The notes beneath the pieces are model-generated. The model saw nothing but the letters and a program-made list of their open reading frames with translations. It had not been told where the DNA came from and searched no databases. Positions 1-43,915 of a DNA stretch of 43,915 nt are shown one piece after another. The translations under genes and the position numbers were made by a program. Position 1 is the stretch's first letter. Every line of letters begins with the position of its first letter. The DNA is from Candidatus Kapaibacterium sp. (GTDB lineage Bacteria; Bacteroidota; Ignavibacteria; Kapaibacteriales; UBA2268): assembly GCA_026418625.1 (NCBI GenBank), contig JAOABA010000013.1, forward strand, positions 1 through 43,915, given 5' to 3'.

Positions 1-2
1 AA

Positions 3-2231
3 ATTAGACTATACATATTATTACTGATTTTCTTTACAGTCTTCTTAAAATCAGAAGAAAAAGCTGAAATCACTGTCTATGTCGAAAATCCTATCCCCGG
101 AAAACTAACTTCTATGATTTATGGCAGCTTTATTGAATTCCTCTTGGACTATATAAACGGACCTTGTGGGATGTATGCTCAGGAAATCCATAATCGTGGA
201 TTTGATGAACCGATAAATGAAAAAACCGGTATCGAAATCTGGAATAAATTGCCTTGGTGCGAAGATTTAGAACTTATTCAGCAGGTTTTTGGCGGATTTA
301 ACAAGAATGGGGAAAGATACCTGAAACTCATCTCGAACGATAATAATAAATCATTGGGCGTCTCACAAAAAGTTTGGCTCAGCGAGAATACCGAGTACGA
401 ATTTTATATTTATCATAAATCAGAACATCCACCAAAAGTTTTTAATATCAAGCTGACTGACTCAACTTTCACGCAAGTCTATTTCAAAAAAACTTTCACA
501 AAATTTTCGAATGAATGGGAGAAAATAGCATTCAAAATTCCTGCTATTGACTTGGGCTTTGCCTATCTTGTGCTTGAAATTGAGGGGATAGGTGAGCTCG
601 ATTTGGACGAGTCCTCACTTATGCCTATCAACAATGTATTTGGGGTAAGAAAAGAGTTTTTTGATTTATATACAAAATGGAAACCCGGCATTATAAGATA
701 TCCCGGCGGTTGCTTTGCTGATCTTCCTGCTTCCAAATGGTTCAACGGAATTGGGCATATTGACCAAAGAAAATCACCAAATTATGATTGGGCTTACTTC
801 CCTCAAAGGCTTGATTTTGGAACTGATGAATTTTTGAAATTTTGCGAATTAATCGGTGCTGAGCCTCATATTGTTGTCAATTTTGGCTCTGGCACTCCGG
901 AAGAAGCTGCCAATTGGGTCGAGTATTGCAATGGTGATATTAATACATATTATGGAAAACTCAGAGAAGAAAATGGTCATCCGGAGCCATACAACGTGAA
1001 ATATTGGGAAGTTGGAAACGAGCAGAATTTGCCACTCTCAATGGGGTATCTCCCTCCAATAGAAATGGCAAAGCGTTATCTTGAATTTTATTTCGCTATG
1101 AAGAAAGTTGATCCTACCATAAAAATAATGATCAACGGCGAGATACTAAATGCTCAAGAATTTTTCAATAAAGTGATGGATATTGTTGGAAAAAATGTTG
1201 ATTTATACTGTTGGCATACAACCTCATCTGCCCCCGCAGACGAAATCAGCGATGTGGACACATATCTTGGAATATTATCCATACAAAATGATTTGCCTAA
1301 ATACATAGCTAAGTTGGAAAACTGGATTGATTTAAGAGGCTTATATCCTCAAGTCAAACAAGCTGTTACTGAATGGTGGGTCGAATACAATAGGTTTTGG
1401 CGTGAGGATATTCGCTGCAATACCCTCGAATTTGCTTTAGGCTCAGCAGTTTTCTACAACCTTTTTGCAAAGCATCCGAGAACTATCGAGCTTGCTGAAA
1501 GAACGCACAACGTCGGTCTCATTAAATCTGATATTGACAAAGCTACAGGAAAAAGAGTCATCTATGGCACACCAACATTTTATGTTTCTGCTATGATGTG
1601 CAATAACTTTGGTTCTAATGTTTATTCTACTAAAGTTCTTTGCGGTTCTTTCAATACCCCTGAAAACAGAGATGTATGGGTTTCAGAAAATGTGCCTTGG
1701 TTAGATGTTCTTGCAAGTGGCAGTAATGACACATTGTATCTTTGCGTTATTAACAAACATCCTTACTTGCCGATTAAAACCCAATTAAATTATTCTGGAA
1801 AAACTAACGGGCTTTTGTCTAACGTATTTGAGCTATATTCTCCAAATCTTATAGATATGAATACAAATGACAAACCCGAAAATATTACTATCAGTGAAAA
1901 AAAATGGATTGTTGATGATTATTACCTATTCCCACCTCATTCTGTAACAATTCTACAGTTGCAAACTAATCCAGTCTTCCATAAAGATAACTATATTGAC
2001 ATCTATCCCACTCCATTGAATGAGTTTGCTTTTGTCGTTATTCGAAATTCTGAAAGCAAACCTTCGTCTTACACACTTTATGATATTATGGGTAATATTG
2101 TTTTGCAGAATGAAGTTCATTTAAGCGACAACTACTTCAAAGTTGATGTCCGTCAGCTCGGGAAGGGTTTCTATGTCTTAAAAATGGACTTTGGAAGTGA
2201 AGTAAAATTTAAGTATCTGATTAAAAACTAA
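3..2231 (+). CDS. GH51-like alpha-L-arabinofuranosidase with T9SS sorting domain (5' partial)
   Basis: Secreted glycoside hydrolase, probably removing arabinofuranosyl or related side chains from plant-type polysaccharides. The frame is open to the window edge. The 37 codons before the first ATG (114) encode a hydrophobic signal-peptide stretch and the first beta strand, so the true start lies before base 1 and the ATG at 114 is internal. GH51/clan GH-A landmarks: RYPGGCF, then YWEVGNEQ with the acid/base Glu codon at 1020-1022, and VTEWW with the presumptive nucleophile Glu codon at 1371-1373. The last ~80 residues (from IDIYPTPLNEF to FKYLIKN) form a type A T9SS C-terminal sorting domain, which implies export and surface attachment or release. 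The deacetylase gene follows after 5 nt, so the two are probably co-transcribed. Family assignment is good; exact substrate is unknown. Confidence 0.85.
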   Translation: MRLYILLLIFFTVFLKSEEKAEITVYVENPIPGKLTSMIYGSFIEFLLDYINGPCGMYAQEIHNRGFDEPINEKTGIEIWNKLPWCEDLELIQQVFGGFNKNGERYLKLISNDNNKSLGVSQKVWLSENTEYEFYIYHKSEHPPKVFNIKLTDSTFTQVYFKKTFTKFSNEWEKIAFKIPAIDLGFAYLVLEIEGIGELDLDESSLMPINNVFGVRKEFFDLYTKWKPGIIRYPGGCFADLPASKWFNGIGHIDQRKSPNYDWAYFPQRLDFGTDEFLKFCELIGAEPHIVVNFGSGTPEEAANWVEYCNGDINTYYGKLREENGHPEPYNVKYWEVGNEQNLPLSMGYLPPIEMAKRYLEFYFAMKKVDPTIKIMINGEILNAQEFFNKVMDIVGKNVDLYCWHTTSSAPADEISDVDTYLGILSIQNDLPKYIAKLENWIDLRGLYPQVKQAVTEWWVEYNRFWREDIRCNTLEFALGSAVFYNLFAKHPRTIELAERTHNVGLIKSDIDKATGKRVIYGTPTFYVSAMMCNNFGSNVYSTKVLCGSFNTPENRDVWVSENVPWLDVLASGSNDTLYLCVINKHPYLPIKTQLNYSGKTNGLLSNVFELYSPNLIDMNTNDKPENITISEKKWIVDDYYLFPPHSVTILQLQTNPVFHKDNYIDIYPTPLNEFAFVVIRNSESKPSSYTLYDIMGNIVLQNEVHLSDNYFKVDVRQLGKGFYVLKMDFGSEVKFKYLIKN

Positions 2232-2236
2232 TAAGA

Positions 2237-3067
2237 ATGATTACTAACCTATTTAGCGTTGACCTCGAGGATTGGTTCACACCTTTGCATTTGACAAGAG
2301 ATTTATCCGATGACATTCTTCGTTCTAATGAAATTCGAATAGAAAAATCAACGTTAAAATTGCTTGAACTACTTGATATTAAACAAGTTAAGGCTACTTT
2401 TTTTGTCCTTGGGTGGATTGCAAAAGAACTGCCCGATTTAATCAAAGAAATTAGCTCAAGAGGTCACGAGATTGCTTCTCATTCCTATTCTCATAAAATC
2501 TTAACTTTGATGAGCAAAGAGGAATTTAAAAAGGAAATCCAACTTTCTCTCGAGGCAATAGATAAAGCAATTGGCAAGCCTGTAAAAGGTTTTAGAGCCC
2601 CCTGCTTTTCGGTAACAAATAAAAATTTATGGGTGTTTGACGTCCTAAAAGAAAACGGATTTATTTATGACTCATCAATCTTTCCTTTTGGTGACTATCC
2701 CAATGAAGCCAGAAATCAAAAAGATAATAATTTCTTCAAGCTAAAAAATGGACTAATAGAATTTCCAATAAAAGCGATTTATCTTGGAGGAGTCACTATT
2801 CCCCTCGGTGGAGGTGGTTATTTTAGGCTCTATCCTTATTCATTCTTCAAGAAAAAAGCACTGGAATTAAACTCAAAAAGTGAAATCCTTAATTTCTACA
2901 TTCACCCTTGGGAAATTGATGAAGACCAACCGAAACTAAATATCAATCCATTAGCCAAATTCAAGCATTATATTAATTTGGATAAAACATATTCACGATT
3001 GGAAAAGCTTCTATCTGATTTCCATTTTACTTCTTTCGAGGATTATTGTTCTATATTCATTCGATGA
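2237..3067 (+). CDS. Polysaccharide deacetylase (XrtA/PEP-CTERM-locus type, NodB fold)
   Basis: Carbohydrate esterase 4-like deacetylase of 276 aa. NodB-type motifs in order: FSVDLEDW with the metal-binding Asp near residue 10-12, HEIASHSYSH near residue 75-85 (metal His), RAPCFS near residue 120, and FYIHPWEID near residue 222-230 (catalytic-site His). The VDLEDW start and the HPWE block resemble deacetylases of exopolysaccharide loci rather than peptidoglycan deacetylases. No signal peptide is visible, so a cytoplasmic or membrane-peripheral location is likely. It follows the GH51-like gene by 5 nt, suggesting a shared transcript for polysaccharide processing. The family is confident; the acetylated substrate cannot be named. 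Confidence 0.87.
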   Translation: MITNLFSVDLEDWFTPLHLTRDLSDDILRSNEIRIEKSTLKLLELLDIKQVKATFFVLGWIAKELPDLIKEISSRGHEIASHSYSHKILTLMSKEEFKKEIQLSLEAIDKAIGKPVKGFRAPCFSVTNKNLWVFDVLKENGFIYDSSIFPFGDYPNEARNQKDNNFFKLKNGLIEFPIKAIYLGGVTIPLGGGGYFRLYPYSFFKKKALELNSKSEILNFYIHPWEIDEDQPKLNINPLAKFKHYINLDKTYSRLEKLLSDFHFTSFEDYCSIFIR

Positions 3068-3140
3068 CTCCGAGTCATAGGAAGAATTATTTCTTACGAA
3101 TTCTTTATTATTATTTATTGCGTTGAGTCTGAATCAAAGC

Positions 3141-3248
3141 ACTCATTCTGAGCCAAAGACGAAGACTCATTACATAAGTCATTGAAAATTAATAGACTCT
3201 TCACTTCGTTCAGAGTGACAAAGAACTATTTTTTAGTTTTTGCACAGC
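3141..3248. repeat. MITE-like element, copy 1 (one terminal repeat lost)
   Basis: Copy of a ~125-bp imperfect palindromic element better preserved at 30824-30948. It shares the core CTTCACTTCGTTCAGAGTGA and the right end TTTTTGCACAGC, in the opposite orientation. The left terminal inverted repeat is not recognisable here. Noncoding. Confidence 0.7.
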
Positions 3249-3275
3249 CTTGAATACGGGAATCTCCTTTTTCCT

Positions 3276-3529
3276 GTCATTCCTGTGCAGACAGGAATCT
3301 CGTCATTGCTCTAAGACTCCTGCATCCGCAGGAGTGACATTTAGTATGGAGCACTGCTTCCGCAGGAGTGACATTCCACAACTTCCCCTGTCATTCTTGT
3401 GCAAACAGGAATCTCGTCAAGCCACAGAGACTCCTGCATCCGCAGGAGTGACATATTGGTGGGAGACTCCTGCATCCGCAGGAGTGATGCAGTCGATGCT
3501 CACGTCATTCCTTGCTTGTCAAGGAATCT
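3276..3529. repeat. Cluster of about seven short palindromic repeats
   Basis: About seven 20-26 bp units of the type ACTCCTGCATCCGCAGGAGT, each an imperfect palindrome, occur in both orientations (TCATTCCTG..CAGGAATCTC is the inverted form) with irregular spacers. With the MITE copy next to it, this accounts for nearly all of the 473-bp gap between 3067 and 3541. A 93-codon open frame through the units is repeat translation, not a gene. Related units recur at 17749-17888 and inside the gene at 18984. Confidence 0.8.
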
Positions 3530-3540
3530 AATGCTATTAT

Positions 3541-6500
3541 TTATTCCTTTATAAACTTTTTGGTAAAATTATATGCTTTATTTTTGAAATTTATCAAATA
3601 TGTTCCAGTAGGGTAATTGACTACATCAAATTGAATCCTTTCTCCTTCTTTAATATTTAAGATTTTTGAGTCTATTGTTCTTCCGCTGATGTCGGTAATA
3701 CTAAATTCGCATAAACCGAAGTCGAATTCTGATTCTATTATAATCTTTTCATTTGTTGGATTGGGATAGACATAAATAAGATTTTCAGATTGATTATCCT
3801 TAACAAAGCTAATTTCTCCAGTGCTGAATTCATAATATATACTTCTTCCAAAATCAGGGTTGAAGGCTTTCAAAACGTTCCCGTTCACATCTCTGATTTG
3901 AATCGCACCGTTTCCTTGTGCAGGATATGCCCAATAAGACAGACCTAAATTATTTTTGTCAAGGAATTCGAATTTATAGCAGCCTGCGGGTAAATCAATT
4001 GTATCAGTATAAGTTGTGTTCGGCGATACATTATTTTTTGCAAATACAATCCTATTATTCAAATCTGTGATAGTATAAGTATAATCTTGAGGCCTGTTAT
4101 TTGATTTATACCAAATAACGAATTTGTTTTTATATAGGTCAGGAAGCTTAAAAGTAGAAATATATTTATCATTTTCGGAATAATCATCTTTCTTTCCATT
4201 TACTTCAATGATTTCAGCTTCAAATCTGTTAGTCCCGTCACCAAGCCAAAAACTATTATTGTCAATAGACAAAACAATTTCTCTCGATTGATTTGATTCA
4301 ATTGGAGGCATAGGAGTCCAAATAGTTTCTTTGTAAGCTCCACCTAAAACTCCAAATCTAATTTTGACATTGCTAACTGAACTTTTGCCATTATTTCTGA
4401 CAACAATCTTTGGGTGAGAGCAGATTGGATTCTTTCTTGAATAATATTCCCAATCGCTTGGCATAATAACATCATAAATTTCAAGGTCAGTATCAAAGCT
4501 TTGCTCAGAGTATTGGAAAAAGTCGAAATTCATTACATAATTACCATTTCCCATTCCTTGATTGCTTGTTGGAACCTTTGTTATATCATAATCAACAAGG
4601 ACCGAATTCCCTTTAATAGCTTTTGTTGCATCAAACTCATAATCTTTTACAATATCGCCCGGGCACCAACCTTCACGAGAGCCGGGCCAAGTTCCTCCTT
4701 GTGGGAAAACAGGATTTAAAGCACAGTTGTTATATTGAAAAATATGCCATTCAGCAAAATCATCACCGTTCAAATAAAGATAATGAGTGTTGTCCTTCCA
4801 CTCGCAACAATGAGGATAGTTTCCATCGTTACTTTGGTGACCGTGACCGGTTATTCTTGTTTTAATTTTAAAGGTTTTAGCATTGGGTTGAATATCAATT
4901 TTTGTTTCTGAAAGTTTTATGTCATTTGATAGATCTTTGTATAGATAATCAGACATTTTTCCCCAGATTCTGTCGTGTTTAAGGACTTTTCTCGGAGGTG
5001 TTCCGTGAATAAACAAAAATTTTACATCAATCAATTCCTGCTGATTACCTGCTGAGAACTCGACATCACCTATCAATAGATAGGCATAATCGGTAACGTC
5101 ATACATCCACGAAAAACCGTCTGGACCAAGGTCAAGATTAATACCATAAGGAGTAATGAACCTTCCGATTTCATAGTCATCATAGATATCATAAGGTTTT
5201 CCGTAGTATTTCGCTTTGCTGTTAATTATTTGCTTTTCTAAATTATTTTTGGTTGAATCAATAACCTTATTATTTTGGTCAAAAGTATATTCATACTTGT
5301 CATTCCAGCCATAAAGGATTTCTGAAATAACAGGTTGATAATTTTCAATTTTATATTTTTGAATTGAAATTGGAGGATTTGGAACAAGTTCAGTAATAAT
5401 TTGTGATGAATCCATTGTGGACTCATACTCACCTCTGATTATTACAAAACTTGGTGTTAGGTTAATTTTTTTTATTTCTTTGAATAAAAAGTCAGATGAA
5501 GTAGAAGACCATTCGGGACAGCCGATTAGAGTTCCATTTTTATTCGAGCTACTCTTATCGGGTAATTCAGTTCCTCCATTCTCATTTGCAGGATAATAAG
5601 CTAAGATGTTTGAATAATTTGGATGTTCAGAGGTTAAATCTTTGTTGAACCATTCGGTAATTGTTGCTTCGGACAAAGCTTCATTCCATAACCTAACTTC
5701 ATCAATACCACCTTTGTAATTAAAATGACCAATTATCATTTTTTCTATTTTGGAACTGGTAATAGATGGTATTTTACCATTGAAGCTTAAAATAGAGGGT
5801 TTGCCATTAATGAAAACTTTTAATTTGTCCTTATTTTCAGCTTGAGAACCATCATAAACCATTGCAATATGTGTCCATTCGCTAAAACTGACAGCATTAC
5901 TTGCTACAGCATAGCTTTCATCGGGATTGTTGATATAAAAATATAATTCACCGGAGCCTCTGCCCATTCTGATAATGACTTTATCGCCGTAATTAAAAAT
6001 ATCAGCCATTGACTTGAATTGCTCAGCCTTTAACCAAGATTCAATGGTGAATTTCGATAAATTATTCAGATTAAGATTTTCAACCTGAACCCAGTCATTA
6101 ATGCCGTCGAAGTAAAGAAAGTTATCAGAAATGCTGCTAAAGAATGAGCTTTCACGTTCAAATGCTCCAAGTTTTACTTCAATATTTTCATTGGAATCAG
6201 ATTCCAAGCTTAATTCGAAAGTAATCCCCGAAAGTCCGTTCCAAGAAAATGGGTTGAGTAGATTAAAAGTAACCCAACCACTGTCAATTTTTTCGAAATT
6301 ATACAGGAAGTAAGTTTCGAGAGTATTATTAAACTTTTCATCAAGAGAGCCACCTGACATTTTGATTTTGAAGTTTTTAACATTCAAAATTGGTTTCTCG
6401 AAGTAAAATTTTAGACGATTGATTTCACCTCTTGAAAAACCATAATTTTTTAATTCCTTTGATGTGAGAGACCATTGGAGTCTGAATTTTTTTGAGTTTA

Positions 6501-6954
6501 TCTGAATAGTTTTGTCATTTTGGGCAACTTTGTAGTCTTCTTGAGAAACAATACTTGTGATGTTACGATTAAAAAATTTCCTCTTGAATGTAGTTATAGT
6601 CTGCTTGGTAGTATAATTAATTGTGTCGGGCGTTGAATTACCAAGTCTATATAGATAATATTCTAATTGGGAAGAATCTTGTAATCCAGTTTTTTTATGT
6701 ATCAAATTGTAAGTCAAATAATCCCATTCACCGCAATTATACCTGTCGTGTGTGGTGCGTGGATCGCATTTAAGGGTATATAGCATAAGAATTTTTCTGA
6801 AATTTTCGGGATTATCAGGAAATTTCCAAACCCCACGCCTCTTAGTAATATCATCGAATGTAAGAGTTTGAATAACTGTAGTATCGCTTCCAATCAATAA
6901 ATTTGGGATGAAAGATAAATTGATAATTAGGATGAGCAAGGATAATAGTTTCAT
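3541..6954 (-). CDS. PNGase F-like glycoamidase with inserted LamG domain and T9SS sorting domain
   Basis: Large secreted protein (1137 aa) related to peptide-N-glycosidase F, which cleaves N-glycans from asparagine. Signal peptide at 1-22. The first PNGase F beta-sandwich begins near residue 30 with CGEWDYL at 74-80; its Asp78 aligns with catalytic Asp60 of the Elizabethkingia enzyme (CDEWDRY). The family block YEIGRFITPY recurs almost exactly, but only at 594-603. Between them lie ~510 extra residues, including a LamG/concanavalin-like domain at ~278-488. The second sandwich has CCEWKDNTH (Glu718, aligned with catalytic Glu206) and GWCPG at 762-766. Glu118/Trp120 equivalents are not obvious because that segment is shorter. 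Then come a CARDB/Ig-like segment (~850-935), another beta domain, and a T9SS sorting domain from ~1060 (YVYPNPTNEK) to the end. The family call is strong; activity is inferred. Confidence 0.82.
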   Translation of the reverse strand: MKLLSLLILIINLSFIPNLLIGSDTTVIQTLTFDDITKRRGVWKFPDNPENFRKILMLYTLKCDPRTTHDRYNCGEWDYLTYNLIHKKTGLQDSSQLEYYLYRLGNSTPDTINYTTKQTITTFKRKFFNRNITSIVSQEDYKVAQNDKTIQINSKKFRLQWSLTSKELKNYGFSRGEINRLKFYFEKPILNVKNFKIKMSGGSLDEKFNNTLETYFLYNFEKIDSGWVTFNLLNPFSWNGLSGITFELSLESDSNENIEVKLGAFERESSFFSSISDNFLYFDGINDWVQVENLNLNNLSKFTIESWLKAEQFKSMADIFNYGDKVIIRMGRGSGELYFYINNPDESYAVASNAVSFSEWTHIAMVYDGSQAENKDKLKVFINGKPSILSFNGKIPSITSSKIEKMIIGHFNYKGGIDEVRLWNEALSEATITEWFNKDLTSEHPNYSNILAYYPANENGGTELPDKSSSNKNGTLIGCPEWSSTSSDFLFKEIKKINLTPSFVIIRGEYESTMDSSQIITELVPNPPISIQKYKIENYQPVISEILYGWNDKYEYTFDQNNKVIDSTKNNLEKQIINSKAKYYGKPYDIYDDYEIGRFITPYGINLDLGPDGFSWMYDVTDYAYLLIGDVEFSAGNQQELIDVKFLFIHGTPPRKVLKHDRIWGKMSDYLYKDLSNDIKLSETKIDIQPNAKTFKIKTRITGHGHQSNDGNYPHCCEWKDNTHYLYLNGDDFAEWHIFQYNNCALNPVFPQGGTWPGSREGWCPGDIVKDYEFDATKAIKGNSVLVDYDITKVPTSNQGMGNGNYVMNFDFFQYSEQSFDTDLEIYDVIMPSDWEYYSRKNPICSHPKIVVRNNGKSSVSNVKIRFGVLGGAYKETIWTPMPPIESNQSREIVLSIDNNSFWLGDGTNRFEAEIIEVNGKKDDYSENDKYISTFKLPDLYKNKFVIWYKSNNRPQDYTYTITDLNNRIVFAKNNVSPNTTYTDTIDLPAGCYKFEFLDKNNLGLSYWAYPAQGNGAIQIRDVNGNVLKAFNPDFGRSIYYEFSTGEISFVKDNQSENLIYVYPNPTNEKIIIESEFDFGLCEFSITDISGRTIDSKILNIKEGERIQFDVVNYPTGTYLINFKNKAYNFTKKFIKE

Positions 6955-7091
6955 TGTATTCCCGAAAAAAAATTGAAAATTAACACAGAATTAGGGAATT
7001 AGCAAAATCTTTAATTTCAAAAGTTCGTTTTTATAAATTTTTAAATATTAAATCCGTCAGTAGTGGGACTTTGTTATTAAACATAAGAAGA

Positions 7092-9206
7092 ATGACTTTT
7101 TTAAATCCATTGGTTCTTTTGGGACTACTTGCTTCGGCAATACCCATAATTCTTCACTTCCTGAATCTAAGGAAGCTGAAAACTATTGAGTTTTCTACAT
7201 TGAGATTTTTAAAAGAATTACAAAAGACCAAAATCAGAAGGTTAAAAATCAAGCAACTGATTTTATTGATTCTCAGGATTTTAATTATTACCTTTATTGT
7301 TCTTGCTTTTGCCCGACCAACTATTAAAAGCACTTTGCCGGGTATTGGAACTTATGCAAAAACAAGCTCAGTTTTTGTGATTGATAACTCTTTCAGTCTT
7401 GATGTGTCAGATGAATATGGTAACAGATTTACTCAAGCAAAGAATATAGTTCGAACACTTTTGAATAATCTGAAAGAGGGCGATGAAGCTGCTTTGATAA
7501 AAATGGTTGATGATGAAAACATTAATGAACTTAGTTTTACTAGAAATTTAGAGCTTATCAACGAGGAATTACAGAAAACAAAAATATCATTAAAGACAGC
7601 TAATTTGGAATCAAGCCTTAGAAAAGCTTCGGCATTGCTCGAGAAATCAATGAATTTAATTAAGGATATTTATATTATCACTGATGCTCAACCCAATGTT
7701 TTCTTTAGGGAAAACAAGGATTCACTGAAACTTTTTGATGAAAATACATCGGTTTATTTCATTCCGATTGGATATAACACCGGGAAAAATCTCCAAAACC
7801 TATCTATTGATTCTGTAACTGTAATAACCAAGATTTTTCAAAAAGACAAACCGGTGGAAATTGAAGCACATATCAGAAATCACTCAGAAAAAGAAGTCAG
7901 CGGAGCTTTGATTAGCCTTTTCATCAATAATCAAAGATTAACCCAAAAAATATTCGATTTACCAGCAAAATCCCAAAAAACAATTTTATTGAGTGCACTC
8001 CCGCCAAGCTTTGGAGCAAATACAGCTTATGTTGAGCTTGAAAATGATGCCCTCGAATATGACAACAAGCGACATTTCGGTTTTATAATCCCTGAACAAC
8101 CTAAAATAGCTATTATTGGCAATGGAGAAAAAAGCCGATTTATATCTTTAGTATTGTCCGCTGTGCAACAAGGCAATAATGCTGCATCAAATAGATTTTT
8201 CGGACCAGAACAAATCGGAAACATCAATTTTAATGACTACGATTTAGTAATTTTTGCAGGAGGACCCTATAAAGATTCTGATTTTGATAGAATAAAAAAA
8301 TATCTTGAAAATTCCGGCTCAGTTCTCTTCTTTGCAGATGATTTAACAAACAGAGAAACATTTGTTGCCGGAATGAATAAATTAAATATATCCGGTTTGA
8401 AATCTCAGAAATTTCCGGATAATTCACCGGGGGATTTAACCTCGATTGATAAACTACATCCTCTCTTTGAAGGTGTTTTCAAAGGAACAACAGACAACAA
8501 AAAAGTTGCAGAGAAGGTCGAAATATATCAGGCATTATCAACAAATTCAGGACAGTCTCTTATTGAAATTCCGGGAGGCTCATTAGTAAATGAAGTTCGA
8601 ATTGGTGAGGGAAAGTTATTATACGTTGCTGTAACACCTGATTTAAAATGGAGTTCATTACCGTTGACCGGTCTTTTCCCCGCAATTATCTACCGTAGTG
8701 CTTATTATCTTTCATTTAAACAGGAAATAGGAAAAACAGCTCTGATTGGCGTCCCTATGGTTTTCAATTTACCAAAAAAATATTCAGCAGGAGGAACTTT
8801 CAGAGTAATTGACCCAAAGAACATTGAATCAGCGGTTCAATCTGTAAATTTGCCTTCAGGAGCTTTATTAAGGTTTGATAATAATGAACTTGCGGGATCA
8901 TTTATAATTAAATCTCAGGATAATATTCCAATAACAATCCTTTCTGTTAATACAAATCCTACAGAATCAAATATTAATCCATTGACAGAGCAAGAAATAA
9001 ACAATCAATTTATAAATATTTTGAATAAAAATGTTAATTTTGATGTGATTGAAGATAGAAACAACATTATCAAAGGAATCGAACGGGCAAGAACAGGCAC
9101 AGAGCTTTGGCAATTGGCTATTATACTTGCTCTATGCTGTATAATTGCTGAAATGTTGGTTGCTAAGTCTTCAAAGAATGAATCTTTTGCTATCGAAAAT
9201 TCATAA
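7092..9206 (+). CDS. BatA-like membrane protein with VWA domain
   Basis: Inner-membrane protein of the Bat/aerotolerance-type family, 704 aa from the ATG at 7092. A TTG seven codons earlier is open, but the ATG gives the family-typical N-terminus (MTFLNPLVLLGLLASAIPII). The N-terminal double-transmembrane BatA domain occupies ~1-80: one helix, the basic motif HFLNLRKLK, then a second helix ending FARP. A von Willebrand A domain follows, with the MIDAS-like DNSFS motif near residue 95. The long middle part is beta-rich with a glutamine-amidotransferase-like segment (YDLVIFAGG), and a last hydrophobic helix sits near the C-terminus (LAIILALCCIIAEML). The J-domain gene overlaps its 3' end by 29 nt. 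No MoxR ATPase or other Bat genes are in view, so its pathway stays open. Confidence 0.82.
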   Translation: MTFLNPLVLLGLLASAIPIILHFLNLRKLKTIEFSTLRFLKELQKTKIRRLKIKQLILLILRILIITFIVLAFARPTIKSTLPGIGTYAKTSSVFVIDNSFSLDVSDEYGNRFTQAKNIVRTLLNNLKEGDEAALIKMVDDENINELSFTRNLELINEELQKTKISLKTANLESSLRKASALLEKSMNLIKDIYIITDAQPNVFFRENKDSLKLFDENTSVYFIPIGYNTGKNLQNLSIDSVTVITKIFQKDKPVEIEAHIRNHSEKEVSGALISLFINNQRLTQKIFDLPAKSQKTILLSALPPSFGANTAYVELENDALEYDNKRHFGFIIPEQPKIAIIGNGEKSRFISLVLSAVQQGNNAASNRFFGPEQIGNINFNDYDLVIFAGGPYKDSDFDRIKKYLENSGSVLFFADDLTNRETFVAGMNKLNISGLKSQKFPDNSPGDLTSIDKLHPLFEGVFKGTTDNKKVAEKVEIYQALSTNSGQSLIEIPGGSLVNEVRIGEGKLLYVAVTPDLKWSSLPLTGLFPAIIYRSAYYLSFKQEIGKTALIGVPMVFNLPKKYSAGGTFRVIDPKNIESAVQSVNLPSGALLRFDNNELAGSFIIKSQDNIPITILSVNTNPTESNINPLTEQEINNQFINILNKNVNFDVIEDRNNIIKGIERARTGTELWQLAIILALCCIIAEMLVAKSSKNESFAIENS

Positions 9207-10137
9207 AAATATCTTTGATACTCTGGAAAAAAAGACAAAAAATATTGATAATGCTATAACTGAGCATCCAAGAATTAAAGTTTTACGGCAAAAACTTGAT
9301 TTAGCAAGAGAAAATCTTTTGTCTGTCATAAATGAGTGGTATCGCCTTCATTATGAAATCCAGCCACAAATACTCTATCAGTATGATTTAATTTTTGGAG
9401 AGTTCGAAAAGAAAATTGCCTTACAATCAAAAATAGCCGCTAAGCTTGAACGAAAAATTGAGATTTTCGCTATCAAAGTTCAAAGAGGCGAGAAACTAAC
9501 CAAACAAACAATTGATTTTGTCAATAGGATGGTTGAAAAAGAATTCGAAAAAAAAGATAATGATTTAAAAAATAGATTTGAGAAAGTAGCTGATAGTCCC
9601 AACGAAGAAAAAAGCAAAAATAATGAGCCAAATTCAGAATTGACAAAGGTTTATAGAAAGTTAGTTAAAATTCTTCATCCTGATGTTTCAGGCGAAAGCG
9701 AAGTTGCTCAAAAATACTGGTATGCTGTTCAAGATTCATATCAAAAAGGCAACCTCCAGAGATTAAAATTAATCCTCGAATCCATTTCCTCCAATGCTTT
9801 ACTAAATGATAAAAGCTTTATCATTGACGAAGACTTTCTTCTAAAAGAAATCAAAAAAATTCAATTAATGACGGAGGTTGAAAAAAGAAGAATTGAAAGA
9901 ATGAAATTGAAAGAGCCACTAATCTTTTCAGAAAAATTAAAGGATTCGCTTTGGATTAAAGAAAGACAAAAGAAACTACAGGATAGATTAATTTTGATTG
10001 AAAAAGAGATTCAAACACACGAAAGAATGCTGAAAAACATAATTGGCAATAAAGACTTAGAACCAATTAAAATTTCTAAAGAAGAAGAACAGTTTCAGGA
10101 AGAATTCTACAACCAAACCTATGGCAGAGGAAGATAA
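9178..10137 (+). CDS. Coiled-coil protein with internal J-domain-like segment
   Basis: 319-aa charged, largely helical cytoplasmic protein; no signal peptide. The start chosen is the ATG at 9178, which overlaps the upstream gene by 29 nt; an open ATG 11 codons earlier lies deeper in that gene and encodes only its shadow. A J-domain-like helix II and loop are visible at ~155-170 (LTKVYRKLVKILHPDVSG), with the diagnostic HPD at 167-169 and a plausible helix III after it (AQKYWYAVQDSYQKGN). Long coiled-coil-like stretches flank it (residues 70-140 and 225-310). HPD is the signature by which J proteins stimulate Hsp70/DnaK. The overlap with the BatA-like gene suggests translational coupling and a linked function. 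J-domain identity is likely; the client is unknown. Confidence 0.65.
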   Translation: MNLLLSKIHKNIFDTLEKKTKNIDNAITEHPRIKVLRQKLDLARENLLSVINEWYRLHYEIQPQILYQYDLIFGEFEKKIALQSKIAAKLERKIEIFAIKVQRGEKLTKQTIDFVNRMVEKEFEKKDNDLKNRFEKVADSPNEEKSKNNEPNSELTKVYRKLVKILHPDVSGESEVAQKYWYAVQDSYQKGNLQRLKLILESISSNALLNDKSFIIDEDFLLKEIKKIQLMTEVEKRRIERMKLKEPLIFSEKLKDSLWIKERQKKLQDRLILIEKEIQTHERMLKNIIGNKDLEPIKISKEEEQFQEEFYNQTYGRGR

Positions 10138-10408
10138 AAAATCGAAATCCGTTATTCATACAACATTATAATTACAAACTATTTAAAATCAAATTAAATT
10201 GAACAATCTTATTTGATTTAATTTTTGATTTTGTTAAGTTTAACCGTTTCAAAAAAATGAAAATTTGTTAAATTTACGGTTGAAATTATTACAAATTTAA
10301 TACTTAAATTTAGTTGCATAATTGCTATAGACAGAGTCTTAGCGATTATTTTTTTTTGAGAAAAAAGGATTTCTAATTTGTTTTGTTCACTAATATAAGT
10401 TGGGTGTT

Positions 10409-12619
10409 ATGGATTTAAGTTTAGTTTTTCTAATACCTGTAATTGGTTTGATTGCTTTAATCTACACATTTGCTCGTTCGGCTTGGGTATCTAAGCAAGA
10501 TCCGGGCGATGAGAAGATGCAGAAAATAGCATCTTATATTAATAAAGGTGCTATGGCTTTTCTAAGGGCTGAATACTCTGTTATAGCCATTTTTGTAGTA
10601 ATAATTGGAATATTATTGGCTATACAGGGAGCCTCAGTGGAAGGCTCATCACCATTAGTTGGTTTGTCATTCCTAATAGGAGCTTTATGCTCTGGTTCTG
10701 CCGGGTATATTGGTATGAAAGTAGCAACAAAAGCTAACGTAAGAACGACCAATGCCGCAAGAGACAGCTTGAACAAAGCTCTAAAAATTGCATTTAATGG
10801 TGGATCTGTTATGGGTATGGGGGTTGTTGGACTTGGTGTTGTCGGTCTTAGTTTGCTGTTTATTATTTATGGATACGTATTTAACGCATTCGAACCAAAC
10901 AATACTAATATGATTAATGTTGTAGTAACTGTGGTTACCGGTTTCTCATTTGGTGCTTCTTCGATAGCTCTTTTCGCAAGAGTAGGTGGAGGTATTTACA
11001 CGAAGGCTGCTGATGTTGGTGCTGATCTTGTTGGTAAAGTAGAAGCAGGGATTCCAGAAGATCACCCATTAAATCCTGCTACAATAGCAGACAATGTTGG
11101 TGATAACGTAGGTGATGTTGCTGGTATGGGAGCTGACCTATTCGAATCTTATGTTGGTTCTATTGTATCCACAATGGTTCTTGGGGCAGCATTTATAGGT
11201 TTGACTGAATTTCAATCAACACCTTTTCAAGGTTTCTCAGCCATTTTATTACCTTTATTCCTTGCAGGAGCCGGAATAATTGTTTCAATAATCGGAACTT
11301 TCTTTGTTAGAGTCAAAGAGGGTGGTAATCCACAGGCAGGATTAAATTCAGGGACATTTATAGCGGCTATTCTAATGATAATAGCGTCATATTTTATAAT
11401 TAGCTGGCTACTTCCAAGCTCATTCTCCTTTGATGACCCACTTTACGGAAAAGTTTATGAGGTTACATCTTTGGGAGTTTTCTTTGCAACAATTGTAGGG
11501 TTAATTGCTGGTGTTGGAATTGGACTAATTACTGAGTATTACACCGGTTTAGGCAAGCCACCGGTAAGAAAAATTGCTGAACAATCATTAACAGGTGCGG
11601 CAACAAATATCATTGCAGGACTTGGAACAGGTATGATTTCTACTGCTATTCCAGTTCTATTAATTGCAGTTGCCATAATAATTTCCTTCGCATTAGCTGG
11701 TCTTTATGGAATTGCTATTGCAGCCGTTGGTATGCTTGCAACAACCGGTATTCAATTAGCAGTTGATGCGTATGGTCCTATCGCAGACAATGCAGGTGGT
11801 ATTGCTGAAATGTCCGAATTACCTAAAGAAGTTAGAGGCAGAACTGATAAACTCGACGCAGTTGGAAATTCAACAGCTGCAATCGGAAAGGGTTTTGCTA
11901 TTGGTTCAGCAGCTCTTACCGCTCTTGCTCTATTTGGAGCTTATATGACAACAGCTCACGTCAAATCAATAGATATTTCACAGGCAAATGTTATGGCAGG
12001 TTTGTTTATTGGCGCTTTAATGCCTTTCATTTTTTCTTCACTAGCAATGGGTGCTGTTGGTCGTGCAGCTATGCATATGATTAAGGAAGTTAGACGTCAA
12101 TTTAATGATATACCTGCTTTGAAAAATGCACTCGAAGTTATGAAAAGAGTAGGGGATAAAGAGCAATCTGAATGGTCTAAAGAGGATTTAGACACATTCC
12201 ACGCTGCCGAAGGTAAAGCTGAATACGAAAAATGTGTAGCAATTTCAACAAAGGCTGCTATTCGCCAAATGATTATCCCGGGTCTAATGGCTGTTCTTGT
12301 TCCTGTTATTGTTGCTTTCATTCCATTCTTCGGTAAAGAAGCTTTAGGTGGTTTATTAGCTGGTGTAACGGTAACAGGTGTTTTAATGGCTATTTTCCAA
12401 GCAAATGCTGGAGGTGCTTGGGATAATGCAAAGAAAATGTTTGAAGAAGGTGTTGTGATTGACGGAGTAAGGTATTACAAAAAATCCGATCCACACAAGG
12501 CTGCAGTTGTTGGCGATACAGTTGGCGATCCCTTCAAAGATACATCCGGACCATCCATTAATATTCTGATTAAGTTAATGTCAATTGTGTCATTAATTTT
12601 AGCAACCCTTTTAGTTTAA
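10409..12619 (+). CDS. hppA: Membrane-bound pyrophosphatase ion pump, K+-dependent type
   Basis: Integral membrane pyrophosphatase (736 aa, usual family length, ~16 helices) that couples PPi hydrolysis to H+ or Na+ export. ATG at 10409 preferred over the TTG at 10400. Signature motifs: [20 protein letters not shown] (substrate/Mg site, DX7KXE), then [21 protein letters not shown], and near the C-terminus [16 protein letters not shown]. At the position that separates K+-independent enzymes (Lys) from K+-dependent ones (Ala), the sequence reads [10 protein letters not shown], with Ala, predicting K+ dependence. Whether it moves Na+ or H+ cannot be settled by eye. It stands alone behind a 270-bp AT-rich leader and ends at a strong hairpin shared with the convergent flagellin operon. 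Confidence 0.96.
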
Positions 12620-12635
12620 AATTAGATTTATAAAT

Positions 12636-12669
12636 AAAAAAAGCTGTCTCGAGAGGGACAGCTTTTTTT
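12636..12669. terminator. Bidirectional rho-independent terminator between hppA and flagellins
   Basis: A7, then stem GCTGTCTC / GGGACAGC (one G-U pair) closed by a GAGA tetraloop, then T7. The A tract on one side and T tract on the other make it work for both converging transcripts: hppA from the left and the flagellins from the right. Confidence 0.92.
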
Positions 12670-12703
12670 ATTTTGGTTTGTGTTAAATAATTGAATAAAA
12701 AAA

Positions 12704-13639
12704 TTAGCCACGTAATAGATTTAAGTATGATGCACCGTTCTGGTTGGCTTGAGCTAAAGATATTAAAGAAGCTTGTTGCAGGAATTGAGCTTTAATCAAT
12801 TCGAGTTGTTCCTGAGCAACATCAGCATCTTCGAGTCTTGAAATAGCCGCGTTATAATTGACAATTTGACCTTTGAGCAATTCTTCTTGCGATTGAAGTC
12901 TGTTTTGAATACCACCAAGATAAGCAGCGACCTTGTTAGCATTGTTTAAAGCAGTTGATAAAGATGCTAAAGTTAAATTCATCATAGAAATGCTAAAGAT
13001 GCCTAAATCAGAATCACTGACATTATTAAGTGCTTCGAGGTTTAAATTCGAAACACCTGCAAAATGTCCATTTCCTATTGAATTCACTATAAAGTTATTC
13101 GAAGGAACATTAAAGTCTGGATTGCTGGATGTCATATCAATGGAAATTGTCAATAGATGATGAGCGGCATTTGAACCAATGTTGAAATCTCCATAAAAAG
13201 TGCTATCGAGCAATTGTCTGCCACCAAAAACAGTAGAATCAACAACGGTTTGGATTTGTTGTGCCATTCGATAGGCTGATTTTGCAAGTGCAACTTTTTC
13301 ATCTGTTCCCATTGCACCTGATGCTGCGCTCGATGCTGCTTCTTTGATAAGTGTTACAAGCCCATTTATGTTGTCAAGTGCGTCCTGCAAAATGCTTGTA
13401 ACATTGAGAGCGTCGCTTACTGTTTTAATAGCAGCTTTCAATGTCCCATTTCTTGCTTGTAAAGCTCTAACAGTTATATAACCGGCAACATCATCAGCTG
13501 CGTTATTAATCTTTTTTCCTGTTGAAAGTCTTAACTGCCTTAATGAAATGTTTTTACTTGCTGCATCAAGTGAATTATAAGCATTCTCAGCCTGAATATT
13601 AGTATTAATTCTTGCTTGAGCCCCTGTAGCGAATGGCAT
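12704..13639 (-). CDS. fliC: Flagellin, downstream copy
   Basis: Flagellar filament subunit of 311 aa. The N-terminal D0/D1 region is canonical (RINTNIQAENAYNSL, LRLSTGKKINNAADDVAGY). So is the C-terminal D1/D0 region (NYNAAISRLEDADVAQEQLE, FLQQASLISLAQANQNG, ending LLRG). The middle ~80 residues form only a small variable region, so this is a short flagellin without large D2/D3 domains. It starts MPFATG, four to six residues longer than usual before the conserved IxTN. A ribosome site (AGGGGTAGG) lies just upstream. Only 26 nt separate it from the other flagellin, so it is read from the same promoter. By eye the two copies are roughly two-thirds identical and nearly identical in both terminal helices. 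Confidence 0.95.
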   Translation of the reverse strand: MPFATGAQARINTNIQAENAYNSLDAASKNISLRQLRLSTGKKINNAADDVAGYITVRALQARNGTLKAAIKTVSDALNVTSILQDALDNINGLVTLIKEAASSAASGAMGTDEKVALAKSAYRMAQQIQTVVDSTVFGGRQLLDSTFYGDFNIGSNAAHHLLTISIDMTSSNPDFNVPSNNFIVNSIGNGHFAGVSNLNLEALNNVSDSDLGIFSISMMNLTLASLSTALNNANKVAAYLGGIQNRLQSQEELLKGQIVNYNAAISRLEDADVAQEQLELIKAQFLQQASLISLAQANQNGASYLNLLRG

Positions 13640-13665
13640 AACCTACCCCTTTTAAATATTAAAAA

Positions 13666-14601
13666 TTATTGTCTAATTAATTGCAGAAATGCCTGAGGAT
13701 TTGCATTTGCCTGTGCAAGTGAAATCAAAGAGGCTTGCTGCAAGAATTGTGCTTTAACCAATTCTAATTGCTCTTTTGCAACGTCCGAATCTTCTATTCT
13801 GGAAATCGCAGCGTTATAATTTACCATTTGATTTTTTAAGAGTTCTTCTTGAGAACCGAGTCTGTTTACGATACCTCCAAGATATGAAGCAACTTTATTA
13901 ACGTTATTTATTGCGTTTGCTAAACTTGCAAGAGTGAGACTCATAACCGAAGGAGCAAATATTCCAAGGTCATTTGCACTAACATTGTTAAGCTGATTTA
14001 AATCGAGATTTGTAACACCAGCAAATACTCCAACAGAGAGAGAGTTGACATTGAAATTATTTGATGGGATGTTGAAATCTTTATTTCCGGTTGTTAAATC
14101 AATTGCTAAAGTTAGCAAGCTATGAGTTGCGCTGGTTCCAATAACAAATTCAGCATAAAATTGACCCGTTAGAAGTTGGCTTCCACCAAATACTGTTGAG
14201 TCAACTACTGTTTGAATTTGTTGTGCCATACGGTAAGCAGCTTTGGCAAGGGCAACCCTTTCATCTGTTCCCATAGCACCTGTTGCTGCTTGAGCTGTAG
14301 CATCTTTAATATTTGTCAGCAAATTGTTAATGTTGTCTAATGAATCCATAATAATATTGGAAACATTTTGAGCATCACCAACAGCATAAAGAGCTGACTT
14401 CAAAGCTCCATTACGAGCTTGTAAGGCTCTGCTGGTTATGTAACCGGCAACATCATCTCCAGCATTATTAATTCTCTTTCCTGTTGAAAGCCTGAGTTGA
14501 CGCAGAGAGATATTCTTGTTTGTTACGTCTAATGTATTATAAGCATTTTCAGCAGGAATATTTGTTCTTATTCTTGCATTTCCACCAACTGCAAATGGCA
14601 T
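13666..14601 (-). CDS. fliC: Flagellin, promoter-proximal copy
   Basis: Second flagellin, also 311 aa and colinear with its neighbour without gaps at the ends. N-terminus RIRTNIPAENAYNTL, LRLSTGKRINNAGDDVAGY; C-terminus NYNAAISRIEDSDVAKEQLE, FLQQASLISLAQANANP, ending LLIRQ-like (LQLIRQ). Differences from the other copy concentrate in the middle (residues ~150-215), the surface-exposed part of the filament. A good ribosome site (GTGGAGG) precedes the ATG. It is first in the two-gene unit and lies behind a 468-bp regulatory gap containing a sigma-54-like element and inverted repeats. No other flagellar genes are in the window. The nonulosonate-like operon at 22-29 kb could supply its glycan (inference). 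Confidence 0.95.
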   Translation of the reverse strand: MPFAVGGNARIRTNIPAENAYNTLDVTNKNISLRQLRLSTGKRINNAGDDVAGYITSRALQARNGALKSALYAVGDAQNVSNIIMDSLDNINNLLTNIKDATAQAATGAMGTDERVALAKAAYRMAQQIQTVVDSTVFGGSQLLTGQFYAEFVIGTSATHSLLTLAIDLTTGNKDFNIPSNNFNVNSLSVGVFAGVTNLDLNQLNNVSANDLGIFAPSVMSLTLASLANAINNVNKVASYLGGIVNRLGSQEELLKNQMVNYNAAISRIEDSDVAKEQLELVKAQFLQQASLISLAQANANPQAFLQLIRQ

Positions 14602-14657
14602 TATAAACCTCCACTATAATTTTTCACTTTAATTTCAATTTTAATTTTTTATTTTCT

Positions 14658-14676
14658 AACAATTTTGAAAATTGTT
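14658..14676. promoter_or_regulatory. Perfect 19-bp palindrome in the flagellin leader
   Basis: AACAATTTTGAAAATTGTT, 9-bp perfect arms around one G, 57 bp before the flagellin ATG. It could be a dimeric repressor site or, if transcription starts at the sigma-54-like element just upstream, a 5' UTR hairpin. Confidence 0.45.
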
Positions 14677-14687
14677 AATCACAACTT

Positions 14688-14704
14688 CACAAGTTGTGTG
14701 CCAA
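14688..14704 (-). promoter_or_regulatory. Sigma-54-like promoter for the flagellin operon
   Basis: On the minus strand: TTGGCACACAACTTGTG, against consensus YTGGCACGRNNNTTGCW. The -24 TGGCAC is perfect and spacing to TTG is exact; the -12 GC reads GT. It lies 87 bp upstream of the flagellin ATG. It overlaps a perfect inverted repeat (CACAACTT-CAC-AAGTTGTG, 14680-14698). Flagellins are under sigma-54 or sigma-28 in many phyla. The -12 mismatch keeps this tentative. Confidence 0.45.
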
Positions 14705-14865
14705 AATTTTTCTTTAATTTTTTTCATTATTCGGAAAGCCTGAATAATAGGGCTTCTTAATATGTTTTTCTTTTTATCCCACAATAGAAAATGAGCTTAG
14801 GAATTATTTTAGTTTCAATTATCTTTCTTTTTTATAAAAGCTTACCTGTTATTAAATAATCTGTA

Positions 14866-14919
14866 TTTGGTTAAGAATATTCATTTGGTTAAAATTAACC
14901 AAAGTCCCTAATTAACCAA
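14866..14919. promoter_or_regulatory. Four-half-site operator-like array (TTTGGTTAA)
   Basis: Two direct TTTGGTTAA boxes (14866-14874, 14884-14892) are followed by two inverted TTAACCAA boxes (14895-14903, 14912-14919). The inner pair makes a 20-bp palindrome with a 2-nt centre. Box spacing is 18 and 17 bp on the two sides, so same-side boxes are nearly two helical turns apart. It sits between the divergent flagellin and acyl-CoA synthetase genes and looks like a binding site for a dimeric or tetrameric regulator. The rest of the 14602-15069 gap is plain AT-rich DNA. Confidence 0.5.
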
Positions 14920-15069
14920 TAAATATTATTTAATGATTTTTTATATATATTTGATATGCAACAAGTTTATTCAGAATATTAAATATCCATTTACTGTTAA
15001 TTTTTTACTTTCAACCCAAGCAAAATTTTAATTATTTTTACTTTTTTTTAAATACATAATAGAATAAAA

Positions 15070-17121
15070 ATGATAGTAAATGAATTAATCAATCCTCAAT
15101 CAATAGTTATTATAGGAGCTTCAAATAACGTCGAAAAACCGGGCGGAAAAATCACTCAAAATATCATCGAGGGTGGTTTTGATGGAGCTCTTTATGCAGT
15201 CAATCCCAAAGAAAAAATAGTTCAGGGAATTGAATGTTATAACAAAATAGCTGATTTGCCAAATGTAGATCTCGGAATTATTGCAGTTGCTGCTAATTTT
15301 GTTCCTTCGGCAGTCGAAGAATTAGCTCGTGATAAAGGGACAAAAGCTTTTATCGTTTTATCTGCAGGTTTTAGTGAAATTGGTCCGGAAGGTAAAAAAC
15401 TTGAAGAACAACTTCTTGAAATTGTAAACAAATATAATGCAACACTAATTGGACCGAATTGCATTGGAGTTATAACAAATAAATATAAAGGAGTATTTGC
15501 AGGTCCAATACCTAAACTTGATCCAAAAGGATGCGATTGTGTCTCTGCAAGTGGAGCTACGATGGTATTCATTCTTGAGGTTGCGATTCCAAGAGGTTTG
15601 ACATTTGCAAACATATTTTCAGTAGGAAATAGTGTTCAAATTGGAGTTGAAGAAGTAATTGAATATTGGGACGAAACATTTGACCCTGAAACAAGTTCAA
15701 GAATTAAGTTGATTTATACCGAAAAAATAGGGAAACCTGACAAATTTCTTAAACATTGCACATCCTTAATTAAAAAGGGCTGCAAAATTGCAGCTATTAA
15801 AGCCGGAACAACTGAAGCTGGTTCAAGGGCTGTCTCCTCGCATACAGGTGCCTTAGCCGGCTCGGATACCGCTGTTTCTGCATTATTTAACAAGGCTGGT
15901 ATAGTCAGATGTCACAGTAGAGTTGAACTCGTTTATGTTGCTGGTGTTTTCGCACATAAAGAGCTTACAGGCGACAGATTAGCCGTAATAACACACGCCG
16001 GTGGACCGGGTGTTATGTTAACTGATACACTATCACGTGGAGGTTTGAAAGTTCCGCAGATAAAGGGTTTTGCTGCTGAGGAATTATTATCAAAACTTAA
16101 TTTTGGCTCATCTGTCTCTAATCCAATAGATTTTTTAGCGACTGGAACCGCTGAACAACTTGGAATTATACTTGATTATGTGGATAATGAATTTCATAAT
16201 ATTGATGCTTCGGCAGTTGTATTCGGGACTACAGGTATGTTTGATGTTACGGGTGTGTATGACGTTCTTCACGAGAAAATGAATACGTGTCGAAAACCAA
16301 TTTATCCGGTTTTACCCTCAGTTGTTCAGGCAGCTAAAGCTGTAAATCATTTTTTATCTCTTGGCAGAATAAATTTTACAGATGAAGTGAGCCTTGGTAG
16401 GGCTTTATGCAAGGTTTATTTCACTCCAAAACCGTTTCCTGAAGCTAAATTACCCCAAATTGACAAAAGCTCAATCAGGTGGATTATTGACAATTCCCCC
16501 AAAGGTTATTTATCACCAGAAAAAATTCAGGGTTTATTGGATGCAGCTGGCATTACAAGGGCAAAAGAAGAATTGGCATATAACCTTGAAGAAGCTATTG
16601 AATCAGCAAAGCTTATTGGTTTTCCAGTTGCTATGAAGGTTATCGGTCCAATTCACAAATCTGATGTAGGAGGTGTAAAACTAAATCTTAAGAACAAATC
16701 TGAAGTTGAAACTGCATTTTATGACTTAATGTCAATTGAAGGCGCTACTGGTGTAATTATTCAACAGATGTTAAAAGGAAACGAACTTTTTATTGGAGCA
16801 AAGAAAGAGCAGGATTTCGGGCATATTATCCTATTTGGTCTTGGTGGTATTTTTATTGAAGTTTTTAAGGACATTACTTATGGTCTTGCACCCGTCTCTT
16901 ATGAGGAAGCACTCTATATGATTAGAAATATTAAAGCCTATGGAATTATCAAAGGTGTTAGAGGACGCGAAGGAGTGAATGAAGAACTTTTGGCTGATAG
17001 AATTGTTAGACTTTCAGCTTTGCTTCAAGTTGCACCAGAAATCTCTGAATTAGATTTAAATCCACTTCTTGGTGGTAAAGATTTTGTAACAGTTGTTGAT
17101 GGAAGAATAAAAATTAGTTAA
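15070..17121 (+). CDS. Acetate--CoA ligase (ADP-forming), fused alpha-beta
   Basis: NDP-forming acyl-CoA synthetase of 683 aa, making acetate (or another acid) plus ATP from the acyl-CoA, ADP and Pi. Domain order: CoA-binding Rossmann domain 1-130 (IVIIGASNNVEKPGGKI), succinyl-CoA-ligase-like flavodoxin domains ~130-450 with the phosphohistidine motif SSHTGALAG near residue 257, then an ATP-grasp domain ~465-683 (PVAMKVIGPIHKSDVGGVKLN, EISELDLNPLL). The single-chain arrangement is that of fused Acd enzymes. It starts at an ATG right after an AT-rich leader and is monocistronic. It supports energy conservation by substrate-level phosphorylation during fermentation of peptides or sugars. The actual acyl substrate is not readable from sequence. 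Confidence 0.92.
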   Translation: MIVNELINPQSIVIIGASNNVEKPGGKITQNIIEGGFDGALYAVNPKEKIVQGIECYNKIADLPNVDLGIIAVAANFVPSAVEELARDKGTKAFIVLSAGFSEIGPEGKKLEEQLLEIVNKYNATLIGPNCIGVITNKYKGVFAGPIPKLDPKGCDCVSASGATMVFILEVAIPRGLTFANIFSVGNSVQIGVEEVIEYWDETFDPETSSRIKLIYTEKIGKPDKFLKHCTSLIKKGCKIAAIKAGTTEAGSRAVSSHTGALAGSDTAVSALFNKAGIVRCHSRVELVYVAGVFAHKELTGDRLAVITHAGGPGVMLTDTLSRGGLKVPQIKGFAAEELLSKLNFGSSVSNPIDFLATGTAEQLGIILDYVDNEFHNIDASAVVFGTTGMFDVTGVYDVLHEKMNTCRKPIYPVLPSVVQAAKAVNHFLSLGRINFTDEVSLGRALCKVYFTPKPFPEAKLPQIDKSSIRWIIDNSPKGYLSPEKIQGLLDAAGITRAKEELAYNLEEAIESAKLIGFPVAMKVIGPIHKSDVGGVKLNLKNKSEVETAFYDLMSIEGATGVIIQQMLKGNELFIGAKKEQDFGHIILFGLGGIFIEVFKDITYGLAPVSYEEALYMIRNIKAYGIIKGVRGREGVNEELLADRIVRLSALLQVAPEISELDLNPLLGGKDFVTVVDGRIKIS

Positions 17122-17153
17122 AGAAGTTTTTTAATTAAAATTGAAAAAATTAA

Positions 17154-17264
17154 CACTTGAATTTAAATGAGAATAGCGGAGGTAGTTTAAGTCAAGGTGT
17201 ATATTTCATAAAACTATCTTCTGATAGGAATTCAATAGCTGTTCCCATCACAATTTTGAGATAG
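17154..17264 (+). pseudogene. Orphan T9SS sorting-domain fragment (plus strand)
   Basis: An open stretch ends at TAG 17262-17264 and encodes LSQGVYFIKLSSDRNSIAVP followed by ITILR, the typical final strands of a T9SS type A sorting domain (GVYFIKL). It begins after a TAA at 17151 with no start codon or ribosome site, so it is the 3' remnant of a lost surface-protein gene. It lies directly behind the acyl-CoA synthetase and before a terminator-like hairpin. Confidence 0.6.
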
Positions 17265-17293
17265 AAGAATAGCTTATATGTCTAATTAATAAA

Positions 17294-17323
17294 AACAGGG
17301 ATAGGATAATTCCTATCTCTGTT
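17294..17323 (+). terminator. Terminator-like hairpin
   Basis: 13-bp stem AACAGGGATAGGA / TCCTATCTCTGTT with one G-U pair and a TAAT loop. It is flanked by an A run on the left and a weak T/A tail on the right. It probably terminated the gene now reduced to the fragment at 17154-17264, and may serve the acyl-CoA synthetase transcript. Confidence 0.6.
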
Positions 17324-17362
17324 ATTTATTGAATTAAAAAGATGAGAATTAACTAAAGATTT

Positions 17363-17452
17363 TCATATCTTAATAAATTTACCAACCCTAATACCAAGAC
17401 TGACATAGTAAAGGCTCCGAGGCACACTTGAAATGTCAACTTTAAAATCCCA
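17363..17452 (-). pseudogene. Orphan T9SS sorting-domain fragment (minus strand, A)
   Basis: Read on the minus strand, 30 codons encode FKVDISSVPRSLYYVSLGIR followed by VGKFIKI and a TGA. An in-frame TGA lies immediately upstream. It is closely related to the tail of the intact BNR protein at 18984 (LRIEISSLPPSLYYVRVG..). It has no start and no body: a decayed or recombined C-terminal module. Confidence 0.6.
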
Positions 17453-17511
17453 TCATTGAGTCTGTGTAAAAATGTAGGCATTTTGAGGTGAAGGTGATCA
17501 ATCTATACTAC

Positions 17512-17573
17512 ACAAGTCATTAAAATACAATGGACTCTTCACTTTGTTCAGAGTGACAAAATAATATTTTTCA
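17512..17573. repeat. MITE-like element, partial copy 2
   Basis: CAAGTCATT..TGGACTCTTCACTTTGTTCAGAGTGACAAA, the same core as at 3141-3248 and 30824-30948, without recognisable terminal repeats. Confidence 0.6.
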
Positions 17574-17748
17574 GATGTCCTACTTCTTAGAGGTGTGGGG
17601 CATCTTTCTTTCCACTGACAGAGGAGTCTGTTCTACCGGAAAGCACAATTAGAAATGAATTTTTTTGTTCACTACTTAAAAATAGTGGCTATTCAATTTA
17701 TATAAATCTCCCAACCAAATACCAAAGGTGTTGTAAATCTTGGTTTAA

Positions 17749-17888
17749 GATTCCTGTATGCACAGGAAGGATGCTGGAGAAAGAGATTCCTGCCTTCGCA
17801 GGAATAGACATAGGGAGCGGTTTATGTCACTCCTGCGGGTGCTGGAGCCTGAAAAGAAAGACGAGATTCCTGTATGCACAGGAATGAC
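17749..17888. repeat. Cluster of short palindromic repeats
   Basis: About four units of the GATTCCTGTATGCACAGGAA type, some degenerate, with irregular spacing. Same family as 3276-3529 and as the insertions inside the gene at 18984. They lie between orphan sorting-domain fragments. Confidence 0.75.
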
Positions 17889-17945
17889 GAAGAATAGTCA
17901 GAGGCATCTGTTTCACGGGTAAATACTATTATTATTTTTCATTGC

Positions 17946-17965
17946 CCACTACTTGAAAGTAGTGG
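17946..17965. repeat. Perfect inverted repeat abutting an orphan sorting-domain stop codon
   Basis: CCACTACTTGAAAGTAGTGG: 9-bp perfect arms and a 2-nt centre. On the minus strand it begins at the base after the TAG of the fragment at 17966-18139. A degenerate partner (CACTACTT..AATAGTG, 17670-17687), followed by the same GGCTATTCAATTT, lies 276 bp to the left. Either a terminator hairpin or part of a mobile module. Confidence 0.65.
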
Positions 17966-18139
17966 CTATTCAATTTTGACAAAGCTCCCTACCCTAGTAC
18001 CAAAACGGACATAGTAAAAGCTTGGATGTAAACTTGAAATATCAATTCTCAGATTCCCCTCTTGAGGGGTGGCAGCGTTAGCTGTCGGGGTGGATAAAAC
18101 ATACTCGCCAAGGACGTAGTTAATCTTGATTTCAGATAA
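17966..18139 (-). pseudogene. Orphan T9SS sorting-domain fragment (minus strand, C)
   Basis: Fifty-eight codons between an upstream in-frame TAG and a terminal TAG encode a near-complete second half of a sorting domain: EIKINYVLGEYVLSTPTANA, then ATPQEGNLRIDISSLHPSFY, then YVRFGTRVGSFVKIE. It aligns without gaps of more than one residue to the C-terminus of the BNR protein at 18984, including the extra TP..ATPQEG segment that looks like a translated repeat. No start codon context and no upstream body. Most of the 17122-18225 gap is made of such remnants and repeats. Confidence 0.7.
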
Positions 18140-18225
18140 CTATACAGAACGTAAATACTAATTAAGTGTGTTTCAAAAGACAGAACTTACTGGAACTTTC
18201 TATGAACAGCCAAAAACATTTGATT

Positions 18226-18767
18226 TTATTCAATCTCTTTCAATCGAGATATTAAGTCTATATTTATAGCTTCGCCGAGTTCTTTTAGTGTATTATAAAC
18301 CAATTGATAATTATAATTAGGATTTTTATTAATAATTTTTTTTACATCTTCTAAATCAATTGCTCTGCCAGAAAAAATTTTTAGAATGATTAAATCCTCA
18401 AGAGAGCAAAATGAAACATCACAACCATCAATTTGGATGATATTGGCTCTAGCTATAGCGTCAATTTCGTATTGAGTAAACGAAAAAATAAAATCTACCC
18501 TCATTTTACTGAGCTCATCATAGGCAGGTAAAACCATAGTCTCTGAAACGAACCTTCTGGATTTTCAATTAATATTCTCAAAGAAATTTCTTTGCAAAGA
18601 TTCAAAATTTCATTGATTTTTTCGATACCGATTCCTAAAGTAACATCAATATCATTAGTAAATCTTGGTTCTTCATAGATTAAAGCAGCCTGTCCACCTA
18701 TAATAATATAGGGAATTTTATGTTTTTTAAGAGCAGTGGCAAGTTTCTTAAAAAGTTCTCTTAGCAC
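18226..18767 (-). pseudogene. AbiEii-like nucleotidyltransferase, frameshifted
   Basis: Nucleotidyltransferase-fold protein of the kind found in toxin-antitoxin-like pairs, split over two frames. The first part starts at GTG 18767 (GAGG ribosome site upstream) and carries the NTase signature GG..DxD (YIIIGGQAALIYEEPRFTND, then ID). The second part, 18226-18537 and its upstream extension, reads RFVSETMVLPAYDELSKMRV then DFIFSFTQYE and SLEDLIILKIFSGR, the usual continuation. The frames join near 18553-18556, in the codon after NPE. Restoring one base gives a continuous ~180-aa protein (..NPEGFVSETMVLPAYDEL..). Either a genuine 1-nt deletion, an assembly error, or, less likely, recoding. It overlaps the small gene upstream by 20 nt. 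Confidence 0.75.
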
Positions 18768-18951
18768 TGTGTAGCCTCTTTATGAAACGAATTTTTTCGT
18801 CTAAAGATTCTAAAGGATTAAAATTACTTATAATGCTATTTTTCAATTCAAGCATTTGCTCAAATATCAATAATCTCTCATAAAAAGAATTATTAATTTT
18901 TTTTTCGAAATCTAATTCGAAATTCTCTAAAATATGAGGATTTTTAACCAT
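18748..18951 (-). CDS. Small helical partner of the nucleotidyltransferase
   Basis: 67-aa protein, charged and probably all-helical (LDFEKKINNSFYERLLIFEQ, ending SLDEKIRFIKRLHSAKRTF). No close family is recognised with certainty. It precedes the nucleotidyltransferase with a 20-nt overlap, a layout common for NTase gene pairs in which a short helical protein comes first. Whether it acts as an antitoxin is inference. No signal peptide or membrane segment. Confidence 0.55.
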   Translation of the reverse strand: MVKNPHILENFELDFEKKINNSFYERLLIFEQMLELKNSIISNFNPLESLDEKIRFIKRLHSAKRTF

Positions 18952-18983
18952 AATGCTTGAATAAATGTTAAATTTTTTCCGAT

Positions 18984-20435
18984 TTAAAATTTTATAAATC
19001 TACCCACCCAAACGCCAACACGGACATAGTAAAGGCTTGGAGGTAAACTTGAAATTTCAATTCTCAAATTCCCCTCTTGAGGGGTGGCAGAAAGTGCCGG
19101 GGTTGATAAAACACACTCGCCGAGGATGTTGAAAATCTTGATTTCAGATTCCTGCATTCGCAGGAATGACATATTTGAATGAGATTCCTCTTTTCGTAAG
19201 AATGAAGTATTTGATTGAGATTCCTGCAGGAATGACTCTGGTAGAAAGATTTCAATATAATCCTTTGCTGGGTTTGGGAAGATATTGATATTTTTATCTT
19301 GTTTTTCAACGGTTTCGACATTAGTCTTTATCCTGCCGGATTTATACAAACCATCACCAAATACTCCAGCATATACTATAATACCATCTTTTGTTGAGTC
19401 AATAGCAGGGATGGCAACTTGCCTAACAGATGAATCCTTTGGCAGACCATCAGAGAATCTTTCCCAAGACCAGCCAAAACTACCGCTAAGATATACTCCC
19501 TGCCTATCGCAGGCAGCAGCAATAAATTTTGGATAAAGCGGATGTTGGGCAAGTGCAAACACAGTTGAGCCGAAAGCCCCAACAGGTTTCCAAGTTTTTC
19601 CAGTGTCTTGTGATAAATAAATGCCCTTACCATAACGGAATTTGTTAAGATCAATTGAGTCAACACCGCAAAGAACCCAAGCTTTATCATAAGCTGAAGG
19701 AAGAACACATAGAACTCTTTTATTTTGAAGACCTAAAGAGTCTTTAAACCAGGTTTTTCCGTTGTCATAAGAACGGTAAACACCACTATTATGGAAACCG
19801 TCTCCGGCAATGAACATCAAATTTTTGTCAAGTGGGGAAATTGCCAAATCGAGGGACTGAATATCCAGATTCTCATTAGTGAGGCATTCATCAAAATTAT
19901 TAAAAGAATACCTAAATCCCTCGTCGGTATTAGCTGCTGATGCATATAATTCAAGCTGGTTGTTTTCATTCATTTTTGAAATGATTTTTGTAATTTGAAA
20001 ATTGCCCGAGCATTTCAAATTATTGGTATCCCAGTTCTTGCCGCCGTCTGATGATAATAAGACGCCACCTCGTGTGAACTTTCTTACGGAGGCAAACCAA
20101 AGATTGCTGTTTTCTACTGATTGATGAATGTTATAAACAGAATAGCCATTCAAGATTGGGTCACCGAAAGAATTGCCTGCATCGGTGCTAATTCTAAAGC
20201 CATTCTGACCAACACCAAAATAAGGAAAATTAATATTCTGCTCTGAAAAATCAGTTGGGATATCGTCAGATGAAACCATAATCATTTGTGGATTTTGCGG
20301 GCTGATAAATATGCCATTTAAGTATAAGCTTGTTCCGGGTAGCTTTGTCCATTGCTGTGAAAAAAGATTTGGTAGCGAAAGAAATACCAGAGATAAGATA
20401 ATTATGTTGAGCTTTAATGATATTAACTTTTTCAT
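18984..20435 (-). CDS. T9SS-sorted BNR/Asp-box beta-propeller protein with repeat-invaded sorting domain
   Basis: Secreted protein of 483 aa; ATG at 20435 chosen over a TTG two codons earlier. Signal peptide ~1-27 (ending LPNLFSQQ). The body is a sortilin/YCF48-like beta-propeller with Asp-box motifs: SSDGGKNW, SYDNGKTW, SQDTGKTW and SGSFGWSW. The sorting domain starts ~378 (NINIFPNPAKDYIEIFLPE) and ends VGRFIKF. It is interrupted twice: ~401-430 (SFLQESQSNTSFLRKEESHS, then NMSFLRMQES) is the literal translation of three dispersed repeat units, and ~445-455 (TPALSATPQEG) looks like another. The reading frame is intact across both, and the conserved strands resume (EIKIFNILGE, NLRIEISSLPPSLYYVRV). 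Function of the propeller is unknown, probably adhesion or binding. Confidence 0.8.
   Translation of the reverse strand: MKKLISLKLNIIILSLVFLSLPNLFSQQWTKLPGTSLYLNGIFISPQNPQMIMVSSDDIPTDFSEQNINFPYFGVGQNGFRISTDAGNSFGDPILNGYSVYNIHQSVENSNLWFASVRKFTRGGVLLSSDGGKNWDTNNLKCSGNFQITKIISKMNENNQLELYASAANTDEGFRYSFNNFDECLTNENLDIQSLDLAISPLDKNLMFIAGDGFHNSGVYRSYDNGKTWFKDSLGLQNKRVLCVLPSAYDKAWVLCGVDSIDLNKFRYGKGIYLSQDTGKTWKPVGAFGSTVFALAQHPLYPKFIAAACDRQGVYLSGSFGWSWERFSDGLPKDSSVRQVAIPAIDSTKDGIIVYAGVFGDGLYKSGRIKTNVETVEKQDKNINIFPNPAKDYIEIFLPESFLQESQSNTSFLRKEESHSNMSFLRMQESEIKIFNILGECVLSTPALSATPQEGNLRIEISSLPPSLYYVRVGVWVGRFIKF
19146..19235. repeat. Three short palindromic repeats inside a coding sequence
   Basis: GATTCCTGCATTCGCAGGAA plus two degenerate units (GAGATTCCTCTTTTCG..AAGAATGA; GAGATTCCTGCAGGAATGA) in tandem at ~30-bp spacing. 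Each adds a whole number of codons to the sorting domain of the surrounding gene. Same family as 3276-3529 and 17749-17888. Confidence 0.75.
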
Positions 20436-20544
20436 AATCAAAAAAAAATATAATAATAAATAAATTGAATACTAATTTAATGTTTTTTTTTCTTATCCGT
20501 TAATTCTTTTGAGGAGATTAATAAAATTAAGAAAGAAGAGAATT

Positions 20545-21210
20545 ATGCATCCTGATAAATTAAAAGAAATAATAATCTCCGGAGAGTCCTCTACTGTCGA
20601 ATTCAAGCGGAAAATCAGCTCTTACGAAAAAATCGCCCGTGAAATCTCTGCTTTTGCTAACACTTTGGGTGGTTATTTAATAATCGGTGTTGATGATGAC
20701 GGAAAAATTGTTGGAATTGATAGCGAAAAATCTTCTTTCGATCTTATTGAAGAAATCTGCGGATTTTATATTGATCCTCCGATTGAGCCTGAAATCGAGA
20801 TAGTCAATATTACCAACAAAGACGTTATCGTTGTTTACATTAACGAAAGCAATCGAAAACCACATAAAATTGTTGATAATGGCTCAAATTCTGAGTTTGA
20901 TTCGAGAGCATACATTCGGGTTGGTGATAAATCTCTGATTGCAAGCAGGGAGATGGAAAGAGTCCTTGCTGGGCTAAGTCCAGACTCAAGACCGTTGAAA
21001 TTAAGTATTGGTGATAAAGAAAAAAGGCTTTTCGCATATCTCGAAAAAAATGAAAAAGCAACCGTCAAGGATTTTGCAAGGATAGTCAATATTTCTGAAC
21101 GAAGGGCTTCTCGATTGCTTGTCAGACTCGTCAGAGCTGGAGTATTACAAATTCACGTTGATAATAATGCTGACTTCTTCACTTTGGTGGAAAGAATTGA
21201 TGGACAGTAA
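20545..21210 (+). CDS. AlbA_2/Schlafen-domain putative transcriptional regulator
   Basis: 221 aa from the ATG at 20545 (AAGAAGAGA upstream); a TTG 12 codons earlier is in frame but lacks support. Residues ~8-125 form the AlbA_2 (Schlafen AAA_4) domain: ESSTVEFKRK, then EISAFANTLGGYLIIGVDDD, then RAYIRVGDKSLIASREME. Residues ~150-215 look like a winged helix (LEKNEKATVKDFARIVNISE followed by RRASRLLVRLVRAGVL). Such proteins are usually annotated as nucleotide-binding or DNA-binding regulators, with few tested. Its stop overlaps the comF-like start by 11 nt, so the two are translationally coupled. Confidence 0.8.
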   Translation: MHPDKLKEIIISGESSTVEFKRKISSYEKIAREISAFANTLGGYLIIGVDDDGKIVGIDSEKSSFDLIEEICGFYIDPPIEPEIEIVNITNKDVIVVYINESNRKPHKIVDNGSNSEFDSRAYIRVGDKSLIASREMERVLAGLSPDSRPLKLSIGDKEKRLFAYLEKNEKATVKDFARIVNISERRASRLLVRLVRAGVLQIHVDNNADFFTLVERIDGQ

Positions 21211-21931
21211 TACAACCAAAGTTTTTAGTTTTATTAAAAACATAATTATTTCACCTCTTGATGTTCTTTCACCGAAACATTGCTTTGTCTGTGAAAAATC
21301 GATAACTGCTGATACAAACGTAGATTTTGTTTGCGATGAATGTTATTATAATTTTCCTCTTGCACCTGCACCAGATATAATAATGAACAGATTAGCTGAA
21401 AATTTTCCTCCTGATGATTTTGCCATCAGTAATGCTATAGCCCTTTTCAAGGTTGCTCAAAATTCAGATTATATGAAAATCATACACTCTATTAAATATT
21501 ATGGTTTTAGAAGAGTAGGCTTCCAACTTGGCTGTGAATTAGGAAAGTTGATAAAAAATCAATTAGATGAAAGTTATGATTATATTGTCCCTGTTCCGAT
21601 TCATTCTGCAAGATTCCGTGAAAGAGGTTTCAATCAGGCTGAAATATTAGCTAAGGGAATAGCACAAATTCTTAATGTTAATGTTCACAACAAACTTATT
21701 AAGCGAGTTAGATATACCACTACACAAACACTACTTTCAGGGGAGGAAAGAAAAACAAATGTAATGAATGTTTTTTCAGGATATAATAAAAATACAAAGC
21801 TAAATAATGAACAAATTTTAGTAGTTGATGATGTCCTGACTACTGGTTCAACAATAAATGAATGTGCTAAAACCCTTCTTAACATTGGAGCAAGAAGGGT
21901 TGATATTGCAAGTCTGGCAGTAGCAGGGTAA
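21200..21931 (+). CDS. ComF-family phosphoribosyltransferase-like protein
   Basis: 243 aa from the ATG at 21200; earlier starts lie deep in the upstream gene. N-terminal zinc ribbon (CFVCEKS..VCDECYYNFP), a linker with SIKYYGFRRVG, then a type I PRTase domain: YIVPVPIHSARFRERGFNQA and the PRPP loop ILVVDDVLTTGSTINEC. This is the ComF/GntX architecture linked to DNA uptake in competent bacteria, although most members are untested. It ends 1 nt before the convergent NeuB-like gene, with no room for a terminator. Confidence 0.92.
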   Translation: MDSNTTKVFSFIKNIIISPLDVLSPKHCFVCEKSITADTNVDFVCDECYYNFPLAPAPDIIMNRLAENFPPDDFAISNAIALFKVAQNSDYMKIIHSIKYYGFRRVGFQLGCELGKLIKNQLDESYDYIVPVPIHSARFRERGFNQAEILAKGIAQILNVNVHNKLIKRVRYTTTQTLLSGEERKTNVMNVFSGYNKNTKLNNEQILVVDDVLTTGSTINECAKTLLNIGARRVDIASLAVAG

Positions 21932-21932
21932 T

Positions 21933-22814
21933 TTATTGAATTCTTCTCAATTTCTTTCGTGAGCTCATTTCGCTTTCATAAACTTTTTTAATACCGTCTC
22001 CAAGCGAAGCTTCGATATCTCGAATATTTGATATTAACCTTATCAATCCGCCGATTTCTACAGAAGCTGCCTGATCGGTTCCCCACATAGCTCTATCAAG
22101 TGTTATATGCCTTTCAACGAAACAAGCTCCGAGTGTAACAGCTGCCCAAGTCGGTGCCAATCCGACTTCGTGCCCTGAATAACCAATTGGAATATTTGGA
22201 TATTTGTTTTGTAAAGTATTAATTACTCTTAAATTTAATTCTTCAACTTTACAAGGATAAGTAGAGGTAGCGTGAGCAATAAGAAGGTTATCCTCCCCAA
22301 TGGAATTTACGGCTGCTTCGATTTCTTCCATTGTGGACATACCTGTCGAAATCATTAATGGTTTTCCTGTGGATTTCATTTTTTTGAGCAATTCAATATC
22401 TGTCAGTGAAGCTGATGGTGCTTTATATGCAGGAACATCAAATTGCTCAATAAAATCAACTGAAGGTTCATCCCAGCAGGAGGCAAACCATTTAATATTA
22501 TGTTCTTTGCAAAATCTGTCAATTTCAGCGTATTCGTCTTTACCAAATTCAACTTTATAACGATAATCAATATATGTCATTCTTCCCCAAGGTGTGTCTC
22601 GTTCAATATACCATTGATCTTTAGGAACGCAGATTTCAGGGGTTCTTTTCTGAAATTTGACTGCATCAGCTCCGGCAGTTGCAGCTCCAGCAATCATTTT
22701 TTTTGCAAGTTCAACTGAGCCATTGTGATTAATACCAATTTCAGCAATGACATAAGTTGGCTCGCCATCACCAACATATTTATCACCAATTTTAATTTTT
22801 CTGTTCGAATTCAT
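21933..22814 (-). CDS. NeuB-like sialic-acid-synthase family protein lacking the SAF domain
   Basis: TIM-barrel enzyme (293 aa) of the family that condenses phosphoenolpyruvate with an aldose to make a nonulosonic or related keto sugar acid. Recognised from YVIAEIGINHNG, AGADAVKFQKR, STGMSTMEEIE, and the Mn-site histidines in IGYSGHEVG and ERHITLD, followed by TDQAAS. Canonical NeuB/PseI/LegI enzymes are ~340-350 aa with a C-terminal antifreeze-like SAF domain that contributes to the partner active site. Here the protein stops after SSRKKLRRIQ and that domain is absent. Strong ribosome site AAGGAG upstream. Last gene of the six-gene operon, 24 nt after the SDR gene. Substrate aldose unknown; no NeuC epimerase or PseB/LegB dehydratase is nearby. 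Confidence 0.85.
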   Translation of the reverse strand: MNSNRKIKIGDKYVGDGEPTYVIAEIGINHNGSVELAKKMIAGAATAGADAVKFQKRTPEICVPKDQWYIERDTPWGRMTYIDYRYKVEFGKDEYAEIDRFCKEHNIKWFASCWDEPSVDFIEQFDVPAYKAPSASLTDIELLKKMKSTGKPLMISTGMSTMEEIEAAVNSIGEDNLLIAHATSTYPCKVEELNLRVINTLQNKYPNIPIGYSGHEVGLAPTWAAVTLGACFVERHITLDRAMWGTDQAASVEIGGLIRLISNIRDIEASLGDGIKKVYESEMSSRKKLRRIQ

Positions 22815-22838
22815 ATTTTTCTCCTTTTTAAATAAAAA

Positions 22839-23654
22839 TTACCAAATAGTCCAGCCACCATCAACGACAAGATTTGCTCCAGTCATATAAGAAGAAGCAT
22901 CACTAGCAAGGAATAGCAAAGCACCCTTATAATCAGTAGGCTGTGCCATTCGCTTTAATGGTGTTCTTTTAGAATAGTTTTCAATGAAGTAATCTGCTTG
23001 ATTATTTTCGACACCCCCGGGTGAAAGAGCATTAACCCTGACATTTTGCTCGCCCCAATAAGCAGCAAGAAAGCGAGTGAAAGCTAAAACAGCACCTTTT
23101 GCAGTTGGATAAGCTGGTGATTTGTAAAATAATCTGCTTCCATCAGGTTTTAGGTATAGAGATTGGTCAGGTGCAACAATTCCATAAGTTGATGCGATAT
23201 TTATAATACTTCCTTTGTTCTGCTTTGCCATTTCAGTTCCGAAAACCTGTGAGCAAATGAACATACCTGTTACATTTACATCTATGACTTTTCGGAATAA
23301 ATCAAGCGGGTAGTTCTCAAATTTTGATTCTTCGAGCATTGAAACAGGGTTTTCAACCATATCATTAATTGCGGCATTATTTACCAATATGTCAATATGG
23401 TTAAATTTTTCAAGAATTTTTTGTTTTGCTTCTTCAACTTGCTGTTTATTTGTTATATCAAAAGCCAAACCCATTGATTCAGATGGTAACTCTTTTGCAA
23501 AAGCTATGCATTTTTCTTCACTGATGTCACAGACAACAACATTAGCTCCAGCTTCAGCTAAAGCTATGCAATGTTGTTTGCCGATAAGACCTAAAGCACC
23601 TGTTACTATGGCTGTTTTGCCTTCTAAACTGAATAATTCAATAACATTTTTCAT
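22839..23654 (-). CDS. Short-chain dehydrogenase, PtmA-like (flagellin/glycan modification type)
   Basis: Classical SDR of 271 aa. NAD(P)-binding TGALGLIG near residue 18, NNAA near 92, catalytic Ser in NIASTYG and Tyr-x3-Lys in AYPTAKG, and C-terminal FLASDASSYMTGANLVVDGG. The APDQSLY insert and RVNALSPGGVEN resemble the PtmA oxidoreductases seen in legionaminic-type flagellin-modification loci (recalled family resemblance). It starts 7 nt after the aminotransferase stop and is fifth of six genes in the operon. Likely oxidises or reduces a sugar hydroxyl or carbonyl before or after amination. Substrate unknown. Confidence 0.88.
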   Translation of the reverse strand: MKNVIELFSLEGKTAIVTGALGLIGKQHCIALAEAGANVVVCDISEEKCIAFAKELPSESMGLAFDITNKQQVEEAKQKILEKFNHIDILVNNAAINDMVENPVSMLEESKFENYPLDLFRKVIDVNVTGMFICSQVFGTEMAKQNKGSIINIASTYGIVAPDQSLYLKPDGSRLFYKSPAYPTAKGAVLAFTRFLAAYWGEQNVRVNALSPGGVENNQADYFIENYSKRTPLKRMAQPTDYKGALLFLASDASSYMTGANLVVDGGWTIW

Positions 23655-23661
23655 AATTTTT

Positions 23662-24996
23662 CTATGATTTTTTGGGTTTAAGATTAAAATTACCGACTCT
23701 TCTAAATACTGGCTCTAATACTTTCCCTTTAAGGTATTTACTAATATTACCTTCTTCTACTGCTTGTTTTAGAATAGGTAAAACTTTTTTATAGACATCG
23801 AGTGTGTATGATATGTCTTCATCTTTATGAGAGAATGACATATTATGAAAACCGCTCCAGAGAATACCATTTTTTATCATTTCCTGTTGAACCAGAGTTT
23901 TCATTTCGAGTGGATTTCCGGCTGAAGAGTCAAAAGTGATTATAGACCTGAAATTATAACCACCAGCCTTTGTATATGGCATATTGAGCGATTCAGCGAT
24001 TTGGTTATAGCCATCTTTTAGTTTTTTCCCTTGTCTATCTAAATATTCGGGGACATTTTTTTCAATAATTTCTGTAATTGTTGCTTTTGTAGCTGCAAGA
24101 GAAAGAGCTTCGCCACCGAAAGTAGTAAAGAAGAAAACATCACGCTCTAGTAAATCCATTATGTTCTTTCTGCCAGTAAGAACTGAGATTGGCATTCCAT
24201 TGGCAAGAGCTTTAGAGTAAGTTGCAAGGTCTGGTTTAATGCTAAAATATTCTTGGGCTCCACCTTTTGCCATTCTAAAGCCTGTCCACATTTCATCGAA
24301 AATTAAAATGATGCCTTTTCCGGTGCAGATTTCCCTGAGCTTGTGAAGGAAATTATCTTTTGGTTCCTCGAATACTACTGGTTCAAGTATTATAGCTGCT
24401 GTATCATCATCAATAGCATTAAGGACACTTTCCAAGTCATTATAGTTAAAAGTATATGTTAAATCCTTAGTAACTTGGGGGATTCCTTTATCTCTATCAG
24501 TAACTCCAATATACCAGTCGTGCCAGCCGTGGTATCCGCAGCAAAGAATGGTATTTTTACCAGTATATGCTCTTGCTAATCTGACTGCCGCAGTCGTTAC
24601 ATCACATCCTGTTTTACTGAATCTGACAGACTCAGCATTAGGAATAATAGATTTGATTAATTCAGCAACTTCAACTTCAAGTGGGTGCATAAGAGAAAAA
24701 GTTATACCATCTCTTAATTGCTCAATTATAGCATTGTCAACTTTGTCGTAGCAGTATCCAAGCGATAAAGGACCAACTCCCATTGTATAATCAAGATACT
24801 CATTTCCATCAACATCCCAGACGTGACAGCCTTTTCCACGTTTCAAATATATTGGTGCAACTCCTTTAGTGTGTTGTCCGGGTCCTTTGGCTAAGGTTTG
24901 TGTAACACAGGGAATTAATCCTAATGCTCTTTCGTAATATTTTTCAGATTCCGTAATAACAGGATAATTTTCATTAAAACCTATTTTATTTATCAT
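23662..24996 (-). CDS. Class III PLP aminotransferase, glutamate-1-semialdehyde-aminomutase-like
   Basis: PLP fold type I enzyme of 444 aa. Substrate/PLP region SKTGCDVTTAAVRLARAYTG, CGYHGWHDWY, PLP-pyridine Asp234 in IFDEMWTGFR and PLP Lys262 in YSKALANGMP. It is most like glutamate-1-semialdehyde aminomutases, but its place in a sugar operon argues against a haem role. A sugar-carbonyl aminotransferase or mutase is more likely. Most nonulosonate pathways use DegT-type aminotransferases instead, so this is an unusual choice. Ribosome site GAGGAC precedes the ATG; 12 nt from the transketolase stop. Confidence 0.88.
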   Translation of the reverse strand: MINKIGFNENYPVITESEKYYERALGLIPCVTQTLAKGPGQHTKGVAPIYLKRGKGCHVWDVDGNEYLDYTMGVGPLSLGYCYDKVDNAIIEQLRDGITFSLMHPLEVEVAELIKSIIPNAESVRFSKTGCDVTTAAVRLARAYTGKNTILCCGYHGWHDWYIGVTDRDKGIPQVTKDLTYTFNYNDLESVLNAIDDDTAAIILEPVVFEEPKDNFLHKLREICTGKGIILIFDEMWTGFRMAKGGAQEYFSIKPDLATYSKALANGMPISVLTGRKNIMDLLERDVFFFTTFGGEALSLAATKATITEIIEKNVPEYLDRQGKKLKDGYNQIAESLNMPYTKAGGYNFRSIITFDSSAGNPLEMKTLVQQEMIKNGILWSGFHNMSFSHKDEDISYTLDVYKKVLPILKQAVEEGNISKYLKGKVLEPVFRRVGNFNLKPKKS

Positions 24997-25008
24997 TTTT
25001 TTAGTCCT

Positions 25009-26967
25009 CTATTGTGGTGCATCAACAGTAAATCTATCTGTAATTTTAATATCATATTTTTCGCCGGTAATTCTTTCGGCAAGAGACTTTCCGTCAAGTT
25101 TGTGATATCCAAGAACCTCTGGTGGAGTTCCGCATACCGGATACTCATCCAATCCGAATCTTTCAAAACTGAAATATTCTTGCTTTTTAATTTTTGTAAT
25201 ATTATTTAAAAGCAAATCTCCGAGACCACCGAAATTAGAATGGTCTTCAAGAACAAATATTTTTGAATGTTTCTTTGTTACGGACTCAAGCCAATGATTA
25301 TCAACTCTATTCAACCAAGGCATATTGACAACCATAAGCGAAAATCCTTTTGTTTCAAGAAGCTCGGAAGCAAGAAGAGCCTCGTGCAGCATAACTGGAC
25401 CATAAGCAAAAATAATAGCATCAGTTCCTTCTTTCAAGACTGTTCCCTTGCCCAGTTCCAGCTTATAATTTTGAGGAAGTTCAATGATTCTTGGAGAGGG
25501 ACCGATAATCAATCGAATGGCACAGTTTACATCTGCTTCATTTACGCAAAAATCAACAACCTGCTTAGTTTCGATAGAGTTGCAGGGTTCTACAATTATC
25601 ATATTAGGTATTGCACCTAAGAGCGATATATCCCTGACGCTTTGATGTGATTTTCCGGGTCCGGCAGGTAATATTCCGGCGAAATGACAGGCATAAATTA
25701 TCTTGGTCTTTTCACAAGCATTATTATATATTTGTTCATTAGCTCTTGATGTAAGAAAGCTTGAAAATGAACTAACTACGGGCAGAAGTCCCATTCTTGC
25801 GAGTCCACCGGCAAGAGAGGTCATATCCTGCTCGGCAATTCCATTTTCGATAAATCTTTCAGGATATTTATATTCAAATTTTCTTAGTCCGCAATCAGCT
25901 GAAAGGTCTCCATCAATAACTATAAAATCTTTTCTCGTTTCAGCAATTTCGCAAAGTGCTTCGCCAAAAGCGTTTTTGACAAATTCCTGAGAAACATTGC
26001 TTGGCACTTTTGTTTCTTCAGGAAGCTCTTTGAAATGTATTTCATTTAGACCTAATTCTTTGGCTAAACTATTTATTCGATTCCTTAATTCTTCTTCGGC
26101 AATTGAATAATGCTCATCAGACGGAGCCCCAGAATGCCAACGATAAAGAATTCTTCCTGTTTCATCCTTTTCATAATTCTCAAAAATTGAAACTCCTTTT
26201 CCTTTGATTGTGTCGGCTATAATAAATTTCGGTTTGTCATTAACCTCTTTAATCATTTCGAAAGTTCGTTCTAAATCTCTGTAATTGTGACCATTGCAGT
26301 AAGTTACAAACCAGCCGAACGCAGAAACCTTTGTCGCTAAATCATCGATGCTATTAACATCATTGACAAGCATATCTGTCTGGAATTTATTACGGTCAAT
26401 TATTACGGTTAAATTCGTTACTTTCTGATGAGCTGTGGCTTGTAAAGATTCGTATATCTGACCTTCTTGAAATTCCCCGTCCCCGGTTAAAACAAACACT
26501 CTACCTTTTTGTCCTAAATACTTTTTGGCAATTGCCATTCCACGCCCTTTTGAAATACCCATCCCAAGTGAACCAGTATTAGCTTCAATTCCGGGAATAC
26601 TGACATCAGGATGACCGTCAAGACCGCCAAATCGTCTTAATTTCAAAATATCATCTTCACTTAATATCCCGACTGAATAGAAGAAAGAGTAAAGTCCGGG
26701 AACATCGTGACCTTTTGATGAAAAATATATGTCTCTATCTGGAGAATTAATGCCGACATCTAAAACATTTAATTCTGATAAATAAAGATATGTTACTATA
26801 TCCATCGCACTGAAACTTGTGCCCAAGTGCCCTGAACCGGCTTTTTTGACAGAAACAAGAGTATTATACCTGCACATATCAGCATATAGCTGTAAAAATA
26901 AATGGTTTTCTTTTCCTTTTGGTCTAACTCTATCGAATTCTGTCTTTTCGATTAATTTTAATCTCAT
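25009..26967 (-). CDS. Transketolase, single-chain, in a sugar operon
   Basis: Thiamine-diphosphate transketolase of 652 aa. The start chosen is the ATG at 26967, with GAGG 5 nt upstream; a TTG six codons earlier is open. N-terminal module: GSGHLG, SKGHDVPGLY, ThDP motif GDGEFQEGQ..IDRNK, and KGKGVSIFEN. The central pyrimidine module has ENGIAEQDM with the catalytic Glu; a C-terminal transketolase module follows (ILPAGPGKSHQSVRDI, FVLEDHSNFGGLGD). Clustered sugar transketolases are often split into two subunits; this one is fused. Set between a cytidylyltransferase and an aminotransferase, it probably moves a two-carbon ketol unit to build or reshape the sugar skeleton rather than serving the pentose phosphate cycle. 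That role is inference. Confidence 0.87.
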   Translation of the reverse strand: MRLKLIEKTEFDRVRPKGKENHLFLQLYADMCRYNTLVSVKKAGSGHLGTSFSAMDIVTYLYLSELNVLDVGINSPDRDIYFSSKGHDVPGLYSFFYSVGILSEDDILKLRRFGGLDGHPDVSIPGIEANTGSLGMGISKGRGMAIAKKYLGQKGRVFVLTGDGEFQEGQIYESLQATAHQKVTNLTVIIDRNKFQTDMLVNDVNSIDDLATKVSAFGWFVTYCNGHNYRDLERTFEMIKEVNDKPKFIIADTIKGKGVSIFENYEKDETGRILYRWHSGAPSDEHYSIAEEELRNRINSLAKELGLNEIHFKELPEETKVPSNVSQEFVKNAFGEALCEIAETRKDFIVIDGDLSADCGLRKFEYKYPERFIENGIAEQDMTSLAGGLARMGLLPVVSSFSSFLTSRANEQIYNNACEKTKIIYACHFAGILPAGPGKSHQSVRDISLLGAIPNMIIVEPCNSIETKQVVDFCVNEADVNCAIRLIIGPSPRIIELPQNYKLELGKGTVLKEGTDAIIFAYGPVMLHEALLASELLETKGFSLMVVNMPWLNRVDNHWLESVTKKHSKIFVLEDHSNFGGLGDLLLNNITKIKKQEYFSFERFGLDEYPVCGTPPEVLGYHKLDGKSLAERITGEKYDIKITDRFTVDAPQ

Positions 26968-26977
26968 AAAATCCTCG

Positions 26978-27805
26978 TTAATCAATAATTTTTGTTTGAC
27001 TTTTATCTATTGTTTTCAATTCATTTAAATTTTTTCGATACCAATTAACCCCGCAATATTTTTCATTGATTTTCTTAATATCAGGTCTTTTTTCTAATAA
27101 GTCAAGAATATCATACATTGAGAAAATCCGTCCATCATCATACAATTCTTCATAAACAGCTTTAATAAACTCGTAATCCTCAAGGTAATCTATTGTGAAC
27201 CTGTGGGTCATAGATAAATCAAGACCATTTTCCATCACTACGTTTCCAATTCTAAATCTTTCAGGTTGATCCCATATGAAAGGGGTTGTATGTTCCCTTT
27301 CAAAATCTTTTTTTGCTTCCTTATGAGCAATTTCAAGAATTTGAAAAGGCATAATTTCTACATCGTTACCGTCTGGATAAGTTGCGGGATGAAGATTACT
27401 GACAAAGTCGTAATTATTTTGATTTTCAATATAAAATTTTAAAACCTTATCAATCACATCAGGGTCAATCAATGGACAATCTGATGGAATTTTTACAACT
27501 GCGTCAGGGTTAAACTCCAATGCAGCCTTATAGTGTCTGTCAAGTAAATCTGTTGGATGACCACGAAAAACGTTAATATTATTATCTTTGCAAATATCAA
27601 TTATTGGATCGTCAATCTTTTCTGTTGTAGTTGCAACAACCAAATCAAAAGGTGTTTTAGCAGCAAGTATTCTTTCCAATTGTAGTAGAAGGATTGGTTT
27701 TCCGCAGATATGTTTCAGGATCTTACCGGGAAGCCTTGTAGATCCAGAACGTGCCTGAACAACTATTAAAATTTTTGAATTTTTCTTGTTGGTATGTTCG
27801 TCCAT
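26978..27805 (-). CDS. spsF: SpsF-like cytidylyltransferase
   Basis: Nucleotidyltransferase of the CMP-NeuA/CMP-KDO synthetase superfamily (275 aa), expected to activate the keto sugar as a CMP or similar nucleotide derivative. Motifs: ILIVVQARSGSTRLPGKIL (nucleotide loop), LVVATTTEKIDD, FRGHPTDLLDRHYKAA, KIPSDCPLIDP (metal Asp), and THRFTIDYLEDYEFIKAVYE. These match SpsF of Bacillus spore-coat polysaccharide loci, which also pair it with a NeuB-like SpsE. Start ATG at 27805 shares its A with the TGA of the upstream glycosyltransferase-like gene. Second gene of the operon, 10 nt before the transketolase. Confidence 0.88.
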   Translation of the reverse strand: MDEHTNKKNSKILIVVQARSGSTRLPGKILKHICGKPILLLQLERILAAKTPFDLVVATTTEKIDDPIIDICKDNNINVFRGHPTDLLDRHYKAALEFNPDAVVKIPSDCPLIDPDVIDKVLKFYIENQNNYDFVSNLHPATYPDGNDVEIMPFQILEIAHKEAKKDFEREHTTPFIWDQPERFRIGNVVMENGLDLSMTHRFTIDYLEDYEFIKAVYEELYDDGRIFSMYDILDLLEKRPDIKKINEKYCGVNWYRKNLNELKTIDKSQTKIID

Positions 27806-28878
27806 CAATTTGAATAATTATTTCTAAATCTTGCTCTAATGTTTGATATCTTTGAAGAAATTGGTGTGAAGGATCGTATAGTTTTATATTGTTTTGGTCT
27901 TTTGGTTGTTGAATCGTAAATATGTTTTCTGGCTAATTCTGCTATATTTTTTGCAGATGTGCCATTGTTTTGAATTGGTGAAAGTTTCTTTAATTTTTCA
28001 ATCGGAAAATCCGAATAAACTTCTTTACCCAAAGCAATGCCTGTGTAAACAACAGTAGAAAATTTGGTTATTAAAACATCACAATTAGCAATCATTTCGT
28101 GAACATTTCCACTTGTATAAATAATTGCCCCGGGGGCGTAGGTGTTTATTTCCTTAACTGCTCTCGAAACAATTTCATTAGGATGTAATTTGAAAATTAA
28201 TTGCCTGCCGTTAGCTATTTCAACAGCATTTTGTATGAATTTTTTTCTGTTTTCATATCTTAAAGTTTCACGAGTGTCAGATGTCGCAACCAGCACAAAA
28301 TTTTTGTGTGGGAAGTTATTGTTTCTATATTGTTCACAATTATCAAAATTCGGAATACCAGTTACAACAATTTTTTGGGGATCAACTCCATTTTCAATAA
28401 ATAATTCTTTATAACCTTCGGAGGCGACGCAAAGATAGTCGAATGCATCAGACAGACCGAAAACAGAAGTATCACCTGCGACATATAAGGGAAGGTTTAA
28501 CCATTTTACAAGGTAGAAACCAATTTTTTTCGGGTCAGTCATACCCTCCTGAACGAGTATTATTTTCTTGTTTCTAATATTTTTGGGTATTATAATATCG
28601 CTACAAGTGATTACAAGGTCATAATCGTGTGACAATCCGTAATAATCTATTTTTAAGTCGTGCTCACGTAGAAAGTTTAATGTTGATTGTTGAAATTTTC
28701 CTCCCGGACCAACCAAGGTCCAATCAAGCATACCTGTCCTTGCGAACAGGTCAATGATGCCGTCACCATAGTATGGAGTGAAATAACAATCAAATTCAGG
28801 TAGCTCCTGAGAGATTTTATACATCATAGTTGTTTGGTTCAATGATCCGCATATAAGCAATATTTTTTTATTGCTCAT
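27805..28878 (-). CDS. GT-B-type putative glycosyl/glycerophosphotransferase
   Basis: First gene of the sugar operon. ATG at 28878 preferred because AGGA lies 6 nt upstream and the Rossmann start MSNKKILLICGS follows; an ATG 13 codons earlier (28917) is open but has no ribosome site. 357 aa from the chosen start. The C-terminal half resembles the CDP-glycerol glycerophosphotransferase / capsule GT-B superfamily: VTGIPNFDN, LIFKLHPNE, ANCDVLITKFSTVVYTGIAL. The N-terminal half is less familiar (SQELPEFDCYFTPYYGDGI). No membrane segments. Plausibly transfers the CMP-activated sugar to its acceptor. Which acceptor (flagellin, lipid A core, capsule) is not shown. Confidence 0.7.
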   Translation of the reverse strand: MSNKKILLICGSLNQTTMMYKISQELPEFDCYFTPYYGDGIIDLFARTGMLDWTLVGPGGKFQQSTLNFLREHDLKIDYYGLSHDYDLVITCSDIIIPKNIRNKKIILVQEGMTDPKKIGFYLVKWLNLPLYVAGDTSVFGLSDAFDYLCVASEGYKELFIENGVDPQKIVVTGIPNFDNCEQYRNNNFPHKNFVLVATSDTRETLRYENRKKFIQNAVEIANGRQLIFKLHPNEIVSRAVKEINTYAPGAIIYTSGNVHEMIANCDVLITKFSTVVYTGIALGKEVYSDFPIEKLKKLSPIQNNGTSAKNIAELARKHIYDSTTKRPKQYKTIRSFTPISSKISNIRARFRNNYSN

Positions 28879-29095
28879 CATATTTCCTGAACCATTTATT
28901 TTATTTGTTCTTTTCATATTTTAGTTCGTAAAAAAATGCAAACTAAAAATTTCATATTAATTTTTAGTTAATACGTCAAAAATCATAAAAGAGTTTATTT
29001 TGTTAACATTTTTTCTAAAGAATAATTAGAAAAAAAATTTATTAACTCTTATTTTAATCTGCTCAAAACTCTTTCAAAGTAAAAATTTTAATGAA

Positions 29096-29755
29096 CTATT
29101 TATATGTCGCAATAGCAGATTGAATGTCAATTAGTAATTTATCTGTTAAAAGAGAAAAAGCGGAGCTAAATGCGGGGGCAATAGTTTTTACTGTATTGTT
29201 TGGTCTTGATATTTTTTGTGTGTAAACCTGACTAAGAATAATATTTTTATTGGTATCAAGAGGTATTCTTTTTATCAAATTAGCTTGAATTGATATAAAA
29301 ACATAGTTTCCATCAGTTGCTTTCTCTGAATTATAAGCCATCATATCTATAAGTTGAGTCTCAAGAATATAATCTGGCAAAATCGAAGAAGTACTTTTAA
29401 TAACACCACCAGAAAATCCTGCATAAAGATTGAGTCTTTTAATAATGAAATCAGTTACCATCGGAGCTATCTCCGAATTCCACTGATGGTAGTTATATCT
29501 TTGGATTCTTCCATTATCCCAAATTGCCATCAGGTTTGTTGATTCAAGTTCCGCAGAGGGTATGACCTCTCTAACAAGTATTGTTGCATCGATTTTTCCA
29601 ACATTTTTCAATGTGAGCGGGTTTTGTTCAAGGCGATAATATTCAGTTGGTGGGTAATCTGTTCGTATTGAAATACAAGAATTAAAAATTGTTAAGAATG
29701 ATAAAGTTAGTAAAATAAGGATAAAAATCTTAAAAAAAATGTAAATATTTTTCAT
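29096..29755 (-). CDS. ABC-transport auxiliary lipoprotein (PqiC-like)
   Basis: 219-aa lipoprotein: long hydrophobic signal with lipobox FNSC (Cys ~27), then a PqiC/ABC_trans_aux fold (PPTEYYRLEQNP, then VGKIDATILVREVIPSAELE and WDNGRIQRYNYHQWNSEIAP). These are partners of MlaD/PqiB-type MCE systems that move lipids across the periplasm. No permease, ATPase or MCE gene is adjacent; its upstream side faces the divergent lpxH-like gene. The 178-bp gap to the sugar operon holds no clear feature. Confidence 0.75.
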   Translation of the reverse strand: MKNIYIFFKIFILILLTLSFLTIFNSCISIRTDYPPTEYYRLEQNPLTLKNVGKIDATILVREVIPSAELESTNLMAIWDNGRIQRYNYHQWNSEIAPMVTDFIIKRLNLYAGFSGGVIKSTSSILPDYILETQLIDMMAYNSEKATDGNYVFISIQANLIKRIPLDTNKNIILSQVYTQKISRPNNTVKTIAPAFSSAFSLLTDKLLIDIQSAIATYK

Positions 29756-29866
29756 TATTATTTTATAATCAATTATGAAATTATGACTTTTATTTTGTAT
29801 CCTACAAATTTATATATAAATTTAGAAACTAAAAAAAAGATATTTCGATTTTCTCTAATTTTCAAT

Positions 29867-30610
29867 ATGATTTACTTTATTTCGGATGTTCATCTTGGAT
29901 TTGAGACAAGAGCTCTCGATAAAAAAAGAGAAGATTTGCTACTTAATACTCTGGATATTATTTCAAAGGATTGCAAAACCTTAGTAATATTGGGAGATCT
30001 TTTCGATTTTTGGTTTGAATACAAAACTGTCATACCAAAAATTTTTTACCGAACGATTACAAAATTTTATGAATTAAAGCAAAAAGGTATTGAAATAATC
30101 TATTTAATGGGAAACCACGATTTTGGACATAAGAACTTTTTTTCAGAAGAACTTGGTGTTGAAATTATTAAAAATGATGTTGAAACTGTTTTTAATGGGA
30201 AAAAATTTTACTTATCACACGGAGACGGTAAGTCATTTTATGACTCAATATATAACTTCCTCAAAAAGATACTAAGAAATCCAATTTCACTATATTTATA
30301 TACTAAACTTCATCCTGATTTAGGTATCAAGTTAGCTTCTGGCTCATCAAAAGAAAGCCGAAAGCATACCAGCAAAAAAAAATACGGTGAAATCGAAGGT
30401 ATGGAGCAATTTGCCGAACAAAAGATTTCTGAAGGCTTTGATTATGTCGTTATGGGACATCGTCATAAATTAATATTGAAGCAAATCGGAAATGGCTTTT
30501 ACGTAAATTTGGGTGATTGGTTTAATGAGCCACATATTGGTAGTTTCGATGGTGATAAGTTTAAATTAATTAAAGTTAGAGAACTAATTAGCGAGAAAAT
30601 TAATTTTTGA
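29867..30610 (+). CDS. lpxH: UDP-2,3-diacylglucosamine pyrophosphatase-like metallophosphoesterase
   Basis: Calcineurin-like phosphoesterase of 247 aa. The ATG at 29867 is chosen because MIYFISDVHLG is the standard family start; the 28 upstream codons are AT-rich leader. All metal-site motifs are present: SDVHLG, GDLFDFW, GNHD, SHGDG, GHRH. The two Asp-x-Phe-rich helices and HPDLGIKLA match LpxH-type enzymes, which make lipid X in lipid A synthesis at the inner membrane. It supports a Gram-negative outer membrane. A Bacteroidota-style LpxH-like paralogue of other specificity cannot be excluded. Confidence 0.82.
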   Translation: MIYFISDVHLGFETRALDKKREDLLLNTLDIISKDCKTLVILGDLFDFWFEYKTVIPKIFYRTITKFYELKQKGIEIIYLMGNHDFGHKNFFSEELGVEIIKNDVETVFNGKKFYLSHGDGKSFYDSIYNFLKKILRNPISLYLYTKLHPDLGIKLASGSSKESRKHTSKKKYGEIEGMEQFAEQKISEGFDYVVMGHRHKLILKQIGNGFYVNLGDWFNEPHIGSFDGDKFKLIKVRELISEKINF

Positions 30611-30823
30611 TAAATACAGATGAGTGTTATTTAATCCTAGTAAAGAAAAACTTTAGAAATTAAAACCTTTCTATTTTAGCTATTTATTTCCTTAAGATTT
30701 TGATTACCATATAATGTTATTCATAACAAAATTTTAAGCTGATTGTTCATTTAAAAAAGAGATATGCAATAAAAAATAAATATATTCAAAATTGTCTATG
30801 TTAGTAGGAACTTATTAAATGAA

Positions 30824-30948
30824 GCTGTGCAAAAACGAAAAAATAATTCTTTGTCACTCTGAACGAAGTGAAGAGTCCATTATTTTTCAATGACTTATAT
30901 AATATGGATTCTTCACCTTCGCCTCTGAATGATTGGTTTTTGCACAGC
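30824..30948. mobile_element. MITE-like element, best-preserved copy (125 bp)
   Basis: Ends in 13-bp perfect terminal inverted repeats (GCTGTGCAAAAAC / GTTTTTGCACAGC). The interior is an imperfect long palindrome: CTCTGAACGAAGTGAAGAGTCCAT is mirrored by ATGGATTCTTCACCTTCGCC.. on the other side. No coding capacity. Partial relatives lie at 3141-3248 and 17512-17573. No target-site duplication is obvious. Otherwise the 30611-31082 gap is AT-rich without recognisable signals. Confidence 0.75.
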
Positions 30949-31082
30949 TTTAATTAGATGGATACAAAAAAACGAGACAAAAATAAATTTTACTTAGAAA
31001 CTAAAGGGAGAGGAACATTAACCAAATTTCAAAATAGATTATTACGTCATTCAACTTTAACAACAAAAATTTTTTTCTTGAA

Positions 31083-32147
31083 ATGGTTTACTTTATAATT
31101 ACAATATTATTCTTTATTTGTTGCGAAATTGAGGCTAATGATAAACCACCGATATTAGCCTATCAATCAGGTGGGTTTTGGTATTTTATAGATGAAGATG
31201 GAAAGCAGGTTTTCGAACCAAAGAAATTTGATGATGTTCTTGGTTTTAGTGAGGGATTAATAAGAGTCTTAGTTAAAGATAATGATAAAACCCATGTAAA
31301 ATATCTTGATTTAAGTGGTAAAGTAATTCTTGAGCCAGATTTTGACTATGCTTATGATTTTGTCAATGGGATTGCAATGGTTTTCAATTTTACTGATAAG
31401 ACAAAAACAAGCAAAAAATTTGGCTTTATCGATAAAAAAGGGAAGGTTGTTGTTCCCTGCAATTTAAATGATGCAAGTCAATTTAGCGAAGGTTTGGCTT
31501 ATGTATCGAATGATGATTACAAAGGTTATATTGACACAGCAGGGAAACTTATAATAAACTTAAACGAAAATGCTGGTTTCAAGTTCAGCGAAGGACTTGC
31601 AGCTGTTAATAACAAAAAGTTTGAATTTGGTTTCATAGATAAGAAAGGTGATTTAGTTATCAATTATAGATTTGATGAGGTTGGGTATTTCAACGAAGGC
31701 TTTGCGAAATATAATCGTGATAACAAATTTGGATTTATTGATAGGCAAGGAAATGAAAGAATCCCTGCAAATTTTGATATAGTAAGGAATTTTTCAGAAG
31801 GTCAGGCATTTGTTGGTCTTTATGATACCGATTTTAGAGCTTTCTGGGCTGTAATTGACACTAATGGAAAATATAAAACCCGTCATATATTTACAAGGGT
31901 TCAGGATTACAGCGAAGGATTAGCAGCAGTAAGAGACTCATCTCTATGGGGCTATATTAATAAAGATGGTAAATATATTATTGAGCCAAGATTTTTCTAT
32001 GCAGACTCATTCAGGAATGGTATTGCTTGGGTGTCAGACAGAATAAGTAAAGAATTTGGATTCATCGATACTAAAGGCAACTTCAAAATAAAAATACCTG
32101 AGTTCGATAAGGCTTTTGAACTCAGGTTTAATAGAAGAGTTTATTAA
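31083..32147 (+). CDS. WG-repeat protein, exported
   Basis: 354-aa protein with a short hydrophobic N-terminus (VYFIITILFFICCEIEAND) that may be a signal peptide or lipobox (Cys 14/15). The rest is made of about seven to eight WG/KWG-type beta repeats of ~45 residues: KFGFIDKKGKVVVP, FSEGLAYV, KGYIDTAGKLI, FSEGLAAVN, FGFIDKKGDLVI, FGFIDRQGNERIP, WGYINKDGKYIIEP, FGFIDTKG. WG repeats form exposed beta structures; no enzymatic role is known for this class. It converges on the next gene with a 9-nt gap. Confidence 0.8.
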   Translation: MVYFIITILFFICCEIEANDKPPILAYQSGGFWYFIDEDGKQVFEPKKFDDVLGFSEGLIRVLVKDNDKTHVKYLDLSGKVILEPDFDYAYDFVNGIAMVFNFTDKTKTSKKFGFIDKKGKVVVPCNLNDASQFSEGLAYVSNDDYKGYIDTAGKLIINLNENAGFKFSEGLAAVNNKKFEFGFIDKKGDLVINYRFDEVGYFNEGFAKYNRDNKFGFIDRQGNERIPANFDIVRNFSEGQAFVGLYDTDFRAFWAVIDTNGKYKTRHIFTRVQDYSEGLAAVRDSSLWGYINKDGKYIIEPRFFYADSFRNGIAWVSDRISKEFGFIDTKGNFKIKIPEFDKAFELRFNRRVY

Positions 32148-32156
32148 TATTAAATC

Positions 32157-32453
32157 TTAATTAAGTGAAAGCTGAGGAAAATACATACTCGATTGTAACT
32201 GAAAAATAAGTGGATGAACACTAAAATTCATAAATGGTCTTAATGGAAAAGAATTAACTATGCTTACAGCTTCTTCTTCAGAATTAGCAGTGATCGTAAG
32301 CCAAGATTTAGTTCTATCTGATGATAAGGCGAAATTGCTAACTATTCCCTGTTGAAGTAGTTTATTAATAACATTGCGTTGTTCAGGAATTAAGGAAATA
32401 TATTCCTCTGACAACGTAGAGATTAAATCTATATCAAAAAAAAATTGATTCAT
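32157..32453 (-). CDS. Small conserved-looking protein, unknown function
   Basis: 98 aa from the ATG at 32453, chosen because AGGAGAG lies 7-8 nt upstream; an ORF start eight codons earlier lacks one. Sequence MNQFFFDIDLISTLSEEYIS, then KLLQQGIVSNFALSSDRTKS, then WLTITANSEEEAVSIVNSFP, then MNFSVHPLIF. The strand-helix order suggests a ferredoxin-like fold of the muconolactone-isomerase/YciI type, with a V-x-P-L tail. This is a fold guess only. Single gene, divergent from the CheB-like gene. Confidence 0.6.
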   Translation of the reverse strand: MNQFFFDIDLISTLSEEYISLIPEQRNVINKLLQQGIVSNFALSSDRTKSWLTITANSEEEAVSIVNSFPLRPFMNFSVHPLIFQLQSSMYFPQLSLN

Positions 32454-32651
32454 ACATTCTCTCCTAAAATAATTCATAAAATCAGACGATTTTAGGGAGG
32501 AATAAATTTTATTTTAGCTATATTTTTTTATTTATTTTTTTTTAGTTGAGACGATAATAAAAAAGTTCAAAGGAAGTAATTTATAGATTAAATTAACTAA
32601 TTATATTTAAATAAATTAATATAATTAATTAGGAAAATAATATTTATTTTG

Positions 32652-32660
32652 TAATTTTGC
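32652..32660 (+). promoter_or_regulatory. Bacteroidota-type -7 box (TAATTTTGC), tentative
   Basis: Exact match to TAnnTTTG(C), 27 bp upstream of the REC-CheB start. No clear -33 TTG at the right distance, so it is weak evidence. It applies only if this lineage uses the Bacteroidota-type primary sigma factor. Confidence 0.25.
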
Positions 32661-32686
32661 GAGTAATTCAAGGCTGATTTAGTTAA

Positions 32687-33721
32687 ATGAGAGAAATGAA
32701 CAAAATTCTTGTAGTCGAAGATGAATTAACAAATTCAATTCTTCTAAAAAGGCTTTTAACCAAGGCTGGTTATTCAGTTGTAACAGCACATAATGGAGCT
32801 GATGCCTTAAAGTTATGTGAGAAGGAAAATTTCGATGGCGTCTTAACAGATTGGATGATGCCACAGATGGATGGAATTGAGTTGATAAGAAGGATTCGAG
32901 AAAGAATTAGTCCCATCCCATTCATTGTTATGATTACTGCTTTGGTCTCAGAAGGTGCAAAAAATTACGCCCTCGAATCTGGTGCAGATGATTATATAGC
33001 TAAACCGATTGATATTGAGGAATTACTAACACGCGTAAAAGATGGTCTCGAGAGAAAGCAACAATCAACACCAATTTCAGTTGATAAAATTCCTGAAAGA
33101 GAACACAATGTTATTCCACCATTTATTGGGGTAGTTATAGCAACTAGCACCGGAGGACCACCAACATTAATTGAAATATTCAGAAATATTCCTAACACTC
33201 TTAATGCAGCATTTTATATTGTTCAGCATGGTCCACCTTGGATGCTTGAAACATTTGCTCAAAGATTGCAGAGAGAGACATCTTTAAAAGTTCAACTTGG
33301 AAATCACGAAACAAAGTCAGAACCGGGCAATATTTACATAGCTCCGGGAGATAGACATATGAGAATAGACCCCAAAACCTATAATATTACTCTTGATGAG
33401 GGTCCAAAAGAGAACTTTGTCAGACCAGCCGCAGATCCTCTTTTCAGGAGTGCAGCAGAGGCTTTTGGCAAATTTACAGTTGGTGTTATTCTTACGGGAC
33501 TTGGAAGAGACGGAACTCAAGGTGCAATCCAAATTTCATCAGTTCAAGGGACAATCATTGTTCAGGATCCCGAAACTGCTGTTGCTCCTTCAATGCCAAG
33601 AACGATAATTGAATCTTCAGTTCCTCATAGAGTTTATCATTTAAATGAATTAGGTAAAGTAATAACTGATACAGTTAATGCTCTTAATCAGAAATTAGCT
33701 GAAAAAATCAAGGCTTTATAA
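32687..33721 (+). CDS. cheB: CheB-type response regulator (REC-methylesterase)
   Basis: 344 aa. The receiver domain (4-120) has acidic residues VVEDE, phospho-acceptor Asp in LTDWMMPQMDG (~54), Thr in MITAL and Lys in YIAKPID. The C-terminal CheB methylesterase/deamidase domain (~150-340) shows catalytic Ser in ATSTGGPP, His in VQHGPP and Asp in GLGRDG. It would remove methyl groups from chemoreceptor glutamates, consistent with a flagellated cell. No CheR, CheA or receptor is adjacent; the only nearby signalling gene is the convergent histidine kinase, 13 nt away tail to tail. A non-chemotaxis role is possible. Confidence 0.92.
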   Translation: MREMNKILVVEDELTNSILLKRLLTKAGYSVVTAHNGADALKLCEKENFDGVLTDWMMPQMDGIELIRRIRERISPIPFIVMITALVSEGAKNYALESGADDYIAKPIDIEELLTRVKDGLERKQQSTPISVDKIPEREHNVIPPFIGVVIATSTGGPPTLIEIFRNIPNTLNAAFYIVQHGPPWMLETFAQRLQRETSLKVQLGNHETKSEPGNIYIAPGDRHMRIDPKTYNITLDEGPKENFVRPAADPLFRSAAEAFGKFTVGVILTGLGRDGTQGAIQISSVQGTIIVQDPETAVAPSMPRTIIESSVPHRVYHLNELGKVITDTVNALNQKLAEKIKAL

Positions 33722-33734
33722 GCCTGATTATTTA

Positions 33735-35300
33735 TTACTGGTTTTGATTGTAAGGTATGCTAAAAGCAAAAGTTGAGCCACGTCCAAGGGCACTTTTTAC
33801 CCATACTTTACCATTATGAGCTTCTACCATTTTCTTGACAATCCAAAGACCAAATCCTGAGGAGTGCTCCCCAGCAGTGGGTCTTGCGCTTAATCTTGCA
33901 CCTCTTTGGAATGCTTTTGTTACATCTTCTTCGGATAATCCCAAACCATTATCAGCGACTTCAACAGTAAGCTCACGGCTATTAGCTTTAGCTGTAACTT
34001 TGACTTTTCCTCCTTCGTTGGAGAATTTAATTGCATTGGAGATTAGATTTTCGATAACCTCTTCAATCTTTTGAGCATCTATTTCGATTTCAGGTAAATT
34101 GTCCGGAACCTCGGATTTCATAGCAATTGATTTGTTGTTTGCGGCTATCATATTTCGTTTTACAACATCCTCAATAACGTATTTTATGTTGATAGGCTCT
34201 TTATTTAATTTTAGTGTGTTGGATTCAAGAGCCAAGACTTTTGTTACTTCCTGTGATAAAGTAACAATTTTTTTGGTGGTAACAAATATATCCTCCATAA
34301 CTTCCTGTTGTTCAGTGGCAGTAAGGTCATAAGAACGAAGTAGTTCAACAAGGCTCTTAATGAGAGCTGCCGGATTTTTAATATCGTGAATAATAATAGC
34401 AAAGAGGTCATCTTTTTGTTTTTGTAATTCCTCAAGTTCTGATTTGCTCTTAGAAATCTTATCGAGACTTTCTTTGAGTTCTCTGTTTTGCTTATTTAGT
34501 TCTTCAGCTCTACTACTTAAAGCGTCAATCTGCTCTCTAAGGGAGCGAAGCTCTTCTTTTAAATTCTCATTTTCAAGAGCAAGTTTGTTGTATTCTTCTG
34601 TAGAAACAGAATTTTTGTTTTTATCTGCCATCTTTGTAACTCCATTTATTTTTTTGTTAGTTATATTTTCGTTCATTTTTTGGTTTTTCTTTAATCCTTT
34701 TCGGTTATTTTTAATAATTACACTTGCTACGATTAAAATAAGCAATAAGCCAGAAAGAGTTATCATAACAACTGAATTACTCATTATGTGAAAGGGACTT
34801 TTTTCATCTTTTTTTGTTCCTGATATGCTTGAGGCAAGTCTATTGTGATAATCTTGAATACTTTTTTGGAATTTTTCGGCAAGAATGTCATCAACAATGA
34901 AGTTGATTGTTAATTCATTTGTTTGCCAACTATTCTGAGGTTCAAATGCAGAAATCTTAATGTTATAGTTGCCCGAAGGCAATCTTTTGTAACTAATTAT
35001 ATTTTTATTAAGAGTGAATGTTGATAATTGGCTGTCGTTTTGAATTGTAATTTTGAAAAGAAACGGATTCTGCTCCTCATTTTGAATTTGCAGATGATAT
35101 AAGAATGTTATTGAATCTGTTTTTGAGAGTGCTATTGAATTTCTAAAGTCATCAGGTATAGAAACAGAGTTTATTCTTATGTCATCTAATACAATTTCTC
35201 TGGCTTGAAGGATAAAGCTTAAACTAATGAATAAGATTAATATAAAAATTATTGATTTAAATATTTTTGTAGGATTTATATTTAATGGAAGTAATCTCAT
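33735..35300 (-). CDS. Membrane histidine kinase with Y_Y_Y-like sensor domain
   Basis: 521 aa. N-terminal signal/TM helix 14-32. Extracytoplasmic beta domain ~38-138 ends SGNYNIKISAFEPQNSWQTN, resembling the Y_Y_Y domain of hybrid sensors but without the usual beta-propellers. TM helix ~175-197, long coiled coil ~235-297, H-box with His305 in FAIIIHDIKNP. HATPase_c follows with N box (ENLISNAIKFS), G1 (DNGLGL) and G2 (SGFGLWIVKK). It overlaps the upstream phosphatase gene by 4 nt (ATGA), so the two are co-translated. A GGAG site 8 nt before an internal ATG (34631) could also give a soluble form. Cognate regulator not identified. Confidence 0.88.
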   Translation of the reverse strand: MRLLPLNINPTKIFKSIIFILILFISLSFILQAREIVLDDIRINSVSIPDDFRNSIALSKTDSITFLYHLQIQNEEQNPFLFKITIQNDSQLSTFTLNKNIISYKRLPSGNYNIKISAFEPQNSWQTNELTINFIVDDILAEKFQKSIQDYHNRLASSISGTKKDEKSPFHIMSNSVVMITLSGLLLILIVASVIIKNNRKGLKKNQKMNENITNKKINGVTKMADKNKNSVSTEEYNKLALENENLKEELRSLREQIDALSSRAEELNKQNRELKESLDKISKSKSELEELQKQKDDLFAIIIHDIKNPAALIKSLVELLRSYDLTATEQQEVMEDIFVTTKKIVTLSQEVTKVLALESNTLKLNKEPINIKYVIEDVVKRNMIAANNKSIAMKSEVPDNLPEIEIDAQKIEEVIENLISNAIKFSNEGGKVKVTAKANSRELTVEVADNGLGLSEEDVTKAFQRGARLSARPTAGEHSSGFGLWIVKKMVEAHNGKVWVKSALGRGSTFAFSIPYNQNQ

Positions 35301-36019
35301 TCAATCTCAAAAGCTTTTTTTCTTAAAATTTTTGCTTGATTCCTTGTCTTTAATTTTTTCTTGCTTATTAAATTTTTCAAAGTTAAATATATTGAATAAA
35401 AATCTTTAAAAGGATGATGTGGTATCTTGTTATCATTGCAAAATTTAGCCAGATTTTTCTTTGCAAAGATTAAATCACAATACTGAGCCGGACAAAAATC
35501 CGAAGCACCATCACCAATATATATCAAGATTGATTCAGGCTCTGATTTTGTCAGAACCATATTCCTTTTGCAAGAGGCACTCAGACAATTACAAGACTCT
35601 GATGCATAAACAAATTCCGGTAAAATTTTACCGTTATCATTAAAAATCATCCTGTTGCAAAAAGTTCTTATCGTATCAATATTATACTTTTCCAAAACTG
35701 GCTTAATATATTCTTCATAACCATCACTGACAATAAACAAATCAATTTGATTTTCTTTGCAAAACTCAAAAAAAGTTAGAAAAGATTTGTCTATTTCGAA
35801 ATTTTGAGCATATTCAGCTATTTTTTGCTTATTTAATTCAGCCCTTAAATTCATAAAAACCACATTCCAATAATCGTCAATTTTAAGCTTCCCTTTAACA
35901 AGTTGGGAATGGTATGGTTCAAATATTCCAAAGTCCTTGAAAAGCTCATCGCCGATGTCTTTCAGAGTGATAGTTCCATCGAAATCAGTGAAAATTTGTA
36001 TTTTTCTTTGTTGTTTCAT
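35297..36019 (-). CDS. HAD-family phosphatase, MtnX/SerB-like
   Basis: Haloacid-dehalogenase hydrolase. 240 aa from the ATG at 36019, chosen because the nucleophile motif TDFDGT then lies at the usual distance from the start and a 76-nt gap is left to the divergent cdsA. An ATG at 36079 adds 20 lysine-rich residues and cannot be excluded. Motifs: DFDGTIT (Asp nucleophile and acid/base), IVSDG, and IYIGDGASDFCPA (motif IV). Between them lies a Cys-rich strip, CNCLSASCKRN, reminiscent of MtnX-type phosphatases. Substrate could be a phosphosugar of methionine salvage or another small phosphate; no mtn genes are nearby. It overlaps the kinase by 4 nt. Confidence 0.78.
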   Translation of the reverse strand: MKQQRKIQIFTDFDGTITLKDIGDELFKDFGIFEPYHSQLVKGKLKIDDYWNVVFMNLRAELNKQKIAEYAQNFEIDKSFLTFFEFCKENQIDLFIVSDGYEEYIKPVLEKYNIDTIRTFCNRMIFNDNGKILPEFVYASESCNCLSASCKRNMVLTKSEPESILIYIGDGASDFCPAQYCDLIFAKKNLAKFCNDNKIPHHPFKDFYSIYLTLKNLISKKKLKTRNQAKILRKKAFEIE

Positions 36020-36095
36020 TTTTATTAATAATTCTTTATAATTCTTTTCAAATTTATTGTATTTTTGTGAATTAATCATAAAGAATAGATAACTG

Positions 36096-37010
36096 GTGAG
36101 TGATTTATTAAAAAGAGTGATTGTTGGCGTAATTGGTATTCCAATAGGGCTTGGTATAATTTACATTGGAGGTATTGTCTTTACTATCGCATTGGCAATT
36201 CTATCTTCTATTGCTTTGTGGGAATATTATAGTCTGTTTTCAACAAAAAATTATCATCCCTATAAATTTTTCGGGATTGTGTTGAATAATGTTCTGATAT
36301 TTGGATTTTATTTAATTCACTCACTAAGTAAATTCAAATATGATTTTTTCCTCTTTTTGTTTTTCATTCTTTGCACAGTAATTATTTTATTATCTGTTGG
36401 GATAATTTCAAAGAGAGCGAATTCCTTAATTAACTTTGCAGCTACACTAAGTGGTTTGATTTATGTAACATTTGCATTTCTTACTCTAAATTTCATAAGA
36501 GAGTTTGATTTGTTTTTCGAATGGATTCAAGGTAATTTCTTTGAAGTATATAGTGGAGTAGGAGAAGTCGGTTTTTTCGAGAATATTGACTCTGTTTGGG
36601 CAGCGAAACTTACAATTATAATGATTTCGAGTATTTGGATTAGTGATTCATTTGCTTACTTTGTTGGAATTAAATTTGGCAAACATAAAATTCTACCATC
36701 AGTCTCCCCGAAAAAAAGCTGGGAAGGTTTTTTCGGTGGTTTTATTGGTGCAATTATTGGATTTACCGTTCTTGGCAATTTACTTTTACCTAAGATTCCA
36801 CTCATTCATTTTTTTATTATGGGGTTAATTGTTGCTGTTTTTGGGCAAATTGGAGACTTTGCAGAATCCAAACTGAAGCGGGATAGTGGAATAAAAGACA
36901 GTTCATCAATTTTGCCCGGACACGGAGGAATCCTCGACAGGTTCGATAGTTTAATGTTCATCTCACCGCTAATATTCATCTATCTCATACTAAACATTTT
37001 CTTGAAATAA
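36096..37010 (+). CDS. cdsA: Phosphatidate cytidylyltransferase (CDP-diacylglycerol synthase)
   Basis: Polytopic inner-membrane enzyme (304 aa, ~8 helices) making CDP-diacylglycerol from phosphatidic acid and CTP, the branch point of phospholipid synthesis. The family signature is complete near the C-terminus: SKLKRDSGIKDSSSILPGHG then GILDRFDS, preceded by SPKKSWEGFFGG. Start is GTG at 36096 (MSDLLKRVIVG); no ATG fits. A segment at ~150-170 (EVYSGVGEVGFFENIDSVWA) is a loop slightly longer than usual. Confidence 0.95.
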   Translation: MSDLLKRVIVGVIGIPIGLGIIYIGGIVFTIALAILSSIALWEYYSLFSTKNYHPYKFFGIVLNNVLIFGFYLIHSLSKFKYDFFLFLFFILCTVIILLSVGIISKRANSLINFAATLSGLIYVTFAFLTLNFIREFDLFFEWIQGNFFEVYSGVGEVGFFENIDSVWAAKLTIIMISSIWISDSFAYFVGIKFGKHKILPSVSPKKSWEGFFGGFIGAIIGFTVLGNLLLPKIPLIHFFIMGLIVAVFGQIGDFAESKLKRDSGIKDSSSILPGHGGILDRFDSLMFISPLIFIYLILNIFLK

Positions 37011-37069
37011 AGAGAAATGGCACATAGATTGCTTACTTAATAGATTAGTTAAAATTTAAGGAGTAATCT

Positions 37070-37237
37070 ATGAATAATACTATAAAGGCAGGTTTAGTTG
37101 CTTTGACAACTATTGGCTTTATTCTTTTGAATAAAAGCACAAGAGAATTTGTCAGGGGCTTGGTCAAAAACTGCGAATTGTTAAAAAATGGCAGGGACTC
37201 AAGAAAACTAAAACCCGAACAAATCAGCTTTTGCTAA
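37070..37237 (+). CDS. 55-aa small membrane-associated protein coupled to NlpC/P60 gene
   Basis: Too short for routine ORF lists. A strong ribosome site (AAGGAG) lies 6 nt before the ATG. One hydrophobic helix at residues ~6-20 (KAGLVALTTIGFILL) is followed by a basic tail (NKSTREFVRGLVKNCELLKN.. ending QISFC). Its TAA shares a base with the ATG of the NlpC/P60 gene (TAATG), the hallmark of translational coupling. No family recognised. It probably sits in the inner membrane with the tail in the cytoplasm. Confidence 0.6.
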   Translation: MNNTIKAGLVALTTIGFILLNKSTREFVRGLVKNCELLKNGRDSRKLKPEQISFC

Positions 37238-37734
37238 TGATAGCCATAAAGAAAATATTACTGATATTTTCGGCAATCTCTTTAAACCTATTGATTTTTT
37301 GGGGATGTCAGTCATCAAGTAAGACAATTAAGCAAGAAAAAAGCTTCGATGAAGGAAGTAAATTTTCAAGAGAATTAATTAAGGAAGCCGAAAAATACCT
37401 TGGGATACCATATTGTTATGGTGGAAGCACAACAAGCTGTCTTGATTGTTCAGGCTTTGTGAATCTTGTATTCAATCAATTTGGTATAATTTTGCCGAGG
37501 ACCGCAAGTGATATCTATGATTTTGCAGAAAAAGTGAGTTTATCGGAAGCCAAAGCAGGTGATTTAGTCTTTTTCAGAGCAAAAAATAAAATTAACCACG
37601 TAGGAATATACCTTGAACGTGGTGAATTCATACATTCATCAAGCTCAAAAGGTGTTACAAAAAATTCACTAAGTGAAAATTACTACTCAACACATTTTTA
37701 TGGTGCTGGGAGGGTAATTTCTATTCAACCTTAA
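37237..37734 (+). CDS. NlpC/P60 cell-wall hydrolase lipoprotein
   Basis: 165 aa from the ATG at 37237, preferred over a TTG two codons earlier because it couples to the small gene upstream. Signal peptide with lipobox FWGC (Cys ~24). The NlpC/P60 papain-like domain covers ~45-165: catalytic Cys in SCLDCSGFVNL, His in INHVGIYLE and the third residue His in GEFIHSSSSKGV. Members cut the D-Glu-diaminopimelate bond of peptidoglycan stem peptides. Outer-membrane-anchored and periplasm-facing is the expected location. It overlaps the convergent rRNA methyltransferase gene by 14 nt at the 3' end. Confidence 0.92.
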   Translation: MIAIKKILLIFSAISLNLLIFWGCQSSSKTIKQEKSFDEGSKFSRELIKEAEKYLGIPYCYGGSTTSCLDCSGFVNLVFNQFGIILPRTASDIYDFAEKVSLSEAKAGDLVFFRAKNKINHVGIYLERGEFIHSSSSKGVTKNSLSENYYSTHFYGAGRVISIQP

Positions 37735-38479
37735 AATTTCGCTGCCTAAGAATTTCAAAAAGAATGATGCCAGTTGCGACTGACGCATTCAAAGAGGAAA
37801 TTTTCCCTAATAAAGGAATTTTTATAAGGACATCACAATGCTTTTTTGTGCTGTCTCTTAAACCTTTTCCTTCGCTTCCAATAATAAGAAACACCGGGCG
37901 ATTGAAGTCTTCTTCTGAATATATTTTATCAGCCTTAGAATCAGTTCCATAAACCCAGAAACCGTTTTTCTTAGCTTCAGTAATAGCTTGGACAAGGCTC
38001 GAGGATTTGGCAACGGGCAGATGCTCTAAAGCGCCGGCTGAAGTTTTGAATGCAGCAGGAGAAAGAGGAGCTGAATTCCTTTCAGTTAATACTATTCCAA
38101 TCACATTTGCACATTCGGCAGCACGAGCTATTGCTCCAAGATTATGAGGGTCATTTATTTCATCAAGGGCAATAACTATAGGGTTGGTTTGCTGACGGCT
38201 TTTCTCAAAGAGCTCATCTAATGATAATGTTCTTGCATTTGAAATCAATGCAATTACACCTTGTGTCTTTGTTCCCTGAGGAAACTGGCTTTTTTCCAAT
38301 TCGGCAAACTTTCCTTTATCAATTGTAGAGCAAGGGATTTTATATTTTTTTGCTAAAGAATAAATATAGGATACAAAATCAGGTTTAGTGCCGTAAGCTA
38401 TGTAAATTTTTTCAATGTTTTTCTCGCTTTTAATAGCTTCGGTTATTGTATTTCTGCCGTAAATATAAAAGTTTTTCAT
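37721..38479 (-). CDS. rlmB: TrmH/SpoU-family 23S rRNA ribose methyltransferase (RlmB-like)
   Basis: SPOUT-class 2'-O-methyltransferase of 252 aa. The N-terminal substrate-binding domain starts YIYGRNTITEAI; the C-terminal SPOUT domain has NDPHNLGAIARAAE (motif 1), IIGSEGKGL (motif 2) and SLNASVATGIILFEILRQR (motif 3). These match RlmB, which methylates G2251 of 23S rRNA using S-adenosylmethionine. Monocistronic, convergent with the NlpC/P60 gene. Confidence 0.9.
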   Translation of the reverse strand: MKNFYIYGRNTITEAIKSEKNIEKIYIAYGTKPDFVSYIYSLAKKYKIPCSTIDKGKFAELEKSQFPQGTKTQGVIALISNARTLSLDELFEKSRQQTNPIVIALDEINDPHNLGAIARAAECANVIGIVLTERNSAPLSPAAFKTSAGALEHLPVAKSSSLVQAITEAKKNGFWVYGTDSKADKIYSEEDFNRPVFLIIGSEGKGLRDSTKKHCDVLIKIPLLGKISSLNASVATGIILFEILRQRNFKVE

Positions 38480-38596
38480 AAAATCAAATATATAAGTAAA
38501 CTTTAATTTAAGGAATTATAAAGAATTATCTTAAAAGAATTTTATGAATTTGTTTAAAATCCTTAACTTGCTTTTTTTCATAATTGCAAAATTACA

Positions 38597-38947
38597 ATGG
38601 CTAATATTGAAACATTTCCAAATCCGAAAAGAGAGAGACCATATTTGATTACTCATATAAATACTGAGTTCACATCAGTTTGCCCGAAAACCGGTTTACC
38701 CGATTTTGCGACTGTAACCGTAAAATATGTCCCCGATGAATTATGCATCGAATTAAAATCATTGAAATACTACTTCCTTGAGTTTCGAAATAAGGGTATT
38801 TTTTATGAGGATGTAACCAATGTTATACTTGATGATTTGGTCGAAGCCTGCAAACCACTCGAAATGGAAGTCATTACTGAATGGGGAGTAAGGGGTGGAA
38901 TGTCTTCAATTATTCAAGCTGGTTATGTTAAATCAGAAAATTCATAA
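38597..38947 (+). CDS. queF: NADPH-dependent preQ0 reductase
   Basis: Unimodular QueF (116 aa), reducing the nitrile 7-cyano-7-deazaguanine to preQ1 in queuosine tRNA modification. The catalytic Cys and Asp lie in SVCPKTGLPDF; the substrate loop is ELKSLKYYFLEFRNKGIFYE. It is shorter than the Bacillus enzyme but complete by motif. QueD follows 15 nt later, so the two form a queuosine operon. Confidence 0.95.
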   Translation: MANIETFPNPKRERPYLITHINTEFTSVCPKTGLPDFATVTVKYVPDELCIELKSLKYYFLEFRNKGIFYEDVTNVILDDLVEACKPLEMEVITEWGVRGGMSSIIQAGYVKSENS

Positions 38948-38962
38948 TTAAATGAGGAACAA

Positions 38963-39388
38963 ATGATTATAAAAATAGCAAAAGAATTTAAATGGGAAAT
39001 GAGCCACAGGCTTACTTTCCACAAAGGTCCTTGCAAAAATATTCACGGACACACCTATCGTTTGTTAGTAGAAATTTCCGGAGTTCCCGACGAAAACGGT
39101 ATGGTGATGGATTATTATGACCTTGAAGCTGTTGTAAATCCTTTAGTGATGAAGCTCGACCATTCATTCTTATGCGATGAAAATGACCAAATTATGCTTG
39201 ATTTCCTAAAAGCAAACGATTTCAAGTATTATGTTATACCACTTACAACCACAGCAGAAAATATGGCAAGGTATCTTTTAGAGTATCTGCTCCAGCATTT
39301 TAAAAAGTTTCAGAACCTGAAAGAGTTGAAGATTAGATTTCAGGAAACCGAAGATGTTTATGCTGAAGTCTCACATCAATTTGCTTAG
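38963..39388 (+). CDS. queD: 6-carboxy-tetrahydropterin synthase-like
   Basis: QueD/PTPS-family enzyme (141 aa) catalysing the second step of the 7-deazaguanine pathway. Zinc histidines in MSHRL and NIHGHTY, catalytic Cys in GPCKN, Asp-His pair in KLDHSFL, and Glu in FQETEDVYAEV. Ribosome site GAGGA precedes the ATG. Its pairing with queF supports the queuosine rather than the biopterin role. Confidence 0.94.
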   Translation: MIIKIAKEFKWEMSHRLTFHKGPCKNIHGHTYRLLVEISGVPDENGMVMDYYDLEAVVNPLVMKLDHSFLCDENDQIMLDFLKANDFKYYVIPLTTTAENMARYLLEYLLQHFKKFQNLKELKIRFQETEDVYAEVSHQFA

Positions 39389-39406
39389 TAATGTCATAAT
39401 AGAATT

Positions 39407-40060
39407 ATGATGTTAAAATTTTTTCTTTTATCATTCACTCTTTTTCTGATTTTTCTCAGTAATACGTTTAGCTGCGAAAATAATTCATATATTGAGAATA
39501 GAATTGAAATTTGGAAATCATATTATGTTAACACTCAACCAACAGATACAGCAAGAAATTGGTATCTCCCTTTTGAAACTTCCAATAGATTGAACCCAAA
39601 AACTATGTCAGTTGTCAGCACATTTGGTTCACCAAGAAATTCATATGTCAAAGGTCATATTCATACAGGATTGGATTGCATACCTAAATCATCAGGTGAA
39701 AATGTTGATATTTATTCAATGTCTGATGGTATTGTTTGCTCGATTCATCTTGCTCATCCGTATATCACAATTGTTGTCAAGCATAAAACCATTTCAGGTG
39801 AAATAATTTTCACTTCTTACAAGCATTTGGCTGAGGTTTATGTGAAAACAGGAGATAATGTTAATCATAAGACCAAGTTAGCCCGCCTTTATACGAGAAA
39901 AGAAACAAAGAAATATGGTGGAAGATACGACCATCTTCATTTAGAAATAAGAAAGGATTTCGGAGATTATGGACCTGCAAGTTGGGCAACAATGACCAAA
40001 GAGGAATTAAATTGCAGATTTTATGATCCGCTAATATTTATTAGGGAAAATGTCAGGTAG
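39407..40060 (+). CDS. M23 (LytM-type) peptidase-domain protein, exported
   Basis: 217 aa. N-terminal hydrophobic signal ending NTFSCEN, either signal peptidase or lipobox-like. The M23 domain covers ~65-200: zinc His/Asp in KGHIHTGLD and HxH in YDHLHLEIR; the intervening DGIVCSIH and GDNVNHKTKLARL are typical. Peptidoglycan endopeptidases of this family cut cross-links or act as activators. It starts 18 nt after queD and may share its transcript. Zinc-ligand pattern looks intact, so it may be active. Confidence 0.87.
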   Translation: MMLKFFLLSFTLFLIFLSNTFSCENNSYIENRIEIWKSYYVNTQPTDTARNWYLPFETSNRLNPKTMSVVSTFGSPRNSYVKGHIHTGLDCIPKSSGENVDIYSMSDGIVCSIHLAHPYITIVVKHKTISGEIIFTSYKHLAEVYVKTGDNVNHKTKLARLYTRKETKKYGGRYDHLHLEIRKDFGDYGPASWATMTKEELNCRFYDPLIFIRENVR

Positions 40061-40106
40061 TATTTTTAAGAATAATAAGATTTGAGCCATATAAACTAAA
40101 AATATC

Positions 40107-41543
40107 CTATTTTGTGCTTAAAAATGCAATATTTCTAAGCATTTTATTAAAAACAATTTGATGAATTGGATAAAGTGAATACCAATAAATCAAACCAAAA
40201 AGTCCGACAGGGTCAAAAATTGCCATTTGTTTGATAATTGTCCCTTCTTTGGTTTTATTAAGTGTAAATTCGAGCCAAGCTCTTCCGGGTAGTTTCATTT
40301 CTGCTTTTAAAACTAATCTAAAGGGGCGTTCAATAGATTCCACCCTCCAGAAATCGAGAACATCTCCAACCTCAAGATGGTTAGGATCCCTTCTTCCTCT
40401 TCTTACACCAATACCACCAACAAGCAGATCTAAAAAACCTCTAATATTCCACAAAAAATCATAACTATACCAACCGTTTTTACCACCGATACACTCAATA
40501 ACTTTAAAAACTTTATCAATATCTGCATTGACTTCGATTTGATGGATATCAACCAACCTGTTTCCAACTCTAAGTGTTTTTGGTCTATGTTTATCTGTAT
40601 TTGCAGAAATTGAATCGCTCCATCTTGTTTCAGCAAATTCTTTATCTTCGTTTCTGAGAGCGATTTCGATTGATTCTTTAACGCCGATGGGTTTTATGTC
40701 AAAATAATTATTAACAGAATTATCTCTGACAATAGTAGGATGTTTGATGCTGTCAATCAATTTTTTTCCAACTCTTGCATAAAGAGGGGTTACTAACCCT
40801 AACCAAAGTCCTGATAATCGTGGAGTGAGAACAGGAACTGGTATCATTAGTCTCTTCAAGCCCTTGATTTTAGCATATACTTTCATCAAATCGCTATAAG
40901 AAACAACTTCCGGACCTCCAATTTCGAAAATTTTATGTTCAGTTACATCGAAGTCAATAGAAGAAACAAGATATTTAAGAACATCGCCGATGAAAATCGG
41001 TTGAGCAGGAATTCTAACCCATTTAGGTGTAATCATAATTGGAAGCCGCTCCATAAGTGCCCTAATCATCTCAAATGATAAACTTCCTGAACCAATAATA
41101 ATGGATGCCCTAAACTCAATAACAGGAACTCCAGGCTTTCTCAGGATATTGCCAACTTCCTGACGACTCCTTAGATGTGGTGAGAGATTATCATTTTCAT
41201 CTAAAAGACCGCCAAGATAGATAATTTTTTTTATGCCAGATTCTTTGGCTGTAGTAGCAAAATTCTCGGCTGCTATTCTGTCAGTTTCTTCAAAATCTTT
41301 CTTGCTACCCATTGAATGAACAAGATAGAAAGCAACATCCATTCCGGAAAATGCATTATCAAGAGATTTCTTGTCTAAGACATCGCCTTTTACTATTTCA
41401 ATATTAGAAGATGCCTTGTTTTGAAGAAATTCAGGATTCCTTGCTAAACATCTAACAAAAACATCATTATTTTTCAGAATGTTTAAAAGTCTTCCTCCAA
41501 CATATCCTGTAGCACCGGTTAAAACAATTTTTTTCTGGCTCAT
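40107..41543 (-). CDS. SDR-family NAD(P)-binding protein fused to DUF2867
   Basis: 478 aa. N-terminal atypical SDR/NmrA-like Rossmann domain (VLTGATGYVGGRLLNIL; VKGDVLD; AFYLVHSMGS; IIYLGGLLDE; LRSRQEVGNILR; FRASIIIGSGSLSFEMIRAL). C-terminal ~165 residues form the DUF2867 domain (START/SRPBCC-like, GGKNGWYSYDFLWNIRGFLD, GDVLDFWRVE). This fusion is widespread in bacteria and unassigned. The Rossmann part resembles complex I assembly/NDUFA9-type proteins. No membrane segment is certain, though LFGLIYWYSLYPIHQIVF may associate with membrane. Confidence 0.87.
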   Translation of the reverse strand: MSQKKIVLTGATGYVGGRLLNILKNNDVFVRCLARNPEFLQNKASSNIEIVKGDVLDKKSLDNAFSGMDVAFYLVHSMGSKKDFEETDRIAAENFATTAKESGIKKIIYLGGLLDENDNLSPHLRSRQEVGNILRKPGVPVIEFRASIIIGSGSLSFEMIRALMERLPIMITPKWVRIPAQPIFIGDVLKYLVSSIDFDVTEHKIFEIGGPEVVSYSDLMKVYAKIKGLKRLMIPVPVLTPRLSGLWLGLVTPLYARVGKKLIDSIKHPTIVRDNSVNNYFDIKPIGVKESIEIALRNEDKEFAETRWSDSISANTDKHRPKTLRVGNRLVDIHQIEVNADIDKVFKVIECIGGKNGWYSYDFLWNIRGFLDLLVGGIGVRRGRRDPNHLEVGDVLDFWRVESIERPFRLVLKAEMKLPGRAWLEFTLNKTKEGTIIKQMAIFDPVGLFGLIYWYSLYPIHQIVFNKMLRNIAFLSTK

Positions 41544-41720
41544 TTCAATAAAGTAGAAATAAAATATTTATAAACGTTATAATTTTAATTTATTTATTAA
41601 AATTGGAACAACATTTAATTAAAATCTTGAAACACTATGATTATAGAATTATTTCAGATTATTTGTTTTTTTTGTTAATTTGAGGTATATTATTTTTTAT
41701 TTATTTAATGAGTAGAAAAA

Positions 41721-43382
41721 ATGAAAATATTAAAATTTTTATTTACAATTTTAATAATTGTAATGTTTTTTTATTCTTGCGGAGAGAAAAAAAACGAAAC
41801 TGAAGCTATGAAACAATTAGATCCACCAGTAACAAGTAGGCTCAAGGAGTTTGCCCAAGTAAAAATTGAAGCTGACTTAAGTCATTTGACTGCAAGGGAG
41901 ATGCAAATGATTAAATTGCTTGTCAGAGCTGGTAAATTTGCAGATGCCATTTTTTGGAAACAAAATACACCTGACGGGATTGCTATAAGGGATTCTCTTG
42001 CTGCTTTACTCACAGGGGATGCACGAGCTTATCACGCCTATGTTCTATTCCATTATGGTCCTTATGATGCAATTTATGACAATGAAAGATTTGTTGGGGT
42101 AGGACCAGAGAAAAAACCTTTGGGTGCTAACTTATATCCAATTGACTTAACTAAGGAAGAATTCAACTCCTATATACAGAAATATCCTGACCAAAAACAA
42201 GCTCTTGAAAGCCAATACACAGTTGTTGCAAGAGATAATGGAAAATTAAAAGCCATACCTTATTACGAATCTTATCCTGAAACTGAAGAAATAGCAAAAT
42301 TGCTTGAAGAAGCTGCTACATATTGCGATAATGAATCTCTCAAGAAATATTTGTTATTAAGAGCCAAAGATTTAAGAAAGGGTGATTTTTACGAAAGTGA
42401 TATGGCTTGGATGGATTTGAAAGATAATAATATTGATATTGTCATCGGTCCAATCGAAAATTATATTGATGCTCTTTTTAATTATAAAACGGCTTATGAG
42501 TGCATATTAATGGTTAAGGATATCGAAGCAACCAAAGAATTGGAAATGTTCGAATCATTACTTGATGAATTTGAGCACCGTTTGCCAGTAGATAAAAAAT
42601 ATATCCGCAAAACTGCAGGAATGGGCAATATACTTCAAATTGTAAATGTTGTTTATTTTGGTGGTGATTGTCAGGCAGGAATCAAAACAATTGCGGCATC
42701 ATTGCCGAACGATCCCAAGGTAATTGAAACAAAGGGCGCAAAAAAATCTATGTTCAAAAATATGATGGAGGCTAAGTTCGATAAAATATTGAAACCGATT
42801 GGTAATATAATTTTGGATAAAAAACAAGCTGAATATGTTGAAAAAAAAGCTTTTACAAGCTTTGTAACACTCCATGAGGTTTCTCATACATTGGGATTAT
42901 CTTATGTTTATGGTAAGCAGGATTTACCCGTCAGAAAAGCTCTTCAGGAAAAATACTCAGCAATTGAAGAGTGCAAAGCAGATGTCCTTGGAATGTATAA
43001 TCATAAGCATCTATTGGATTTAAAGAAAATTGATTCGGAGTATATGGAAAAAGCTATGATTACCTATCTTGTCGGGCTTTTCCGTTCGATAAGGTTTGGA
43101 GCTGAAGAGGCACACGGTAAATCGAATCTAATACAGCTAAACTTTTTAACAGAAAAAGGTGCTATTCAATTCAAAGGATCAAAAGTGATTTTGAATGATA
43201 AAATATTTATGGTTAAAATCGAGGAGCTTGCAAGAATTGTTCTTACAATTCAAGCTGAAGGAAATTATCAGGCTGCTGGTGAATTAATTCAAAAATATGG
43301 TAATATGAATGATAATATAAAAAATATTTTAAAGCAATTGAGTTCGGTTCCACGTGATTTAAATACAACATATGCCTTTTAA
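41721..43382 (+). CDS. M49-like (dipeptidyl-peptidase III-related) zinc peptidase lipoprotein
   Basis: 553 aa. Signal peptide with lipobox FYSC (Cys20), so outer-membrane or periplasmic. A helical domain ~45-300 includes ESQYTVVARDNGKLKAIPYY. The zinc motif is HEVSHT (His385, Glu386, His389) with EECKAD at 416-421 as the third ligand/support. Classical DPP III enzymes have HELLGH (one residue longer) and EECRAE, so this is the HExxH variant branch of the family. Expected role: release of dipeptides or another zinc hydrolysis in the periplasm. Monocistronic behind a 177-bp AT-rich gap. Confidence 0.78.
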   Translation: MKILKFLFTILIIVMFFYSCGEKKNETEAMKQLDPPVTSRLKEFAQVKIEADLSHLTAREMQMIKLLVRAGKFADAIFWKQNTPDGIAIRDSLAALLTGDARAYHAYVLFHYGPYDAIYDNERFVGVGPEKKPLGANLYPIDLTKEEFNSYIQKYPDQKQALESQYTVVARDNGKLKAIPYYESYPETEEIAKLLEEAATYCDNESLKKYLLLRAKDLRKGDFYESDMAWMDLKDNNIDIVIGPIENYIDALFNYKTAYECILMVKDIEATKELEMFESLLDEFEHRLPVDKKYIRKTAGMGNILQIVNVVYFGGDCQAGIKTIAASLPNDPKVIETKGAKKSMFKNMMEAKFDKILKPIGNIILDKKQAEYVEKKAFTSFVTLHEVSHTLGLSYVYGKQDLPVRKALQEKYSAIEECKADVLGMYNHKHLLDLKKIDSEYMEKAMITYLVGLFRSIRFGAEEAHGKSNLIQLNFLTEKGAIQFKGSKVILNDKIFMVKIEELARIVLTIQAEGNYQAAGELIQKYGNMNDNIKNILKQLSSVPRDLNTTYAF

Positions 43383-43453
43383 TTTTATGATAAGAGAATC
43401 ATAAATAAACTATAAATTGTATCAATTTTCTAAATATGAAATTGGAGAAGAAG

Positions 43454-43915
43454 ATGTCAAATTTTGAAATTAAAAAATCAGAAACCACAAAATTAAATCA
43501 AGTTGATTGGGATAATCTTGGCTTTGGTAAATATTTTTCCGATCATATGTTCATAAGCAATTATGATGGCAACAATTGGGATAATGGAGTGATAATGCCT
43601 TATGGTCCATTACCAATTGAACCGGGAATGTGCACATTACATTATGGTCAAACTGTTTTCGAAGGATTAAAAGCCTTTTATTCTGTTGATGGCACAATAA
43701 ACATTTTTCGCCCTGATATGAATGCCAAAAGATTGAATCATTCTGCAAGTAGAGTCTGCATTCCTCCCTTTAACGAGCATAAATTTATTGAAGCTATAGT
43801 TGAATTGGTCAAAATTGATAAAGACTGGGTTCCCAAGAAGAGAGGGCAGTCACTCTATATTAGGCCTGTTATGTTTGGGTCGGGTAATTTTCTTGGGGTT
43901 CATCCATCAACAACT
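43454..43915 (+). CDS. ilvE: Branched-chain amino acid aminotransferase (3' partial)
   Basis: The first 154 codons are present; the frame is still open at the window edge. ATG at 43454 chosen for the ribosome site GGAGAAGAAG; an in-frame ATG at 43436 would add six residues. Fold type IV PLP enzyme: DNGVIMPYGPLPIEPG, TLHYGQTVFEGLKAFY, RPDMNAKRLNHSASRVCIPP, and YIRPVMFGSGNFLGVHPS. This is the eukaryote-like BCAT group also found in Bacteroidota and Chlorobi, interconverting Leu/Ile/Val with their 2-keto acids. The PLP lysine lies beyond the window. Confidence 0.92.
   Translation, partial: MSNFEIKKSETTKLNQVDWDNLGFGKYFSDHMFISNYDGNNWDNGVIMPYGPLPIEPGMCTLHYGQTVFEGLKAFYSVDGTINIFRPDMNAKRLNHSASRVCIPPFNEHKFIEAIVELVKIDKDWVPKKRGQSLYIRPVMFGSGNFLGVHPSTT

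Follow-up and report, generated by a model that had tools for sequence, protein, structure and literature searches.

What do a sialic-acid-type synthase, a transketolase and a class III aminotransferase make when they lie together in one row of genes? The question is raised by six minus-strand genes in a stretch of 43,915 nucleotides (hereafter the window) from Candidatus Kapaibacterium sp., contig JAOABA010000013.1. Gene coordinates and Pfam matches confirm the layout given in the preliminary description, with gaps of -1, 10, 12, 7 and 24 nt between the genes when ATG starts are used, and support its view that the six form one operon.

The six genes and their families

27805..28917, minus strand: GT-B-fold protein, the first gene (start ATG at 28917 or in-frame ATG at 28878)
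26978..27808, minus strand: SpsF-type cytidylyltransferase (ATG at 27805; CTP_transf_3, 97.5 bits)
25009..26985, minus strand: fused transketolase (ATG at 26967; three Pfam transketolase domains in one chain)
23662..24996, minus strand: class III PLP aminotransferase of the glutamate-1-semialdehyde-aminomutase-like subfamily (Aminotran_3, 170.2 bits)
22839..23654, minus strand: short-chain dehydrogenase/reductase, SDR (adh_short_C2, 176.3 bits)
21933..22814, minus strand: SAF-less NeuB-type synthase, for PEP condensation (NeuB, 257 bits)

The CTP_transf_3, transketolase, Aminotran_3, SDR and NeuB matches are all above their Pfam cut-offs, and the aminotransferase reaches 395.6 bits against NCBIfam NF004856, under the cut-off of 486. 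Promoter-like sites numbered 39 against 28.2 (sd 5.3) in shuffles, and the promoter/terminator scan was uninformative.

The synthase matches PF03102 with 257 bits (cut-off 22.1), no SAF domain appears in its Pfam result and the protein ends before one would begin. Its 89 relatives end between 2 residues before and 19 residues after the same point, while 13 of 14 ordinary NeuBs extend 51–62 residues beyond it, the 14th being a cut frame; the lack of SAF noted earlier is shared with these relatives. In the NeuB tree the SAF-less clade has a support of 100/100, locus L107 falls in no group, and L089 was placed by default in the aminotransferase-bearing group, none being seen in its locus. The window NeuB scores under the NCBIfam equivalog cut-offs (NeuB_NnaB 250.8 against 399.65; PseI 206.5 against 340.25), scores that are lowered because the SAF part is missing. 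Its best PDB match, at only 132 bits, is 6ncs, a short NeuB of 290 residues, too short for SAF, which we take to be from Leptospira. A short NeuB alone is no marker of the window system, since the one in Azospirillum thermophilum (843-bp gene, 44.6%), with an adjoining HAD, belongs to a Leg-type cluster that also has LegB, LegC and NeuC; on a Hymenobacter plasmid, NeuB occurs with no other cluster genes annotated near it.

The first gene is harder to assign. It matches Glyphos_transf with 22.7 bits, just above the cut-off of 22.1, and Epimerase_2 with 26.2 bits, under the cut-off of 30.6, while its AlphaFold model (pLDDT 87.6) has a fold resembling UDP-GlcNAc 2-epimerases (Z 18.1) and TagF (Z 15.1). 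The family, for which a model was built from P0006 and 34 of the 35 listed references (L069 left out), keeps HPNE in 44 of 46 members and QEG in 43 of 46. As a candidate NeuC/WecB it was positive in the fold test (a NeuC-like fold) and negative in the sequence tests, hhalign to E. coli WecB giving a probability of 2.6%. A strict 2-epimerase motif scan of the retrieved DNA gave no match. The gene product is a probable CMP-sugar (or CDP-linked) transferase and, going by the modelled fold, could be a 2-epimerase-like enzyme instead. The earlier statement that the usual precursor enzymes are absent holds to the extent that no NeuC, PseB/C/H or LegB/C was confidently identified among the six, five of which clearly belong to families other than Pse/Leg/Neu precursor enzymes, and is qualified by the 2-epimerase-like fold of the GT-B gene.

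SpsF is a probable CMP-ulosonate synthetase and, together with NeuB, points to a CMP-activated 3-deoxy-2-ulosonate, in support of the CMP-activated keto sugar acid proposed before; the six genes probably constitute a pathway to an activated sialic-acid-like sugar. The SDR family has the YxxxK pattern in 67/67 members, and among the best 25 of 222 curated models all matches fall under cut-off, with a gluconate 5-dehydrogenase subfamily scoring highest. Pathways of the Pse/Leg type that have SpsE/SpsF-like genes likewise combine NeuB, a cytidylyltransferase and an aminotransferase in one operon, but here the aminotransferase belongs to class III, neither a 4,6-dehydratase nor an acetyltransferase is among the six, and NeuB lies under the PseI and NeuB_NnaB cut-offs. 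A complete standard Pse/Leg/Neu pathway elsewhere, which the preliminary description had named as a possible source of the substrate, is probably absent, as the genome-wide search, which covered NeuB as the one gene of this pathway, gave a single match.

Recurrence of the gene set in other genomes

SAF-less NeuB is present in 13 of 60 relatives (68–95% identity), and exactly these 13 carry an aminotransferase ortholog (at least 590 bits; next best 274 bits), a co-occurrence with a Fisher value of 1.9e-13 when kinship between the genomes is ignored. An operon unique to this genome is thereby rejected, and the gene order, for which a search in other genomes had been proposed, recurs in many of them, so that it is more than chance. 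Within 42 aminotransferase-linked loci having at least 6.5 kb upstream, the GT is linked in 40, SpsF in 41, SDR in 40 and a complete transketolase in 33, counted on the same strand within 10 kb with self-set bit-score thresholds. The gene tables omit loci L032, L033, L040 and L041, which duplicate L045, L051, L079 and L091, and the genome of L051 (G063) is the relative G055 again; where other loci shared one gene, it entered the trees a single time, and each aligned row was cut back to its matched part. Partial sets also occur: the SDR has no linked match in L065 or L078, L065 has only the C half of the transketolase, and in L089 the GT, SpsF, transketolase, SDR and hydroxylase adjoin NeuB with no aminotransferase match within the locus.

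Genes missing from a NeuB locus can lie elsewhere in the genome. Of 11 genomes without an aminotransferase at the NeuB locus, 6 have it at another place; in the genomes of L140 and L141 this unlinked copy has TkN, TkC and SDR beside it, and G055 has GT-SpsF-TkN-TkC together apart from its NeuB locus. Because the aminotransferase occurs in exactly the 13 of 60 NeuB-positive relatives and the genes are linked or regrouped elsewhere, NeuB, transketolase and aminotransferase very probably belong to one pathway. No aminotransferase ortholog was found in 23/23 type-2 genomes with a NeuB-clade member, nor with such a member in four Chlorobium and L049, many of these genomes being incomplete MAGs. In the type-2 clusters, SDR and NeuB accompany a cytidylyltransferase fused to a HAD (one such fusion checked by Pfam); since SDR is kept with NeuB where the aminotransferase is absent, the branch it serves is uncertain.

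Whole or in parts, the set occurs in records labelled Bacteroidota, Ignavibacteriota, Chlorobiota, Myxococcota, Nitrospirota, Actinomycetota and Gammaproteobacteria, phylum labels being those of the records, most of which are metagenome bins; in Methylomagnum, a cultivated methanotroph, it lies on a plasmid. Other plasmid-borne aminotransferase relatives were at 38–45% among the matches listed; two haloarchaeal plasmid regions with such a relative have no NeuB annotated, and one unannotated rhizobial plasmid region was matched by the aminotransferase query only. A phage search with the aminotransferase gave 60 records, all below 60% identity, and among the matches listed in a search of open-licence papers no title concerned a transketolase-NeuB cluster.

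Transketolases and neighbouring genes

The window transketolase has its three domains and the catalytic Glu and His, which are kept in 45/45 cluster rows. The usual cluster transketolase is split; in the tree the fused form of the window makes up a clade of its own that occupies the same slot, and both fall outside the presumed housekeeping clade. At the aligned Arg, Ser and His, whose presumed phosphate-site role is taken from known transketolase structures, all three residues are kept in 14/14 housekeeping rows and in 0/45 cluster rows (Arg 0/45, Ser 1/45, His 0/45, with Phe, Val or Ile instead). Fused rows have Ser changed to Asp and His to Phe in 11/11 and Arg in 0/11, so the window enzyme departs from a classical sugar-phosphate transketolase at this presumed site; the Arg site is a gap in 24 of 34 cluster-split rows, and DXS rows are also without these residues. 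The closest two-chain transketolase in the PDB is that of Carboxydothermus (6yaj/6yak), a comparison in which the cluster enzymes differ by lacking the residues that are conserved in the split housekeeping clade of these genomes. From these alignments we infer that the acceptor of the cluster transketolases would be non-phosphorylated.

That the transketolase is a central-metabolism enzyme lying in the operon by chance is highly improbable. Eleven transketolase-less clusters were seen, and the fused form stands alone, unlinked, in 7 of those genomes, which would suit such a reading; the search used the cluster-split C half as query instead of the fused protein, so the three genomes without an unlinked match are weak negatives. 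Against it, a second transketolase, of the split type and in the clade seen throughout the relatives, is encoded in the window's genome, and two deeply separate clades share the slot, both without the presumed phosphate site. Sharing the slot, standing outside the housekeeping clade and lacking these residues, the enzyme is regarded as part of the system. The unlinked fused form in 7 of the 11 genomes with transketolase-less clusters, and a relative of the fused form beside NeuB and SDR in Streptomyces, also count towards this, and the earlier caveat of a role only in central metabolism is not borne out.

The window operon contains no HAD, hydroxylase or acyltransferase; its relatives do. Of 53 aminotransferase-bearing loci, 33 have a KdsC/Kdn-9-phosphatase-like HAD in the cluster and 20 do not. 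The nearest model for this HAD is Kdn-9-phosphatase (154.7 bits, cut-off 180), followed by the KdsC subfamily (150.9 bits, cut-off 107), and its presence suggests that NeuB yields a phosphorylated product. The HAD in the window's genome fits KdsC better (165.8 against 144.9) and the genome has KdsA, so this HAD may be a KdsC serving Kdo only and not the pathway phosphatase. Replacement of Kdo by the window pathway was rejected, given KdsA in this genome and above cut-off in 51 of 60 relatives. The phosphorylated Kdn/Neu5Ac route (NANS-type synthase, Kdn-9-P phosphatase, CMP-synthetase) shares the NeuB-family synthase, the cytidylyltransferase and, in relatives, the HAD; it differs in that here SAF is missing, the cytidylyltransferase is SpsF-type in type 1, and transketolase, class III aminotransferase and SDR are added. 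A synthase-phosphatase fusion from Leptospira is presented in PMC3438082 as a bacterial case of that route.

The recurrent neighbours are of lipid type. A hydroxylase-family gene follows NeuB in 38 of the 48 aminotransferase-linked loci whose sequence continues for at least 1 kb downstream. Counting every locus where this gene itself is linked, also 48, its start comes 6–338 nt after the NeuB match in 47 and 3.4 kb after it in L104. It was found (at least 232 bits) in 8 of 13 NeuB-positive and 0 of 47 other relatives, the remaining 5 of the 13 giving no match, and the window's genome has an unlinked copy. The family has three intact His boxes, and its only NCBIfam match is OlsE (118.5 bits, cut-off 475). 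Ornithine-lipid-type acyltransferases lie near four clusters (Methylomagnum, L047, L038 and L080), with Acetyltransf_5 domains near three and a cut Acyltransf_2 protein near the fourth; OlsF-type acyltransferases turned up in just 3 of the 93 loci searched and in Methylomagnum, and the window gave no match. A neighbour of 583 residues in L034 and L037 was rejected as OlsF-like, sharing no match with OlsF. The C-terminal half of this neighbour matches many loci. The likeness to ornithine-lipid systems (OlsB/OlsA, OlsF, OlsE) consists in the OlsE-type match and the Acetyltransf_5/Acyltransf_2 proteins; unlike in those systems, the hydroxylase is far under the OlsE cut-off and lies beside NeuB, SpsF and transketolase, and the acyltransferases are outside the window. 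Related clusters beside lipid-modifying genes hint at an uncharacterised sugar-bearing lipid, and nothing points to the flagellin that had been suggested as the glycan's carrier.

A possible two-branch pathway and its alternatives

As the best explanation, tentative and at less than even probability, a CMP-3-deoxy-2-ulosonic acid would be put on an amine-bearing, probably lipid, acceptor from the same cluster. The sequences establish the gene families, their synteny and co-occurrence, the transketolase clades, the missing residues and the intact His boxes; we infer every chemical step, the order of the two branches and the lipid nature of the acceptor. In one branch, the SAF-less NeuB would condense PEP with an aldose, probably a sugar 6-phosphate, the HAD of the relatives' clusters would remove the phosphate, SpsF would make the CMP-sugar and SDR would adjust precursor or product. 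In the other, transketolase would add a two-carbon ketol to a non-phosphorylated aldehyde, and the resulting alpha,alpha'-dihydroxyketone would be converted by the class III aminotransferase into a 2-amino-1,3-diol; a transketolase/transaminase cascade to such diols is used in biocatalysis. The GT-B protein would join the CMP-ulosonate and amino-diol branches and, in relatives, the membrane di-iron hydroxylase and OlsB/OlsF-type acyltransferases would finish the lipid. Taken separately, a lipid-linked product comes close to an even chance, and an amino-diol made by transketolase and aminotransferase is possible at somewhat poorer prospects.

A more specific and quite doubtful version is a sphingolipid-like pathway that dispenses with serine palmitoyltransferase. 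Transketolase would add the ketol to a long-chain aldehyde, the aminotransferase would turn the 1,3-dihydroxy-2-ketone into a 2-amino-1,3-diol long-chain base, the GT would add a Kdn-like acid from its CMP form, and hydroxylase and N-acyltransferase would finish a bacterial sialo-lipid. PMC6200933 reports a sphingolipid bearing linked Kdn in a haptophyte alga.

A sugar-only, linear route, the idea of the preliminary description, is rather unlikely: SDR and aminotransferase would make an amino-ketose, transketolase would exchange two carbons to yield the aldose acceptor, NeuB would add PEP, SpsF would activate, and the GT would put the amino-ulosonate on a glycan. That transketolase, aminotransferase, SDR and NeuB are so constantly coupled speaks for it, as does Streptomyces, where NeuB, SDR and a relative of the fused transketolase (41%) are again consecutive and a further HAD and class III aminotransferase lie a few genes away; no lipid genes were identified alongside, which fits a sugar route as well. 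Transketolase ahead of PEP condensation, which the preliminary description took to be new, is not so in principle, since the enzyme supplies erythrose-4-P to DAHP synthase and, in the aminoshikimate route, an amino-tetrose phosphate to a PEP-condensing synthase. That order is not favoured here: the cluster transketolases are without the presumed sugar-phosphate residues, the linked HAD and the NeuB-clade members where no aminotransferase ortholog was found speak against it, and the recurrent hydroxylase is left unexplained. The linear route also needs a further step, because transketolases make ketoses or shorter aldoses. An ordinary nonulosonate glycan is unlikely; here a surface glycan would receive a Kdn-like acid made and transferred by NeuB, SpsF and GT, a second sugar of this glycan would be decorated by transketolase, aminotransferase and SDR, and the lipid genes would be chance neighbours. 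The resemblance of the linked HAD to Kdn-9-phosphatase and the gene content of the type-2 clusters agree with it, and the Kdn pathway from Man-6-P through Kdn-9-P is described as established in PMC6200933, but the frequency of the hydroxylase gene downstream of NeuB and the confinement of its high-scoring copies to NeuB-positive relatives speak against it.

Overall, we define a conserved gene set whose product can be tested in a cultivated methanotroph. If the proposal is true, a dedicated transketolase with an altered substrate site, in fixed association with a class III aminotransferase and a synthase of sialic-acid type, would represent a new route to an amino-ulosonate or a sugar-bearing aminolipid.

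Conserved organization of the operon

The six minus-strand genes of the window were found in place, with the gaps of -1, 10, 12, 7 and 24 nt reproduced when ATG starts were taken, and Pfam assigned them as a GT-B-type gene (hereafter GT; Glyphos_transf, barely above cut-off), CTP_transf_3 (SpsF), a one-chain transketolase, Aminotran_3 (class III aminotransferase, AT), SDR and NeuB. Pfam gave no SAF match in the window NeuB, and the protein ends upstream of where SAF could start. A search of the own genome (GCA_026418625.1) returned no second NeuB and, since the window copy is the only one found, a second complete nonulosonate pathway is considered absent from this genome. One further gene was noted near the operon start, on the opposite strand:

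29783-30610, plus strand, relative of the LpxH-like UDP-2,3-diacylglucosamine diphosphatase (102.2 against a cut-off of 134)

Conserved synteny was the key test named in the preliminary description, and the cluster order does recur in other genomes. Among 60 relatives, 22 carried some NeuB match, 13 of them at 68-95% identity to the window NeuB and the rest at 28-40%, and an aminotransferase ortholog (at least 590 bits) occurred in exactly those 13, the next best match reaching 274 bits. A scan of species genomes with NeuB peptides found 114 relatives, from which 80 loci were retained and joined by 9 further relative loci. In 53 of these 89 loci the aminotransferase was linked to NeuB on the same strand; 42 of the 53 had at least 6.5 kb available upstream and contained GT (40/42), SpsF (41/42), SDR (40/42) and a complete transketolase (33/42). 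The commonest order was GT-SpsF-TkN-TkC-AT-SDR-(HAD)-NeuB-(hydroxylase), TkN and TkC being the halves of a split transketolase, and the cultivated methanotroph Methylomagnum ishizawai bears GT-SpsF-TkN-TkC-AT-SDR-NeuB-HAD on a plasmid.

Six of the 11 genomes with an aminotransferase-less NeuB locus held the enzyme elsewhere at 55-70% identity (G063, one of the six, is the same genome as relative G055), and G055 has a separate second locus composed of GT-SpsF-TkN-TkC. A strict model is weakened by one locus without the aminotransferase (L089), two without a linked SDR (L065 and L078) and the absence of HAD from 20 of the 53 loci. At 7150-8233 of L078, a PIN-domain gene and a gene of 226 aa without Pfam match lie between TkC and the aminotransferase.

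The SAF-less NeuB clade and a putative phosphatase

The SAF-less rows of the NeuB tree formed one clade (90 rows, support 100/100), within which a 67-row clade (100/99) contained every genome where the aminotransferase was seen. No aminotransferase ortholog was found in four Chlorobium genomes and L049, all nested inside this clade. The Chlorobium NeuB loci (L084, L087, L094, L096) are neighboured by PPK2, HSP90 and VIT1 family genes (Pfam, L084), and in L087 and L094 a neighbour was assigned to the HAD group by clustering. The rows outside the 67-row clade came from Chloroflexi and other groups, and in many of them NeuB was accompanied by SDR and a cytidylyltransferase-HAD fusion (one checked by Pfam); none of 23 such genomes, many of them incomplete bins, yielded an aminotransferase ortholog (best match 266 bits, 38%). 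One of these outside clusters, L098 from Anaerolineae (419-11772), carries ATP-sulfurylase/APS kinase, sulfotransferase and Gfo/Idh/MocA genes, which suggests a sulfated sugar acid as its product.

Lys56, Arg57 and Arg72 were common to at least 97% of SAF-less NeuB rows and rare or absent in the long forms. Together with a HAD resembling KdsC and Kdn-9-phosphatase, these residues would fit a phosphorylated NeuB acceptor, such as the Kdn and animal routes use (PMC6200933, PMC3438082). In L120, L123 and L064 the NeuB-holding ORF spans 423-483 aa and is matched by the HAD query, with no separate HAD gene called beside it, and these are probably HAD-NeuB fusions. An Azospirillum thermophilum plasmid (L280, 7744-10941) likewise carries a short NeuB gene of 843 bp together with a HAD gene, beside LegB, LegC and NeuC, in what is a standard Leg-type setting.

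Divergent transketolases of the cluster

The cluster transketolase is two proteins in most clusters, and the fused window-type form was linked to the cluster in the window's own genus and in L034, L037 and L038. A tree of N-terminal halves (65 rows) separated the cluster-split and fused forms from the split forms that we term housekeeping, a clade present across relatives with which the own genome's other transketolase groups; the two long cluster branches meet in this tree, leaving the kinship of cluster-split with fused forms unsure. Eleven clusters, chiefly in Ignavibacteria, were without transketolase. The fused window-type enzyme (61-63% identity) occurred unlinked elsewhere in seven of these 11 genomes and probably in one more (G078), and none was seen in the remaining three with the cluster-split C half as query.

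Three alignment positions (Arg, Ser, His), which we take to be the sugar-phosphate site, were all conserved in each of the 14 housekeeping rows. The Arg occurred in 0/34 cluster-split rows (24 of them gaps there) and 0/11 fused rows, and the Ser in 1/34 and 0/11. The His was found in 0/34 and 0/11, and its position was occupied by Phe, Val or Ile throughout these 45 rows; in Streptomyces it was Leu and in Methylomagnum Phe. The catalytic Glu and His and one further Arg were kept throughout. As two clades occupying the same genomic slot are without the same residues, a shared, unusual acceptor is suggested for both; DXS rows likewise miss the three residues, so that their absence is to be read as suggestive only.

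Neighbouring genes and pathway interpretation

Of the 48 aminotransferase-linked loci in which at least 1 kb of sequence follows NeuB, 38 had a PF04116 hydroxylase 3' of it. Seven further loci, where no aminotransferase was linked, also had the hydroxylase downstream of NeuB, and the distance between the two in L104 was 3.4 kb. The three His boxes of the hydroxylase were intact, including in the unlinked own-genome copy, and at 232 bits or more it was found in 8 of 13 NeuB-positive relatives and 0 of 47 others, some of which held weaker family members. The Methylomagnum cluster is followed by an LplT-like transporter, a GNAT N-acyltransferase domain and a PlsC-type acyltransferase; two-domain acyltransferases of this kind occurred in 3 of 93 loci searched (L047, L038 at about 4 kb, and a cut one in L080). 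A small-multidrug-resistance-type gene followed seven clusters (one checked by Pfam). The window operon has no hydroxylase, LplT-like, acyltransferase or small-multidrug-resistance-type gene.

The AlphaFold model of GT was a confident GT-B fold (pLDDT 87.6, 35 sequences), resembling UDP-GlcNAc 2-epimerases (Z 18.1, rmsd 3.7, 279 aligned) and TagF (Z 15.1, rmsd 4.8, 278 aligned). Sequence comparison with E. coli WecB was negative. GT is more probably a transferase with a CMP or CDP donor than an epimerase.

A related pairing was seen on a plasmid of Streptomyces sp. NBC_01237 (L281, about 2562-13416), where a SAF-bearing NeuB, an SDR and a fused transketolase with 41% identity to that of the window are consecutive. 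Next come an RmlD-type reductase, a HAD of a different type and a class III aminotransferase, the last giving no match to the window aminotransferase. The set adjoins glyoxalase-type dioxygenase, FMN-dehydrogenase and class I aminotransferase genes, presumably for hydroxyphenylglycine synthesis, and is likely a natural-product cluster combining such genes with the NeuB-transketolase set. Transketolase-SDR-NeuB coupling thus recurs with other paralogs, an observation that favours a single pathway and is just as compatible with a sugar-only route.

The operon of the preliminary description was borne out, as was the conserved synteny it asked to be checked; its proposed order, in which the chain lengthened by NeuB through PEP condensation comes from transketolase, is possible, rather improbable in our judgement, and not favoured. 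No title on this cluster was found among open-licence papers, searched mostly by title. Overall, with pathway steps predicted from genes and synteny, we tentatively prefer, at somewhat under even chances, a model of two branches: NeuB, HAD and SpsF would yield a CMP-ulosonate, transketolase and aminotransferase would yield an amino-diol, and GT would join the two.
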